Part shown: piece after piece, positions 1 through 64,000 of the stretch
Layout of the letters: the number at the start of each line of letters is the position of its first letter
How positions within the stretch are numbered: position 1 is the stretch's first letter
DNA from: Rhytidiadelphus loreus
Taxonomy: Eukaryota; Streptophyta; Bryopsida; Hypnales; Hylocomiaceae
Assembly (NCBI GenBank): GCA_947034895.1
Contig: OX344763.1
Span: 83,161,093-83,225,092 of the forward strand
Direction: 5' to 3'
Length of the DNA stretch: 64,000 nucleotides
The notes under the pieces: model-generated
What the model was told of the DNA's origin: nothing
Databases searched by the model: none
What the model saw: only the letters and a program-made list of their open reading frames with translations
Position numbers and translations under genes: made by a program

Positions 1-273
1 CCTACGATAGTCCATGACCATGAAATGCAGAGAAGTAGAGCTCTAAACCACTTGTGAACTCATCACTTCCTTTTGTATTCACCCATGTAGTTTTTTAATC
101 TTTTTCCGCGAAAACGGAAGCCGCCATCTTTTTCCATTACATGACCATTATGTGTCACCAACTACATTAGGTGTGTTAGACTACCCATGACAATCAAGGA
201 ATTCGGAATTGCCGTAATATGCCGCCATTTAGAATTACAAATTTATATTCCCATTTACATTCATATTCCGTCC

Positions 274-549
274 AGGGTATCTTACCTACTTCTACAGCCG
301 TGAAAAGTACCTTTGTCAATCGCCGCCATTCAATGCCATTATACCAAGGTTCATTACAAGAGTTATTAACTTAGTTAGGCCGCCTCTTGGATATAATAGC
401 ACACTATCCGAGGGTATGTGACCTACCTCTACAGCCGTTTAGAGTACCTCTGTCGATTGCCGCCTTTTACTGTCATTGTACCAAGGTTCCTTACAAGAGT
501 CATAAACCAAGTTAGGCCGCCTATTGGACATAATAGCACACTATCCAAG
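274..549. repeat. two-copy tandem repeat, 137-bp unit
   Basis: Two head-to-tail units start at 274 and 411, each opening with AGGGTAT and running through a shared 'CTACAGCCG' and 'TAATAGCACACTATCC' to the end. They differ by scattered substitutions. No coding signal is evident here. Bases 1-273 and 550-809 hold nothing I can name. Confidence 0.85.
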
Positions 550-2560
550 GTTGTCAGATTGTACTACACAGTGATGTCAAGTGAAAGTTTAATGTTGTAG
601 GTGCACCAAGTCGACTCTCACGCATGATATTATGACAACCATTGAAGATCCTTGCCGTTACCGTCGGACACAATATGCTATTCTATGCTTCATGGCAGTT
701 CCTTCAAAAAGTATAAGACGAAGCCATTCAAACTGAGGGCAGCCATTCGGATCTTCAGTTCTACTCTGCACCATAGTTGAGTGTTAGTTTCGGAGGAGTC
801 ATCTCACTCATGCTTAGAGAGAACGTTGATCAGCTCATTTGTAGTAAGTTGTTTACCGGGAGACGGAATAGGCGTAGATCACTCTACTTCTCATCTTTGA
901 GAGAATTGCGACGATCTAGGATGACCCGTGGGAAGAAGCTGATGTCGAAGACAACCAATTCCAACGCAGATGAGCTTCCCAAAGTCTTGCGATTCAATGT
1001 CGGGGGAACGAGCGAGGAGGACAATGCTGGCATTCAAAATTTTGATGCATTGCAAGAGATGTTGGAAGATACAACAACTTCAGAGCATCCAAGGGGACAG
1101 AGAGCCGATGGGAATGTAAGTTACAATCTTTGTACACCTTCTTTTGTTTTCTTTTGTATGACCAAATTCACTTTTTTTGCATTTGATCCCCAACTAAAGT
1201 GATCGCAGACATCTATTCTAGTGCTTCCGCAATTAGGCTCTCTTCTCACTTCCATCCTCAAAGAAACTCATTTGCAAATTTAAATTAAAAATTGCCTCAT
1301 CCTTTTTAGAAAGCTCGAGACTTAAGCCTTTTCCACATTATGTTGCTGTACATGTTCATAGAACCATCATCCTATTCTTCTAGTCTTATTCATTAAGTTT
1401 AATATGAAAAGTTATTGGAAACAAACTGAAATTATTTATTTTAATTATTTTTTTAGGATCCCCCAATTAATTCAGAATTACATTTTAAATTATTTTTTTC
1501 AGCCCCCCCCAATTCAGTTCAAAAAGAAAAGAATTTTTTTTATAATCAGAAGTACCCCCTCCCCTCTCCCTCACTGTACTTATCTAACCACAGTCTAATG
1601 CTCATTCATATGGGACTATGGGTATAAAGAACGTCATTTTGGGAAGCCTTTTTTTCCAAAAAAGGAGAAACCTAACAAATTTTAGCCAGTTTGAGATCGT
1701 TGTCCGTGTCCCAATGGCTTTGCACGGAGTTTCCCGCTCTGCTCTGTCATCTCCTCTCCGTTCCCCATCCCCTGCTCTGAGCAGCCATGTCATCTTCGTT
1801 CCCCATCCCCGCTCCGAGTTGCGTCTCAACTTCATTCCCCATCCTCCGCTCCGAGCTTCCATCTCATCGTCGTTCCGTTAATCAAGCTCAGCCTTGAATT
1901 CAGATTCTACCCCATCCCCTTCGCTGAGCAGCTAGATGAGCACCGAAATTTTTAAGCTCACCTGCTTATCCCTCTGCTGCTTATCCCTCGCGTGAATAAA
2001 GCACCGAAATTTTCAAAGTCAGCTGCTTATCCCTCACGTGGTATTGGCCTGCAGTTGGACGCAATGACGCGCACAACAAGAAGTCGCGCGCGTGAGGAGA
2101 CTAGCTCGTAGGCAGCTGAGGGAGTTCAAGGAAATGCGCGTCGTCGTTTCAAGGTAAGGGATTCAAATTCACTTTTTCAGCGCGGAATCATGACTTCAAT
2201 TTGCTGTTTTCTTTCTAGCACTCCAAGAGGAGAAAATTTGCACTTCAATTCGCGTCCAGGTTTTGAATCCAATCGCCTCTCCTCCTATTCACGAGAGAAA
2301 CGTCCGCAATCTAGGACTGGAGAGATCCAAAATGCAAAATGCAAATGGAGCTCAATACTAGCAGATGAAGCTCTTGCATTGTGAATCATGTCTTTGAGCG
2401 TAGGGTGCCAGCGTAGGGTCAACGGATCAAGGCCTCCCAAGTCAGTGCCTCGCAGTTGAAATTCTCTTCTTCCGGCTAGGCAGTAAGATTTCAAGTCCAA
2501 GTTTTGATTTTCAAGATCTCGTACGTAGCATTCAATGTCGAGTGAATTTCACCAAACCTC

Positions 2561-2630
2561 GGGGTCCTCCACATTTGCCCGAAGTGACCGTCGGGTCCGA
2601 CGGTAGATGAATGAGTACCTTAAGGACCCC
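2561..2630. repeat. 70-bp imperfect palindrome, MITE-like (copy 1)
   Basis: The ends are GGGGTCC (2561) and GGACCCC (to 2630), with a central dyad ACCGTCGGGTCCGACGGT at 2587-2604. It lies in the long intron of the first gene. Three other copies lie at 2947, 3321 and 7069. Confidence 0.6.
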
Positions 2631-2729
2631 CCCAAAATGAGTATGGTAGTTCATGCATCGACGTTGAAGTCGGTCAAGACGGACCGATATGTAGCTTTCA
2701 CTCTCGCAGCTGGCACTCCCTCCGAGCTC

Positions 2730-2870
2730 GCAGGGACTCGCAGCTCGCACTCACTTGCAGCTCGTAGTGACTCGCAGCTCGCACTCACTTGCAGCTCGCA
2801 GGGACTCGCAGCTCGCACTCACTTGCAGCTCGCAGGGACTCGCAGCTCGCACTCACTTGCAGCTCGCAGT
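2730..2870. repeat. 34-bp minisatellite, about four units
   Basis: The word CACTCACTTGCAGCTCG recurs at 2748, 2782, 2816 and 2850, an exact 34-bp period. Any open frame across it is an artefact of the repeat. It lies within the first gene's intron. Confidence 0.9.
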
Positions 2871-2946
2871 GACTGGAAGCTTGGGTCACACTCACACTTA
2901 GGTCGCAGCTCACGACACTAAAGTTCGGGTGATTTTTGTAAAACCT

Positions 2947-3018
2947 GGGGGTCCCCTTGAGTCTCCCGAAGTGATTGTCGGGTCCGACGGTGAGAGAACG
3001 TGATCCTGCAGGACCCCC
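2947..3018. repeat. 72-bp imperfect palindrome, MITE-like (copy 2)
   Basis: It has GGGGGTCC at the left, GGACCCCC at the right and a central dyad GTCGGGTCCGAC near 2977. The flank also resembles copy 1: 'TTCATGCATCGACGTT' occurs after both, so a longer direct duplication of about 120 bp contains the palindromes. Confidence 0.6.
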
Positions 3019-3320
3019 GAAGCACTTGCGAGTTTTGTTCATGCATCGACGTTCAAGTCCTGTTGAGGGCGAGTTCAGGTAGTTCAAGCATCGACATTCA
3101 GGTAGATCAAGCGACGTTGAAGACCAGTTGAGGGCGAATTCTGGTACTGTACGCATCGACGTTCAGGTCGATCAAGCGCGATTAGGTAGATTATGTGAGA
3201 TCTGTTAGATCAAGCAGCGACGTTGAGGGCGAGTTCTTGTAGTTCGGGAGCTTGTCTTTATCTTTTTTTTTTTCACTGAATTTAGATATTGTAGGCAACT
3301 TCTAGACTTTGTTGCGTTTT

Positions 3321-3392
3321 AGGGGTCCACTGATTTCTGACCAATTCATCGTCGGATCCGATGGTTGACTGGACCCAATCTGGCTGACCCCT
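3321..3392. repeat. 72-bp imperfect palindrome, MITE-like (copy 3)
   Basis: It has AGGGGTCC at the left, GACCCCT at the right and a central dyad ATCGTCGGATCCGATGGT at 3348-3365. It is more diverged than copies 1 and 2. Confidence 0.5.
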
Positions 3393-4161
3393 TCAAAATA
3401 CCCCTACCATGCACCCACATTCGTTAACAGTTGACAATTTAGGCGTCATTTTGTAACTTCTTGGAATTGCATTGAGTCTGGCTCTAGAACTTGCAAGAAT
3501 TTCCACTTGTATCATTGTCAGCAAGATGTGGACATGGATTCATGCATTTGATGGCGGTAATTTAACTTCAATAGCCACGGTTTGTATAGTCCTTGCTTCA
3601 AGCCGCTTTTTCTTTTTCAAAATCTTTTTATCTGAGAGAACAAGATTGTTGATGAAAATGTTAAATACTGATCCAAAGTCTATATTGAAAAACATTATGC
3701 AATGGCAGGAATGTTAATTAGCATGCAATATGTCCAATTTATTTAATTAATTAATGTTTCATAAAAGACAATGAAATCAATGTAATCCTAACTCAACAAA
3801 TGACTTTTTTTTTGTGGACTTTCACCTTGACTGAATAAGAGGCTCCTGACCGTCCTAGTGTCCTAATGATCGTCCAAGTAACCTTATGACCATCGTCTTT
3901 TGCCTTCTCCTTGATCGTCTTTCCTTGTCAACATGCATTATATTCTTTGACCTTGTTTTTGAAGGACTAGAACAATTGTTTATCTTGTTTGAAGTTGATT
4001 TTGGACTTAATTTTTGTTTTATCATAAAGCGAATTCATTGTTTTATCATAAAGCCAATTCATTCATAGAAATTCTTAATGTGCAAATGTGCCTCTTTGCT
4101 CTTGTCCAATTAGGATTATTTACTTGAACAACACTTTTTAAAATTCTTTCATTGGAAACAG
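3393..4161. other. rest of long intron, no gene seen
   Basis: AT-rich sequence with no recognisable coding family. It ends in the acceptor TTGGAAACAG. The other unassigned intron part, 1116-2560, has polypyrimidine runs and a GC-richer 1.7-2.2 kb stretch but no gene I can support. Confidence 0.5.
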
Positions 4162-4893
4162 GCAGGGCGTGGACGTAGTTCTTCAGTACCCATTGTGGAA
4201 CCCCATTATCTGCCAGGTGTTCATGGAGTGGGACCTTCTGAGCCATTTACTCCGGGAAATTCACCAAAGAAAATCTCTAGTGACGAAAAAGAAGATGAAA
4301 TTGAGAAAGAAGACGTGGTAAGTTTCTATGATGTCATGGATGCTGTAGACCGAGCAGTAGATGCCCTTGAGAGATCAGTAATGAGTCGAGTGAGTGACAC
4401 TGGGGCGCGCAGACGTCGTGAGCGATTGGAGAGGGTCATATTGATGGCTAGAAATAGGGATCCGATGAGACCATTTATGTCTCCTGAGAGTTCCGAAACT
4501 GAGTACAGCTCAAACAGTCAGGATTCCATCACTATAGACGGTCCAGAGATGGACTACTGAATGTGTGATTGTAGCCAAATTCAAGGTAGACAGGAGGTTG
4601 TCATCATTCACATAAGCTCTGACTCGGAGGTGGATGTTGACATTGACTGATCTTAATGACTTGGAGTTATTTTTTGCTCACAGTTATGTATCCACTTGCA
4701 TATCTAATACGTATATTTGTTTTATCTTCTTTCCGTGCTATTTTCAAATCACTAATGGTTAAATAATGCCATGTAATATCATTTAAAGTCCTTCACTTAT
4801 TCATCCAAATTCTTGTAGTATGTATTTCATATGGAAAACTTATTATGAACATGAAGATTAACACGGTTCATTTATCCTTTTTTGTACTACCAG

Positions 4894-7800
4894 ATGGATG
4901 CATCACCTTCCGTTTTGTCACAAGACGAAACTATCTTTGAGACCCAAGTCAACGATGACACCTTCCAACCGGACATTGGAGGCGAGGAGGACGAAGAGTT
5001 CGTAGAAGAGGATGTGGAAATAGATGTCTTGGAGCAAGATGATAAAGGCTTGGATGAGGATGACTTACAGTCATATCACAAGGTGGATTCAGTGAAGACC
5101 ATTGCATCTCTGAGGATGAAGCCCGACCATCTCTTTCGACTAAGGGTCCCACTCTGTCGAATGGTGACCATGCCTATGGTAAGGCCGACGCTTGCTTGTG
5201 ACCTGAAGTTGTTGGAGCAGGAGTTCAATACAGGGTACCGTGATGGAGCCGCAGTGTTTTATGTGACCACAACAAACGAAGCCGGAGAGAGTCTAGCATT
5301 CACTGAAGAGGAGATGGACGGATGGGATCCATTGTGGAAAAAGAGAAATGACATTTTCAACGCCGAGGTTGATGTCGTACAAGAGTTGAGATTTCTCAAG
5401 AATTTGAAGTTCTTTGTTTGTGACAGTAATCACAAGCTCCTTTCTTGGATGAGTTATATCACCAGGAAACACTCCAAAGATTGGGAGTGGCATTGTGCCG
5501 TGGACTCAATTGTTCTGGATACCAAAGGGAAGACAGAGTTGGTCATGCATGTAATGCATGACATCAACAAGTGAGTTTTTCATTTACTTTTTGTGAGTCA
5601 TTTCATTTACTTTTTTTACTCAAAGCGCTTACATTTTTTTTTGTATTTTTATTTAGAAATGTTTCCTTTGTAGATAAAACTTGAAATAATAATGTTTTTA
5701 TCAATTCCAAGTCCACAGAGGATTCCCATGTGAAAACAAACCTCGTCCATACTTTATATCACGTTCAGAAGTACGGCCTTCTTCCCATCGAGAGATTCAA
5801 TGAGATGCTAAGGCTGTTGGAGCTCAAACGGTGTGATATACCAAAATCAAGGAGGACTTGGTACTCTATGCCCCTGGAGGTCTTCACTACTTTCGTTTTT
5901 CGGGTGAGATACTGTTTGGATCAAAGTACTATAATTCAGTCTTGCTTCTACTTACGTATAGATATTCTAGTTTTTTTTTGACTACGTATTGAGTATTCTG
6001 TGTCGATTTTTTTTTTGCTTTTTATATGATCATTATTTTGATTTTCATTCTTATCATTGGTCTTTTGTAGCAAGAGATATCACAGGCAATGGATGCTGCA
6101 GTTTGAAAATACAATGAGACTTTACCAGAGAAGGAAAAGACTCCCCAGGGAGTTGCGCATGCCATGAGAGCAGGTGCAAATGAAAAGACTAGAAAATTGA
6201 ATGTGAAGATGATGAAATTGGTCATGGTGGCCAATCCTGCTCATTAGCTGGAATTCCTAGCTGAGGTATGTTTCATTCACACATTTTCATTGGATGTCAA
6301 TTATATTGGATGAAGTTCAAATTATAATTTGTATTGTGGCTGTTTATGAGGCAGGTGGAGAAACATTGGAGCGCTAATGAGGTCCTGGAGATGACCCTTG
6401 AAAAACTTCAAATGGTAGCTACTTGCAACACCACTCCTTTCCACAAGACCAAGTTTCTGAAGTGGTGGAACTCCTCAATGCCTACACGTGATGCTATACG
6501 ACTTCCACCGAGGCCCGTATCGGAGACACTACTGGGCCCTTTCTTAAACAGATGCGTGTGGTATGCTGGGGTAAGTGTTTCAAATGAAAATGAGTTGCAT
6601 TTGAGATCCTAAAAGTTTGGAATAAATAAAATCATGTACTCTATATATTCCAGTACCGCAATTTATATATATTGGAATGAACTAATTATCGGATTTTATA
6701 GATTGAAGACGCAGCCGTTGACTACTTCAACAAAACAGTGCAGCAAGACAACATCAATATTAACATGGCCACTCCACTGAAACCCGAGACATTGTCAGAC
6801 TATTTGGAAGGGTGGAGGAGAAAGATCTGGGATCAAGGCTTTATGGCTCACCTCAGAGGAACGAACTACTTCAAGAAAAATGACAATTTCATGACTTTTG
6901 AAGGTGGGAGGCAAGCAGTGCGAAGGGTTGTATTCCGGTATGTCTCAGTTTCTTCAAAAGTATTAGATTTTATAAGATGTGAGAATTGTGAATTATGCAA
7001 TATTTATATTTCTTGGAGATATATTTATTTTGAAAATAAATTAGGAATATAAAGGAGGTCAATAATTTGGGGGTCTTTCTGGTACCTCTAAGACCACTGT
7101 CGGATCCGATGGTGGTTAGAGTGGTACTTGGTGGACTCCTTCATTTTTTTGCCTCAAGGTCCTGAAATGAAATGTTTTTCCATCACAATTTTTTTAAGGG
7201 AATATTCTAAGTTTTGTGTTGATGTAGAACTGCATGATGTTTAAATGGAATTGAGGCCTCCTTGGTGCTTTGTTACTGGTCTGTAACGGACATTGTGTTC
7301 TCTTATTTGGCAGGTACTTCAAGTACGAGCTAGAGGCAAAAAACGCAATTCAGAAAAAAGACTTGCCTTTGTTCCTTTCAAATTTTCTGGATCGTAGTTC
7401 CGCGGATTGCATGTACACACCAAACCAGTTGCGGACATACACGACGGCTCACTTCAGTGGCGACGGATGGTACATTGATTGCCCTATTGCCTACACTCAT
7501 CCATCTGAGGTACAACTACGGTTGTCTTTGGAGGGAATTGGGACTTTTGATATGGAGGTGGACGAGTTTGCAGGGCTCGATGATAAGCAAAGGGAGAGGG
7601 CCATTGCAAGGAGGGATAACCTTGACAGGAAGAAAGCAGCTCGACTACAAGTTGCTCTGGAAAACAAAGAGAAGAAGGAGGCAGAGCGTGTGGCCAAGTT
7701 GGCGGAGAAGGAGAAAGAGAAGGAGAAGGAGAAGGAAGAGAAGGCGAAGGCAAAAGGGAAGAAAAAGCAAGATGATGGAGACAGCGTTTCGACATCACCA

Positions 7801-8536
7801 AAAGAGGATCAGAACACGCAGACGAAAGGTAGAGTTTATGTGGGGATGAAGAGGAAAGTTGTGTTGCCAGAGTTCTCAGAAGACGTTGTTACACAAGGTA
7901 TACAAGTGATTGAACTTGGTGACAATGACAATGTGACCTCGGAAGAGTTGGTGCTCAACGTCTCTATTGAAGAGGTTGTCGACAATGAGAAAACGCCCGG
8001 CTCCAATTGCTACACCGAAGTTATGGATTTTTTGAAGAAGGTAATGTACATGTTTTTGTAATTAATAATTTGGTTTTCAAAGTATATAGCTATTCCTTAC
8101 TCGTGACATGGACTTAACACCTGTCAATTTGTGTTTGCAGATGGTGAAAGGGAAGAAGAGGATGTTTGATGGAGTAGTCAATCGATGGCTGGGATTTGAC
8201 CTCATGCTCTTTGATTGCCAGGAGAATTTGCCAGTGCCGAATGTGTCGACTACACCTAATCACGTGCCTTACTGGAACTCGGATCGAGAGTACAACATGA
8301 TTAATGAAGCATTTTTCTTTGCAAAGGCCTTATTCGTTAATTTGAGACAAAATCAAGACTTTGAGAATTTGAAAAAGGAATGTGAATCATTGTTGAAATT
8401 ATAGTTGTTGAGCTCTACGATAAGTACTACCGGAATCAAAGGTTTGATTGAAAGATTATAACATGTCGCCCATAAAGACTTTGAGGAAGCGACTCCAAAT
8501 GCATTCATACATAAGAAGACGTGGAAATGCGAGTGA
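4894..8536 (+). pseudogene. seven-exon ParB-like / amino-methyltransferase-like gene, front half
   Basis: Exons are about 4894-5574, 5713-5903, 6071-6265, 6355-6570, 6702-6937, 7314-8040 and 8141-8536. All boundaries are GT-AG except the first intron, whose edges are ambiguous. Exon 1 has an acidic head and then VCDSNHKLLSWMSYI followed by WHCAVDSIVLD, which resembles the ParB-type 'GxHRxxAw' strand-turn. It continues as the conserved-looking NK-S-T-E-D-S-H-VKTNLVHTL. Exon 6 has a long Lys/Glu helix (about 7640-7770) and QVIELGDND. Exon 7 has FDLMLFDCQENLP, placed like motif IV (DPPY) of an amino-methyltransferase but degenerate. Lesions are TGA 6104, TAG 6245, TAG 8402 and TAA 8459. Past 8404 the frame still reads as protein (GIKGLIERLQ, FEEATPNAF) to a TGA at 8534. 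The back half of such a domain occurs at 26.0-27.3 kb. Function is inferred. Confidence 0.5.
7069..7140. repeat. 72-bp imperfect palindrome, MITE-like (copy 4), in an intron
   Basis: It has GGGGTC at the left, GGACTCC at the right and a central dyad ACTGTCGGATCCGATGGTGG at 7096-7115. It lies inside the intron at 6938-7313 of the ParB-like gene. Confidence 0.55.
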
Positions 8537-8934
8537 ATTTAAGTACATTCACATAGCTTTATTGGCGTAGTCCAAATGCACACGCTGTATGTAAGAGTCG
8601 CTTTCAATGTCCTCTAAACGAAATGAAACAGGAATCCAAAAGATTTCAAAGAACATATGCGAAGGCAGTCTAAAAAGATGTATACAACTAGTGTAACTCT
8701 TGTTCTCTGTAAAAAGCGCTATTAATAGTAAGTCTCAAAGATGAAAGTAAGATGTTCCATCTCTTTCCTAGATGATTTTCGCCACATATGATGCTATTAA
8801 TAGTAAGATAGTCGTAGAAGGTGAGGTGATTAAAAATTCACATCACCTCCGCAGGGCTGGCTATCAACTGTACAATTGCTATTGGCTCCATCCATTGCTT
8901 TGAACTTTGCTAGCCCTCTCATAATATCCTCACG
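8537..8934. other. spacer between convergent genes
   Basis: No gene was seen. The palindromic word CTATTAATAG occurs at 8720-8729 and 8794-8803, and once more at 25698-25707. This is the left zone in which a boundary of the inserted unit should lie. Confidence 0.4.
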
Positions 8935-9753
8935 TCAAGAACGAGAGAATGGCGTGATTGGAACGTCCACTATATCATGTAAGGGGTGCCATTGAATTCC
9001 ATTCACATGGCGCTTTGACTTCTCGATGCTTTGGGGGACCTCGAAAGCCGAAAGAGACCTCGACCCTCGAACAGGCGGCCTTGGTAGCGACGCATTCCCA
9101 TTTTCTACGACGGAATGTCCTATACGAGAACGCCGTTGTTCTCTACAAAGTTGCTGACGGAATACTATGCCACCCGACAAACACCGCCTAGGGCGGATGG
9201 AGTGTGAGGGACGAAGTCGTGTATCCTGAAGTTCAGATACAACAGCAGGAGCATCCGTCTTCAGTAAGTCCCTGTGTAAGTCAATTTCCAGCAGAGACGT
9301 GGACCTCAGCGCCAACAGCGTACTCACATCTGCACTAAGAGGAGAGGATAGAAAGCCATCCTCGCCTCGAGGAGAACCAGGTGCCTCCACAACGGAAAGG
9401 TTTAACTTTCGGCTCGTCGAACCATCCATCCGTTGATCAAGTGGCGAAGAGCATCCTCGACTCGAAGAAGCCCGTTTGAGTGGCGACGGAGAATACACGG
9501 GAGTCCTGCCTAGTCCGCGACTTGGAGGGCTATTCACGACCCTGTCCTCAATGTTTCCTTTGGAGTAGTCAATGGCGGCAGATGCCGCATCTATTGCAGA
9601 GCGCAGCATATACGGCTTGGAAAGCGGAGCGGTCCCGCAGCTTCCACTCACAGAAACGGACCCCCTGGAGATGGACTTTTCGGAGCCTGAAAGCAGACTT
9701 CTCGTCACTCTTTGTCTTTTCGGCAGATTAGAGAAGTCCCCAACCTGCTTCAA
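8935..9753 (-). CDS. Ser/Arg/Pro-rich protein segment, in frame with FCP1-like gene
   Basis: An open frame of 272 codons, ending in TGA at 8935-8937, is rich in Ser, Pro and Arg (SPSPLKRASSSRG and similar). No family is recognised. It is in the same frame as the FCP1-like gene upstream on this strand, with a TAG at 9754-9756 and a TAA at 9985-9987 between. The 9757-9984 stretch is open but hydrophobic and AT-rich and may be an intron or UTR. Two weak copies of the 19-bp dyad lie inside, at 9357-9375 (read as SPRGED) and 9452-9470. It could be a low-complexity tail of the phosphatase or a separate exon. Confidence 0.4.
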   Translation of the reverse strand: MKQVGDFSNLPKRQRVTRSLLSGSEKSISRGSVSVSGSCGTAPLSKPYMLRSAIDAASAAIDYSKGNIEDRVVNSPPSRGLGRTPVYSPSPLKRASSSRGCSSPLDQRMDGSTSRKLNLSVVEAPGSPRGEDGFLSSPLSADVSTLLALRSTSLLEIDLHRDLLKTDAPAVVSELQDTRLRPSHSIRPRRCLSGGIVFRQQLCREQRRSRIGHSVVENGNASLPRPPVRGSRSLSAFEVPQSIEKSKRHVNGIQWHPLHDIVDVPITPFSRS

Positions 9754-9984
9754 CTACAGATTCCACAAGCCTACGTTTAATACCATATCACGAGAAACGA
9801 ACAACTTCAAATCAGTGAAAACAGAGACGAACTGGTAGCCATTGACAGATATTTCCAGATAAGAAGACAGGAGAATCAAGTGTATCAAATAAAAATTCAA
9901 TATATTATTTACAAAAACGTCAAGATACAAAAGAAGGTCAACAAAGAGTATGAATCCTCGGAGACAACAAACCAACAAACAAAT

Positions 9985-10908
9985 TTACACAAGAACATAC
10001 TTCCTACGTCGCCCTTTCTCTACGACCACCCCTATCCCAGGCAGCTCAAATCGAGAACCCATCATCTTCGAGGACTCTCTCATTCCGCCAACGATTTGCT
10101 CTAGGCGATCGTCACCCGTCGACAGAGGGTTCCTTCCAATCCTATTCTCTTCGACGTATCGCTGCAACTGGCCAGGACCGCAATTTGCATCTAGACGACG
10201 GAGCCACGGCAGGAGCTGTCCCAAGAGCACGACGTCCCGTCGTTTCTCATGGCTCCACGTCTCTAAGAAAATGGCATTACCATACTCATTACAGACGCTC
10301 TTATCTGGAGAGTCGTCAATGAGAATGGTGTTGTCCGCCGTAAACAAAGTGGTCCCGCTAGTATTGTTAAACAATGTCTCGGACAGAACTTTCATACACA
10401 GCATTTTGGCCCACTGATGAAAGAACTGTCCGGGTGAGACCTCTATCTTCGTGCACTCTTCCTGTCCTAGGACAACGTAGGGCGGTCTGCACCCATTAAA
10501 TAGGTGTCTGGCGATTGGATCGGCATTACGTTTCAACATCGTGGTCCAAACCACGACGTTGTCCGTGATCGCCGAGACCTGTTAGAGGAATTCACCCAGG
10601 TCTTGCCGAGCGAATACCGCCTTGGGTCCAATCACGGTGGGATTCCGATGACACAGAACTTTCTCTTCAACTCGGTAGGGCCTAAATTTATCAGCATAAG
10701 ACTTCATGGCGGTCTGACACAGGATCCCGTTCAAGTCGAAGACTATGTTCAACCACTTCCTCCACGCTGGAGGCACTAACAAGGGCACATTCCTCGGCAC
10801 AATCTCTCTTCCGCACTCTGTCTCTACCTGATCATAGCACGACAACAAAGAAATGGGGTTACCTGTAACAATGCAGTAGAGGGAGAGCCAAAATTTGGTT
10901 GTTTGCAT
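9985..10908 (-). pseudogene. FCP1/NIF-like HAD phosphatase, one in-frame stop
   Basis: The family hydrolyses phosphoserine on proteins such as the RNA polymerase II tail, using an N-terminal DxDG(T/V) loop. Here WLNIVFDLNGILC supplies the nucleophile Asp with Asn at the second acidic place, as I recall for plant FCP1-like proteins. It is followed by DLGEFL, NVVVWTTMLKRNADPIA (motif II region) and TILIDDSPDKSVCN (motif III, the DD pair). These are in the expected order and spacing. One TAA (10582-10584) cuts the frame between DLGEFL and QVSAITDN, in the same frame on both sides with no frameshift; Gln would fit. The 5' limit is unsure: TTACAG|GTAACC near 10864 may be an intron acceptor. Finding it beside methyltransferase- and DUF7869-like genes suggests capture by a mobile unit. 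Confidence 0.65.
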
Positions 10909-11321
10909 TGAGTTTCGTTTAGCAACTGCGGTCGTTCGTTAGATAAAGCTTTCAATGGCACTGGATGTTGCACGCTATAGATTCTTTCGAGCTGAGAAAC
11001 CAAACATCGAAAGCAAAGTTTCATCAGATTGACGAACACTAGATGATTTGAAATTCGCATATTTTATTTACATACGTTATATAATACAGACGGAAAACGT
11101 TTTCTTTATCGGCCGATAAAACTGTATACTCAAAACTATGCTGCACTATACTACACCACGAGGCACAACAGACGGGGTCTCCGTCCGCGCCTAGAAATCA
11201 CGAAGTGGCCACACCATCCTGTCAGGCAGCATGAGTAGAAATGAGATTCAACACTACTCAGAGAATTGCAGGGAGCACCAACACCAGACAATCGTGACCG
11301 ATACACATTATTATCTTGGAC
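10909..11321. other. intergenic, no gene supported
   Basis: A short open frame exists on the minus strand (10824-11060) but has no recognisable motif. It may hold 5' exon sequence of the phosphatase. Confidence 0.35.
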
Positions 11322-12650
11322 TCAATCAAAATCGTAAGGGTCAGAGGGTTGTACCTGAGCGGATTCAGCCGCCTGAGGCTCAACCCCCTCCACAGCTACC
11401 AAACCAGAGGGCCCTCCCTCTTGTACCGCATTTGTGTCCCGCATGTCATCGTCGCTGGCCTCATAGTCGACCTTCTCCTCATCAACTGACATCGGCGAGG
11501 GATTGTCATGCAGAGAGTCGAAAGATGTTCCACAGGTCGAGACAAGTTCCACTGTGGCAACGACATCGGGTGCTGTTGATGCTCCAATTCTATCATCACC
11601 TCGATGATAAGCCCGCCTATCACTCAAACCAGCTCCGGATGGGCTGACGTCCACACCTATGGAAACAACAGCTTCAAAAGCTTGTCTATCTGGAGACAGA
11701 CGCCTGGGAAGCTGGGATGTTGGAGTGTTGGCTATAACATCTTCCACAGGAGCAGGCACTGCATCAGGCTTATCCTCGATTCGAGGATAAGGCAGCCTCG
11801 AGGATGAGGGAGTCTCATGCGAGACCGGAACCTGAGCTGATGTTGTAGGAGATTCGACAAGCGCTGGTTGGCTTGATTGCGACTTCACTGACTGCAAAAT
11901 TTGCGCCACTTGACTTTGGAGAGCGAAATATTGCACTTGTGATTCCTCCTGCATCTTCTGCATCTGCGCCTTTGACTCCTGCTGGAGCTTCAGCATTTCA
12001 GCTTTCGTCTCCGCAGTGCCGGCAACTGCTTCCTTCAGCTCCTTTTCACGAGCCTCCCTCTCAACTTTCCATGCAATTCTTCGGTCCTGTCTCTCCTTGT
12101 CCTTTTGCCAGTAATCCTTCTCGATTTTTACCACGACGCCGGAAGGCAAGAGAAGAGGTTTTATCTCGCTTACCTGAGGAGGTCTACTGTCGTCCTCCTC
12201 CTCATCGTCTGAGGAGTGAGGACAATCGATATCTTCATCACTACTCAAGTCAATGACGGGAATCGCTGCCGCTTCTACATCGGGAACATCTCCCACAGCC
12301 TCCATTATAGTGTCCTCCTCAACCTGAGGACCTTGTCCACCCGAGGACATTGGCGCATCCCCTAGACGCTGTCTAGCGTAATCAGTGTCCGTCTCGTAAT
12401 CCTCCTCTTCATGTCCCGGTTGATGAGATGAAGACGGGAGAGTCAAGTCCGGAACACTGGGCACGCGAGGGGATGTCCTCCAGGTATGAATTTGGAACGT
12501 GTTAGTTCCGAACTCGTTTATTCCTTCAACACCGAGGGCAGAAGGCACATGTAGACCAGCAGTATCCCTGACCCGGTCCACAGGTAATGGATCCTGTGCT
12601 GGTGAATTCAGCGTCATGGGCGGAGACTGAGGTAAATCCATATCAACCAA
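11322..12650 (-). CDS. acidic, SIM-containing coiled-coil protein region
   Basis: This frame of 442 codons ends in TGA at 11322-11324. In order it has a Pro/Ser-rich head, an acidic stretch, IPVIDLSSDEDID followed by SSDDEEEDD (a textbook SUMO-interacting motif, DNA about 12200-12265), a charged helix, and a Gln-rich coiled coil (EAREKELKEAVAGTAETKA, then repeated MQKMQEES). A Ser/Pro/Asp-rich tail follows. No enzyme motif is seen. It begins just after the methyltransferase-like exon on the same strand and may be its C-terminal extension, reached through a frameshift or a missed intron near 12650. Two 19-bp dyads lie in the coding sequence: 11771-11789 (read as YPRIED) and 11591-11609 (read as YHRGDD). 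Confidence 0.5.
   Translation of the reverse strand: MVDMDLPQSPPMTLNSPAQDPLPVDRVRDTAGLHVPSALGVEGINEFGTNTFQIHTWRTSPRVPSVPDLTLPSSSHQPGHEEEDYETDTDYARQRLGDAPMSSGGQGPQVEEDTIMEAVGDVPDVEAAAIPVIDLSSDEDIDCPHSSDDEEEDDSRPPQVSEIKPLLLPSGVVVKIEKDYWQKDKERQDRRIAWKVEREAREKELKEAVAGTAETKAEMLKLQQESKAQMQKMQEESQVQYFALQSQVAQILQSVKSQSSQPALVESPTTSAQVPVSHETPSSSRLPYPRIEDKPDAVPAPVEDVIANTPTSQLPRRLSPDRQAFEAVVSIGVDVSPSGAGLSDRRAYHRGDDRIGASTAPDVVATVELVSTCGTSFDSLHDNPSPMSVDEEKVDYEASDDDMRDTNAVQEGGPSGLVAVEGVEPQAAESAQVQPSDPYDFD
11591..11609. promoter_or_regulatory. 19-bp dyad copy, inside coding sequence
   Basis: TATCATCACCTCGATGATA. It differs from the TATCNTCGANTCGANGATA consensus in the left TCGA. It is translated on the minus strand as Y-H-R-G-D-D. 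Confidence 0.6.
11771..11789. promoter_or_regulatory. 19-bp perfect dyad, inside coding sequence
   Basis: TATCCTCGATTCGAGGATA, a perfect 9+1+9 palindrome. It is translated on the minus strand as Y-P-R-I-E-D, in the same phase as the copy at 11591. Confidence 0.8.
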
Positions 12651-12883
12651 GACCGGTTCCCGGGGGGCGGTTTCTCATAAGTAAGCGAGTAGGGAGAATT
12701 TGAGAAAAGAAAATCGTTCTTATCCATTTTGTCCGCTACCTTCGCAATCCTCAGATACGATCGGGCCTCTTCTTGATTAATAAATCCATAGAAAAATGCA
12801 CCAAACATTTGCACAGACAGATTCAAACACATGAAACTATTTAGTAAATAAGCAGAATCATTCATCATGGGATCAACTAAGGT

Positions 12884-12902
12884 TATCCTCAACTCGAGGA
12901 TA
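12884..12902. promoter_or_regulatory. 19-bp dyad copy, intronic
   Basis: TATCCTCAACTCGAGGATA, within the intron at 12837-12975. Confidence 0.65.
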
Positions 12903-12944
12903 TCCAGATTACTCCAAGCAATTATTACTCCAAACAATTATCTC

Positions 12945-12963
12945 TATCCTCGACTCGACGATA
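12945..12963. promoter_or_regulatory. 19-bp dyad copy, intronic
   Basis: TATCCTCGACTCGACGATA, in the same intron, 61 bp (start to start) from the previous copy and 12 bp inside the donor site. Confidence 0.7.
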
Positions 12964-14301
12964 GGCAAATCTCACCTTCGACGCAAGCATGAACTTCGGG
13001 CCCGAAAAAATTCCAAGAACATTCTCCTCTGGTTTCGCGAAATCTCGTAGAATGTCTAGGTAGAACTCCATTCGGAGTTCGCTTGCCTCAATTCTCCATT
13101 TGGCTTCCGTATTTTTGGAGGCCTCCAAATAATATACGCAATTAGGTGGCGTAACATACTTGGGCTTCATCAACGCCCGCGAGGATTTGGCAAAGTCACT
13201 ACTTTTCTTAAATATGAAAAGTAAAGGCACCTCCGGAGCAGTACCACAATTCGTTACGTTATTTATCATCTCTGCCCGGCTCGGAACATAAGTGGTCAAC
13301 ACTTTCTCGTATTGCTCCATGTGCGAAGATGCAAAAACAGTTGCATCTTTAAGATCCTCCTTGTCTTGCAAAATAAAGAGCCAAATATTTGGCTCTGACA
13401 ATTTGGGGTTGAGCTTTTTCAGGAGGAACGTCATGAAGGGATCGATGGAGCTCACATTCTTCGATGACTTTGCTCTTGGAATTTCTCTAACATCAAGAAC
13501 TGCAAGGTTCACTTCACGGCGTTCATACTGGTACGCCGTACTCGGTACCATTGACTTTGCTTGAATGTCAATACCCTGAATTTGAATTCCTCCAATTGGT
13601 TTTGGAAGTTGATATTTCAACTTCATGAACCGGGTGAACATGTGCAATACTTCAGGAAACTGCTACTCAAGGTCCTTTGCTCGCCTTGTCTAAGCGTCAT
13701 TCCGAAGGCGCTTCTTGAAGTACTCGGCTTTAGGGTGAGAAATGAGAAAATCCCATGATGCCGAGGTAAACCGATGCCGCAACTTCCACGACATCCATGT
13801 TTCGTCAATAACGTCACCACCAGCATCAATAAAGTGTAGAGACTTCTTGACATCCATTAAGTCTTGAAGCACAACTTTCTTGCGCTTTCTTCTTTCGACC
13901 CAATCTGCATGTGAGAGATTGTCCGAAATCAGAATTTTCGTCCTCGAAACAAAGACTTTTGGATATGTAGCCTTCCGATTGGGAGTAGTGCCGAGAAGGT
14001 GTTGTGCAAATATTCCGAAATCGATGTCCGTGAAGTGGCCGCAGTGTTTGAAGAATTCCCTCCTCAGGGCCATATTCTTCATCTTGAACCCCTTGCTGGC
14101 GTTGAACGGTTCCATAGTGACCGGGTCGATCAACTCTCCATTCGTGTGCTTCGTAAGGAAGGATTCCCAATGAGCAAACAACTCGTCCGGCAAGGTTATA
14201 ATCTGAATTTCATTCTTCAGATCTGCTGTTCCACTAATTGAAGCTCCGTCTTTTTCCGGATTTATGCTTTGAAAACGCTCGATGACCGCGTCAATGAATT
14301 T

Positions 14302-14486
14302 CTGCACAGCAAATAAAACATAGAATAGTCAGAGAAAACTGCTATCAGTATCATCGGCTCGATGATACCGTCGAGAAGGTGGTTAACTGTTCCGGCATGC
14401 CATGACAAATGAATAATGTGTTCCAAATGAAGAGGAAATCCAATGTATCATCGACTCGACGATACATGAAATGAACTGATTCTTAC
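14302..14486 (-). other. 185-bp intron carrying two 19-bp dyads
   Basis: The donor is TATAAG|GTAAGA at 14486 and the acceptor is GCTGTGCAG at 14302 (minus strand). The dyads are TATCATCGGCTCGATGATA at 14349-14367 and TATCATCGACTCGACGATA at 14446-14464. The intron joins the N-terminal gene region to the methyltransferase-like exon. Confidence 0.7.
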
Positions 14487-15920
14487 CTTATAATTCTGGA
14501 CATTGAATAATGCATTATTCTTCCTGTGGATGGCCTCATCCTTTTCGTCCGTGGGTCGCTTGTACGTCTTCCAGATATTGCGACAGGAAATTATTTGGTT
14601 CCCCCAAGTCGGTTGAGCGTGATCCAAATGGTTTGTACAGTTATAATGTTTCGAGATGTTTCTGAGTTTGTTGTGATCCAGAGACCACATAATCAGAGCT
14701 TCCCACGTTTGCAGCTGTACTCTTCGCTCTTCACCGCAGCCTTCAATTTGAAGTTCTTTAGAAGCTGTTACACTGTGCTAGCCATTGATAATCATGAATT
14801 GGCCATTTTTAATGTCATCCCAGTTCTTGGGCTTGACTTTCAACAACTGCTTCTTAGAATCGACAGGTGTAAGACAAAGAGTTTGTCTTTGCTTCATATC
14901 AATGAATTGAATGAGCTCCTTCTTTACTGTGTCCATGATGTCTCTCTGCAGTGTCCTGATCACATATTGATCGCAAGCAATTATGCATTGCTTTATGTAA
15001 ACGGTGACGGACTGCATCCCCTGCAGAAAACAGTCCTTATGGTCGGACCAGAAGTTGCGCTGAATAGATGCGAACTTCACGTGATCTGGTAGACGCTCTT
15101 TTGTTCCAGCTGAGTTGGTTGTCAAAGCAGATCCGGAGCTTCCAGCCCCAACAATATCACCCGGGAGACTCTTCTTCCTCTTGCGACTCGATTCACCTCC
15201 ATCTGAATTAGTTGCGTCCCTCTTCTTGGGCTCGGATCGCGCCTGACCTAGACAATTAGTTCTTGATGCAGAGCCGCCGGCAGTTGTTGGCGCAGTCGAT
15301 CGTCTGATCTCTGTTGACGGACGTCCCAGTAATGGTGCTTGTTCCACGTTTGCCAACGCATACCGATCTAGCATCTGAAAAATCAGACAAAGCCTTGAAG
15401 CGTTTGACTTTGCAGTGCTGTTTTTCCAAGGCACGTACCCATATTTCTCGAAATCTTCATTCAAGGACTCCATTTGAGACCCCTCTAGGAAAGTCATCAA
15501 GTTATCGAGGTCAAACTTGCCTTTTTGTGAGTTTACATCAATTACAATGGAGTGACAGTGGTCCAGATGTTTGCCACTTTCATCAACTTCTCGGAGGACG
15601 ATCACCACGTAGTTCTTTCGGTGCTCCTCAATGAGTGTAACTTTCTCCTTGATGTTGAGGGGTGTGTAGTTCGTCTTCCCTTGTATGCGGAAGCGTATGT
15701 ACACATAATTCTTCCACCGATTGACTCCGAATGTCCAATTTGGAACGTGGTCCTTGAATTCCCATAATGTCCCAAATGTATCTTCCATCTCAGTTATGAA
15801 CGGCTCGTCGGGAATGGGGTTCACAAATGGTTGGAGATGGTGGCTTGTTGTGGAGTAGTCATAGTTGTCTAGCTGTTCCATCTTGGATGTCCTGGAAACA
15901 ACAATTAAATCAATTAACAT
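14487..15920 (-). pseudogene. N-terminal part of the minus-strand methyltransferase-like gene
   Basis: A continuous frame runs from about 15880 to 14487 with one TAG (14778-14780) after FMIING. Coding resumes in the same frame with HSVTASKELQIEGCGEE and runs to a canonical donor at 14486. The first 150 codons include TFGVNRWKNYVYIRFRI and VIVLREVDESGKHLDH; no known domain is certain. The middle is a Ser/Gly/Lys-rich linker with a nuclear-localisation-like SSRKRKKSLPG. The rest is helical, Lys- and Gln-rich. The likely start is MEQLDNYDYST (about 15882); an earlier Met lies at 15920. I infer one gene spanning about 15.9 to 12.6 or 11.3 kb. Five 19-bp dyads lie immediately upstream. Confidence 0.45.
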
Positions 15921-15935
15921 GTTCTACAGCAATTG

Positions 15936-16471
15936 TATCGTCGCCTCGATGATAATCACTTGAGTTACGCCATTGGGAGATCACTTCTGAGATGAGTTAT
16001 GTGTTTCTCTTCTCGACAATTAGTTTAAACATTAATTTTAGATTTTTCCAGGATGTTTCTTCGCCATGATATTCATTTTTTAGGATCGATTATATTGAAG
16101 TATTCTCTATCGTCGATTCGATGATCCCTTTCTATTTTTCGACAATATTATGTTTCTGATAATGCCTTCTCACAGCATTTTTGATGTTGACAATTTTTCC
16201 TCTGTCATTCTGGATTACCTCTCTCATTTCTGTTTCCAGATATTTTAGGAGGATTTTGTATACTCGACTCGACGATACAAATTTCATTTTGAGGGTCAGC
16301 CTATCAAATATCATGTGGTTAATATACTCGTATAATAGTTTCGATGTTGATGTATCTCTTTGTTCTTCTCGATATTGAGGTATCCTCGAGTCGACGATAG
16401 ATTGGAGGCTGTTTTTTCTGGCTGGGTTCAAATGGTTGAATTCATGGATGCTTATCGTCGACTCGAGGATA
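15936..16471. promoter_or_regulatory. cluster of five 19-bp dyads upstream of the minus-strand gene
   Basis: The copies are at 15936-15954 (TATCGTCGCCTCGATGATA), 16108-16126 (last base changed), 16259-16277 (TATACTCGACTCGACGATA), 16381-16399 (TATCCTCGAGTCGACGATA) and 16453-16471 (TATCGTCGACTCGAGGATA). They lie in the 550 bp 5' of the gene starting at about 15.9 kb. This fits promoter- or transposase-type binding sites; function is inferred. Confidence 0.7.
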
Positions 16472-16550
16472 TAGTTTCATTATTCAAGATTTTCTATTTA
16501 TGAAAATTGGGAGTCTTGATCTTCAAGTCTGCATCCTTGAATTCTACTCC

Positions 16551-16604
16551 AAAACCCTAATCGTTTGCCATAAACCCTAATTAACATAAACCCTAAATCC
16601 CAAA
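16551..16604. repeat. interstitial CCCTAAA-like telomeric words
   Basis: AAACCCTAA occurs three times, interrupted. Further single words occur near 16760. Confidence 0.75.
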
Positions 16605-17204
16605 AGTATTTTTCTACCTTACAACTTCCAATCGCAGAAAATAACAAGAAATACTGTCACTGAATTTATAATAGTATTTGAACACCTGCAATCACAATAC
16701 ATGTCTGTGAAAATTACGTTTAGCAAAAGTTGATTGCCACATTCCTGAAAATACAGAACCCTAAACCCTGAAGGAAATCAACATAGACATTCCAAAACAA
16801 ATGAAGATGAAACCGTGCCAACTGAAGTCAAGCAACTAAGTAGCACCACAACCTACAATGCTTCACAGACAACAAAATGAAACCCAAACCACAAAATCAC
16901 ACCCGAGAATGCAAATAGGAAATCCAGCTGCAACGTGTTTCTCCATAGCAACGTACATTTCAAGGAAGTGAAGGAATTCAATCAGAAACAAACTTCAAAT
17001 ACGAGGACAACAACAAACCCGAGGAGTTCAATATAGCAAACAAGGAATGAAAACCAAAAAGGTGCAAGCTTCAAAGAAGACATGGAATTCAAGTGCGAAT
17101 TCATCTACTGAAATTACAAATCGAGAAAGAAAGAACTCATGGCGTTCAACTCCTACCGCGGCTTGCAACTTCTTGAACTCCAACCACGGACCACCGTTGA
17201 GCAC

Positions 17205-17525
17205 CACCGAACACGCGCGCCACCGAACACGCACACCGCGCCTCAACCAGTGCGCCACCGAACACACACACCGCGCCTCACCCTAGCGTGCCTCCACCGA
17301 ACACACACACACACAAATGCAAACGGACGTGCCTCACACACACAGCACACGAAGATCGAAGCGCGGCAAAAAATGAAAACATACGGAGACAGTCGAAGAA
17401 GCGCGCGCGTCGATGGAGGAGGAGGCTTCCGCGACTGGAGGAGGAAGACGAAGCCCCGACCCCAGCCCCGATCCCAGCCCCGACCCCGAACCCGAACCCG
17501 AACCCAAACCCAAACCGAACCTTCA
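17205..17525. repeat. GC-rich low-complexity: CA-rich and GAACCC-type runs
   Basis: There are CACACA runs near 17235-17330 and a hexamer-like series of CCGAACCC/CCCAAA at about 17455-17520. Several overlapping open frames on both strands arise from these repeats; none has a recognisable domain. It lies between the two divergent arms. Confidence 0.7.
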
Positions 17526-17625
17526 AAATGGAAGTGCCGAACCAAGACCAAGCTGGCAATTCAGGTTCATCTATATCAAATTGTTGTTGGCTTGGAAACC
17601 TTAGGAGTTCAAATTTCCTTATGAA

Positions 17626-20600
17626 ATTTCTGAATAAGAAGACTTTTGTATTGTTTTTAGAAGGTTTCTCAAAACCTCATAAGTTCAAATTTCCTTCTAA
17701 AAATTCCCATTAAGAAGACTTTGGTATTGTTTAACCCGAAACTTATTTGAAGGTTTCCCTAATATAATGGTTCCTTTTTGTATTTCTTATTTTTATGGTA
17801 GTTCTTCTTGGCTACAACCTTACTTTTAATAAACTGGTATTAGGATAATACGACGCCGTTCTAGCAAAAGGAGGAAGTTTCTTCATCACGTATCAGCATA
17901 TTAAAATATCAAATAGGATTGCAGTTTCTTGACTTCGAAAGAGGAAGTTTTACACTAGTAACATATAAGTAGGATTGCAACTACTTATTAGAACGAAAGA
18001 GATTATATGTTTTTGAAGTCCTTCTTAATACTCAATTTTCAATGTTTTTAGAAGATCATGGGATTAAATTTTATATATTACACCCTAAACCCAACTAGGA
18101 TTGTAATATTTCAATTACTAAAGTTTTGCCTTAACAATTTAGTATTTTAAATCATTGTGAAGTATAATGTTTTTACTATTTTCTTACTACATGTTGTATA
18201 ATACCAAATAATTTGAAATTTAGAAAGCATGTAGCCAAGTAGTCTACGAAGATGAATCTAAAGAAGCACTACCATTTTGGACCTTTTTTTATAGAATAAT
18301 TAGCTTGTACAATGGAACTGCCAATATTTATACAAGGTCAAAAAAATAAAAATAATGTAAGTGAATTTGAATGCTTATATTTTGCAATCAAAGTTGCATA
18401 TTTCCATTAACTACAAATGGTGACTTTAGAGATTCAATCAATCGAGGAAGATTGTCTAAAATTAATAAAAAAAAATTGTAGTATTATAAATGTGACACAC
18501 ATATGAAGTGAAAGGATAAATTTGATTTCTTAGATGAATTACACTTAAAGGTCTTCGTTGTCACTAGTACGGGTCTACAAAAAAACTAATCATTCAATTG
18601 AATATTTTTCAAAGTAACTTTCCCTTATTTTTGTTCCTTGCTAGTGAATTTGTAATAAATTGAACAGGTTTAGCTAATTTTAGTCATGTATGTTCAATGT
18701 AGGAAATACAAATGAGAACAATAAGAATATTTGTTAAAACAAACTACAAATTTGCAAATTGAAAAAGAATGTGGAGTTGTGGGTAAAAATAATTAATTAG
18801 GCTACTCATTATTATCTTTTTCATAGAAGTTGCTTATAGACAACACTAAAGTATGTTAAGCAATAGTATTGATAAGTGCAATTAGTTCTACAAATAAGAA
18901 AATTGTCATGAATTTATAGGGTTTCAGTGTGGCAAGTAGGTCAATCAAATGGGTCTTATATACCACCAACTAGTGTCATCTCAATTTTTAGAGAAAATTC
19001 GTACCTTCAATTTCATTGAAATCCTTTAACTTCCTATTTTGCATAAATATATGTAGTAATGTAGTATTCTGAAAGTAGAATAGTGGTAGTTAAAATCTTA
19101 ACAAGTATTTGCAAAGGTGTGGCTTACAAAAACTTTAATACTTTTAGTACTACATAGTATATACAAGAAAATCGAAATTACCAGAGTATTCTCACATTGT
19201 CATTGTGATTTGTTTTAAACTCTTTTATTTTAATCTACCTTGCGATTAATGAGAGCCACGATCATTGTAAACATTGAAGCTCATTTTATGTTCATTTTTT
19301 TAATTGTAAATATATTTTTAGCTATCTAGACATATTTCAGCACTTTAGGAAGATGAGCAATACAAATTTGTTTTCGAATTAAGGGTCTTCCAAAAATTTA
19401 AAAGAACATCGACTAACATTTTATTCTTTAAATCTCATTTCAAACTGTCACTAAGATCGATCCATATGAACTACAAAAGGATGTCTTTCAAATTATAAGA
19501 ATAAATCTTTCAGTTGTTGTATGCCATTGAACATAGACATGCAAGAATGAGTCAGGGCACATTTGTAGGGTAGAATTTACCTTTGACCATTCGTAACTTC
19601 TGTTTAGGGTATCTTAGATATCGTTCTTGAATATATCCAAGGACATTTCAATTTTATATTAAATAGAATACGATACAATTTTTTTAAATAGTATCAGAAC
19701 AATTTTGTTGGTTTCAATGTTATTTATATGAAACAGGTTAAGGTCTCCTTCAAATTTTGTTCATGAAGAATGAAATTGATTATGGTACACAATCTAAACA
19801 AAACACTTGGCAGATTTTGAGGAAGTGTACATTTAATCAATATGTACATATAAATCAGATTCCAAATGTTTTAGATCAAAGGCAAAGATTAGCAGTTCTG
19901 CATGTATATGAAGAAGCTTATTATATTTGGTGAAGTTCACTAGATACTCCCTCCACTTCAATAGGTTTGTCACCTTTGTGCATAATCTTTAGTACCCCCT
20001 TTTTTTTGGTGGAATTCTAATTGCCCATTAGACTCTAGAATTATATATATTTATTTATATTGTTTGAAAATCATACTTTTATTTCATTTTGCTTTGTAAA
20101 ATGGAAGAGCTACTAATGTAGTTTAATAATTTCATGTTATCACGATAATAATATAATTGTGTTCAAAGTTCTTAGAAAGAATATTTGCATAAAAATCATA
20201 GAATTTATAGTTTAATAGAATTATAATGACTCTTCAAACATGAAGCGGAATCACCTTTTACGTTCCAACCATAAAATCCTAATAAAACAATAACATAATA
20301 TCATAAAAAATGCAAAATTCACAATCATTATGATCGGTTTTAGGGTAATCACCCTTTGAACCATAAACTTTAAACTCTTAGGAAGAAGAGGAATTAAGAT
20401 TCTTGTTACTTTGATCAATAACACACTAAAATAAATAGAAATTTATGGAGAAAATGAATGAAGAACTTTATATTCTTAGTTATAGTGATTTGTAATTTTA
20501 TAAAAATAATGCAGTCATTACTTCAACACTTTTAAAGAAATTTCATGTGATATTTGGCATGATGTAGACAGTCGATATTTTGGTTACTAAGGCCTTATTA

Positions 20601-21010
20601 TTAATACTATAGGATTTAGAGTGTTTCAAACATTTTAATCTAGAAGTTCCATGCATCACATGAATAAAGCACTTCGTATGTACATCAAGTTGAGAAATGT
20701 CATTCTTCCTAATTAAACGTTCTTAAATTTCTGTATGCATGTTATAACTTTTATATATCATTCTTGATTGAATTTGAGATTTCTAGTAAATTTGTAGGAC
20801 TTACTTGGTGTTGCATTTCTTATTTGCATATATTTAGGGTTTACGCATATATTGTCGATTCAAAGCATTATATTTCTTCGGTCAAATGTTTAAATTCATT
20901 AATAATGAGCTTCGAATGAAACCCTTAACCGGCCAAAATAATATTCTGTAACGTAAAATGTTCCATTCCGCTCCAGAACACATTGACATTTTGTATTTCT
21001 TGTCATAGCC
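17626..21010. other. AT-rich spacer without genes
   Basis: Over 3 kb of strongly AT-rich sequence has no open frame of note, no 19-bp dyad and no recognisable element. It separates the two dyad clusters and is bordered on both sides by CCCTAAA-like repeats. Confidence 0.6.
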
Positions 21011-21012
21011 GT

Positions 21013-21117
21013 GAACCCAAACCCTAAACCCTAAAGGCAGACCCTAAACCCTAGAAAACTTGAACCCAAACCCTAAACCCTAAGGCAGACCCTAATCCCA
21101 AAAATCCTAAACCCTAC
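21013..21117. repeat. interstitial telomeric-like array with a 49-bp duplication
   Basis: Two copies of TGAACCCAAACCCTAAACCC followed by GGCAGACCCTAA start at 21012 and 21061, plus single CCCTAAACCC words. Confidence 0.85.
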
Positions 21118-21942
21118 ATATTTCACTTTTGAATGCCTATACAGAGAAATTTTGAGAATTCCTTGAACTGATATACCACGCTAAATCGTTAGAAATGAAA
21201 AAGTAGCCGGCACATTGAAGAGGACCAAACTTATTTTGGTGCAATACTATAATGCCGCCCACTTTTTGACGCAAAGCTGACAGAAAGCGCTAATTGTAGC
21301 TGGCCCAAACTTTTACAGGAATAAGGGCCCAAGAATCATGCCCACTTATCCCACATTTTTTGGGAATTCAAATATTGTCAACTCCGCGCTCATTTTAGGC
21401 GCCCTTTTTCGTCGGAAAGCTTCCTTCTCTGTGTACCACCATGCCATGGGTACTGAACGCCTCCTTCGCAACGGTTCATTCTTTTAGGTTTTGCTGTATC
21501 CATCTTCATTCGCAAAGAGTGCTCCGACGTTCTCTTTTCTCAAGTTATTGATTTTGTTCATGAGCTCCTGTTTGGAGTGGACACTTTTATACGGTCATTT
21601 GGCTCCGACCGTTTATTTCGTTACATTGTCGTTGTTTTGTTTTCTGAGGTCTTGTTTCAAGCGGTTAGTTCTACAGAAACGAACGTGCATGCAGGCCTCA
21701 GTTGCGTGGAAAGATATCGTCCTTCAGGTGGTTAACGAGCGCGATTGTCATCGTTGTTCTTGCAATTTCTTATCTGTTTCAGAAGAAGAGGTTTGTGATT
21801 TGTTTGTTGTGCTCAGTGCAGTACGCGCATAGTTTGTTGATTCGTATTCCTCTCGCAATTGTCGAGTATGAAATTTACAGTCTCCTACATTTACGCCGAT
21901 TATTCCAGAAGCGTTTCTTTCAATCTACTGAATTCAGTGGTC

Positions 21943-22659
21943 TATCGTCGACTCGATGATAACTTAGTTAGATATCAATGATCTCGGAATTGCTTACTAT
22001 TCATTCTATCCTCGAGTCGATGATATCTTTATAGTTTTCAGGAATATTTGGATATTATTTATTATTATTCACAATTAAAACCGATCAGTGTTGTTAATGT
22101 TTGATCAGGAAATATTATTAATATCCTCGAGTCGATGATAAACATTTCTCTGGGAATCTGAAGATGATTCGCATTATTATAATTTGGTTTTTGAGGGACT
22201 TTATCAACAATATGATGAATCATTTTCTCTTAAAGTACTTATTGTGAGTGACTCTATAAGTTCATCGCCTAGACCTATTCTCAAATAAAATAAACAAGTA
22301 AGGATTCTATATCATCGATTCGACAATATATATGTATGGTATCTGTATGTGGTTATCATGTTAGTGACACCGAACTGAATATTTCAGTGAGATAGTGAGG
22401 ATAAAATTCTTTTGTCCTCTACATTGAGAGGCGCATTGTTTTAAATAATATCGCCAATGTCGTATCCTGGAATTATCCTTGACTTGAGGATACAGGTATG
22501 TCGTAATTGAAAAAGAACAATCTTAGAGATCAACTTTGATGGAATTGAATATTTATTCTTTAACCTTCCTCCACATATATTTATGTGAGTTGAGAGTGAT
22601 TTGTGTTTTTGGAGGAATTCAGAGTATGACAGTCTTAGAGTATCGTCGAGTCGAGGACA
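21943..22659. promoter_or_regulatory. cluster of six 19-bp dyads upstream of the DUF7869-like gene
   Basis: The copies are at 21943-21961 (TATCGTCGACTCGATGATA), 22007-22025 and 22122-22140 (both TATCCTCGAGTCGATGATA), 22310-22328 (TATCATCGATTCGACAATA), 22474-22492 (TATCCTTGACTTGAGGATA) and 22641-22659 (TATCGTCGAGTCGAGGACA). All lie in the 830 bp before the gene start and mirror the cluster before the divergent gene at 15.9 kb. Confidence 0.75.
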
Positions 22660-22774
22660 ATTGGATTGTATGGAGAATTTATGCGTGGAATCGCTTTCAT
22701 TTACTTTCGAAATAAGAAATTGCATTTGGGACTGAATGATTTTATTTCTAAAAGTTCTTGTCTTTGTTTCCAGC

Positions 22775-25615
22775 ATGGATATTCATGGACCACATGATTT
22801 TGCGAACCTAGTGCCTGCAATGCCTCTTGGTATTGCATACTGTGAAGGAATTCCTCGCGCGAAGTGGAACACTCGTTGCGTCACTTTGCAAAATGAAGCT
22901 GGAATTGATGTCGCACACGGAGTTTGTCAAAACGTTGATCCAACACTTGTCATCGACATGGACAGAAAGCCTCTTGGTGACGATTGTGTTGCGGTGCAAA
23001 TTGCAGAGTCTTTGTGCGAGGAGGAAGTACTAAGCGCGTGGATGTGGTCGATGCACTCCTAGCACATTACACGAGTGTTTCTTGACGGTGTCAGTTTGTA
23101 TGATCATGACCAAACAGATATTTACAATGTGGCCATGAAAGCACTTAATCAAAAAGCTTGTAAAGGGGTTCAATTCTATGAAACCTCTCGGGAAAGGGTT
23201 GAGCCTGATGTCCCTCCAAAAAAAGAGTCTCTTCTCACCGTTCAAGCAATCACTAAAGTCTCCACCAAAACTTGTTGCAGCAGTAATTGCTTGCAACCTT
23301 TTCCACGTGGGCAAATTCAAACCCTTCGAACTCAACTTCATGTACATGACGGAGTGTATGCTCGGAAAAAATGTCTTCTTGACGTGCATGGTCAAGTCTA
23401 TAAAGATAATTCTGGAAAGGAGTGGATCACTTTGAAGGGAAGAAATGTTTGCCCCACTGCATGGTGGACAATTCATGGTATTTCTAAAGCCACTTTCTAC
23501 AGGTACAAAGATATGGCAAAAACTGGCAAGAAAGTAGAGGAGCATGGGAATTTTGGATTCAAAAAACCTCGGATGCATACATTACAAGCCACTGCCACGC
23601 TAAGAACAATCCTTGTGTCCGATGCTGATAGAATGCCACACAAAACGAGGACACTAGAGTCAGGGGAGAAAGTTCCTGCTATGGTTTTGCCATCAGCGTT
23701 TCAATGGAGTGCACAACTACCAAAACTCAATGAAGCCAATGCTACATTGAATTTGCCGCCCATTTCTTCTAGTGGCTTGAGCAACATTCGACGGGCTTCT
23801 TTCCCAGAATTTGCCCCCAAAGCTCGTGGAGACACTTTTGCTCGATGTGGTTTGTGTGATCAATATAAGCAATTGAGGTGTGCATGTACTCCGCTTTCAT
23901 ATGCACAAGAGAAGTGGTCGAGAATGCTAGATATCCACCTTGTTGGACAAAGGGCCCATAGAGATTTGTATTATGGAAACCGATACATTTCCGAAGCATT
24001 TCCTGAGAAGATGCTAACTATCATCCATGATAAAATGGATCACTCGAAGACTGCTTCACCTCACTACTCGCACAAGACTAAAGCCTCCGATTCCTTTATG
24101 AAAATGCCGGTTGTTGTTACGGGTATGATAGCCCATGGTCATGGGGACGTTCGGTATGCACACTACGGGCTTGACATTTTTCCAACGGACTCTAATCATA
24201 CCATCGGCTCTATTGCAAAGTTGTTGCGAGATCTTGAAGAAGAGTCTAAGAATTCATCGCGCAAGTTATTTTCTGAAGAAGGGACCCAATCCGCATTAAC
24301 CAAGGCTCTTCTGGACAGCTCAGACATTTGCTTGGACTCCCTCCTTCCACCTCCAGAAGGAGTAATCCCAGTTCATTCTTTGCCACCAATATTGACTTTA
24401 CAACTTGATAATGCATCTGGACACAATAAAAACAGATGGGTTTTTGCATTTTGTTCATTTCTAGTATACAAAGGCATTTTCAAGGAAGTGTACATCAACT
24501 TCCTCATTGTTGGCCATACTCATGAAGACATCGATGCTCTTTTTGGTCGTTGGAGTAGTTTGTTGAAGACAAACAACTACCCCACACTTCCAAGACTAAT
24601 GAAATCCTTCATGGATTGTGAAAAGCACCCTGTCATTCCTTATTTGATTGAGGAAGTTCCTGATTTCAAAAAATTTGTGCAAGGCTACTTGGGCACAGGT
24701 GGAGATTTTTTAGAAGGGCATTCGAGATCCCAACAATTCAAATTTCACATGCATTCTAGTGGATGGCCTTTGATGGAGTACAAGAATTTGTGTACAGATA
24801 GGGATTGGTTACCAGATCACGGCAACGGGATTCGCTTGTGGTCGGAGACTGAGGACGGGCTTCCCAAGGTGCCTAGGGGTGATCCGGCACCTCTAATTCC
24901 CCAAGACATGAAATCTTTGAATGAGATCAAGCGAGGTTTAAACGGATTCATTGCACAATGGAGCGGAATGGCTGATGATGAGCAATTTGGAGAGTTTAGG
25001 AGGAAGAATGGTCCTATAAGAGAGTACTGGAAAGGTGTGCGCACTGCTCTCGATGCACCCCTTGAACCACGTGCTAGATTGTTGCAAGGGTTTTGGCCGA
25101 CTTCGAGGATCAATGAGGAAAATGAAGCAGATCTTAGACAAATGGATGGTACATTGCCTGAAGAAGATGCAGAGGATGCACCCTTTGTTGGACGTAGGCG
25201 TGATCGTCCACGTCCTTCATTCCGTGTTAATCGTGATACATTTGTTGACTATTTTGTTGTGGTGCGCCCAGCTAATGATGATCCAAAGCCATTTTGGCTT
25301 GCTAGAGCCATTACTAATCCAAATCCGAATCCAGGTCATATGCATATGATTGAGATTCAGTATTGGACTCCAGCTACAGAACGATCCATTAATATGGAGA
25401 CATGTGATGGATGGGACACAAAGAAAGGGAACGTGTAGCGCGAAGATCGAGTGATATCTCCAACGTGGTCAAATACTGATTGTATCATGACAGCTTGGAA
25501 GCCTCGTGTTCGAGAAGGAACTTCAGGCCCAAGGATAGCAATTCTAAAGCAACAAATCGACATCATCAAAGCAACAATAACAGCTTTTGGTAATGGCCAG
25601 AACAATGATGAATAG
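22775..25615 (+). CDS. DUF7869-like protein, nearly intact, two in-frame TAG
   Basis: This is the best-preserved gene in the window, with 946 codon positions and no frameshift. The start at 22775 follows a good acceptor (TTTGTTTCCAG), so an upstream exon is possible. TAG codons at 23060 and 25436 interrupt the frame. Both sides read as protein, and the 3' part (REDRVISPTW, ILKQQIDIIKA) ends at TAG 25613. Motifs: CCSSNCL near residue 165, VCPTAWWTIHGISKATFYRY, a Cys cluster CGLCDQYKQLRCAC, IIHDKMDHSK, LTLQLDNASGHNKNRW, and VGHTHEDIDALFGRWS. I know this set as the DUF7869 family. The Asp in DKMD, LDN and EDID are spaced like an RNase H-fold catalytic triad, so a transposase role is possible but inferred. 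Six 19-bp dyads precede it. Confidence 0.65.
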
Positions 25616-26029
25616 ATGGTGCGAAGATGAATAGTTTACTAGTTTTATAAATAGACTTCTATTATACGGTAGTGTGCAATTGTCTCTAATGTTTTTTCTA
25701 TTAATAGTTTTTCTTCATATTATTACTTTACTATATTCTTAATCCAATGCATTCATTTTGATTTTATTTTTATCTACCTATTTTTTTCATGTGAAAGATT
25801 GTGTACCAACAGTGTAAAGGCTATTTGTCACTTAAGACATGCAAGTTTCAATCTAAAGATATGTTTCATTTCTTGTTGTTTCTTGAATGAAAATAAATGA
25901 CATTGTTTATATTGCATTCTCTCTTTTTTCCAAACCAAAGCAAGTCAAGCGAACTTGCATTTTGACATTGGAAATTCTCAATTTATTGAATAGTCTCAAT
26001 TTAATGAAAGCTTTTTAATTTTGAATACA
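25616..26029. other. intergenic, AT-rich
   Basis: No gene was seen. It is the right-hand zone in which a boundary of the inserted unit should lie. It contains one CTATTAATAG (25698-25707), also present twice at 8.7-8.8 kb. Confidence 0.4.
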
Positions 26030-27285
26030 GGAGGGTATTAAAATGAGACCACCATTTGTCTCAATTTAACGAATAAGGCCTTTGCTGAAAAACATTTGCA
26101 AGACCATGGCTGCATTGTGGTGTTCCATTCGTGGAGCGTGGATGCCAAAAGCACCATTGCTGGACTCTGTGAAGGGTACCCCACAATGGTAAAGGAGAAA
26201 GAATGGATGGGCATGAATCAAGTGCATTTGACTTCGGCCATAGACCAAAAGAGCACGGTATGATGTTGTTTTTCACAAAACCAATGTAGTGTGTACTTTT
26301 CATTTTATATTTTCTCTCAATTTTTTAATGTGTTTGTTTTAATGCTTACAGACTTTGAAGTTCGGCATTACACTTTTGATCAAAGGACCTCGATGACAGA
26401 GGAAAATCAAAATTCTTTTTTAAGCGCTCACCAACAATGTTGAAGGCCAAAGTCGACCTCAGGCTTGATGACTTGCTCATGAACTACACCACCGAGGATT
26501 CCATATTAATGAACGACATGGATCGAATGCCATGGCGAGGGGCTCGAGAAAAGGACGCCCGCTTATTGCGGCACATCATTGAAGGAACCACCGACGAAGG
26601 AGATGTTGTTCTTGACTGCACAGCATCCACGGGTGAGTTTTGAGTGAACATGTGTATATTCCATGTGTATGCTGTACTCAAAATGATATTTGGTAGTCAC
26701 ATCCTTTTTTTTTTTTTTCAGGTGCCTCTATTAGAGCCTGTCGTGCGACAGGGCGCCACATTCTGGCATTGGAGGCAGATAAGATGATTTTTGCAGGCAT
26801 CCTTGAGCCTATGAAGAAGACCATCCCTCCTGTTGCGACAACTGTAGTTTCCGAAGCGCCACCAGTTGTGGTTTCGCAGGATCCAGACGCTATGACTATA
26901 AAAGTGCGGAAGTTTGTTCGGCGAGATAGACCTAGTAAGTAAGTTTCTTTGTTTTCAAATGATTGATTTGCATGATACTTGTAAGCTTTCAAGAATCTAA
27001 CACTCAGTCATTTGTGTTTGCAGCAACGAAGGATTGATGGCACCGGGGGTCGTGAAGAAGATACGAAGACTTATCTTGAGTCCGGAAAATTCATTTGATC
27101 TTCCCGTCTATGCAGAGCAGCTGGCATCGGCGTTTGCTGAGTTTGGTACTTTAAAGTCCAAACGCCGTACTCCTTCCTACGCTCTAAATGTCTTGCAATT
27201 CATAGACGGATCAGCTTCCGAGGGTAGAGAGACTTCTGATTCTTCTAGTGACAAGGATTCTGTGACCGAATCTACGGCAACTTAG
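26030..27285 (+). pseudogene. amino-methyltransferase-like domain, back half
   Basis: The first exon reads NKAFAEKHLQDHGCIVVFHSW, a beta-strand 5-type segment. An intron runs from 26259 to about 26351. The next exon has one TGA after LLIKGPR and then MLKAKVDLRL and REKDARLLRHIIEGTTDEGD. It continues as VVLDCTASTG|ASIRACRATGR and HILALEADK, matching motif X plus motif I and the acidic end of strand 2 in permuted (beta-class) amino-methyltransferases. The intron at 26633-26721 splits the motif I Gly and restores frame exactly. A last intron (donor GTAAGT at 26939) leads to a basic, Ser/Glu-rich tail ending in TAG 27283. No DPPY-like motif is present in this part; the matching front half is at 4.9-8.5 kb. 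Conventional DNA-methylating activity is doubtful. Confidence 0.5.
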
Positions 27286-29830
27286 ACTCATGAGATTGAC
27301 ATATCTTATGAGTCAACCCATTATGTTTTCATTTTCATGATGATTGGATTTGTGTGTTTTATGGCTACATGTTGTGTAATTTATTTCCTTTCACACCTTT
27401 GCATTTTGGGTGTTGGCTAGCACACGAGTATGATCCACGGGGTCTTCAATACTGAAAATGGAAGAGGAAGAGTGAAATAAATGTATACCACCCTAAACGC
27501 TTAACAAATAAAAAAGTTTGCAGTCCAGAAATATATTCTCACCAACTGAAGTGTGCAGCCACAAAAATTGTAGTGTAAGCTAGAAAAAAAAATGGAGTAT
27601 CTTTACCCCCCTATAAAGAGCTCAATGACAAATAAAGAAATTCACAGCCTTCATAGTGAAATATCCAGAAGTGGTAGGACAAAAATAGACCCAAAATTAT
27701 ATTTTACTTCAAAAATGCGAATTTGAGAATTAGAAAAAATTTAATGTAACAAAAGTGACGCATCAAGTCAATTATTATCCTAAATAAATTATCTCCTTAC
27801 TCCAAGCAAATAACTTCTACATCAATAACAGCCAAAGAGTTCTTAAACCCAATGCAAATGTTGAAGCATGTTTCTTTCCTTCAATTCATAAGATACTCAA
27901 TAATTGAAAGAAAAAGGGCCTAACTATTCAGAGTCATCTCAAATTCAATGCATGCACGGTCATAGGTACATCCACGGTCATGGGCACCTCACTCTTTTTT
28001 TTCAAATTTTTTTTTCCCGCTCACAAGCTCATGCTCTCAAGCTCGCACGGTAGCAACCTTGGTTGTCTGGGTACCAGCTCTTCTGTTTATTTTGAGTTCA
28101 CAATTTTCTTATTATAACCAGAGTCTAAATTATAAACCCTAAAAACCCTAAACCCTAAACCCTAAAAACCCTAAATCCTAAACCCTAAGAAGCCTTATAC
28201 ATTTGATTGTGTCTCAATATTAGTGTTTTGTAAAGAACAAGTGTATAAAATGAGACATTCTTGTTTAAAAGAATGATTTGTTGATTTAAAAAATGTATAT
28301 ATATATATATATATGTTTTCATTTGATATGGCTCAGGTTTTGAGGTTCATGAGAAATTGAGAATTAACATACTTATCATGCATTCATATATGTACATAGT
28401 TCAAAATTCAATTCATTGTTTTGTTTAGGATTGGATATTTCCATTCTAAAAATAAGGATTATTTTTCTCTTTTATAAGATTACATAATCTCAATACACAA
28501 AAGTAAAAATTCTTATTGAAGACTTAGTATGATTCAATATTTTTTTTTAAATGAAAAAAATAGGTGTTCTTTGTTTATTATTATTGAAGAACATTATTTT
28601 GATAATAAAATAAAAATTATTGTCATTAAATTTTTTCATCTTGAGAATAAACACTTGTATACTTCTTTTAATTTTTGTTGTCATTAAATCTTCCATTTTT
28701 ATTGTCAATAAGAATACCATTTTTTCATTTTGCTGCTTAATGGTTCTTTTATAACAATGAATACAAATCTTTAAGTTTTCCTTTCTTTATTAATCATTGC
28801 ATATTTATTTTAGAATAATGAAAACACACACTACCATTGAATCAAACCTTAATTAATAAAAACAACATTCGTCAAGTTTAATGACATAAGAATAAAGATG
28901 CCTTTTTTTTTTCATTATCAATTCTTTTTATCATCTATTTCCATTTATTTACCAACGTGGATTATTTCTTTCATAAGAAAAAAGATACCCATTTTTTTAT
29001 TATCCATTTCCGTTTTGTCAAAGAATATTTCTTTATAAAACAATAAGAATAAGAATATATATATTTTTATATTGGTTTAAGGTTCTTATGCTACCTTTAA
29101 GTACTTGTTTTATAAAAATACCAGTAGTACCCTATTTTTTTCATTACCTATTTTTTTGCATTACTATTAAATCCAAATGAATATTTCTTTTACAAGAATA
29201 AGAACATAGGTTACTTTGATTTAGAATCAAATCATATTTCTTTATAAAATAACAACATTAATACCATTTTTTTAAATTTGGTTTAAGTATCTTTGTTAGC
29301 TTAAAATATTTGCTTAAAAAAAATATGAGTATCCAATTTTTTTCATTGCCCATTTTTGTTCTATTACTAAGTTCAAATGAGTATTTAATGAGGATCCTAA
29401 TACCCATTGTTTTTCATTATCCATTTATTTCTATTATATCACATTTAAAATAAAATAAAATAAGAACACCCATTGTCTTAATCTTATTATATGATGAACT
29501 TAAGCTATAACTTTTAAGGTACCCGTTGCTTGTTATAATGTGGAAGCCACCAATAACCAAGAATTCTACTTTTTTAAAACTTCCAATGCATCCTTTGGGA
29601 AAGAAATTATAGTTTGAGATGCATTACATTCACAACACTTTCTTGCAATCATTGTTTGCTTAATCATAATTTTTACCGGTTTCGGTTAGAGGCAAGTAGT
29701 CACGTCCAACCAAGATGAGACTGATGGTATCCGGTTGGGGTTCCATGATGACCGGTGATAGACTTCGGGGGAAGGTGTTCTCTCGCGCGTGAGCTCTTGG
29801 TCCTTTGTGTTTTGCGAAGTTTGCGTAGGC
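27286..29830. other. AT-rich intergenic stretch with a telomere-like array
   Basis: No gene was seen. A CCCTAAA-type array lies at 28132-28192 and an (AT)n run at about 28288-28311. From 28.3 to 29.6 kb the sequence is very AT-rich with poly-T stretches. Confidence 0.6.
28132..28192. repeat. interstitial CCCTAAA array
   Basis: About eight AAACCCT-type words in 60 bp, with some AAAAACCCT variants. Confidence 0.85.
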
Positions 29831-29888
29831 TCAGTTGTCGTTGGGCTTTTGTGTTTGTGTTTTGCGCCTTGTTACAAATGTTGAGCTT

Positions 29889-30430
29889 ATGCAGCGGAGG
29901 GCCTTTGGAGAATTGGGAAAATCGGAGTCTTTCACGTTAGCACTGGACGCTGATTGGAAATCTGAGGAGTTTGCGACCGATGATATGGCATTGTGCATAG
30001 ATAGCATTGTTAAGGGAAATGTCAGTCGTTTTCTAAACCACAGGTATTTGCCACTTGTACTTTGTGATTTCAATAAATAATGTACAACATGATGGTTCAC
30101 TGTGCTTGTGCTATGTCCAATCTCAGTGTTGCTTGTTTTTGTAGATGTGAAGATGCCAACCTCATTGATGTGCCCGTCAAAGTAGGCAACGAGGACCCCA
30201 AACTGTACCGTGTTGCATTCTTTGCACAAGAAAACATTTTAGCGTTTGAAGAGCTCACTTGGGATTATGGTTGTAGGTTCAAAAAGCCAGAAGTCGATGT
30301 TGTAGATGTTGTAATGCCCTTCCATTGTAAGTGTGGTAGCACTCACTGCCGTGACAGAGTAATTGACAATCCTTTACTTCATCACATCACCAATTTTGTG
30401 TTGCCACATGACCAAAGATGTGGAAAATGA
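29889..30430 (+). pseudogene. SUVR-type SET histone methyltransferase, C-terminal fragment
   Basis: SET-domain proteins of the plant SUVR group methylate histone H3 Lys9. Exon 1 carries LALDADWKSEEF, then DDMALCIDS, then GNVSRFLNHR. The intron is 30044-30144 (CAG|GTATTT ... TTTGTAG) and the frame is restored as NHRCEDANLIDVPVKV. Next come YRVAFFAQENILAFEELTWDYG, and CKCGSTHCRDR as the post-SET zinc motif, then TGA. The NHxCxxxNL and ELTWDYG signatures fit SUVR1/2/4 better than SUVH. Pre-SET and the N-terminal half of SET are absent, and no upstream exon could be found. The sequence shown has no internal stop. I read it as a truncated or captured copy; an unusually distant upstream exon would be the alternative. 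Confidence 0.75.
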
Positions 30431-31395
30431 TTGTGGAGACGCTTCACTATGGAGAATCTACTTTGGTGGATTTCTGGAAGAATTAACTAGTGTTAGGTGG
30501 ATACCTCACATTTTTGAAACTTTTGTTGCAATACCATATTTACAGCAGTCTCATATGTCTGGGTAGCCACCCAACACATGTTAATGTTCGTGATGCTTGT
30601 GGAAGGCAGTACGTTCAAAGACAAGTTCATGACAAGTTCAACACAAAGGCACGTGACGGCAAAGGGAATGAAAGTGCCATGGTACATCTAGTACAATTGG
30701 TACATCTCTTGGTACTAAGAGTACATCTGGGACATTTTGTATCTAATTGTACGAAGAGTATGGTTTATGCATGTGTTGCAAACTGACGGGAGAACACGGA
30801 CCTGTGAATTATGTATATTCACATATATAAAGCACATTTACTGATGAAAATAAATTCATAAGCATAGGCAAACAATGCAAAGCTTAGAAATGACCATGCA
30901 TTTTGTAAAGTAATTGCTCCATAACTTCTGTAAGTTTGTCTTTCAAAAAACAAATCTCTCTAAGCACGAAATACGAAGATTGAAGATACATACACAATTA
31001 ACGGGCTCAAAAGACATTTGTGCTCTCCATTGTCAACTAAGTTGGTCCTAGACAAAGTATTGAACCCTCAAAATCACTCCATCCTCTAGCCATGCAACCT
31101 TGAAACTGAAACTACAAACACCATTTTTTCCTCTACGCTGTACTACTTAAGAATTGACATTGCACTGACAATAATAACTCCCACTACTGCAAATACCTAC
31201 GTCGACATCTCTACTGCCTTGGAATGCAAGCCTATCTACAACAACGACGATCTTTGTTGCCTTAAATGCAAGCTTATGTACAACGACAACAACCTACCTC
31301 TTTGACAGTATCTCATCACGAGTCCCTCTGTGCAATTGATGCTGCAACACTGAGACCAACCCTAAAGCCCAAAACAAATATTATTGTAGGCGAGG
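30431..31395. other. no gene; start of GTAC-rich zone
   Basis: GTACATC/AGTAC words are dense at 30680-30750. No domain was recognised. Confidence 0.45.
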
Positions 31396-31689
31396 TCACA
31401 TTGGAAGGTATTTCCACCCTCTTGCTTTTGTAGCCTGTACTACAGCGTCTACTATCCGTTGCGATTTAGGTGAATATCCCTCCCAAGTGACGGGGAAGTA
31501 TCTCGGCTCCATATTGTCATCAGAATAATACACCGCGAATTCTTCGAAATATGTTTCATCAAAGCTCTCGTCCCTCTTGTAGTATTGAAGTCCCGTATAC
31601 GCCTCCATAGCCCTAAATTCGTAACTTGCAGCTGTGTTCCATTCCAATTTATTGCCATCTCCTCTTCCTCTTTGTAGAAGCGCCTTCAA
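31396..31689 (-). CDS. small hypothetical open frame
   Basis: 97 codons ending in TAG at 31396. It is acidic and aromatic-rich, with YYKRDESFDETYFEEFAVYY and then YFPVTWEGYSPKSQRIVDAV. Composition and periodicity look protein-like, but I do not recognise a family and see no neighbour that explains it. It could be an exon or a pseudogene fragment. Confidence 0.3.
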   Translation of the reverse strand: MKALLQRGRGDGNKLEWNTAASYEFRAMEAYTGLQYYKRDESFDETYFEEFAVYYSDDNMEPRYFPVTWEGYSPKSQRIVDAVVQATKARGWKYLPM

Positions 31690-31967
31690 CTAATTAGAAG
31701 AAAAAGACGGAAGCTTTCCCTTCCGCCTCTCTACCTCCCTATCAACCACTGCAAGGTACCACCGCCAGTCAGCCTTCTATTTGGGAAGGGAAGACATCCT
31801 AAGTTCCAACGGAAGAACAGAACAAAGAAGAAAGTGATTGAACATTTTATATTACTATCAAAATGAAAGGTCGGACTCAACATACACAAGAACGTACATG
31901 TCAAGAAATGTGCATTAGTACTTAGGTAAGTACTAGAAGTACAACATGTAAGTACACACTCCAAAGA

Positions 31968-32460
31968 CTACATTCTTTGAACTAATTGTAGTTCAAGAAC
32001 TCTGATCCATGTACCTTGATTACAATTTGTACAGTCTGTAATGTCCAAGCATAAGATTGTACTGCAGCACAGTATGAACATTCTTGTCACTCACTACTAT
32101 TGGTACAAATGAAGCTGTCGCAATACAAACAGTACAATCACTACATGATTCTTTGAACTAATTGTAGTTCGAGAACTCTGATCCATGTACCTTGATAACA
32201 ATTTGTATAGTCTGTAATGTCCAACCATAAGATTGTACTGCAGCACTGTATGAACATTCTTGTCACTCACTACTATCAATACAAATGAAGTTGTCGCAAT
32301 ACAAACAGTACAATCACTACATTCATTGAACTAATTGTGAAGTTGTTCAACTACAAACAATACAATCACTACATTCTTTGAACTAATTGTGAAGTTATCC
32401 GACTATAAACAATACAATCACTACATTCTTTGAACTAATTATAGTTCGGGAACTTTTAAC
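31968..32460. repeat. tandem repeat: two units of about 180 bp plus shorter 60-bp units
   Basis: ATTCTTTGAACTAATTGTAG recurs near 31972 and 32149. It is followed in both by matching CTGATCCATGTACCTTGAT and GATTGTACTGCAGCAC. Shorter truncated repeats with ACAATACAATCACTACATTC follow to about 32460. Confidence 0.8.
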
Positions 32461-32844
32461 CCAATACCTTGGTAATAGTTAGAACATTCCGATCTGCTCA
32501 AAGTTCGAACCAATTCCAATGTCAAGATGGTAGTGCAGCACTATACGAACACTAACAGCTATTGGTACAAATGTATTAGTCCAAGTACAACTAGTAACCT
32601 GTAGTACAAAATTAGTAGATGAACCAATACATAAAATCATGATGTACTAGGAGATGAGGTAACTCACATAGTTCCTTTAAAGAAAGTGCGTCCCGAACTT
32701 CAACTTCAGTCCTGCCAAAGTAGAAAAGGAGGTGAATGCTTGAAATATGAAGCGTCCATTGCACGATTTGGAGGATACAACTAAAAAGAATTGGAATAAC
32801 ATTGAATTAGAACAACATTGAATGAAACTGAAAGATGTAAACTT

Positions 32845-33177
32845 TCACTGATTAACTGAGTCACACAAGATTGTAGGGGCTCGCTCAAACAATGCCTCGC
32901 TGCTCTGGACGACAATAGTACTGGACATACGCGGCATTCTACCAAATCCTAGGTAGTACGCAATGTTGCCTTGCTTGGACGTTGGTGTTTCCGAAACATG
33001 TGATCTGTCTATAGAAATAACCAACAAATCATTTCTAGTACTATAGAACGGGAAGTAATCGGTGATGTATTGTTGAACTAGAGTAGAGGTGCGAAACGGG
33101 AAATAATCGGTGATGCATTGTTGAACAAGTATATTACGGGTAGACATCCTATACAACAGGAAATAAGAAGGCAACAC
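32845..33177 (-). CDS. small hypothetical open frame with an internal duplication
   Basis: 110 codons with an internal repeat (ITDYFPF twice, from a DNA duplication at about 33057-33128), then SIDRSHVSETPTSKQGNIAY. No family was recognised. It may be chance. Confidence 0.2.
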   Translation of the reverse strand: MLPSYFLLYRMSTRNILVQQCITDYFPFRTSTLVQQYITDYFPFYSTRNDLLVISIDRSHVSETPTSKQGNIAYYLGFGRMPRMSSTIVVQSSEALFERAPTILCDSVNQ

Positions 33178-33309
33178 CCCTGGCTATGTCTCGCACAAAC
33201 ACAAAAGCTATTGAGCTGTCGAAAAGGGCAACAAAGCAAGAAACGAGAGAAAACAAGAAGACTAACACCCCTAAGTCTCTGGTTTAGGGTTCCACATATC
33301 ACGATCTAA

Positions 33310-34387
33310 ATAAAGATACTACAACTTCCAAGATGATTCGGATTGATAAGAACAAGAACAAATGAGTACAAATGAGTATGAAAAGTATGAAACCTAGTAC
33401 AAACAGTACTTAATTGTGAATAAAGAGTTGGAGAGGACCGTAAGTTGTTTTGAAACTAAAGTTTCAAAACTATCGATAGGTTCGAAACCTGAAGTTAAAT
33501 TGATAAGTAAAATCTCCTGGAATTGAACTAGATTGATCTCAAGTAACGCTTAGCCTCCCCTAGCTGTTTGAAACTTTGAAACTCTAAATTCCTGAAACCC
33601 TTCACCTCCCTCTCACATTCATGCCAACTACGGTATAATCCTGGATGATAGCCATTCCGACGCAGGGTTTGCACTGGAACTCATCTTTCGATGAAGAAAA
33701 TAATTTTTGTCAAAAGCAATCTTAGCAGCAACCACATTAGACATGAAATAACACTAAAGAATAACAATTTTTTACTATTTATGTCGTCGAAGTGAACTAC
33801 AAATCTAAATTGCTAAAAAAGCGCCATAATAGCAACTACATTAGAAACAAAATAACCCTAAAAGAATAACAATTATTCGATGGACATGTTATCGGAGTGA
33901 ACTACAAATCCAGCCTCCAAACAAAGCACCTAAAACTTACAATTTCCACTCGCAGCAAGCACGGATGGAAGCCAACGCCTGAATATTGGAAGAATCAACA
34001 TGAAACTTTGATTGCTTTGACGAAAAGGTGGGTGCTCTCTATTTTCTTATACCTTGTAGTTTACTTGATGTGTGAGGATGCCCAAGGCTATTGACTAGAT
34101 GTACTCAATTAGCGTTAATTAGTACTCACTGTACAAGATAGTAGATTGATGTACACATCGCGGAAACGAATCATGTTAGAGCATGCCGATGTAAGTCTTG
34201 GGTTTGAGCGTGTAAATGTAAGTTTTGGGTTTTAGTATTTAAATTGACGATCATGGATTAAAATTTGTGAGTATTATAAAGTACCAGTAGTATTAATTAG
34301 TACTTACTATACAAGAAACACTTATTTATGTTGGAAGTTATAAAAAATTATGTGAAAAGATTCTATTGCACAACAGGACCTCAAGGT
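33310..34387. other. no gene supported
   Basis: AT-rich. A short open frame at 33.9 kb has no motif. The target-duplication copy CTCAAGGT lies at 34380-34387. Confidence 0.4.
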
Positions 34388-34867
34388 CAGGGTTGACAGG
34401 GCGTCCAGACGTCCAGGTGGACGTCCAGAGTCCGCGGACGCTGACCCTAGGACGTCTTTTGACATACCTGGCGGTGACTACCGTCCGACCGCTGGACGGG
34501 CGGACGGCCAAAACTTCCGACGGCATCGAGCAGACGGGTAGATCGCAAACGGGCCGACCGAAGCTTCCGACGGAGAGCGGAGAGCGGACGAGCCGACCGA
34601 GATTTCCGACGGACTAACGCTCATGCGGTCGGCTGGGCAAAGTGGCGGACGGCCATGAAGTCGACAAGGCGGACGGCCAAGCGGAAGGCCATGAAATCGA
34701 CAGGGCGGACGGCCACGCAGTCGACCGGACATGCGGACAGCCACGAGGTCGGCCTTGCAGCGGTGCGGACGGACGAGCGGACGGTAAAACAGATGAATTA
34801 ATACCGTTCGCTCATCTAGTCGGACGCCTAACCATCAGACGTTCTGTCCACATTCATGTGCACCATA

Positions 34868-34912
34868 ATATACCATTGGAAAGATATCATTCATAGCTTT
34901 CCAATGGTATAT
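34868..34912. repeat. 16-bp stem hairpin
   Basis: ATATACCATTGGAAAG at 34868-34883 pairs perfectly with 34897-34912, leaving a 13-nt loop. It lies inside the left end of the foldback-like element. Confidence 0.7.
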
Positions 34913-35579
34913 AATACATTCAATTTGGACAAAAACTCCAACTATGGGACATCTCCAAAGATTGCAGTCTTCTTAGTCCTCCGCCCGACCGCAGTAAAAA
35001 GACATAAAACATGAATTTCAGATCACTTTTACGTATAGTAAAATGTCTTTTTTCACAAAACATTGAACTACAAAAATGTTGGAAATGAAGCCAAGTTCCA
35101 CCTCCAAGAATCCATTTTAAGTTTCAAGCTTCCAAAAAAAAGTTATGAACAATTTTCTAAGGCTGTTTTTGAAAATGACCAAAAAATTGCCGTCCACTCC
35201 TCCAAGCCGCCGTCCGCCCTTTCGACGGCCCGTCCGACCCTCTGCCGACCGCACTAAAATGTCTTAAAACATGATTTTTAGACCTCTTTTACCCATAGTA
35301 AAATGTCTTTTTTCAAAAAACTTTGAACTACAAAAATGTTGAAAATGAAGCCAAGTTCCACCTCCAAGAATCCGTTTTAAGTTTCAACCTTCCAGCAAAA
35401 AAGTTAAGGACCATTTTCTAAGGCTGTTTTTGATAATGGCCAAAAAGACGTTATCTTCTACTCCTCTCCTCCGACCCCCCGTTTGCCATCTAACCACTTG
35501 TCCGCCTATTGTACCCTCCATCCAGTTGTATTGTATTGATGAATTTTAAGAAGTACAGGTTCGCTTTTCAAGGCTTCCA

Positions 35580-36670
35580 TTTAATACTACAAAGTACAAA
35601 AGGATCCTCCGAGTCTCCAATCCTCCATCCGCTCCTCCGACCCGCCCTTCCGACGGCCCGTCCGACCCTCTGCCGACCGCACTAAAATGTCTTAAAACAT
35701 GATTTTTAGACCTCTTTTACCCATAGTAAAATGTCTTTTTTCAAAAAACTTTGAACTACAAAAACATTGGAAATGAAGCCAAGTTCCACCTCCAAGAATC
35801 CGTTTTAAGTTTCAACCTTCTAGCAGAAAGTTATCGACCATTTTCTAAGGCTGTTTTTGATAATGGCCAAAAAAACGTTGTCTTCTACTCCTCTCCTCCG
35901 ACCCCCCGTTTGCCATCTAACCACTTGTCCGCCTATTGTACCCTCCATCCAGCTGTATTGTATTAATAAATTTTGAAAAGTACAGATTCGCTTTTTAAGA
36001 CTTCTATTTAATACTACAAAGTACAAACATCGTATATAGCATTTATGTATACAAAGGAAGGATAATCCAAGTTAAACTTTCACACATTGAAATATGCACT
36101 ATAATTGTTATACCCTAAACCCTAAATCTTAAACCCTAAATCCTAGACCCTAGACCCTAAACCTTGAATTTTACATTAGTGAACAAACACATTGCTTTAA
36201 TGTGCAAAATATGTTTGACTTCTAATTCCCTTAAAATGTGATTATCATGATGTACTACATATGGATTTTTGCATAGTTCATAAGCTTATTCATATATGTT
36301 GTCAACATGTTCTTGGTATTTTCTACATCAATTATGATGTGCCAATTTACAAATATCAAACATACAATTATAATTTGAAGTTTTTTTTCTTTAAGTTTTG
36401 TTGTAAAATGCATTAATAGTTTGAAACATCAAAGTATATACATAGTACAAGCAATTATATTATTTTATAATTGTATTACAAGATGCTACAAAAAATGCTT
36501 TAAACATTTTAATGTAATTTAATGTTGTTCAAGATTAAATATTGCATTTATACAACAAAAATATTATTGAAGTTGTTTTCCTACACCCTTATACCTATAA
36601 ATTGTAAATCGTCAACTATATATCTCATATGAAAAATATTAGTGCTTGAATAGTTTAAAACATAACCGAC
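35580..36670 (+). repeat. left inverted arm, best-conserved part
   Basis: Reverse-complement match to 37668-38758, including a CCCTAAA-type array at 36110-36170 mirrored at 38168-38228. Confidence 0.9.
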
Positions 36671-37667
36671 CTTTGTCGAACATGAATACATGATGGCCCC
36701 TCATATGATCCCTTCAATACTTTTGGGTTCCTTATTTTTACTTAAGAAGATTGAATTGATCATTATTTAATTAGACAAGAGATTTTATTGCAATTATATT
36801 GTGGAAGATCTAGCATGCTTGGTTAATTATATATATTACTAAAAGTCAAACTATATAGTTTTTTGTCTTTTAATCCAATCGATATTGTATTCTTCAAGGT
36901 TTTAAATTACGGAATTTTCTATAAAATCATTTGTAAATGCATTATTTTATAGTGTTTCTTCAATTCTTTGGTTATAAGTTTGTGGTAGACATTTATATTT
37001 CTATTTGTACTTATGTCTTCGGTTTTGTTAATTTATATTGATAGTAGTATTGAATTTTTTGGGAAAAGTTAAAAGACTATTTTTTCAGATGATGTCTAAT
37101 ATTTGTAAAGATACTGAGATACTTTTCTAAATTTTTATGGCAAATTCTTGGTATGGTGAAATAAAACTCAATAGTTTGTAAACTAGGATTTTGTAGGATT
37201 AAGAGTTTATATATTTGTTACATTATCTGATTGTCAAAATTTGAATGTCAAAAATATTTAAAAAAATTATTTTTCAAATGTAGTTTAATAAAAAATGTTG
37301 GCAAACATAATGTTTTTCAAATGAAAGAAATAATAGAGATGAAAAGAAACATTTTCCATGACATTTCTAGTCTTTACTTTATATAAACATATAGCGCTTT
37401 GAACTTGTTTTTTAGTGTTTATTCTAAGCAATTTAAAAAATAATAGAATCTAGTGTGATAAAGAACAAAACATATATTAAAATGATTCCAAATTTTTAGA
37501 AGATGAGATATAAAACTAAACTAATAATATAAATTATTAAATCACAATTGCACATGTCACATTTACAACAAGATGAATTGAAAACATCATTATTGATGTA
37601 TAAATACATTACAAATATATATTAATGAGGGTCATCATAGTCATATACAAAAAATCATCACATTTGA

Positions 37668-38758
37668 AGGTTGATTATGTTTTAAACTATTCAAGTACTA
37701 ATATTTTTCATATGAGATATATAGTTGACGATTTACAATTTATAGGTATAAGGGTGTAGGAAAACAACTTCAATAATATTTTTGTTGTATAAATGCAATA
37801 TTTAATCTTGAACAACATTAAATTACATTAAAATGTTTAAAGCATTTTTTGTAGCATCTTGTAATACAATTATAAAATAATATAATTGCTTGTACTATGT
37901 ATACTTTGATGTTTCAAACTATTAATGCATTTTACAACAAAACTTAAAGAAAAAAAACTTCAAATTATAATTGTATGTTTGATATTTGTAAATTGGCACA
38001 TCATAATTGATGTAGAAAATACCAAGAACATGTTGACAACATATATGAATAAGCTTATGAACTATGCAAAAATCCATATGTAGTACATCATGATAATCAC
38101 ATTTTAAGGGAATTAGAAGTCAAACATATTTTGCACATTAAAGCAATGTGTTTGTTCACTAATGTAAAATTCAAGGTTTAGGGTCTAGGGTCTAGGATTT
38201 AGGGTTTAAGATTTAGGGTTTAGGGTATAACAATTATAGTGCATATTTCAATGTGTGAAAGTTTAACTTGGATTATCCTTCCTTTGTATACATAAATGCT
38301 ATATACGATGTTTGTACTTTGTAGTATTAAATAGAAGTCTTAAAAAGCGAATCTGTACTTTTCAAAATTTATTAATACAATACAGCTGGATGGAGGGTAC
38401 AATAGGCGGACAAGTGGTTAGATGGCAAACGGGGGGTCGGAGGAGAGGAGTAGAAGACAACGTTTTTTTGGCCATTATCAAAAACAGCCTTAGAAAATGG
38501 TCGATAACTTTCTGCTAGAAGGTTGAAACTTAAAACGGATTCTTGGAGGTGGAACTTGGCTTCATTTCCAATGTTTTTGTAGTTCAAAGTTTTTTGAAAA
38601 AAGACATTTTACTATGGGTAAAAGAGGTCTAAAAATCATGTTTTAAGACATTTTAGTGCGGTCGGCAGAGGGTCGGACGGGCCGTCGGAAGGGCGGGTCG
38701 GAGGAGCGGATGGAGGATTGGAGACTCGGAGGATCCTTTTGTACTTTGTAGTATTAAA
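37668..38758 (-). repeat. right inverted arm, best-conserved part
   Basis: Mirror of 35580-36670. Similarity continues outward with gaps to the element ends. Confidence 0.9.
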
Positions 38759-39719
38759 TGGAAGCCTTGAAAAGCGAACCTGTACTTCTTAAAATTCATC
38801 AATACAATACAACTGGATGGAGGGTACAATAGGCGGACAAGTGGTTAGATGGCAAACGGGGGGTCGGAGGAGAGGAGTAGAAGACAACGTTTTTTTGGCC
38901 ATTATCAAAAACAGCCTTAGAAAATGGTCGATAACTTTCTGCTAGAAGGTTGAAACTTAAAACGGATTCTTGGAGGTGGAACTTGGCTTTATTTCCAACG
39001 TTTTTGTAGTTCAGTTTTTTGAAAAAAGACATTTTACTATGGGTAAAAGAGGTCTAAAAATCATGTTTTAAGACATTTTAGTGCGGTCGACAAAGGGTCG
39101 GACGGGCCGTCGGATGGGCGGACGGCGGGTCGCAAGAGCGGGCGGCAGGTCGGAGGAGCGGACGGCGGGTGGGAAGGGCAGATGGGGGATTGGAGACTCG
39201 AAGGGTCCTTTGGGTGGTGAGATGGGTGGATGGGAGTCGGAGCAGAGGACGGCATTTTTTTGGCCATTTTCAAAAACAGCCTTAGAAAATGGTCCTTAAC
39301 TTTTTTCTGGAAGGTTGAAACTTAAAACGGATTCTTGGAGGTGGAACTTGGCTTCATTTCCAACGTTTTTGTAGTTCAAAGTTTTTTGAAAAAAGTCATT
39401 TTACTATGGGTAAAAGAGGTCTAAAAATCATGTTTTATGACATTTTACTGCGGTCGGCAGAGGGTCGAATGGGCTGTCCGAAAGGGCAGACGGCGGGTTG
39501 GAGGAGCAGACGGCAATTTTTTGGTCATTTTCAAGCACAGCCATAGAAAATGGTTCATATCTTTTTGTTGGAAGGTTGAAACTTGGAACGGATTGTTGGA
39601 GGTGAAACTTGGCTTCATTTTCAACCTCTTTGTAGTTAAAAGTTTTTTGAAGAAAGTCATTTTACTATGCGTAAAAGAGGTCTGAAAATCATGTTTTATG
39701 GCATTTTACTGTGGTCGGG

Positions 39720-39970
39720 CCGTCTGTGCCGTCCGCCCGTCCGCAATGGCCGTCCGTGTCGACCACGCCGTCCGCCTGTCCGCGATGGCCGTCCGCGCCG
39801 TCCGCGCCAACTACGTTGTCCTCCTGTCTGCGATGGCCGTCCGCGCCGACCGCACCGTCCGCCCGTCCGCGATGGCCGTCCCCGCTGACCGCGTCGTCCG
39901 CCTGTCTGCGATGGCCGTCCGCGCCGACCGCGTCGTCCGTTCGTTCGCAATTGCCGTCCGCTTGCCTGTG
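39720..39970. repeat. 39-bp GC-rich subterminal minisatellite
   Basis: Units of the form GCCGTCCGCCCGTCCGC + ATGGCCGTCCG + GTCGACC repeat with variants. Long open frames on both strands here are repeat artefacts. Confidence 0.8.
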
Positions 39971-40232
39971 CCGACCGCCCGTCCGCACTGTCTGAACGTC
40001 CAACAGGTGCCGTCTGATGGTCGTCGTCCACATAGTCCGCGCGTCCGGAAAATCTGGACGTCCGAAAAATGGACATGATTTTGCCCTGGACGTTGCAATT
40101 CGTCAACCTTGCTCAAGGTGTATTACAAATAAATTCAATGTAATTTAAAACCAAATACAACAGATTAGTTTATTTAGTCCAGAGTGTACAAAAGAAGTAC
40201 ACGGAAACTTTGAATCTTAATCTCCATAATCG

Positions 40233-40865
40233 CTAATCCTCTTCCTGCCTAAACCTACGTAAGCCGACCCTAATAGTATCGAGATTGTCACCACTTATTT
40301 CATATGTAATCTCTCCACCTTTGTGCCTCCCTAGTTTTGGAATCATTGCAAATTTTCCATGCACTACAAGATGTGTGTCGATATGGGTTGGTTAGGAGTT
40401 GCTGAGAAATACATACCCATTATTCCATTTTTGATAGTAAGTGCCTTATATGATTAAGTCTCCCACTTCAAACTCAGGACCCCATGCGCATTTAAAGTCG
40501 CGATCAACCTCATACTTCCCCTTGCTGCACTATAAAACATAAAACTCCACTCCCTCGCTATTGCCCTCTACAGCAAGGACAACAAAGTTGTCACGTGGCT
40601 GAATCAGATCGCCGAATCCCTCGCCTTCTATGGCCTCCTCCCAATCCTCGTCATCTTGAATGTCATAGTTTGTCATGCAGTCAGCAACTTCTTGGAGATC
40701 ATATGGTTTCAACTTTTTCAAATCCCAACTCTCAACATTGGACTTGTTCACACAGTTCACGAAATTGCCATCAACACAATAGGCATAGAAGCATGACAAT
40801 TTCCGAACAAAAAATTGAGTTGGATCCGCAACAACAAAAGAATAGACTGAGAATAAATTCAGCAC
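40233..40865 (-). pseudogene. C-terminal fragment of the RNase H-like transposase family
   Basis: The frame contains CCVDGN-like start sequence, an acidic DDEDWEEAIEGEG, DNFVVLAVEGNSEGVEFYVL, CSKGKYEVDRDF, CAWGPEFEVGDLII and GTYYQKW. The order and spacing match the C-terminal region of the gene at 60.4 kb (SEFTD...GNQVLRGFWYERL). Three in-frame stops, TAG 40530, TAA 40446 and TAA 40392, interrupt an otherwise continuous frame that ends in TAG at 40233. All three sit where Gln is acceptable. The catalytic part is absent. The fragment starts 122 bp outside the foldback-like element. Confidence 0.5.
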
Positions 40866-43005
40866 GTTGTTCTTGAAGCCTTCTATTCACCATTATCAAG
40901 AATAGAAGCCAATCCACAAGACAAACCAACACAAGAACAAACCTTCACACTAACAAACAGTGCCTCACTACTCCTCAAAACAATAGAAAGAGAACACCCT
41001 AAAACATGCTTTCACATCTATCAGTGTTTGAAAGCCATATCTAAAACCGTTGTCCTACTCCAACGTCGACTGATGCGTCAAACCAAAGAATCAAACTACG
41101 CAACCGGAACACCAAAGATTGAAAACAAAGAATCAAAGCTACACAACCTAACCACCAAAGACTCGAACACCTGACCAACGAAGCAGCAATGACTGTGGAT
41201 GCCCTTGAACTCAGGAACCTTTTGTCAGTATACCAAGAAAGTCGCCGAAATACACGACATACCAAAAGTCGTACAGACTATACTGATCGCATTTGGTTGT
41301 ACATCGGGTTGGGGGGGCGACCGTAGCGTGCGATCACCTTAGAATGGCACAAAATTTATATACTTCCATACATTCTCTGAAATCTACTTTTCAGCACACT
41401 TGTATTGACCTTCATCTATTTTTTGAAACTTCCTTCACCATGCGGCATTTAGAATTCTCCCAAGAATTCTCCTCTCTACCCTTTCGAAAATGTCATCAAA
41501 TGTTTTCATTTACTTCCATCCATTTCTTGAATTGTTTTTCTCATCTTTTTTTTGAAATTTATGGAACCCAAAACCCAAAATCCACCATCATCCAATTTCT
41601 AAATTTTTTTTTTCAATCCTACATCACATTTCATCAATTTTTTCCCCCTTTCTGTTTAATATAGAAGCTCCACACTCCGAATTCTACGCTCTATGCTCTA
41701 TGCTCTATGCTCATGATCTACACTCGTATAATAGCTTCGTTGACGGGAAACACGAACTGATCACACTAAGGGATCAGGAAATCATCATCACATACAGACT
41801 CACTTAACAATCCAAAGATCCGGGTAAACCTAGTATCCGGGCACACTTCTTCCCTACCTATTCCTACAACTCTACTAAGGGTGAATGCAAGAAACACCGG
41901 TACTATTTGGCGTCACAATTGGAATGACGGAGATGCAATTTGCCATATCTTTTGGGAAATGAAGTCCATGTACTTGAAATTTTTATTGGAGATGGCTAAC
42001 TTGGAAGTCCTCAGATTCTTTACTTTTGAGAAATTTTGAAAAAAAATCCTTTAATTAAATTGTAATTTACCTAATTTGTCACACTTTGCGTTTTAGGGTT
42101 TTTTAGTACCGTGGAGCATCCAAAAATGATGATGTATGTCAAGGATTGTTGTGGGCTATTGCCACAAAAGAAGGGCATGTGCCCACCAAAGGGAATTCAA
42201 AAAAACACAATTCTTTGTCTTCAACATGCATGCAAATAGGGGTCCCTTGCCCATAGCGCTCCTAACATTTATGATGGTTTCAATTTTTATTTTTTGGTGA
42301 AATGTAATCACTATCAAGTCTCTACAAATGGCCAATTTTTAGTTTTTTTTTCTTCATGATTTTCTAATTATTATTAATTTATACTTAATTTTATGTACTT
42401 TCTGTGACAAACTGTCATTTTTTTTAAGTAGTACAGTTTCAGTATTATAAAGTATTCAAACGTACTACTGGCCGTTGATTTTTCGGATCAACGGCTGAGA
42501 TTGCTCCGTTTTGCAGTACTAGTAGTACTGGGTAGAAAAAAAACAGTTTTGGCAGAACGCTCCCTAAATTGTTCGGTGTTTCTTGCATCCACCCCTAAAC
42601 ATACTCCAATAGCATTACTCATGGAAATACACGTAGCCATCCAAATGTGAATTAGAAAAGTTGATTTGAATTGCACGATGCTAGGAAAACAAGGTAAGAA
42701 AATGCACACTAACAACTAAAAATCTGGATCCTAAATAGTCTACAACCCAAGGACTTTACAGCCTTAGGGAATCAAAATCAACACCCAAGGAAATGACACG
42801 CGTCATTCTCCTTATCCTTCTCATTGTTGACTTTTACTAAAGTCCAAAAGCTGACCAGGGAAAATGGATCTCAGATCTGCTAAATCCGCATCCAAGCAAG
42901 TCCAAATGAAGTTTCCTACTCACCTAAAAGTAACTTGGAAACTACCTCTCTACCAAAAACTTAGGTTTTCAGCCGCCATCCTAACTATTCTACTTAACTC
43001 TAAAG
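40866..43005. other. no gene; possible flank of the gag-like copy
   Basis: A short CTCTATG repeat lies at about 41690-41712. There are scattered ATCCGGG words near 41.8 kb. An 8-bp stem hairpin (CCGTTGAT...ATCAACGG) lies at 42472-42494, and a perfect palindrome CAGTACTAGTAGTACTG at 42514-42530. Confidence 0.4.
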
Positions 43006-44334
43006 TTACTTTTTCTGCCGCTTTACTGGAGTCTTTACTGAAGTGGCAGCGCCCTTCTTTGCTGGCTGTTTCCAAGCAGAACCGGAAATATTCAAAGCCT
43101 GGCGCTTCTTCATTTTGGTCTTTTGGGCCTTCAGTTTTGTCTTCGTTTGTTTTGGGGCTACCAACTCTTGATCTGGATCCGAGTAGGGCTTGGACTCCTC
43201 TCCTGTTTTGGAACCGGAATCCTCCTATTCTTCCTCCTCTTTGGTATCCAATTCAATTGGTTTTTTCTAGGATTCTGCCCTCTTCTTTGCTGCTTCACTT
43301 AGGGAGGGGGAAACATTGGATGTTTTGCTTTGTAGTGTTTCCCGTCCCCCTTCCTTGCCTTTAGTTTGACCTTGAGTCAGAGATCCGGGTGTGGATGTAC
43401 AGTTAGCATCGGATTCCTGTATAACACTATCCTTGGCAGGTGTGGTGATATCCACACTTCCCGAAGACTTTTCGGACTTATCCCGACCTAGTGCCGACAA
43501 ATGACGACTTTTGGACCTTAGGGGTTTAAAGGGAGTACCTTCCTTCCTCTTTGTGAGTTCTGGTTTTGGAGGTTGATTGACCTCTTCCACTATTCCCCTC
43601 ATCTGAACAAATAACTCTTCTATTTGTGAATGGAAAGTAACTAGGATGCTAATGATCTTGTCTCCTAGTTTACCTTCCCCTTCTAAGACTTTCTTATTAA
43701 AGAGCTTGGCCTTGTTCAATATCTCGGTAGGATGCGTAATGAACTCTACAATCCGGTCAAGCATCTCTTTTGACCGGATAGAGTGTTTCCTCTCTTGCTC
43801 ACTTTCCTGCTTCTTCTCACTCAACTCCTTCTTTAGGGAAATCACCTCATCCATCAGTCCCATAATTTCCGCTTTTCCGGCCCTTCCCTCAGCGTCCTAA
43901 ATGAGATTCTGGACCTGCTCCTCGCACTGACTAACAGGAATGTCTCCTAACAACCTACAAAACCGTGTTATGTTACCTCTCTCTTTCTCATATCTCTCCT
44001 TGACTTGGGTGAGATTCTTGATGACCGTCTTAAAAGGATCACTTTCCCAGACTAGGTCTCTTTCCTCTCTTTGTGCCTCTTCTCTTTCCTGCTATTCCGG
44101 TTTTCTCTTGCCGATATCCCCGAAAGACTCTTCCTTTCTTTCCACGTCTTCTTCCTCTGAGTCTAGCTTTATACCGTGGGCTAATTATACTTCTTGAATC
44201 TTATACTCATGTCTCTCTTATACCCTCAAACAATCATGTGCGTGGTATAAGTGGAAGAGAAATGGAGAAAGATTAAACGGTTTAGTTTTCCCAACTGACC
44301 TACAAAGTTTCCCTACATGATCTCACAGCACTAG
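43006..44334 (-). pseudogene. gag-like gene, copy C, 5'-truncated by a transposon end
   Basis: It aligns by eye with the copies at 50.6 and 55.2 kb. After VGKTKP comes LSPFLFHLYH, then an acidic stretch EEEDVERKEE, a coiled coil (MDEVISLKKELSEKKQE) and EILNKAKLFNKKVLEGEG followed by IEELFVQMRGIVEE. A basic tail ends in KRQKK and TAA at 43006. In-frame TAG at 44092, 43897, 43267 and 43225, plus further TAA upstream of 44150, break it without frameshift. The upstream coding is lost at 44335, where a CAGGGTTGACG transposon end begins. No protease, reverse transcriptase or integrase is seen. The gag-like role is inferred from the coiled coil and repeat context. Confidence 0.5.
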
Positions 44335-44795
44335 CAGGGTTGACGAATTTCAACGTCCGGAGCAAAATCACGTCCATTTTTCGAACGTCCAAACGTCCAA
44401 ACGTCCAAATTTTTGGGACGCGCGGACGATGTGGACGGCATCCATCAGACGGCATCCGTCGGCCTTTCGGCGCGGTCGGCGCGAATAGGCGGACACTGCT
44501 GACGGCGTGGATGGACGAACGACGTGGTTGGCACGATCGGGCAGATGGGCGGACACTACCGACGGTGCGGATGGATGGACGGACATTGCGGACGGCAAAC
44601 GCCAGACGGGAGCCATGGACGGCGGATAGGCGGCGCGGATGGCGGACAGGACGGCGCAGACAGCGAATGGAAGGCACGGACGGGTAGACGCGAGCCGCGG
44701 ACGGCAGACGGAAGGCGCGGACGAGCGGACAGAAGGCGTGGACAACGGACAAGAGTCGCGGACAGGCAGACGGATGGCGCGGATGGATGGACATC
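44335..44795. mobile_element. hAT-type terminal region related to the foldback element
   Basis: It starts CAGGGTTGACGAATTTCAAC and continues with a close match to the inverted right end of the 34.4-40.1 kb element (AAAATC-A-GTCCATTTTTCG, GACGCGCGGAC, CATCAGACGGC). It then passes into a GCGGACGG-type array to about 44795. The opposite end with the matching duplication (AGCACTAG) was not found, although degenerate GGCGGACGG words occur at 48432-48475. It may be the left end of the hAT element whose transposase lies at 45.1-48.3 kb. Confidence 0.65.
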
Positions 44796-45089
44796 CATAA
44801 AAAACAATACATGAAGCCAAATTTGATGCATTATACTATTATATTTCAGTATGTAATACTTCATGTAGAAAATGATGTACACAATGTAATTTTAGTGGAT
44901 AGTGCTTGACTATTGAAAAACAAAAAACCTTGATGGTATTTTTAACATCATTAAGTTCACGTGTATTACAATGGTAGGTTCAAATAATAAATTGCCGTTA
45001 CATGCTTTCATGTACCAATGTATCATGAACACTTGAATAATTAATTATACATCCCTTTAATCCCTAAGGCTAGTAATCACTATCTCCTT
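44796..45089. other. non-coding, AT-rich
   Basis: No feature was seen between the GC-rich array and the hAT reading frame. Confidence 0.4.
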
Positions 45090-48000
45090 TCACCTTTGCC
45101 CCACTACTATGACCTCTAGTATCCCATCCAGAATCTTCATCTTCATCGTTGTCTGACTTTCCATATCGTTTGATAAAGATTGTACAATTGCTCCTCCTTC
45201 TTTTTGTACTTGCTTAGATGCAACTGACCTCGTTGGTATGCCCTTCCTCTGCTCCTTTTTGGCTCTTAGTATAGACTTTCCTATGCCTTCCTTAAGGCCA
45301 TGAATCGGTTTTAATTTCCTCGCTGAAATTGGTTGACATACATCAAGAGGGTTTTTACCAAGATTTGGTCTCTTTGATGGGGAGATTGCAAAAGCCTCCA
45401 TTAGTCTTTTCTTTCAAGCTTTTTGGGACTTTTTCACCATTGGTGGTCTTGCTTGCGATCCTCCTTGATTGGGTATCTTTGCCCCATTCACCTGTTGCTA
45501 TGTTCCATCAGACGATTTGAAAGAGTCACGTTTTGCTTGGCTAGAACATTGACCAGACATTGATGCCAATGTCTCATCCTTCTCATCATCGCTACATGAT
45601 AAAGTGAATGGATCTGGATTGACACGAAGGTGCATTCCGGTTGGACTGCTCAAATGTTGTTCAACTTGTTTTCCGAATCTTGAGCTTCCGGGACCATTCA
45701 AAGTTGTACTACCTCTTGTATATAGTGTTGATGGACGATTGCTACGTGGTTGTAATTGGAGATCATGCATAATCTGCTTCTGGGCTTTGACGTTGTGAAC
45801 TAGCATTGGGCGACCACACTCCATCACACGTGGATCTACATTCGATGCTGCTTCCACACATTCAACACTTGTATTATCCACATTCATGTCAAACTTCACT
45901 CCACACTCTTCCATGACATTGTCATTGACTTTAGGAATTTCTTTTGCAAGTGCCATTGTCATGGGTGGACTCTCAAGAATTGGAATCACTTCATCTGTTT
46001 GGGGGATTTCATCATTGACAAACATTGCCTCATTTTCCTCCACTATTTGTGCATGAGTGTCCTCCGTATTTGCTAGAATCTTTTCGCTAGTCAACAAATT
46101 TAGCTATAGAAGGGCCACCTTCATCATATTCACAATTGTCCTCATCTAATGGAAAGTTATAAATGTCTTCCGGATTTCTATCCCTGTCTTCATTGTTCCG
46201 ATTTGGGCTCCGGAGTGGCTTATCATCCAAATTGGTGATGTCATCATTCATAGCATCTTTGTCATCAAATAGAGGATCACCATCTTCACCATCTTCATCA
46301 CGCTCGTCCTTTGACATAGAATCTTCCGACTCCACATTCTCGGTGTACCACTTCTTCTCATCGTTTTCCTTTGATGTAGAAAGGACTTTGGAATTAGTGT
46401 ACACATACACCAAATCTTGGGCTCTCTGTGGCTTCAACTTGTTTCGAAATTTGTTGTGAACAAATGAATAGCTACTCCAATTTTGTTCACATGAAGACGA
46501 AGATACCAGTTGAGCCAAAATCCTCTTAGCAATTGGAGCAATGAGCTTCCCACATGCACCTTCAAAATCCCACCAAGCGTGCGCCGACAAATATTGCTCG
46601 TCTAGGTTCAACATGTTCTGAAACCGAGGTTTCCTATGGTGGAAGGCTACAAATTCTTTCACGACAGAGGCGTACTCCCTTTGTTTGCAAATTTTCATTA
46701 GAACACGCTTGCATGCGTCCATTGCATCTTGGTCGTCGGCTAGCTCTTGATCTTCAAAAAGGTAGGGGTTCAACAAAGCTCCTGCATAATGTAGATCGGT
46801 CTCCACCAATTCCCATCGGTCATAATATAGTTGCACTAGTGGAATGGCAAGGTCTGAGGACAAACGAAAAGGTGGTTTATCTAAAGAGAGGACATGTTTA
46901 TCTAATTTCCTCATTATGCAACTTCTTGCCTATGCATGGCCTCTTTGCATCCAAGTCACGTAGACCATTTACAACTGAAGCCGACAAGTCCTTGAAATTT
47001 TGACAATAGTGCCAAAAATGCTCGCTCAAAATTATCTTCTTCACTATCTGACATTCATTGCGGGATTTGGAGTTCCGCCCAAACTTCCTTGTGTATTCAT
47101 CCCATTGCGGGTCCGTCACCGTTTATTGCAACTTCCCATTGACCTTCAACATACGCCCAATCATATTGTAATTAGAAGCAAACCTTGTTTCCACCGCCAT
47201 CAACAAGTTATACTCTGGTGAGTACTTCCGAAATATTGCAAGTGGCATGTGCCGCTTCTTGAAGAATTTCACCACGATACAGGCATTTTCCACGACCTCT
47301 TCAATCCATTGTTCATTCTCCCAATCTTTCAGCAACAAATTGAGGGCGTGCACCACACAACCTTGAAAAAAAATGTGGGGATATTTACTAGATATCAAAT
47401 TCCATGTTGTAAGGTTCACTGACGCATTATCTGTACTCACTTGCACCACATTGTTGGGGCCTACTTGTTCTATGAAGCTCTCAAGTATGCCAGCCAAGTA
47501 TGTTGCATTTTTTTCGTGCCCTGTGGTATCCACCGATCCCAAAAACTGCTCACCTACGGAAGACACGAGCATGACATTTATCAACGGCCAATTCGTAAAC
47601 AAGGTCCATCCATCAATAGACAATGTTGCTCCAAACTTCCTAATGTTGTGTTCGGTCTACTTTTGGAGATTGACCTCAATGTCTATCTTTGCTTGGTCAA
47701 GCAATTTATGGCGTAGGTCGTGGTATGACGATGGGATATAAGGCCGTTGAAACTCGGTTGTTCTCTTCACCGCTTTTTTGAATGTTGGGTTCCTAGCAAC
47801 AGCAAATGGTATGTTTGCAGCATAAAAGAAATTGGCCCACACTGCATTCAACTTGCGTTTATTTGCTTCTTCAAATCCATTCACTAGACTACTTTGCTTC
47901 TGACTAATCAGAGGCCTACTACTTGATCCCCGCGGAGTACCACGTTCACTTGATCTTTGTATACTTAGGTTCACTTCAGAAGACAATGGATCAAAATCCT

Positions 48001-48345
48001 CCGGTGCAGTGCATGAGTCAGAATGTGTAGACCGTGCTATATTTCTTCCATTTGAATTATCGCATTCCGGCATAGCCATAGGTGCGCCACTGCCATCCAT
48101 ATTGTTTAGGGCCAATCTTCGTGGGATCGCCCCTAGCAACCCAAAAATAAAGCTCAAACTTGAAATTTCATTTTTGAACAAAGGCTAATTCCTTTGTCAC
48201 GAGAATCCGATGTGCCTTGGTATCCTAAATGGCTAAACATCCAGCTTACTTTCTTGGCAAACAACAAGTTGCAAAACCGGCATTGCACTTTACCAACTTT
48301 CAGGAAGCCATACCAAGAAGACCAATCCTTGCTTATAGTGATCAC
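45090..48345 (-). pseudogene. hAT transposase with BED-like finger and DUF659
   Basis: Transposase of the hAT superfamily. In order: a BED-type finger remnant (VQCRFCNLLFAKKVSWMFSHL at 48.2 kb); a Ser-rich linker; IRKFGATLSIDGWT and LINVMLVS with FLGSVDTTGH (DUF659, with the first catalytic-type Asp); VQVSTDNASVN (second Asp); IFFQGCVVHALNLLLKDW; WELVETDLHYAGALLNPYL; SSSCEQNWSSYSFVHNKFRNKL (hAT C-terminal dimerisation, with its Glu). An acidic tail and a further C-terminal part follow. Lesions: frameshifts near 48165, 46910 and 46090; TAG 47657 and 45498; TAA 47123; TGA 45414. Aside from these the frame is intact, so decay is recent or slow. It lies next to the hAT end at 44335. Confidence 0.85.
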
Positions 48346-48817
48346 CTTCGATTCCGTATATTGGATTCAAATTTAAAATGTAACCGTTAGATAAGATTTG
48401 TCAAAAATATTAGAAACAATGCGAGCTACGACAGGCGGACGGTGGTGTCGGAATTGTGGGTAGGTGGTGAACTGGCGGACAGCTGCTGGATTTTGACTGG
48501 ACCCAAAAGTTTTAATTTTAGGGACTTAGTGTAGAGATGCATGGTATTCTAGGGATTAAGAAATTAATAAGATAAAATTATCTCGGAAGATAGGCATGTC
48601 CAAAAACATACTTGACAAAAAAATATCACATAAAATTTCATGAACTTAGGAGAATAAATTCAAAAGCATTTGAGTAACCCACATATTTTTATATTAATGA
48701 AAAGCAACTCATAGCATAGTATGAGTGTTGTGAATTAATAGTATTGAATCCTCTCGAGATTCAAAATAAACAACACTCCATAATGTCATATCGAAATACA
48801 AACAAGGTGTAACTCCC
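48346..48817. other. no gene; short GGCGGAC-rich patch
   Basis: ACAGGCGGACGGTGG and ACTGGCGGACAGC at 48432-48475 resemble the subterminal array of the hAT-type elements. The rest is AT-rich. Confidence 0.4.
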
Positions 48818-50172
48818 CTATATATTGTCATTGTTACCTCCCTCAGAAACACGAGACAAACCCTCTTTATTCTTGAGCCGCGCACTTGCGCGGTGTATTT
48901 GAGGACCAAAACTTCCACCACTCATGGGCCCCCTAGATGCAACTTCTATATCTACTGCGGAAAAGTGTCGTTTGGTATCTGGAGAGTAGTCATCCTCGTC
49001 TTCAATCTTCCATTTTGGAGTCAAATCCACGTCTTCTGCCTTCAACACTCTCAAAGTAGCATCTACTTTATCTACCAAAAAGTTGACCATGTCGTCATCA
49101 TTTTTCATGGAAAACCACTTTGGTTCTTCTCTCCCCACTAAAAATGCCCTCCAATGCATTATGATTTCGCCCATCTTCTTATCAAATGCCCTTGCCACCT
49201 CCACCATTGAATTTTCTGTGCTTGATTGCCCATCTAGTTCCACAAAGGCACGAACTTGTGCAGCTTCTTTCAACTTTGATAAAAAGAGGGCCCTCCCAAG
49301 TAAAGTGTGATTGTAATCCCCATATTGCTCATTAAACTCTTGTGTAGGCTCCACCTCTATCCAATTGCCATCTAGTCCTTTCTTCACTTCCTTTTCGGGA
49401 AATCAAAAGAATTTGTGGTGTTGCATGCTCCAATGGTCCCCCATACTACGACAAAACACTTCTCGATTCTCCTCATTGGCAAACCTCTAGCTTGCAACTT
49501 CACCTCTTGATCATGGGTCATCCACACAAAGGAATCTATCGGCACCTCCAAAGATTCGTATAGCCCATGTGTAGAATTTACCGAATCCCACGTTAGACTT
49601 TTTCTTCAATGCGCATAATTTTGGAATTTGAATGGCGCTTGGTCTAATGGAAGGTTCCATCGATTGTATTCGTGGCCGGGGGGCATAGCTTCTAAGATCC
49701 CAAGCATTTCGTAGAACCTAGGAGGCAAGGGAGAACGACACTCAGGGCAAACCAAACGAACAAGGAATGCTCTAACTATGCATGTGACGTGGAAAATGTG
49801 GGGACATAGGCCCATGGTAAGGGCTCCCTCAGGGCCAAAATAAACTCAACAAAGGCTACAATGACCCTCCAATATTAAGGCCGAAGGATCACAAGTATGC
49901 ACCATTGTCTTGTCATTCTTCTTGATGTGTGCCGAAAGCGTGGAGTAAGGGACCCAACCTTCTTTTAGTTCCAAGGCCCAATTAATGGGGGCCACCTCTT
50001 CTTTCTTCGTGTGGTTCAAACGCTCGAACATTGCATCCATGTCTCCCCAATATGTGATTTCGGTGAATTCCGTTGGATGTAAATCAAACATCTTCTTCAA
50101 ATGTCAAAGAGAGGACTCCACACTATCACATTCTTCATCTGACTTCATTGCCAATTTGAGTAGCCCTTTCAT
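48818..50172 (-). pseudogene. RING-finger protein of unknown role
   Basis: Starting at ATG 50172 (MKGLLKLAMKSDEE), the frame carries HTCDPSALILEGHCSLC, then CPHIFHVTCIVRAF, then VCPECRSPLPPRFYE. This is a C-x2-C ... C-x-H-x2-H-x2-C ... C-x2-C arrangement of the RING type seen in ubiquitin ligases. After a frameshift near 49.4-49.6 kb the strand continues with NWIEVEPTQEFNEQYGDYN, FVELDGQSSTENS, WKIEDEDDYSPD and a basic RASARLKNKEG, ending in TAA at 48818. In-frame TGA at 50104 and 49846 sit where Arg (CGA) would fit; the second lies two residues after the first Cys pair. It is upstream of, and on the same strand as, the hAT gene. A passenger role is possible; the family is not recognised. Confidence 0.5.
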
Positions 50173-50616
50173 TACTCGTGATACTATAGACGGTTTGTGT
50201 CAGAATCCGTAATAGTTCAAGACGGATCATAATAGACTAGAAGAAATTTAAGTAGTACAAATTTGAAAAAAATTAATTTAGGCATAGAGTAACGGAAACA
50301 AATAAATACCTAAAATTAGTTTAGACCTAATTCCGGAGTCAGTACGGGAACATGACAGAGCTTAACATCCTTGTGGGACGGATTCAGGAGCCGGAAAGCC
50401 GCCGGAACGCAGTCATTAAGACAATAGCTTGCGGTGCTAGGCTAGGGATTCATTACAGCGTTCCATAGCCTTCGTTCCCAATGGAGTGAACGTTGGATGC
50501 TGGAAGAGTATGTATATACCACTCTCCTGCTCATTTCTCACCTTCTTTCAGTTGCTCCGCATCTGGCTAATAGTGAGAGAAAGTGTAGTGAGTTAGGGTT
50601 ACGAGAGGTGAGACGG
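50173..50616. promoter_or_regulatory. upstream region of gag-like copy A, with TATA-like word
   Basis: TATATACC lies at about 50511-50518, 100 bp before the ATG. CCGGA words become dense from about 50340. No element end was identified. Confidence 0.35.
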
Positions 50617-52148
50617 ATGGCAAAGGTTAGTACGTGGTATATTGTACCGGCCCGAAAACTCAGTTCGGTCATCCCGACGGATCCGGTTCACCTGTGCCAG
50701 TTAGAGGACGACTTGAAGGTCATGGGCTGTGTAGGTTTTATGAAGAATCCTTGGAGCGCCCAGAGTGATCAGGTCCTCCGGGAGTTGGCAGTGGGCGCAC
50801 CGAACCAGTACGACCAAACTGTGCGTGGGCATCCGAACCAGTAGACAGAGTAACTGTGAGCAGAAGTTTACGGCTTCCCGCAAACTGGAGACGGATTCGC
50901 CACCCGGATAGACCAATATCACCAACACAAGTTCGTCAATTCGCCGCACACAAAGGAGGGTACCCCATCAAGGACTGTCGGGACGAGCGGCACAAACGGC
51001 TGCTCCGGTTCCTTCTTCCGATCTTGTACCCGGACAAGAGTTCCCGGGTTATGGTCACGATGGCCAACACCATATTCGGGGCGTTCCAAGACCGGATTGT
51101 ACATTGCGGACGGGTCATGGCGAGCGTGGTAGAGAGGTGTACTGGAAACCTGGCAAAGAAGAAGCCGAATCCGCTCAGCACCTACTTGCTCCACATGTAT
51201 CAACACCGGGAGCTATACCATGACCGGCTCACAAACATCGTGTTGCAGGCGGTAGATGTGATGTAGTGCGACCCGAAAAAGCTGGTGGACGTACTGAAGA
51301 CGTTGCCTTCGGAGAAAGAGTGGAACGAGATGAGGATGGAAATCCGGAAACTCAAGATGGAACGGGAAGAATTGACGGACAAACTCAACTAGATGGAAGG
51401 GGAGCTACACTAGTCCCAACAGGCAACACAGAAGGCCCACTAGGCATTCCAGACATTCCAGAAGTGGATGGTGAGCCCTACCGACCTTTACAACAAGGCA
51501 GCCCTATATGACGAAATGCAGAAAACTTCCGTAGCCCTCACCAACACCAAGATCGTCCGAGTTATGGTAGAGATGGCTGGCAGAATGGAGGCGTCGCTGA
51601 AGGAGTTCCGGTCCATGATGGTGAACATGGATCTGAACAAGCCCCTCGACTTTGGTGGTTTTCTGGAAGTCCCGGATGTCATTGGAACTCCATCAACGCA
51701 ACCACCAATCTCACCAGCAAAACGGACAGGTCAGTTTGGGTCACTAATCAATATCTTGACCGGAGGAGGACAAAGTCCCACATTTCCAGATACGGGAATT
51801 CCGGTCCGGAGTAGCCTAGACGCCCGGATCGAACTCATGTAGAATCCGGCACGCACGCATCCAGAGCAATTCGCGGACATCGAGCCTCCTCCGACCGAGC
51901 CAATGCCTATACCAGATCCTATTCACATAGAGATCTTGGAGGAGGTGGAAGTAGAGGAGGACCCGCAGTCCTTGGAAAAAGAAGATTGATTGCTGGTCCA
52001 TACAAACGATACGGAGTCAGACAGTCCCCCTGTCCGGAAGACCTCGATCATTACCCGAGCTTCTCTCCAGACACCACAAAGAAAGGCCAACACCCGGGGA
52101 CAATTAGGGTTCGACAACAACTCAAAGAAACAGCGGAAGGGAAAGTAG
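50617..52148 (+). pseudogene. gag-like gene, copy A
   Basis: Start ATG 50617. The N-terminal domain (KLSSVIPTDPVHLCQLEDDL, FMKNPW, VRGHPN) and DERHKRLLRFLLP-ILYPD with VMVTMANTIFGAF align with copy B. Next come PNPLSTYLLHMYQH, a coiled coil (EMRMEIRKLKMEREELTDKL), a second helical part (VEMAGRMEASLKEFRSMM) and a basic tail KKQRKGK before TAG 52146. One frameshift near 50958 and in-frame TAG 50842, TAA 50851, TGA 50857, TAG 51264, 51390, 51411, 51441 and 51840, and TGA 51987 break it. At 50842 and 50857 copy B has Trp; at 51390-51441 the stops fall in a Gln-rich coiled coil. No pol-type domain follows. Confidence 0.55.
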
Positions 52149-53300
52149 GTAGTTAGACTAGTTGTTTAGGCAGTTGTTCATTTTGTTAGACTGGAGTTCC
52201 GGGTCTTCATACAGAACCCGGATCCCAGATTTATAGGCTTTGTATTCAATTATCTTATCCTCCCAGATTTTTAGGGCAGTTTAGGATTGGACGGAGTGGT
52301 ACTTTCCGCGAGATTTCCGGCATGTAGTTTTCTTTTAAAAGGGAGGGCCCGCATGTGGTCCCTCATTCCTTTTCTTGCTATTCCTTATTTTGAGCAGTAA
52401 ATATACTTTTGCATTTTCTATCTTTTTACTCATTGCCTTAGTTTTTCATGTGGGTCCTTGCTTTCCTTTTCCTTGTGTGTTTAAGGTTAGGGGCATGTTT
52501 GAAGGTTTTGGGTGAAGGGTAGAGAGGTGGTAAGGAAGAATCCGGATTCACGGCTTTCCTGGGTCTGTGAACTGTGTGTGTCTAAGGAAGGGATTTAGAA
52601 TTGTGAAGGAGCTGTGCGAAATCTAGAGTTAGTGGTGTGGGTGCGAGTCCGGAAGGCCAGGGAGGGTTCCGTGCGGAGATAAGCAACCGCCTCTGGAAAA
52701 CCCCTGCTCACCTGGAAGGTCTGCTGGCTTACGGATCAAATTGAAGTTCTCGTACCAAACCCCGTCTCAGTTTCCGGGTAGTTCTGTATCTGTCGTTGTA
52801 GTAAGGAAGGATGAGTTGTATTCTGAGTGACCTGCTTTTGGAGTAATCCGGGAGTTGTGAGGGTGAACCAGTCCGTACCTTGTTTATGACGGAAAGTATT
52901 TTGGGTCCGTGTCATTAGGAAGTTTGAGTTTGAGAGACAACAAGGAGTGGTGATGTTCTACCCCTCGTAAAAGAGCAAGTGAGGACACTCTGAGGGTGAA
53001 ACAGAGGTCTAACAAACTGGTTTGAAGTTACGGGTTTGGTGATGGGTGAGATCCGGATCTAGTAGTGAGTCCGGAAAGTAGTGGAATTTGGGTGAAGAGT
53101 GAGATTTGGAGTGATTTATGTTAAAACCGGATTAGAAGGAGTTTAGAACATCCTCTAGGGTTCCCTGGGACGATATTCCGTGTCATCTTACCACGTGGTT
53201 GTGGCTAAGAGCGCTTACTACCGTACTACGCGTACGAGAGGAATTTTAACAAAAAACATATTTCCTTAAGAGGTATATACGTCTGGATTTTAAAATCTTA
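52149..53300. other. 3' non-coding region of copy A, CCGGA-rich
   Basis: No open frame of note. The stretch GGTGAAACAGAGGT near 53000 is shared with 57657-57670 downstream of copy B. This indicates that the non-coding 3' parts are also homologous and that copy A is a relic of the same element family. Confidence 0.55.
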
Positions 53301-54627
53301 TGACTATACCTTCCTAACTTTTGTCCAATAAAATATAAAATGAATTGTACAAAAGTTTGGGCTTGCCCCCAGCTTTTGTCCAAAAAAATATAAAATGAAT
53401 TATCAAGAAGTTCGGCCATAATAATTGAACATGCGTAGAAGCCTCCATGTTTAATTTACCATATGATTACTAAATTAAATGACCAAAGCATAGTCAGTTT
53501 ACAAGTACATCCCTTGAGAAGTAAGTTGTTGGAGAAGCCTCTATGTTCAATGTGGATGTCTAGATCATGAGGGTTAATCAGGTCTTGATTATCTCATTAT
53601 TTTTGGTGCTAATTGGATGGGCTCCTATATAAAGGCTTGTCTATGTTAATCACTCAATTCGGAGGCCCAAGGGCGGACCATGCCTCTTTCTCATTGAGAT
53701 AGGGGGAATTTCCATTGGGCCTCTACCCCCTCCCCTTTTTTTGGGCTTAAATTGACATGTGTTAGTTAGAGTATATAAATGTCACATATCAACCAATATA
53801 GTTTAGGCCACCAATTGAAATTGTATTGAAACTATTACATCATGTTTTTATTGAAATCCAAAATTTATTACATACAATGGCTACAATTGAAAGCACTTGG
53901 TCAAAACATACTATAACCGAATAGTCACAATATGTTATAATGTGGGAGTTGTAATGCAATTCTATGTATTCAAGTGACTCCTTTGAATTTATTAATTCAT
54001 GCATGGGGGTAGGCCAATAGTCATGGGGAATTTTAAAGGACACCCTTGTGCCAAAGTACGTCATTCACGTTGAATGAATAAAATTGCCAATCTCACTAAT
54101 CTTTTTAACCAATGGACCATACACATGTTCTACATGGAAGAGATTCTAAGGGATCAATTCACATTTTAGCTCACCAATATTTTGAGGTGGATTTATTCAA
54201 GGGTACCTCCAAGCATTGGGGGCTCCAGATTATTCAATTCCATATTTTTTTAAATTTGCATTGGGATTTATTCAAGGGCACCTCTAAGCATTGGAGGCTC
54301 AAGATTATTCAATTCCATATTTGTTTCAATTTGCATTGGATTTATTCAAGGGCACCTCCAAGCATTGGGGACTTGGAATTTAGGAAACCCAGGTGGGTGG
54401 GAGGGACATCCTCATTACAAGGCTCTTCCTGTTAGTTTCATGAAAACTAAAAACTTTGCAGGACATTATAAATTTCAAACTTTATAAGACAAGACAAAGA
54501 CATCTCATGTCTGCCCATCAAAGCATCAAAACTATCAACTCAATACAACTTTGTAATTAACTTTGCATAGAGGTATCTTCTATAAATTGTAATAGATCAA
54601 ATCAAGATCTTACAAAGAGTGATATCC
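53301..54627. other. AT-rich, no gene; contains a 75-bp tandem repeat
   Basis: No coding family was seen. A TATATAAAGG word occurs near 53627. Confidence 0.4.
54189..54385. repeat. 75-bp tandem repeat, nearly three units
   Basis: GGATTTATTCAAGGG recurs at 54189, 54264 and 54338 with ACCTC-AAGCATTGG following each time. Confidence 0.85.
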
Positions 54628-54875
54628 AATACTGTCGCAACGTGATTTTTGGTTTTTTCTTAAGTTATCTAAAAATTTGGATCAGAAGTTCTTGGCAGGA
54701 ACTCCTATCCGGTTTACAGATAAGTAAGAACCGGAAATTAGGACAGGAATGAAGTAAGGTAGCTAACCGGATAATAAGCCTGAACCAGAATAGTTCCGGA
54801 CCAGAAGAATTCTGACCGGATTAGATTAGGTTAACCGGATTAGTTAATGATGACCTAATTTGGCGGCGCTGGCAG

Positions 54876-54883
54876 TATATAAG
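54876..54883 (+). promoter_or_regulatory. TATA box upstream of gag-like copy B
   Basis: TATATAAG in a GC-richer context, 288 bp before the ATG. Confidence 0.5.
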
Positions 54884-55163
54884 GGAGTGCCCTGCCAGTT
54901 AGTTCCCCTTTTTCAAACCCTGTGTGTAGGAGCCCTCTCACTACTGGAGCTACTGTTGTGCTGTCCAGTTGGGTTTCTTGTCATATCTGTGAGGAAGAGT
55001 GAAATTATTGACTGTTGTCTTTGTGCGCTGCGGGGTTGAAAATCCGCAATTGCAAATTTGTTGCTTTCTGGTTATGTGTTGTGAGGGAAAGTGAGATACG
55101 GGACGTGCGGCTAGGAGTGGAAAGGAAGGTAGAATCGGTAAGTGTTTTGAGTGGAGTGCGTCC

Positions 55164-56795
55164 ATGCCGCAGTTACGTAGGCCCAGACAAAGCATAGCCA
55201 CGGCGGAGATCAAATTGAAGAAGGTGATTTCGGTCATCCCCTCACGGGAACCGGAAAAGGCCACTCTCATGGAGGATCTCGCCACTTTGGGCTGCTCGGG
55301 TCTGATAGATAAACCCTGGGGGTTTAAGGAGGGGAAGGTAGTTCGGGAGATATTGGGGAAAGTCTCAGACGCCTTTGACAACACCGTCAGAGGCAACCCA
55401 GGCCGCTGGATGGAAGACAAGTGGAGGAAAGTATACGGTTTCCGGTCAGGGGGTTCAGGTACCGCCAGCCGGAAGGACGAGTACATTAAGGGGAAATTTG
55501 CAGAACCAGCCAACCCGAAGGACGGATTTGCGGTGGACGATTGCGTGGATGAGCGGAACCGGAACCTACTCAAGTTCCTGATTCCAATATTTCATCCGGA
55601 GCGGCCAACGAGGGTAACAGTGACCTTCGGAAACACGATCTTCGGTGCGCTTTCCGGTTAGCGAAAGGCGGATTGGGCCCGGGTACTAAGTGACCTAGTG
55701 AACAATCTGGTACCCCGAATAGGGAAGAGTAGGCCAACACCTCTCTCTCCCTATCTCCTTCACTTGTATCACCATGATTAGGTCCTGACAGAGACGGAGG
55801 AGAAGACCTGGAGAGCTTAGGAGTCCATCCTGAAGTACGGGGAGTTGGAGACCGACGAAGAACCGGAAGACGAAGGGACGGAAACTGAAGAAGAAGAAGA
55901 CACGGAGGACGAAGATGAGCAATTGAAGCGGGTGAAGAGGCAAAAGACGACGCCTCCACACGGGAGAGGTACACCGACCAGGGAGCCAACAGAACCGGAA
56001 CGGAAACCAAACAAGAAACCGGTAACCGGAGAAGGTAGCTCGACTGACCTCTTCAACACTCTGGTGTTAGCCATTGCTGACATCCGTGTTGACTGGGAGT
56101 GTAAGCGAATTACACTCGAGAAGATCGGGAAGCTGGCAGGAGCATCACCGGATCGCCAGCTGCCTAAGGTAATAGCGAACCTTATCAGTAATCCGTACGA
56201 GGACCGGAAGCTGAGGGAGGACAATGGTCGACTACAAAACGAAGTCGACATGCTGAAGGGGGAGAATGCCACCTTCAAGGAAGACATGACCGCCACGAGG
56301 GAAATGGCGGATGCGACCCAGAAGATAGCAAAGCTCATGACCGAAACGTTCGGGGAGTCCGGAATGGTATTAGCGAAGGCGAAGCTGTTTGATGAAGGGT
56401 GGCTAGCGGACAAGAAGCCATCCGGTTCCCGGATGGTCCGGATTCTGTTAGACTTCTCCGAGAAGTTGGAGACGATTCTGGTAGGAGCTCGGGAAGCTGC
56501 GGACCAAATGAGCCGAAGCAGCGTGAGGTTGACCGGGACAGTACTCTCGAGGAGTCTCCGCTTGTCGGATCTCTCCTTGCCAGAGTTACTTCCGGAAGGT
56601 GTGGAAGTCACTCCTCAATCAAAGAAGGAGCGGTCGGCGGCGAGAACCGGATTGTCAGAACTTATTGAGGTGGACTCATCACCAGAGAAGCCGGATCCTG
56701 CTACTGGTGAGCGAGCCCGGAATTTGCAGAACATCTTCAATGAACTTCCGCTAGAGCTTGGGAGTGACGCACCAAAGGCAAGTACGGGAGCTTAG
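55164..56795 (+). pseudogene. gag-like gene, copy B, single frame with three TAG
   Basis: Start ATG 55164 (MPQLRRPRQS). The N-terminal domain has KKVISVIPSREPEKATLMED, LGCSGLIDKPWGF, VRGNPGRWMEDKW, DERNRNLLKFLIPIFHPE and RVTVTFGNTIFGALSG. Then come PLSPYLLHLYHHD, an acidic stretch (ETEEEEDTEDEDEQ), a basic PERKPNKKPV, and a long coiled coil (DNGRLQNEVDMLKGENATF, then LAKAKLFDEGWL and FSEKLETILVGARE). The protein ends DAPKASTGA with TAG TAG at 56793. In-frame TAG at 55659, 55779 and 55818 are the only interruptions in 544 codons. I know this kind of protein only as an unnamed repetitive family of plant genomes; the gag-like role is inferred. It is wholly inside the 3.4-kb element. Confidence 0.6.
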
Positions 56796-56992
56796 TAGGA
56801 ATTCCCCTTGTTGGTAAATATTAGATGTACAGTCGGATTGTTAGTTAGGGATCGGATTAGTTCCCGGTTTTAGTTAGGGTTTTGTAACCGGATCAGATCC
56901 GATTTTGACGGCGAATCTTATCCCGAAAGTTTTGTGCGGATTTTCTGTGCGGACTTTCTGGGACGCTTTTGCGCTTTTGGAACTGTTCAGTG

Positions 56993-57000
56993 TATATAAA
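56993..57000 (+). promoter_or_regulatory. second TATA box, 3' part of the element
   Basis: TATATAAA about 1.05 kb before the element's right end. In an LTR this is where the promoter for the genomic transcript would lie (inference). Confidence 0.4.
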
Positions 57001-58546
57001 AACATTCTCTGAGATGGAGAATGGGAGTCATTCCATTGTTAAAACTTCTTTTGTGTTCTATTTGCTCTTTGTTTGTGTGATCTCCCAAAGATTGGCAGGA
57101 CAGATTTGTGAGGAGTTAGGAGCGCATTTGGAGTTTGACTTCGGGTTTCTCCCTTTGGTGTTTGTGTTCCGGTTTCTCAATGCATGTGGGCAGGTAGTAA
57201 GAGTTGGGAGTCTATTCCAGTGCCTCAGTTCTATTGAGATTTAGTATTCCGGTTGAGAAAGCCGTTGCTAGGCTAGGCGAATAGGGAAGGGATCCTTAAG
57301 CGCTAGAGCTCCTAGGTAGGGAATTCGGTTGAGTGTCCGAACTCCTGTGAGGCCTCATTGCTGTAGTGGCGAACGGAAGAATCTTAGTAAAATTGGAACG
57401 GACGAATAGACTTGTAGCCGCCTTGCTTCGTACTACCTGAACGCAGCACCATCGTCGTTGTAATATGAGTAGATCGTACGGGTTTTTTTTGTGTGACCTG
57501 TAGTCCGGATCTGTTTCCGGGTTATTGTGAAAGATCAAACCGGATCCGGATTAGAATAGGAGAGTAGAGTAGAAGAAGTGGGTCTTCAGCCACTATAAGT
57601 CACGGAAGGAGCGACGGGCCTGCCACTCTCAAATTCAAGCAGCGATCCCTTTGATGGTGAAACAGAGGTTAAATCAAACCGGATAGGTTACTTGAGTCAG
57701 TGAGAGGAGACCGGAAAGGGTTGGTCTCAGAGTTGTACCCAGGACCGGAAGTTAGAAAGTCCTGGGTTTTTTTGTTGTAGATTTACTGGCCGGATTACTT
57801 CCAGGACCGGATTATGTCCTTGACCGGAAGTTGAATAGAATCCGGGAGTTATTTCTGCGGGTTGTGTTGTTTTCCAGTTGCGAGAGTAGGACCGGAAAGG
57901 TGTTGTTGAAGACTGACTTAGCCTAGAATCATAAATAGGGTGAATACTTCACAGAATCTCGTGGGTTCAATCTTTAAAGTCACTTTTGTTATACTTTAGA
58001 GTGGTTTTTGGTAGTATAACATGGGAATTGCTTATCCTGTGCTGCGACAAATACCCACTAATTAAAAAACCAATCACTACTATTCTGTCATGTACTAAAT
58101 CACATAATAGATTGATTTAGAACCCTAAGAACTATGTAAAAGTTGTAAAAGACTTGGAGATCTACAATGGTGGATTGAACATAGAGGCTGTGAACCTCAC
58201 TTGCACCCATACAATCCAACAAACACACAGTTGGTTAGAATGCGCATGTCAGATATCTTCAGCTCATAGCAGCGTGTTATAGCAATCACAATGAAAAATC
58301 ACAATAAGAGATCTCAAGAATTTAAACAACTAAACATAGTCTAACCATAATATGCAAACATAGGAGACCTATGAAGAAGCCATTATCTCAAAACACCCGT
58401 AGTACATCCAAATTTCTTTGAACAAACCTACCAACAAACACAACTTGTGTAGGTTTTGGACTGGCTAGATCTACATAAATACCTCTCAAATTACCATCCA
58501 TTATTGGCTTTGTTCATCCATGTGAATCCATTCATCAAGGGTGATT

Positions 58547-58793
58547 TTTGTAGCATCCAATGGGAAAGAAGGAATTTAAATCTCCAAACTTGGGCCACAA
58601 GTTGTCAAAAAAGGTGGGATCTAATTTCAAATTGCCTCACCAACCAAATAAATGAAGCACAGCATGATTGAATTTTGTGGTATCCAATAAGAGAGCAGGT
58701 TTTCAAATTCCCAGACTTGGGCCACAAGTTTAATTAATCAAAATGGTGGGTTTTCATTCAAACTACTTCACCAACCAAATAAATTAAGTCCAC
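58547..58793. repeat. two-copy tandem repeat, about 120-bp unit
   Basis: Both units contain CTTGGGCCACAAGTT, a GGTGGG word and CACCAACCAAATAAAT in the same order, with substitutions and small gaps. Confidence 0.75.
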
Positions 58794-59427
58794 AATTTCA
58801 CTGCCCAAGCCCCCAATCATAAATATGGTATGGGTTTACCATATAACCTAGCATGGCAAATTTGGGCCACCAATAGTAGAGTATGGAACATGTCAAGTCA
58901 AAAAGTATTGTATTTGAACATTTACCAAATGGAAGGTCTCAATTCAAGTGCCACCACTCTAAAATTGAGCCAAGTTCACAAATTAAAAATTCTTGCCATC
59001 ATGTAGAAGACAAGGAAAAGCCAAGTGAAAGCAAAACATCATGGCTAAAAGATCTAATGTATATTGGCATCAAAGATCTTGGTTAAACTTAAGTTATCAG
59101 CATAAGTACCAAATTGTGACTTATTTAACTAATTAGAGAGTAAAAATATATATGACCCAGTCTTGGAAATGCTACAGACATAGCTATAATTCCCAAAGAA
59201 ACTAAAAGGAAGGGGGGGTGGGAGGGTCATTTCTATCACAGAAATAAAACTTTAGCATCTAAAATATTTTATAAGTCTCCAAGTAATTGTAATAAATGAC
59301 CATATATTTATTAAATTATTCAAGTATTTATAGAAAATAAAATTTCAATATAAATACATTATAAAGTTTTTCCAAAGAGGTATAACTACTCTAACCTTTG
59401 TAAAAACTAAGCAAAATTGAGCGTTTA

Positions 59428-59480
59428 GGGTTTAGGGTTTAGAGTTTGATATGACGGTTTAGGATCAGGGTTTCAGGGTC
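59428..59480. repeat. interstitial TTTAGGG-like array
   Basis: GTTTAGGGTTTAGGGTTTAG followed by degenerate words. The orientation is opposite to the arrays at 16.5, 21.0 and 28.1 kb. Confidence 0.8.
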
Positions 59481-60399
59481 TATTCATGTTGTGGGGGCCC
59501 TAAACCTGACAAATGTTGGCTGCTTTGATATGCCTTCTTCAACACTCTTGGATTCCTTGAATGCTTTTTGTTTGGATGCTAAAAGGGAGATTTATTTGGT
59601 ACTTTGTATAAAATTAAGAGCCAAAGTAGAGAACTTTTCATTGCCATTCACAGAATTGCAAGTAGGTTGTTATTAAATATAGCTTTTAATTGTCATTGCC
59701 ATGGGCATTTGAATTTAATTTTTGTGCAATACATGACTATGACTATTGTAGAATCAACATGTGCACAACAAAGTCACAATAACATGAATGTGTGGGCCAC
59801 AAGATACATAATGAGAACCTATGCCACATTAGACACACATATATGTATGAACTTAAAAAGGGGCTACAATTGATTTGTTTGAGAAAATGTTCTAGTGTTA
59901 ATAGAACACTGTAGCCTAAGTATACATCCTCAAACTGACAGCTATAAATACAATTGTTCAAAGTCTAAAATAAAAGCAAAGGAGACCTCTAAACACTCTT
60001 CCTTATGAAAATAGTGCCTCTGCCTTTTGTACCTACATGACCACAATATGACACACCGCTTGCATCAGAAACACATCGCGAACGAAATAAGTGAAATAAG
60101 AATGATAACTATCACTGCGATCATCTTGGATGCAAGACAACAAAATGACAGGAGACAAATGCAACATTACTTAACAATAGAAGGCTTCAGCGTGACTGCA
60201 ATTTACCTTAACACGAGCACACACGACTTTGCACTCCGAACGCAACATGCCAAAAATAACCTGCCTACAGCAGCTGCTCCCTTGAACACAAGAATATGAC
60301 ACCACCAAGCATGCACAAACAACCAAGTACGCAAGCTGAAGCCTACACACAAATAGGCAAAACAATAGAGCAAGAGTTCCTGAAGGCCATCAAATGAGG

Positions 60400-63300
60400 C
60401 TAATCTAGTACCTCTGCCTCAAGTACAACATTGACGATGATATTTAGGACATCCTCCTTGAGCTCATAACTTCTGAAGTGCCCCTTCATCGCATGAGCAG
60501 TTGGGGCCATATAAATTTTTGATGCAATCACTATATGTGAAAACACATCCAATTGTGGTTTGTCATCTTGTAACCAATAAGTACGACTGCTTGGTCTCAA
60601 GCGCTCATACCAGAAGCCTCGCAGGACTTGATTGCCGGGCACGTACAAGCTACCAGAAGGATCAGTGAATTCACTTTCCACCTCATGGACATCCTTATCC
60701 ACCAACATGATCCAGAACAACTTAGCATCAGTAGAGTGTGCCTTCACCGCAATATTGTTTCCAATGGAAACATCCTCAGCTATCCACTCCCCCCCTAAGC
60801 TTGCTTCTACTTCTTCATTAGGATCATAAAGCAATCTCACTTGGCAAGAAGATTGTGGTTTTAGCCGTCTAAGGATCCAAGGAAGTACGTGAAATCTTTG
60901 GTGGCAACGCAAATTGGTATTGTATTCAGAACAAGCCCAACAAAAGCAGGAAAGAGTACGGAACTGAATGAGGGTAGGATCCTTACAAGACATAGACCGC
61001 ACTTGATGTTGCTTCATGCTACCTAGAATTGTCTCACACTGTTGATCCCTCACACGAAGATCTCCTTCTTTGATCTCCCAGAAGAACTTATTCGTGTGTT
61101 TTCTGGAAGAAGCTGGTCCATTATGATGCTTGTTACTTTCCTCCCTCAAAAATCTCACCATTTCCTCTGCATTTTGGATGCTTCTGCCATGTACTTTGAG
61201 CTGCTCTTTCTGAACTTCCCTTTTGCAGAGGGCACCTGCACCATCCACCTCACCTTTCCCATGCCTAGACGCAAAATAATTCCATAGCATTTGGCATCCT
61301 TTAGGCAGTACCCCGTCCGTCACCCTAGTGTAACTTTTGCAGAGGGTACCTGCTAATGAAATACCAGGCCCGTGTTGATTTGAATTGTCCGTTGCAGCCA
61401 TTAGACCAAACGATATGATTTTTGGGAACAAACCCATGTGCCTTCATAAAATCCCAATGCATTATAAAGCAATGTTGAACATATAGAGAATCATGGACTT
61501 TATCATCAAAGACATAATAATGAACTTCTTTCAGCAGAAGAGGCTCATCTCTTCCTACAGACCAATTGGGATTTAATCTATAACTTATATGCACCAAAAT
61601 CGACACTTGTACACTCCGCCAATGCATGCTCTGTGTTTCGTTTTGTATCTTCATAGAATAATTCTATGAAAAATCAACTCAAAATATCATTGTGTCCTCC
61701 AAAACTGAATTAAACAACTCCTTGAATTGATAATCTTGCCATGTTGCAAAAGCTTTTAGACGGGATTTTAGGTATTCAAACAATTTAGTTGGATTAGTCT
61801 TTTGGTACTGGACAAATGGTGCCTTTTTAGGCAAGCCATCTTCGGTGTACCCCACAACCTCCGATCCAATGGATTTCCATTTCACTAGCTTATCAGACTC
61901 CTGCTCATGAGGACAGGTTTTCAAAAGTTGTAAACCACAAGATTGACATTCCCCAAGCAAACACTCCGGTCTATGCCACATCTGGTAATCCTCCTTTGCA
62001 CACAGGATTGACTCCCACAAGCTGGTTAAAGTATCATAGGCAATATTCTTCCCTGAGCATTCCTTTACTATTTCCACACTAGCATTGCAAACCATGTGAC
62101 ATGAGCAAACACAGTTTAGATGCACACCTTGACAATCGGCTCGGAAGTCATTGATTTCATGTTTGAGGTTGCTCAACTCTTAGTGGTACTTGCAACAACA
62201 CGTATTCCAGGTCCACAAATGCCTCACCCACCATAGCTTTAGTTTGTTGAAAGATGTGAGACTACACTTCACGCTTGGATGCTTGGCCTTCAAAGCCATG
62301 TAAAATTCAAGCTGTGCAAAGGGCAATAATCCAATATCGGGTCAATAGGCGCAACAATTAAGCACAAAGGATTGATAAGCACTTCTACATAAACGAATGG
62401 TCACCACAAAGGAATCGGGTCAATAAGGGCAACAATTAAGCACAACGGACTGATAAGCACTTTTCTAAAAGGAATGGTCACCACAAAGGAACCCCGAAGC
62501 AATAAGGGCAACAATTAAGCACAAAGGATTGATAAGCACTTTCAAAAAGGAATGGTCACCGCAAAGGAACCCCGAAGCAATAAGGGCAATAATTAAGCAC
62601 AACGGATTGATAAGCATTTTTCAAAAAGGAATGGTCACCACAAAGGAACCCCAAAGCAATAAGGGCAAAGATTAAGCACAAAGGATTGATAAGCCCTTTT
62701 CAAAAAGGAATGATCACCACAAAGGAACCGGATCAATAAGGGCAACAACAAAGTACAAAGGACTAATATGCAATTTTCAAGAAAGGAATGACCACCACAA
62801 AGGAACCTTGCATGCCTAAGCACAAACGAGTCATGTACCAAGGACTCGACCCTAAACTTACAAAGGAATAACCAACACTTAGCATTGTCCCTTACAGGTA
62901 GAGCTGAACCATCAATACTAAGCAATATTCCAGTAGTCTCAAAGGAGTCATAAGCACTAAGTAGTGAATATAAGTCTCCACCTGCACTCATGAGTACACT
63001 AAGGGGTCTTTCAAAAACTACCAAGGAATCATCAACACTAAGAAATTCACAAGGAGTCTTCAAAGGAATTCTAAACACTAATTATTCTTCAAAATGTAAG
63101 AAGAAGTGGTCAACAATAAGGAATCCAGGAAGAGCCTATGAAAGACCCATCAATGCTTGCTAACCACGAGGATTCTTTCAACCATGATCACTAAGCAAAA
63201 GGAAAATGCAAAGGACTCACCAACACAAAAGTGATTGGTTATAAGCAGACAGACGATTCTTTGCTTCGCAATACCCTCATAGGATGTAAGTGCCCTTGGT

Positions 63301-64000
63301 TGAGGAGCCTAAGGATTAAAAAATGCAATTTAGTTTTTAACCCAAAACAAAAGTATCAACCAAAGAGACCCTAATTACAAAGCACAAACATCATCACTGT
63401 CAAATAAAATTGTCTCAGTAACTTACAGAAGAGAAGCAAGTACAAGAAAACTGACCTCCGATACTTGAAGAGTTGAAGGTAGTGCGCGGGTGTTCATCAT
63501 ATTTATTCACTCCAATTTGGTATCTAACAATGTCTTTGCGATTTGGGGAAACAGTGGTTTTTGAAGTCTAGAAGTTGATGATCACCTTTTTCACCTCATC
63601 AGGCAATAAATCCACCCGACGTGTAGACCGATAACTCAGCCAAAAGGCATTTTGTTGAGTATCTAGTGACAACCTTCTTTCCATGCCTCTCCTAAGATTT
63701 CGCCTATCAACCCCTATCAAGTCAGCAACCCTCCTACTACTTCCCGTATTTGAAGACGATGTAAGTGTGCAAACTATATCCTTGGCCATAACAATCTTAG
63801 ATTGTCTCACTCCAAGAAGGTGATCCACCATGCCCCCTTTTAAGTTACTCACAACTGAATGCCTAAGTTTCACTTTGCTAGGGTCAACTAGAAAATCAGG
63901 GACCATTCCGACGAGGAATTCGTGCCCTAGAAGCTTCTCAATTGTCAATTGTTGAACCATTGGATCATAGCTTCTTAGTCGAGGGCTGACTACCGTGGCA
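60400..64000 (-). pseudogene. RNase H-like transposase gene, open at the right edge
   Basis: Exon 1 runs in from beyond 64000 (TVVSPRLRSYDPMVQQL) through DLIGVDRRNLRRGMERRLSL and PDEVKKVIINF, a TAG (63568, where Trp is expected), then SPNRKDIVRYQIGV, to about 63480. An intron holds a minisatellite. The acceptor at 62312 opens an exon with FNKLKLWWV, NTCCCKYH, TAA 62180, ECLLGECQSCGLQLLKTCP and YQKTNPTK. TGA 61679 and TAG 61664 flank VDFS, the first catalytic-type Asp. IVWSNGCNGQFKS has Asn where I expect Asp. After a frameshift near 61335, ASRHGKGEVDGAGA gives the third site. A C-terminal domain with EVESEFTD and RGFWYERLRP ends in TAG at 60400. It is inactive by several criteria. Confidence 0.6.
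62335..62803. repeat. intronic minisatellite, six units of 76-79 bp
   Basis: Each unit contains CAATAAGGGCAACAATTAAG, then GATTGATAAGCAC, then GGAATGGTCACCACAAAGGA, with small changes. The last unit is the most diverged. Related, more degenerate CACTAAG/CAAAGGA words continue to about 63.2 kb. It is not a CRISPR: there is no unique spacer. Confidence 0.9.

What the first reader, a model, noticed from the sequence alone, without database searches (positions are those of the whole stretch)
9357..22659. Seventeen copies of a 19-bp dyad TATCNTCGANTCGANGATA confined to one unit
Seen: copies at 11591, 11771, 12884, 12945, 14349, 14446, 15936, 16108, 16259, 16381, 16453, 21943, 22007, 22122, 22310, 22474 and 22641, all exactly 19 bp. 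Two weaker ones lie at 9357 and 9452. I found none in the other 50 kb. The arms TATC and TCGA are kept, while positions 5, 10 and 15 vary. The changes at 5 and 15 are not compensatory (for example C/C, G/G, C/T), which argues for a dimer-bound DNA site rather than an RNA hairpin. Copies cluster 5' of the two divergent genes, in two introns and in coding sequence. CpG-rich TCGA is preserved although the surroundings show C-to-T decay. This looks like a transposase- or regulator-binding site family of an undescribed element.
Basis: seen in the sequence. Interest (0 to 1): 0.88.

Follow-up and report, generated by a model that had tools for sequence, protein, structure and literature searches.

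The report
Jumping gene tagged by palindromic sites
A large jumping gene of what is probably a moss carries many copies of one 19-letter palindrome in the control regions and introns of its own genes, which look like landing sites for a protein that the element makes to recognise its own kind.

Summary
The dyads are real: 17 copies (at most 2 mismatches) in the window, all in 11.6-22.7 kb; chance predicts 0.2 even at 3 mismatches. They lie in a 17.76-kb DNA transposon (8324-26082; TIRs AAGGCCTTATTCGTTAA.., 4-bp TSD) with a DUF7869 gene (probable DDE transposase), a divergent gene whose product has a ParB/sulfiredoxin-fold domain, and an FCP1/NIF-like gene. Genome-wide there are 1414 exact sites against 1 for the reversed control. 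All 20 upstream regions that I picked by DUF7869 homology carry dyads (135 sites, 0.1 expected). The first 67 exact sites listed on contig C1 all lie in or near this family or its miniatures. Dyads are more conserved than the DNA around them. They persist where the proteins are about 45% identical, in 'dialects' that follow protein subfamilies. Seven gene-less 255-bp relatives with separate TSDs each keep two dyads. Best reading: family-specific recognition sites of an element-encoded dimeric protein, most likely the ParB-like one, controlling expression and mobility, analogous to VANC of Arabidopsis VANDALs. Binding and effect are inferred. ParB-like accessory genes are known in algal transposons; my searches found no report of paired palindromic sites with dialects.

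The parts
8324..26082 (.). DNA transposon, 17.76 kb, holding all dyads
   Evidence: Homology to other copies stops at 8324 (L024) and at 26082-26091 (L028, L021, L011, L020, L010); TIR pair; uninterrupted relative of the flanking gene
8320..8323 (.). left target-site duplication, TGCA (imperfect against TGCT)
   Evidence: sequence; perfect 4-bp TSDs at other insertions
8324..8348 (+). left terminal inverted repeat AAGGCCTTATTCGTTAATTTGAGAC
26058..26082 (-). right terminal inverted repeat
26083..26086 (.). right target-site duplication, TGCT
25970..26057 (-). subterminal repeats of ATTAAATTGAGAC, possibly transposase sites (inference), distinct from the dyads
22775..25438 (+). DUF7869 gene, probable DDE transposase; one in-frame TAG at 23060-23062
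   Evidence: PF25273 E 3.4e-44; AF2 fold of a relative
14487..15881 (-). gene A exon 1, ParB/Srx-fold domain in its last third; premature stop at 14778-14780
12976..14301 (-). gene A exon 2 (holds stops in this copy)
   Evidence: splice sites; tblastn
11322..12837 (-). gene A exon 3, acceptor uncertain, frame broken in this copy
9985..10581 (-). gene B exon, FCP1/NIF-like phosphatase domain
   Evidence: PF03031 E 1.8e-6
8935..9753 (-). further ORF, 87% identical in L024
11591..11609 (.). dyad in gene A exon 3 (counterpart at L009:8772)
11771..11789 (.). dyad in gene A exon 3 (counterpart at L009:8592)
12884..12902 (.). dyad in gene A intron 2
12945..12963 (.). dyad in gene A intron 2
14349..14367 (.). 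dyad in gene A intron 1
14446..14464 (.). dyad in gene A intron 1
15936..15954 (.). dyad 5' of gene A
16108..16126 (.). dyad 5' of gene A
16259..16277 (.). dyad 5' of gene A
16381..16399 (.). dyad 5' of gene A
16453..16471 (.). dyad 5' of gene A
21943..21961 (.). dyad 5' of DUF7869 gene
22007..22025 (.). dyad 5' of DUF7869 gene
22122..22140 (.). dyad 5' of DUF7869 gene
22310..22328 (.). dyad 5' of DUF7869 gene
22474..22492 (.). dyad 5' of DUF7869 gene, degraded here, better kept in the ten aligned relatives
22641..22659 (.). dyad 5' of DUF7869 gene

Best explanation
The dyads are recognition sites (operators) of a DNA transposon family. A dimeric protein encoded by the element, most likely gene A's product with its ParB/sulfiredoxin-fold domain, binds the palindrome. 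Arrays of sites 5' of the transposase gene, 5' of gene A and in gene A's introns let it find its own family and, most likely, keep those regions active against host silencing and competent for transposition. Gene-less miniature copies keep two or more dyads between their TIRs, which suggests that the sites also help an element in cis. Shown: element, sites, conservation, family association, dialects, mobile dyad-bearing miniatures, a predicted ParB-like fold, low Ka/Ks of the genes. Inferred: that gene A's product is the binder, that it binds as a dimer, and that the outcome is activation or anti-silencing.
Against: No binding, expression or methylation data. Foldseek gave no ParB match at E of 0.001 or less (best 1.3e-3); no Pfam ParB match in 26 members and no PDB sequence match to ParB. 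The Arg of the ParB/Srx GxxR-type motif is Ser in 32 of 32 relatives. The Mantel test does not control for shared phylogeny, and DUF7869 distances were not tested against it. No helix-turn-helix was identified. The feature list behind 67 of 67 was partly compiled from stretches fetched because they hold dyads. CpGs in dyads still decay by C-to-T (23 of 176). Two dyads lie in coding sequence. 22 of 57 DUF7869 hits had no listed gene A hit within 30 kb, though only 150 of 913 gene A candidates were scored. L017 has a dyad array with no family gene in its own 10 kb; the nearest gene A is in neighbouring L018.
Confidence: 0.5

Rival explanations
1. The DUF7869 transposase itself binds the dyads as internal or subterminal sites, needed for synapsis; gene A has another job.
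For: The miniatures fetched keep TIRs plus dyads and no genes. In the miniature of L019 the dyads sit next to GTCTCAATTT-like repeats. All 20 DUF7869 upstream regions examined carry dyads.
Against: In the window element the dyads are about 3.3-3.4 kb from both ends. The right end carries a different repeat, ATTAAATTGAGAC. The dyads concentrate at gene starts and introns.
Confidence: 0.17
2. The dyads are sites of a host transcription factor recruited by the element to drive its genes (each arm contains GATA).
For: Position 5' of genes and in introns; GATA at both ends (sequence).
Against: 16 of 19 positions agree in at least 14 of 17 copies, far beyond a GATA core. Site dialects differ between element subfamilies, which one host factor would not need. 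The 67 exact sites listed on C1 go with the family.
Confidence: 0.12
3. ParB-like gene A represses the element through the dyads (KorB/ParB-like autorepression and copy control) instead of activating it.
For: The fold hits include KorB, titled a transcriptional repressor in the PDB. Sites lie at the starts of both genes.
Against: Gene-less miniatures have no gene to repress, yet keep dyads, and one insertion has 3-8 of them. No functional data either way.
Confidence: 0.15
4. RNA hairpin or processing signal.
For: The 19-mer is a palindrome; complementary pairs at 5/15 are in excess in two dialects.
Against: No covariation in the window dialect, 30 vs 35.3 expected. Dyads sit in gene-less miniatures.
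Confidence: 0.03
5. Neutral tandem repeats inherited and spread by copying, without function.
For: Some arrays are tandem, with spacings of about 40, 44, 73 and 122 bp.
Against: Dyads are more conserved than neighbours (0 of 5000) and are kept between elements whose gene A exon 2 shares about 45% identity.
Confidence: 0.03

Closest known systems
VANDAL transposons and their VANC anti-silencing proteins (Arabidopsis; PMC5735166 passages, PMC10398659 abstract)
   Same: Short motif at high density upstream of one element gene and in introns of others; often tandem; motif variants by subfamily; high density peculiar to the family; gene-bearing DNA transposon.
   Different: VANC21 motif is a 9-bp same-orientation YAGTATTAY; here a 19-bp palindrome. 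VANDALs are Mutator-like with (recalled) longer TSDs; here 4 bp. Gene A has a ParB/Srx-like fold; a relation to VANC was not tested. Anti-silencing is shown for VANC, only inferred here.
Sola1-1_Ec32 of Ectocarpus and algal transposons with ParB-like plus DNA methyltransferase accessory genes (PMC12477816: passages, outline, part 1 of section 5, part 2 of the references)
   Same: Giant DNA transposon; accessory gene with ParB-like domain on the strand opposite to the transposase; that paper suggests such proteins may bind and modify their own transposon.
   Different: No binding site is reported in what I read there. Here no methyltransferase domain is found by Pfam in 3 exon-2 proteins, and multi-copy palindromes are present.
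Sola1 transposons of Physcomitrella (listed in the table of PMC9033089, passages; original paper not held)
   Same: Moss; 4-bp TSD is the Sola2 feature given in PMC3627910 (passages) and, recalled, of the Sola groups.
   Different: No Sola1 sequence was available for comparison, so homology is untested.
Bacterial ParB-parS, Noc, KorB
   Different: Invariant Ser where the GxxR-type Arg is expected; HTH not identified; CTP use unknown; sites in a plant transposon.
Plant En/Spm TNPA and its subterminal repeats (recalled)
   Same: Element-encoded binder with multi-copy sites that can both regulate and help transposition.
   Different: Sites there are subterminal; here at gene starts and introns in the full element.

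Membership tests
DNA transposon with TIRs | Terminal inverted repeats and constant-length TSD | tested here: met
   TIR AAGGCCTT..; perfect 4-bp TSD in 20 of 21 miniature loci, which represent 8 different insertion places since 14 share one flank; TTTT and ACAA in two large copies (read by eye); window TSD has one mismatch
DDE transposase (RNase H-like) | RNase H fold with conserved acidic residues | tested here: inconclusive
   [not shown]
Sola1 superfamily | 4-bp TSD | tested here: met
   that this defines Sola rests on PMC3627910 (Sola2) and recall; other superfamilies also have 4-bp TSDs (recalled)
Sola1 superfamily | Homology of transposase to Sola1 | not testable with these tools
   No Repbase or Sola1 sequence held
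VANDAL (Mutator-like) | MULE-type TSD of about 9 bp (recalled) | tested here: not met
   4-bp TSD
VANDAL (Mutator-like) | Subfamily-specific motifs 5' of genes and in introns (works-like test) | tested here: met
VANC | Homology of gene A to VANC proteins | not tested
   No VANC sequence fetched
ParB/Srx superfamily | ParB/Srx fold | tested here: met
   [not shown]
ParB CTPase | GxxR-type nucleotide motif (recalled) | tested here: not met
   NGQHS in the family; Ser at P0121 position 389 in 32 of 32
ParB CTPase | HTH domain binding a palindromic parS | tested here: inconclusive
   Palindromes present; HTH not identified, exon 2 not folded; Pfam and PDB profile searches of exon 2 gave none
ParB-methyltransferase TE accessory proteins | DNA methyltransferase domain | tested here: inconclusive
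   No Pfam match in 3 exon-2 proteins; only degenerate motif-like strings by eye

The most novel reading that the evidence does not exclude
A ParB-parS-like self-recognition system in a land-plant transposon: a ParB-fold protein loads at 19-bp palindromes in its own family's gene starts, introns and miniature copies, possibly spreading from them as bacterial ParB does, to exclude silencing and license transposition. Each subfamily has evolved its own site dialect, so that elements tell self from non-self.
Probability: 0.3. Interest if true: 0.9.

Novelty: new variant of a known kind. Interest (0 to 1): 0.76.

Why it matters
Plant transposons that outwit silencing with their own sequence-specific protein are known in detail from VANDALs. 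This would be a separate case on a ParB-type scaffold, with over a thousand exact sites, several natural dialects and gene-less reporters (the miniatures) in one genome. It gives candidate binding sites for the ParB-like proteins of transposons, and makes their role testable.

Tried and rejected
The TIR-like pair first looked like coding sequence shared by two flanking genes; comparison of many ends showed that AAGGCC onward is the element. An 8-bp palindromic TSD AAGGCCTT was considered and dropped, since AAGGCC is constant and the 4 bp outside it vary. The weak sites 9357/9452 were rejected. A degenerate methyltransferase in gene A exon 2 was suspected by eye; Pfam and PDB profile searches gave nothing, so it is left as a lead. 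A third homologue search with a spliced gene A found no full-length annotated protein, only P0130 and P0137. PDB sequence searches with A1 and A2 gave nothing useful; the one row for A1 was a chloroplast ATP synthase subunit, E 0.026. The count of 8192 at up to 2 mismatches (control 74) equals 2^13 and may be a cap; the exact count 1414 is used instead. The first flank comparison used the wrong reading frame for the left flank; it was redone in the coding frame. Paper searches that found no description of this element or its dyads: (DUF7869: 0 papers); these looked only at listings, the library holds open papers only, and the original Sola paper was not held. Of the papers, PMC5735166, PMC9033089, PMC3627910 and PMC4455052 were seen as passages, PMC10398659 as abstract and outline, PMC12477816 as passages, outline, part 1 of section 5 and part 2 of its reference list; the rest as search listings only. 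A further scrambled-palindrome control search did not complete.
Full report
OBSERVATION. Of the 19 positions 8 are the same in all 17 copies and 6 more differ in one copy; position 5 is C, G or A but never T, position 15 is T, G or C but never A. By position, 5 dyads lie 5' of gene A, 2 in its intron 1, 2 in intron 2, 2 in exon 3 and 6 are 5' of the DUF7869 gene. Both genes start shortly after a TTTCCAG acceptor-like string, so the upstream arrays may lie in 5'-UTR introns (inference).

THE ELEMENT. Blastn against other copies stops at 8324 and at 26082-26091, where inverted ends AAGGCCTTATTCGTTAA(A/T)TTGAGAC lie. TSDs are 4 bp: ACAA and TTTT for two large copies (read). The TTTT copy is split by what looks like a 151-kb inversion on C1: the gene A half in L025/L009/L024, the DUF7869 half in L010. 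The window's TSD is TGCA/TGCT, one mismatch. The flanks of the window element read as one gene: in L025 a relative of it runs through in one frame, the left-flank part matching 7527-7700 (52% identity, E 1.8e-19) and the right-flank part 7698-7832 (59%, E 8.9e-16), with nothing between. This window copy is broken: TAG in the DUF7869 frame at 23060 and stops in gene A.

SITES BELONG TO THE FAMILY. Starting from dyads: of the 20 stretches first fetched on C1, 15 (L009-L023) hold dyad clusters; 13 of these 15 hold gene A and/or DUF7869 relatives, L019 holds a miniature, and L017 has neither, its array lying about 7 kb from the gene A of neighbouring L018. Starting from genes: 20 upstream stretches, chosen from the 57 DUF7869 hits without looking at dyads, all carry dyads, 135 sites, 0.1 expected; one of the 20 was a 431-bp piece with a single 3-mismatch site. 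Starting from unexplained dyads: 9 stretches fetched, 8 held DUF7869 or gene A relatives (in L052, L054 and L056 partial) and 1 a miniature relative. Of the 67 different exact places listed (first 28 Mb of C1; later ones were not listed), 67 lie within 16 kb of such a feature, 53 within 3 kb; the feature list was partly compiled from stretches fetched for their dyads, so the 20 gene-chosen regions are the cleaner test. Genome-wide exact count 1414, reversed control 1.

CONSTRAINT AND DIALECTS. In 11 close copies, the six upstream dyads are 93.9% identical and the rest 81.9%; no random set of blocks in 5000 reached this. Between elements with gene A exon 2 at about 45% identity, dyads persist but change flavour: position 5 A/C/G in window-type, C/T in another, and TAYC arms in a third. 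Dialect distance follows gene A distance (r 0.78, p 0.0002, 8 elements); shared descent alone could give part or all of this.

MINIATURES. L019 holds a 377-bp gene-less element with the same end motif, TSD AATA and 3 dyads in 122-bp units. A genome search gave 53 matches from 116 candidates, 40 scored. I fetched 20 further places: with L019, 21 of 21 have both TIRs and 2-8 dyads, 20 of 21 a perfect 4-bp TSD. Fourteen share one flank, so they look like one insertion carried by a larger repeat, with 3-8 dyads; the other seven (of 26 such matches) are 255-bp copies at different places (TSDs ACTT, TTTC, TAAG, CAAG, TTAA twice, ATTC), each with two dyads. In the window element the dyads are about 3.3 kb from the ends, so their presence in 255-bp copies is not explained by being terminal there.

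MECHANISM. Shown: a mobile family, its sites, their constraint, dialects, mobile miniatures. Inferred: a dimer binds; the binder is gene A's protein (DUF7869 protein is the main rival); the effect is activation or anti-silencing plus help in transposition. The closest functional parallel is VANC21, whose motifs lie upstream of VANA21 and in introns of VANB21 and VANC21, often tandem, and diverge by subfamily (PMC5735166, passages). The closest structural parallel is the opposite-strand ParB-like/methyltransferase gene of Sola1-1_Ec32 (PMC12477816, passages).

ORGANISM. Unnamed; the named DUF7869 relatives among the 120 listed are Physcomitrium patens and Ceratodon purpureus (44-53% identity), so a moss or other bryophyte is likely but not shown. 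G000 has 407 Mb; the five contigs from which I took stretches are 50.7-94.4 Mb.

Noticed in passing
35400-38938: Large perfect inverted repeat: arms of 1039 nt, 100% complementary, 1461 nt apart, inside AT-rich and repeat-rich DNA.
   Followed up: no
4855-8323 and 26083-26221: Gene interrupted by the element; relatives of its exons at L025, L019 and L050, so perhaps a repeated gene family in or near which elements and miniatures land.
   Followed up: partly
46087-48184: hAT transposase remnants; Dimer_Tnp_hAT domain in the ORF 46087-46929, E 1.4e-8.
   Followed up: no
L025/L009/L024 and L010 (C1:11119512-11277734): A copy of this element is split by an apparent 151-kb inversion with a breakpoint inside it near window 20410.
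   Followed up: partly
L058-L070, L019: One miniature insertion inside what looks like a larger repeat has 3 to 8 dyads, changing by about 122-bp units: expansion of dyad arrays.
   Followed up: partly
[not shown]
   Followed up: no
[not shown]
   Followed up: no
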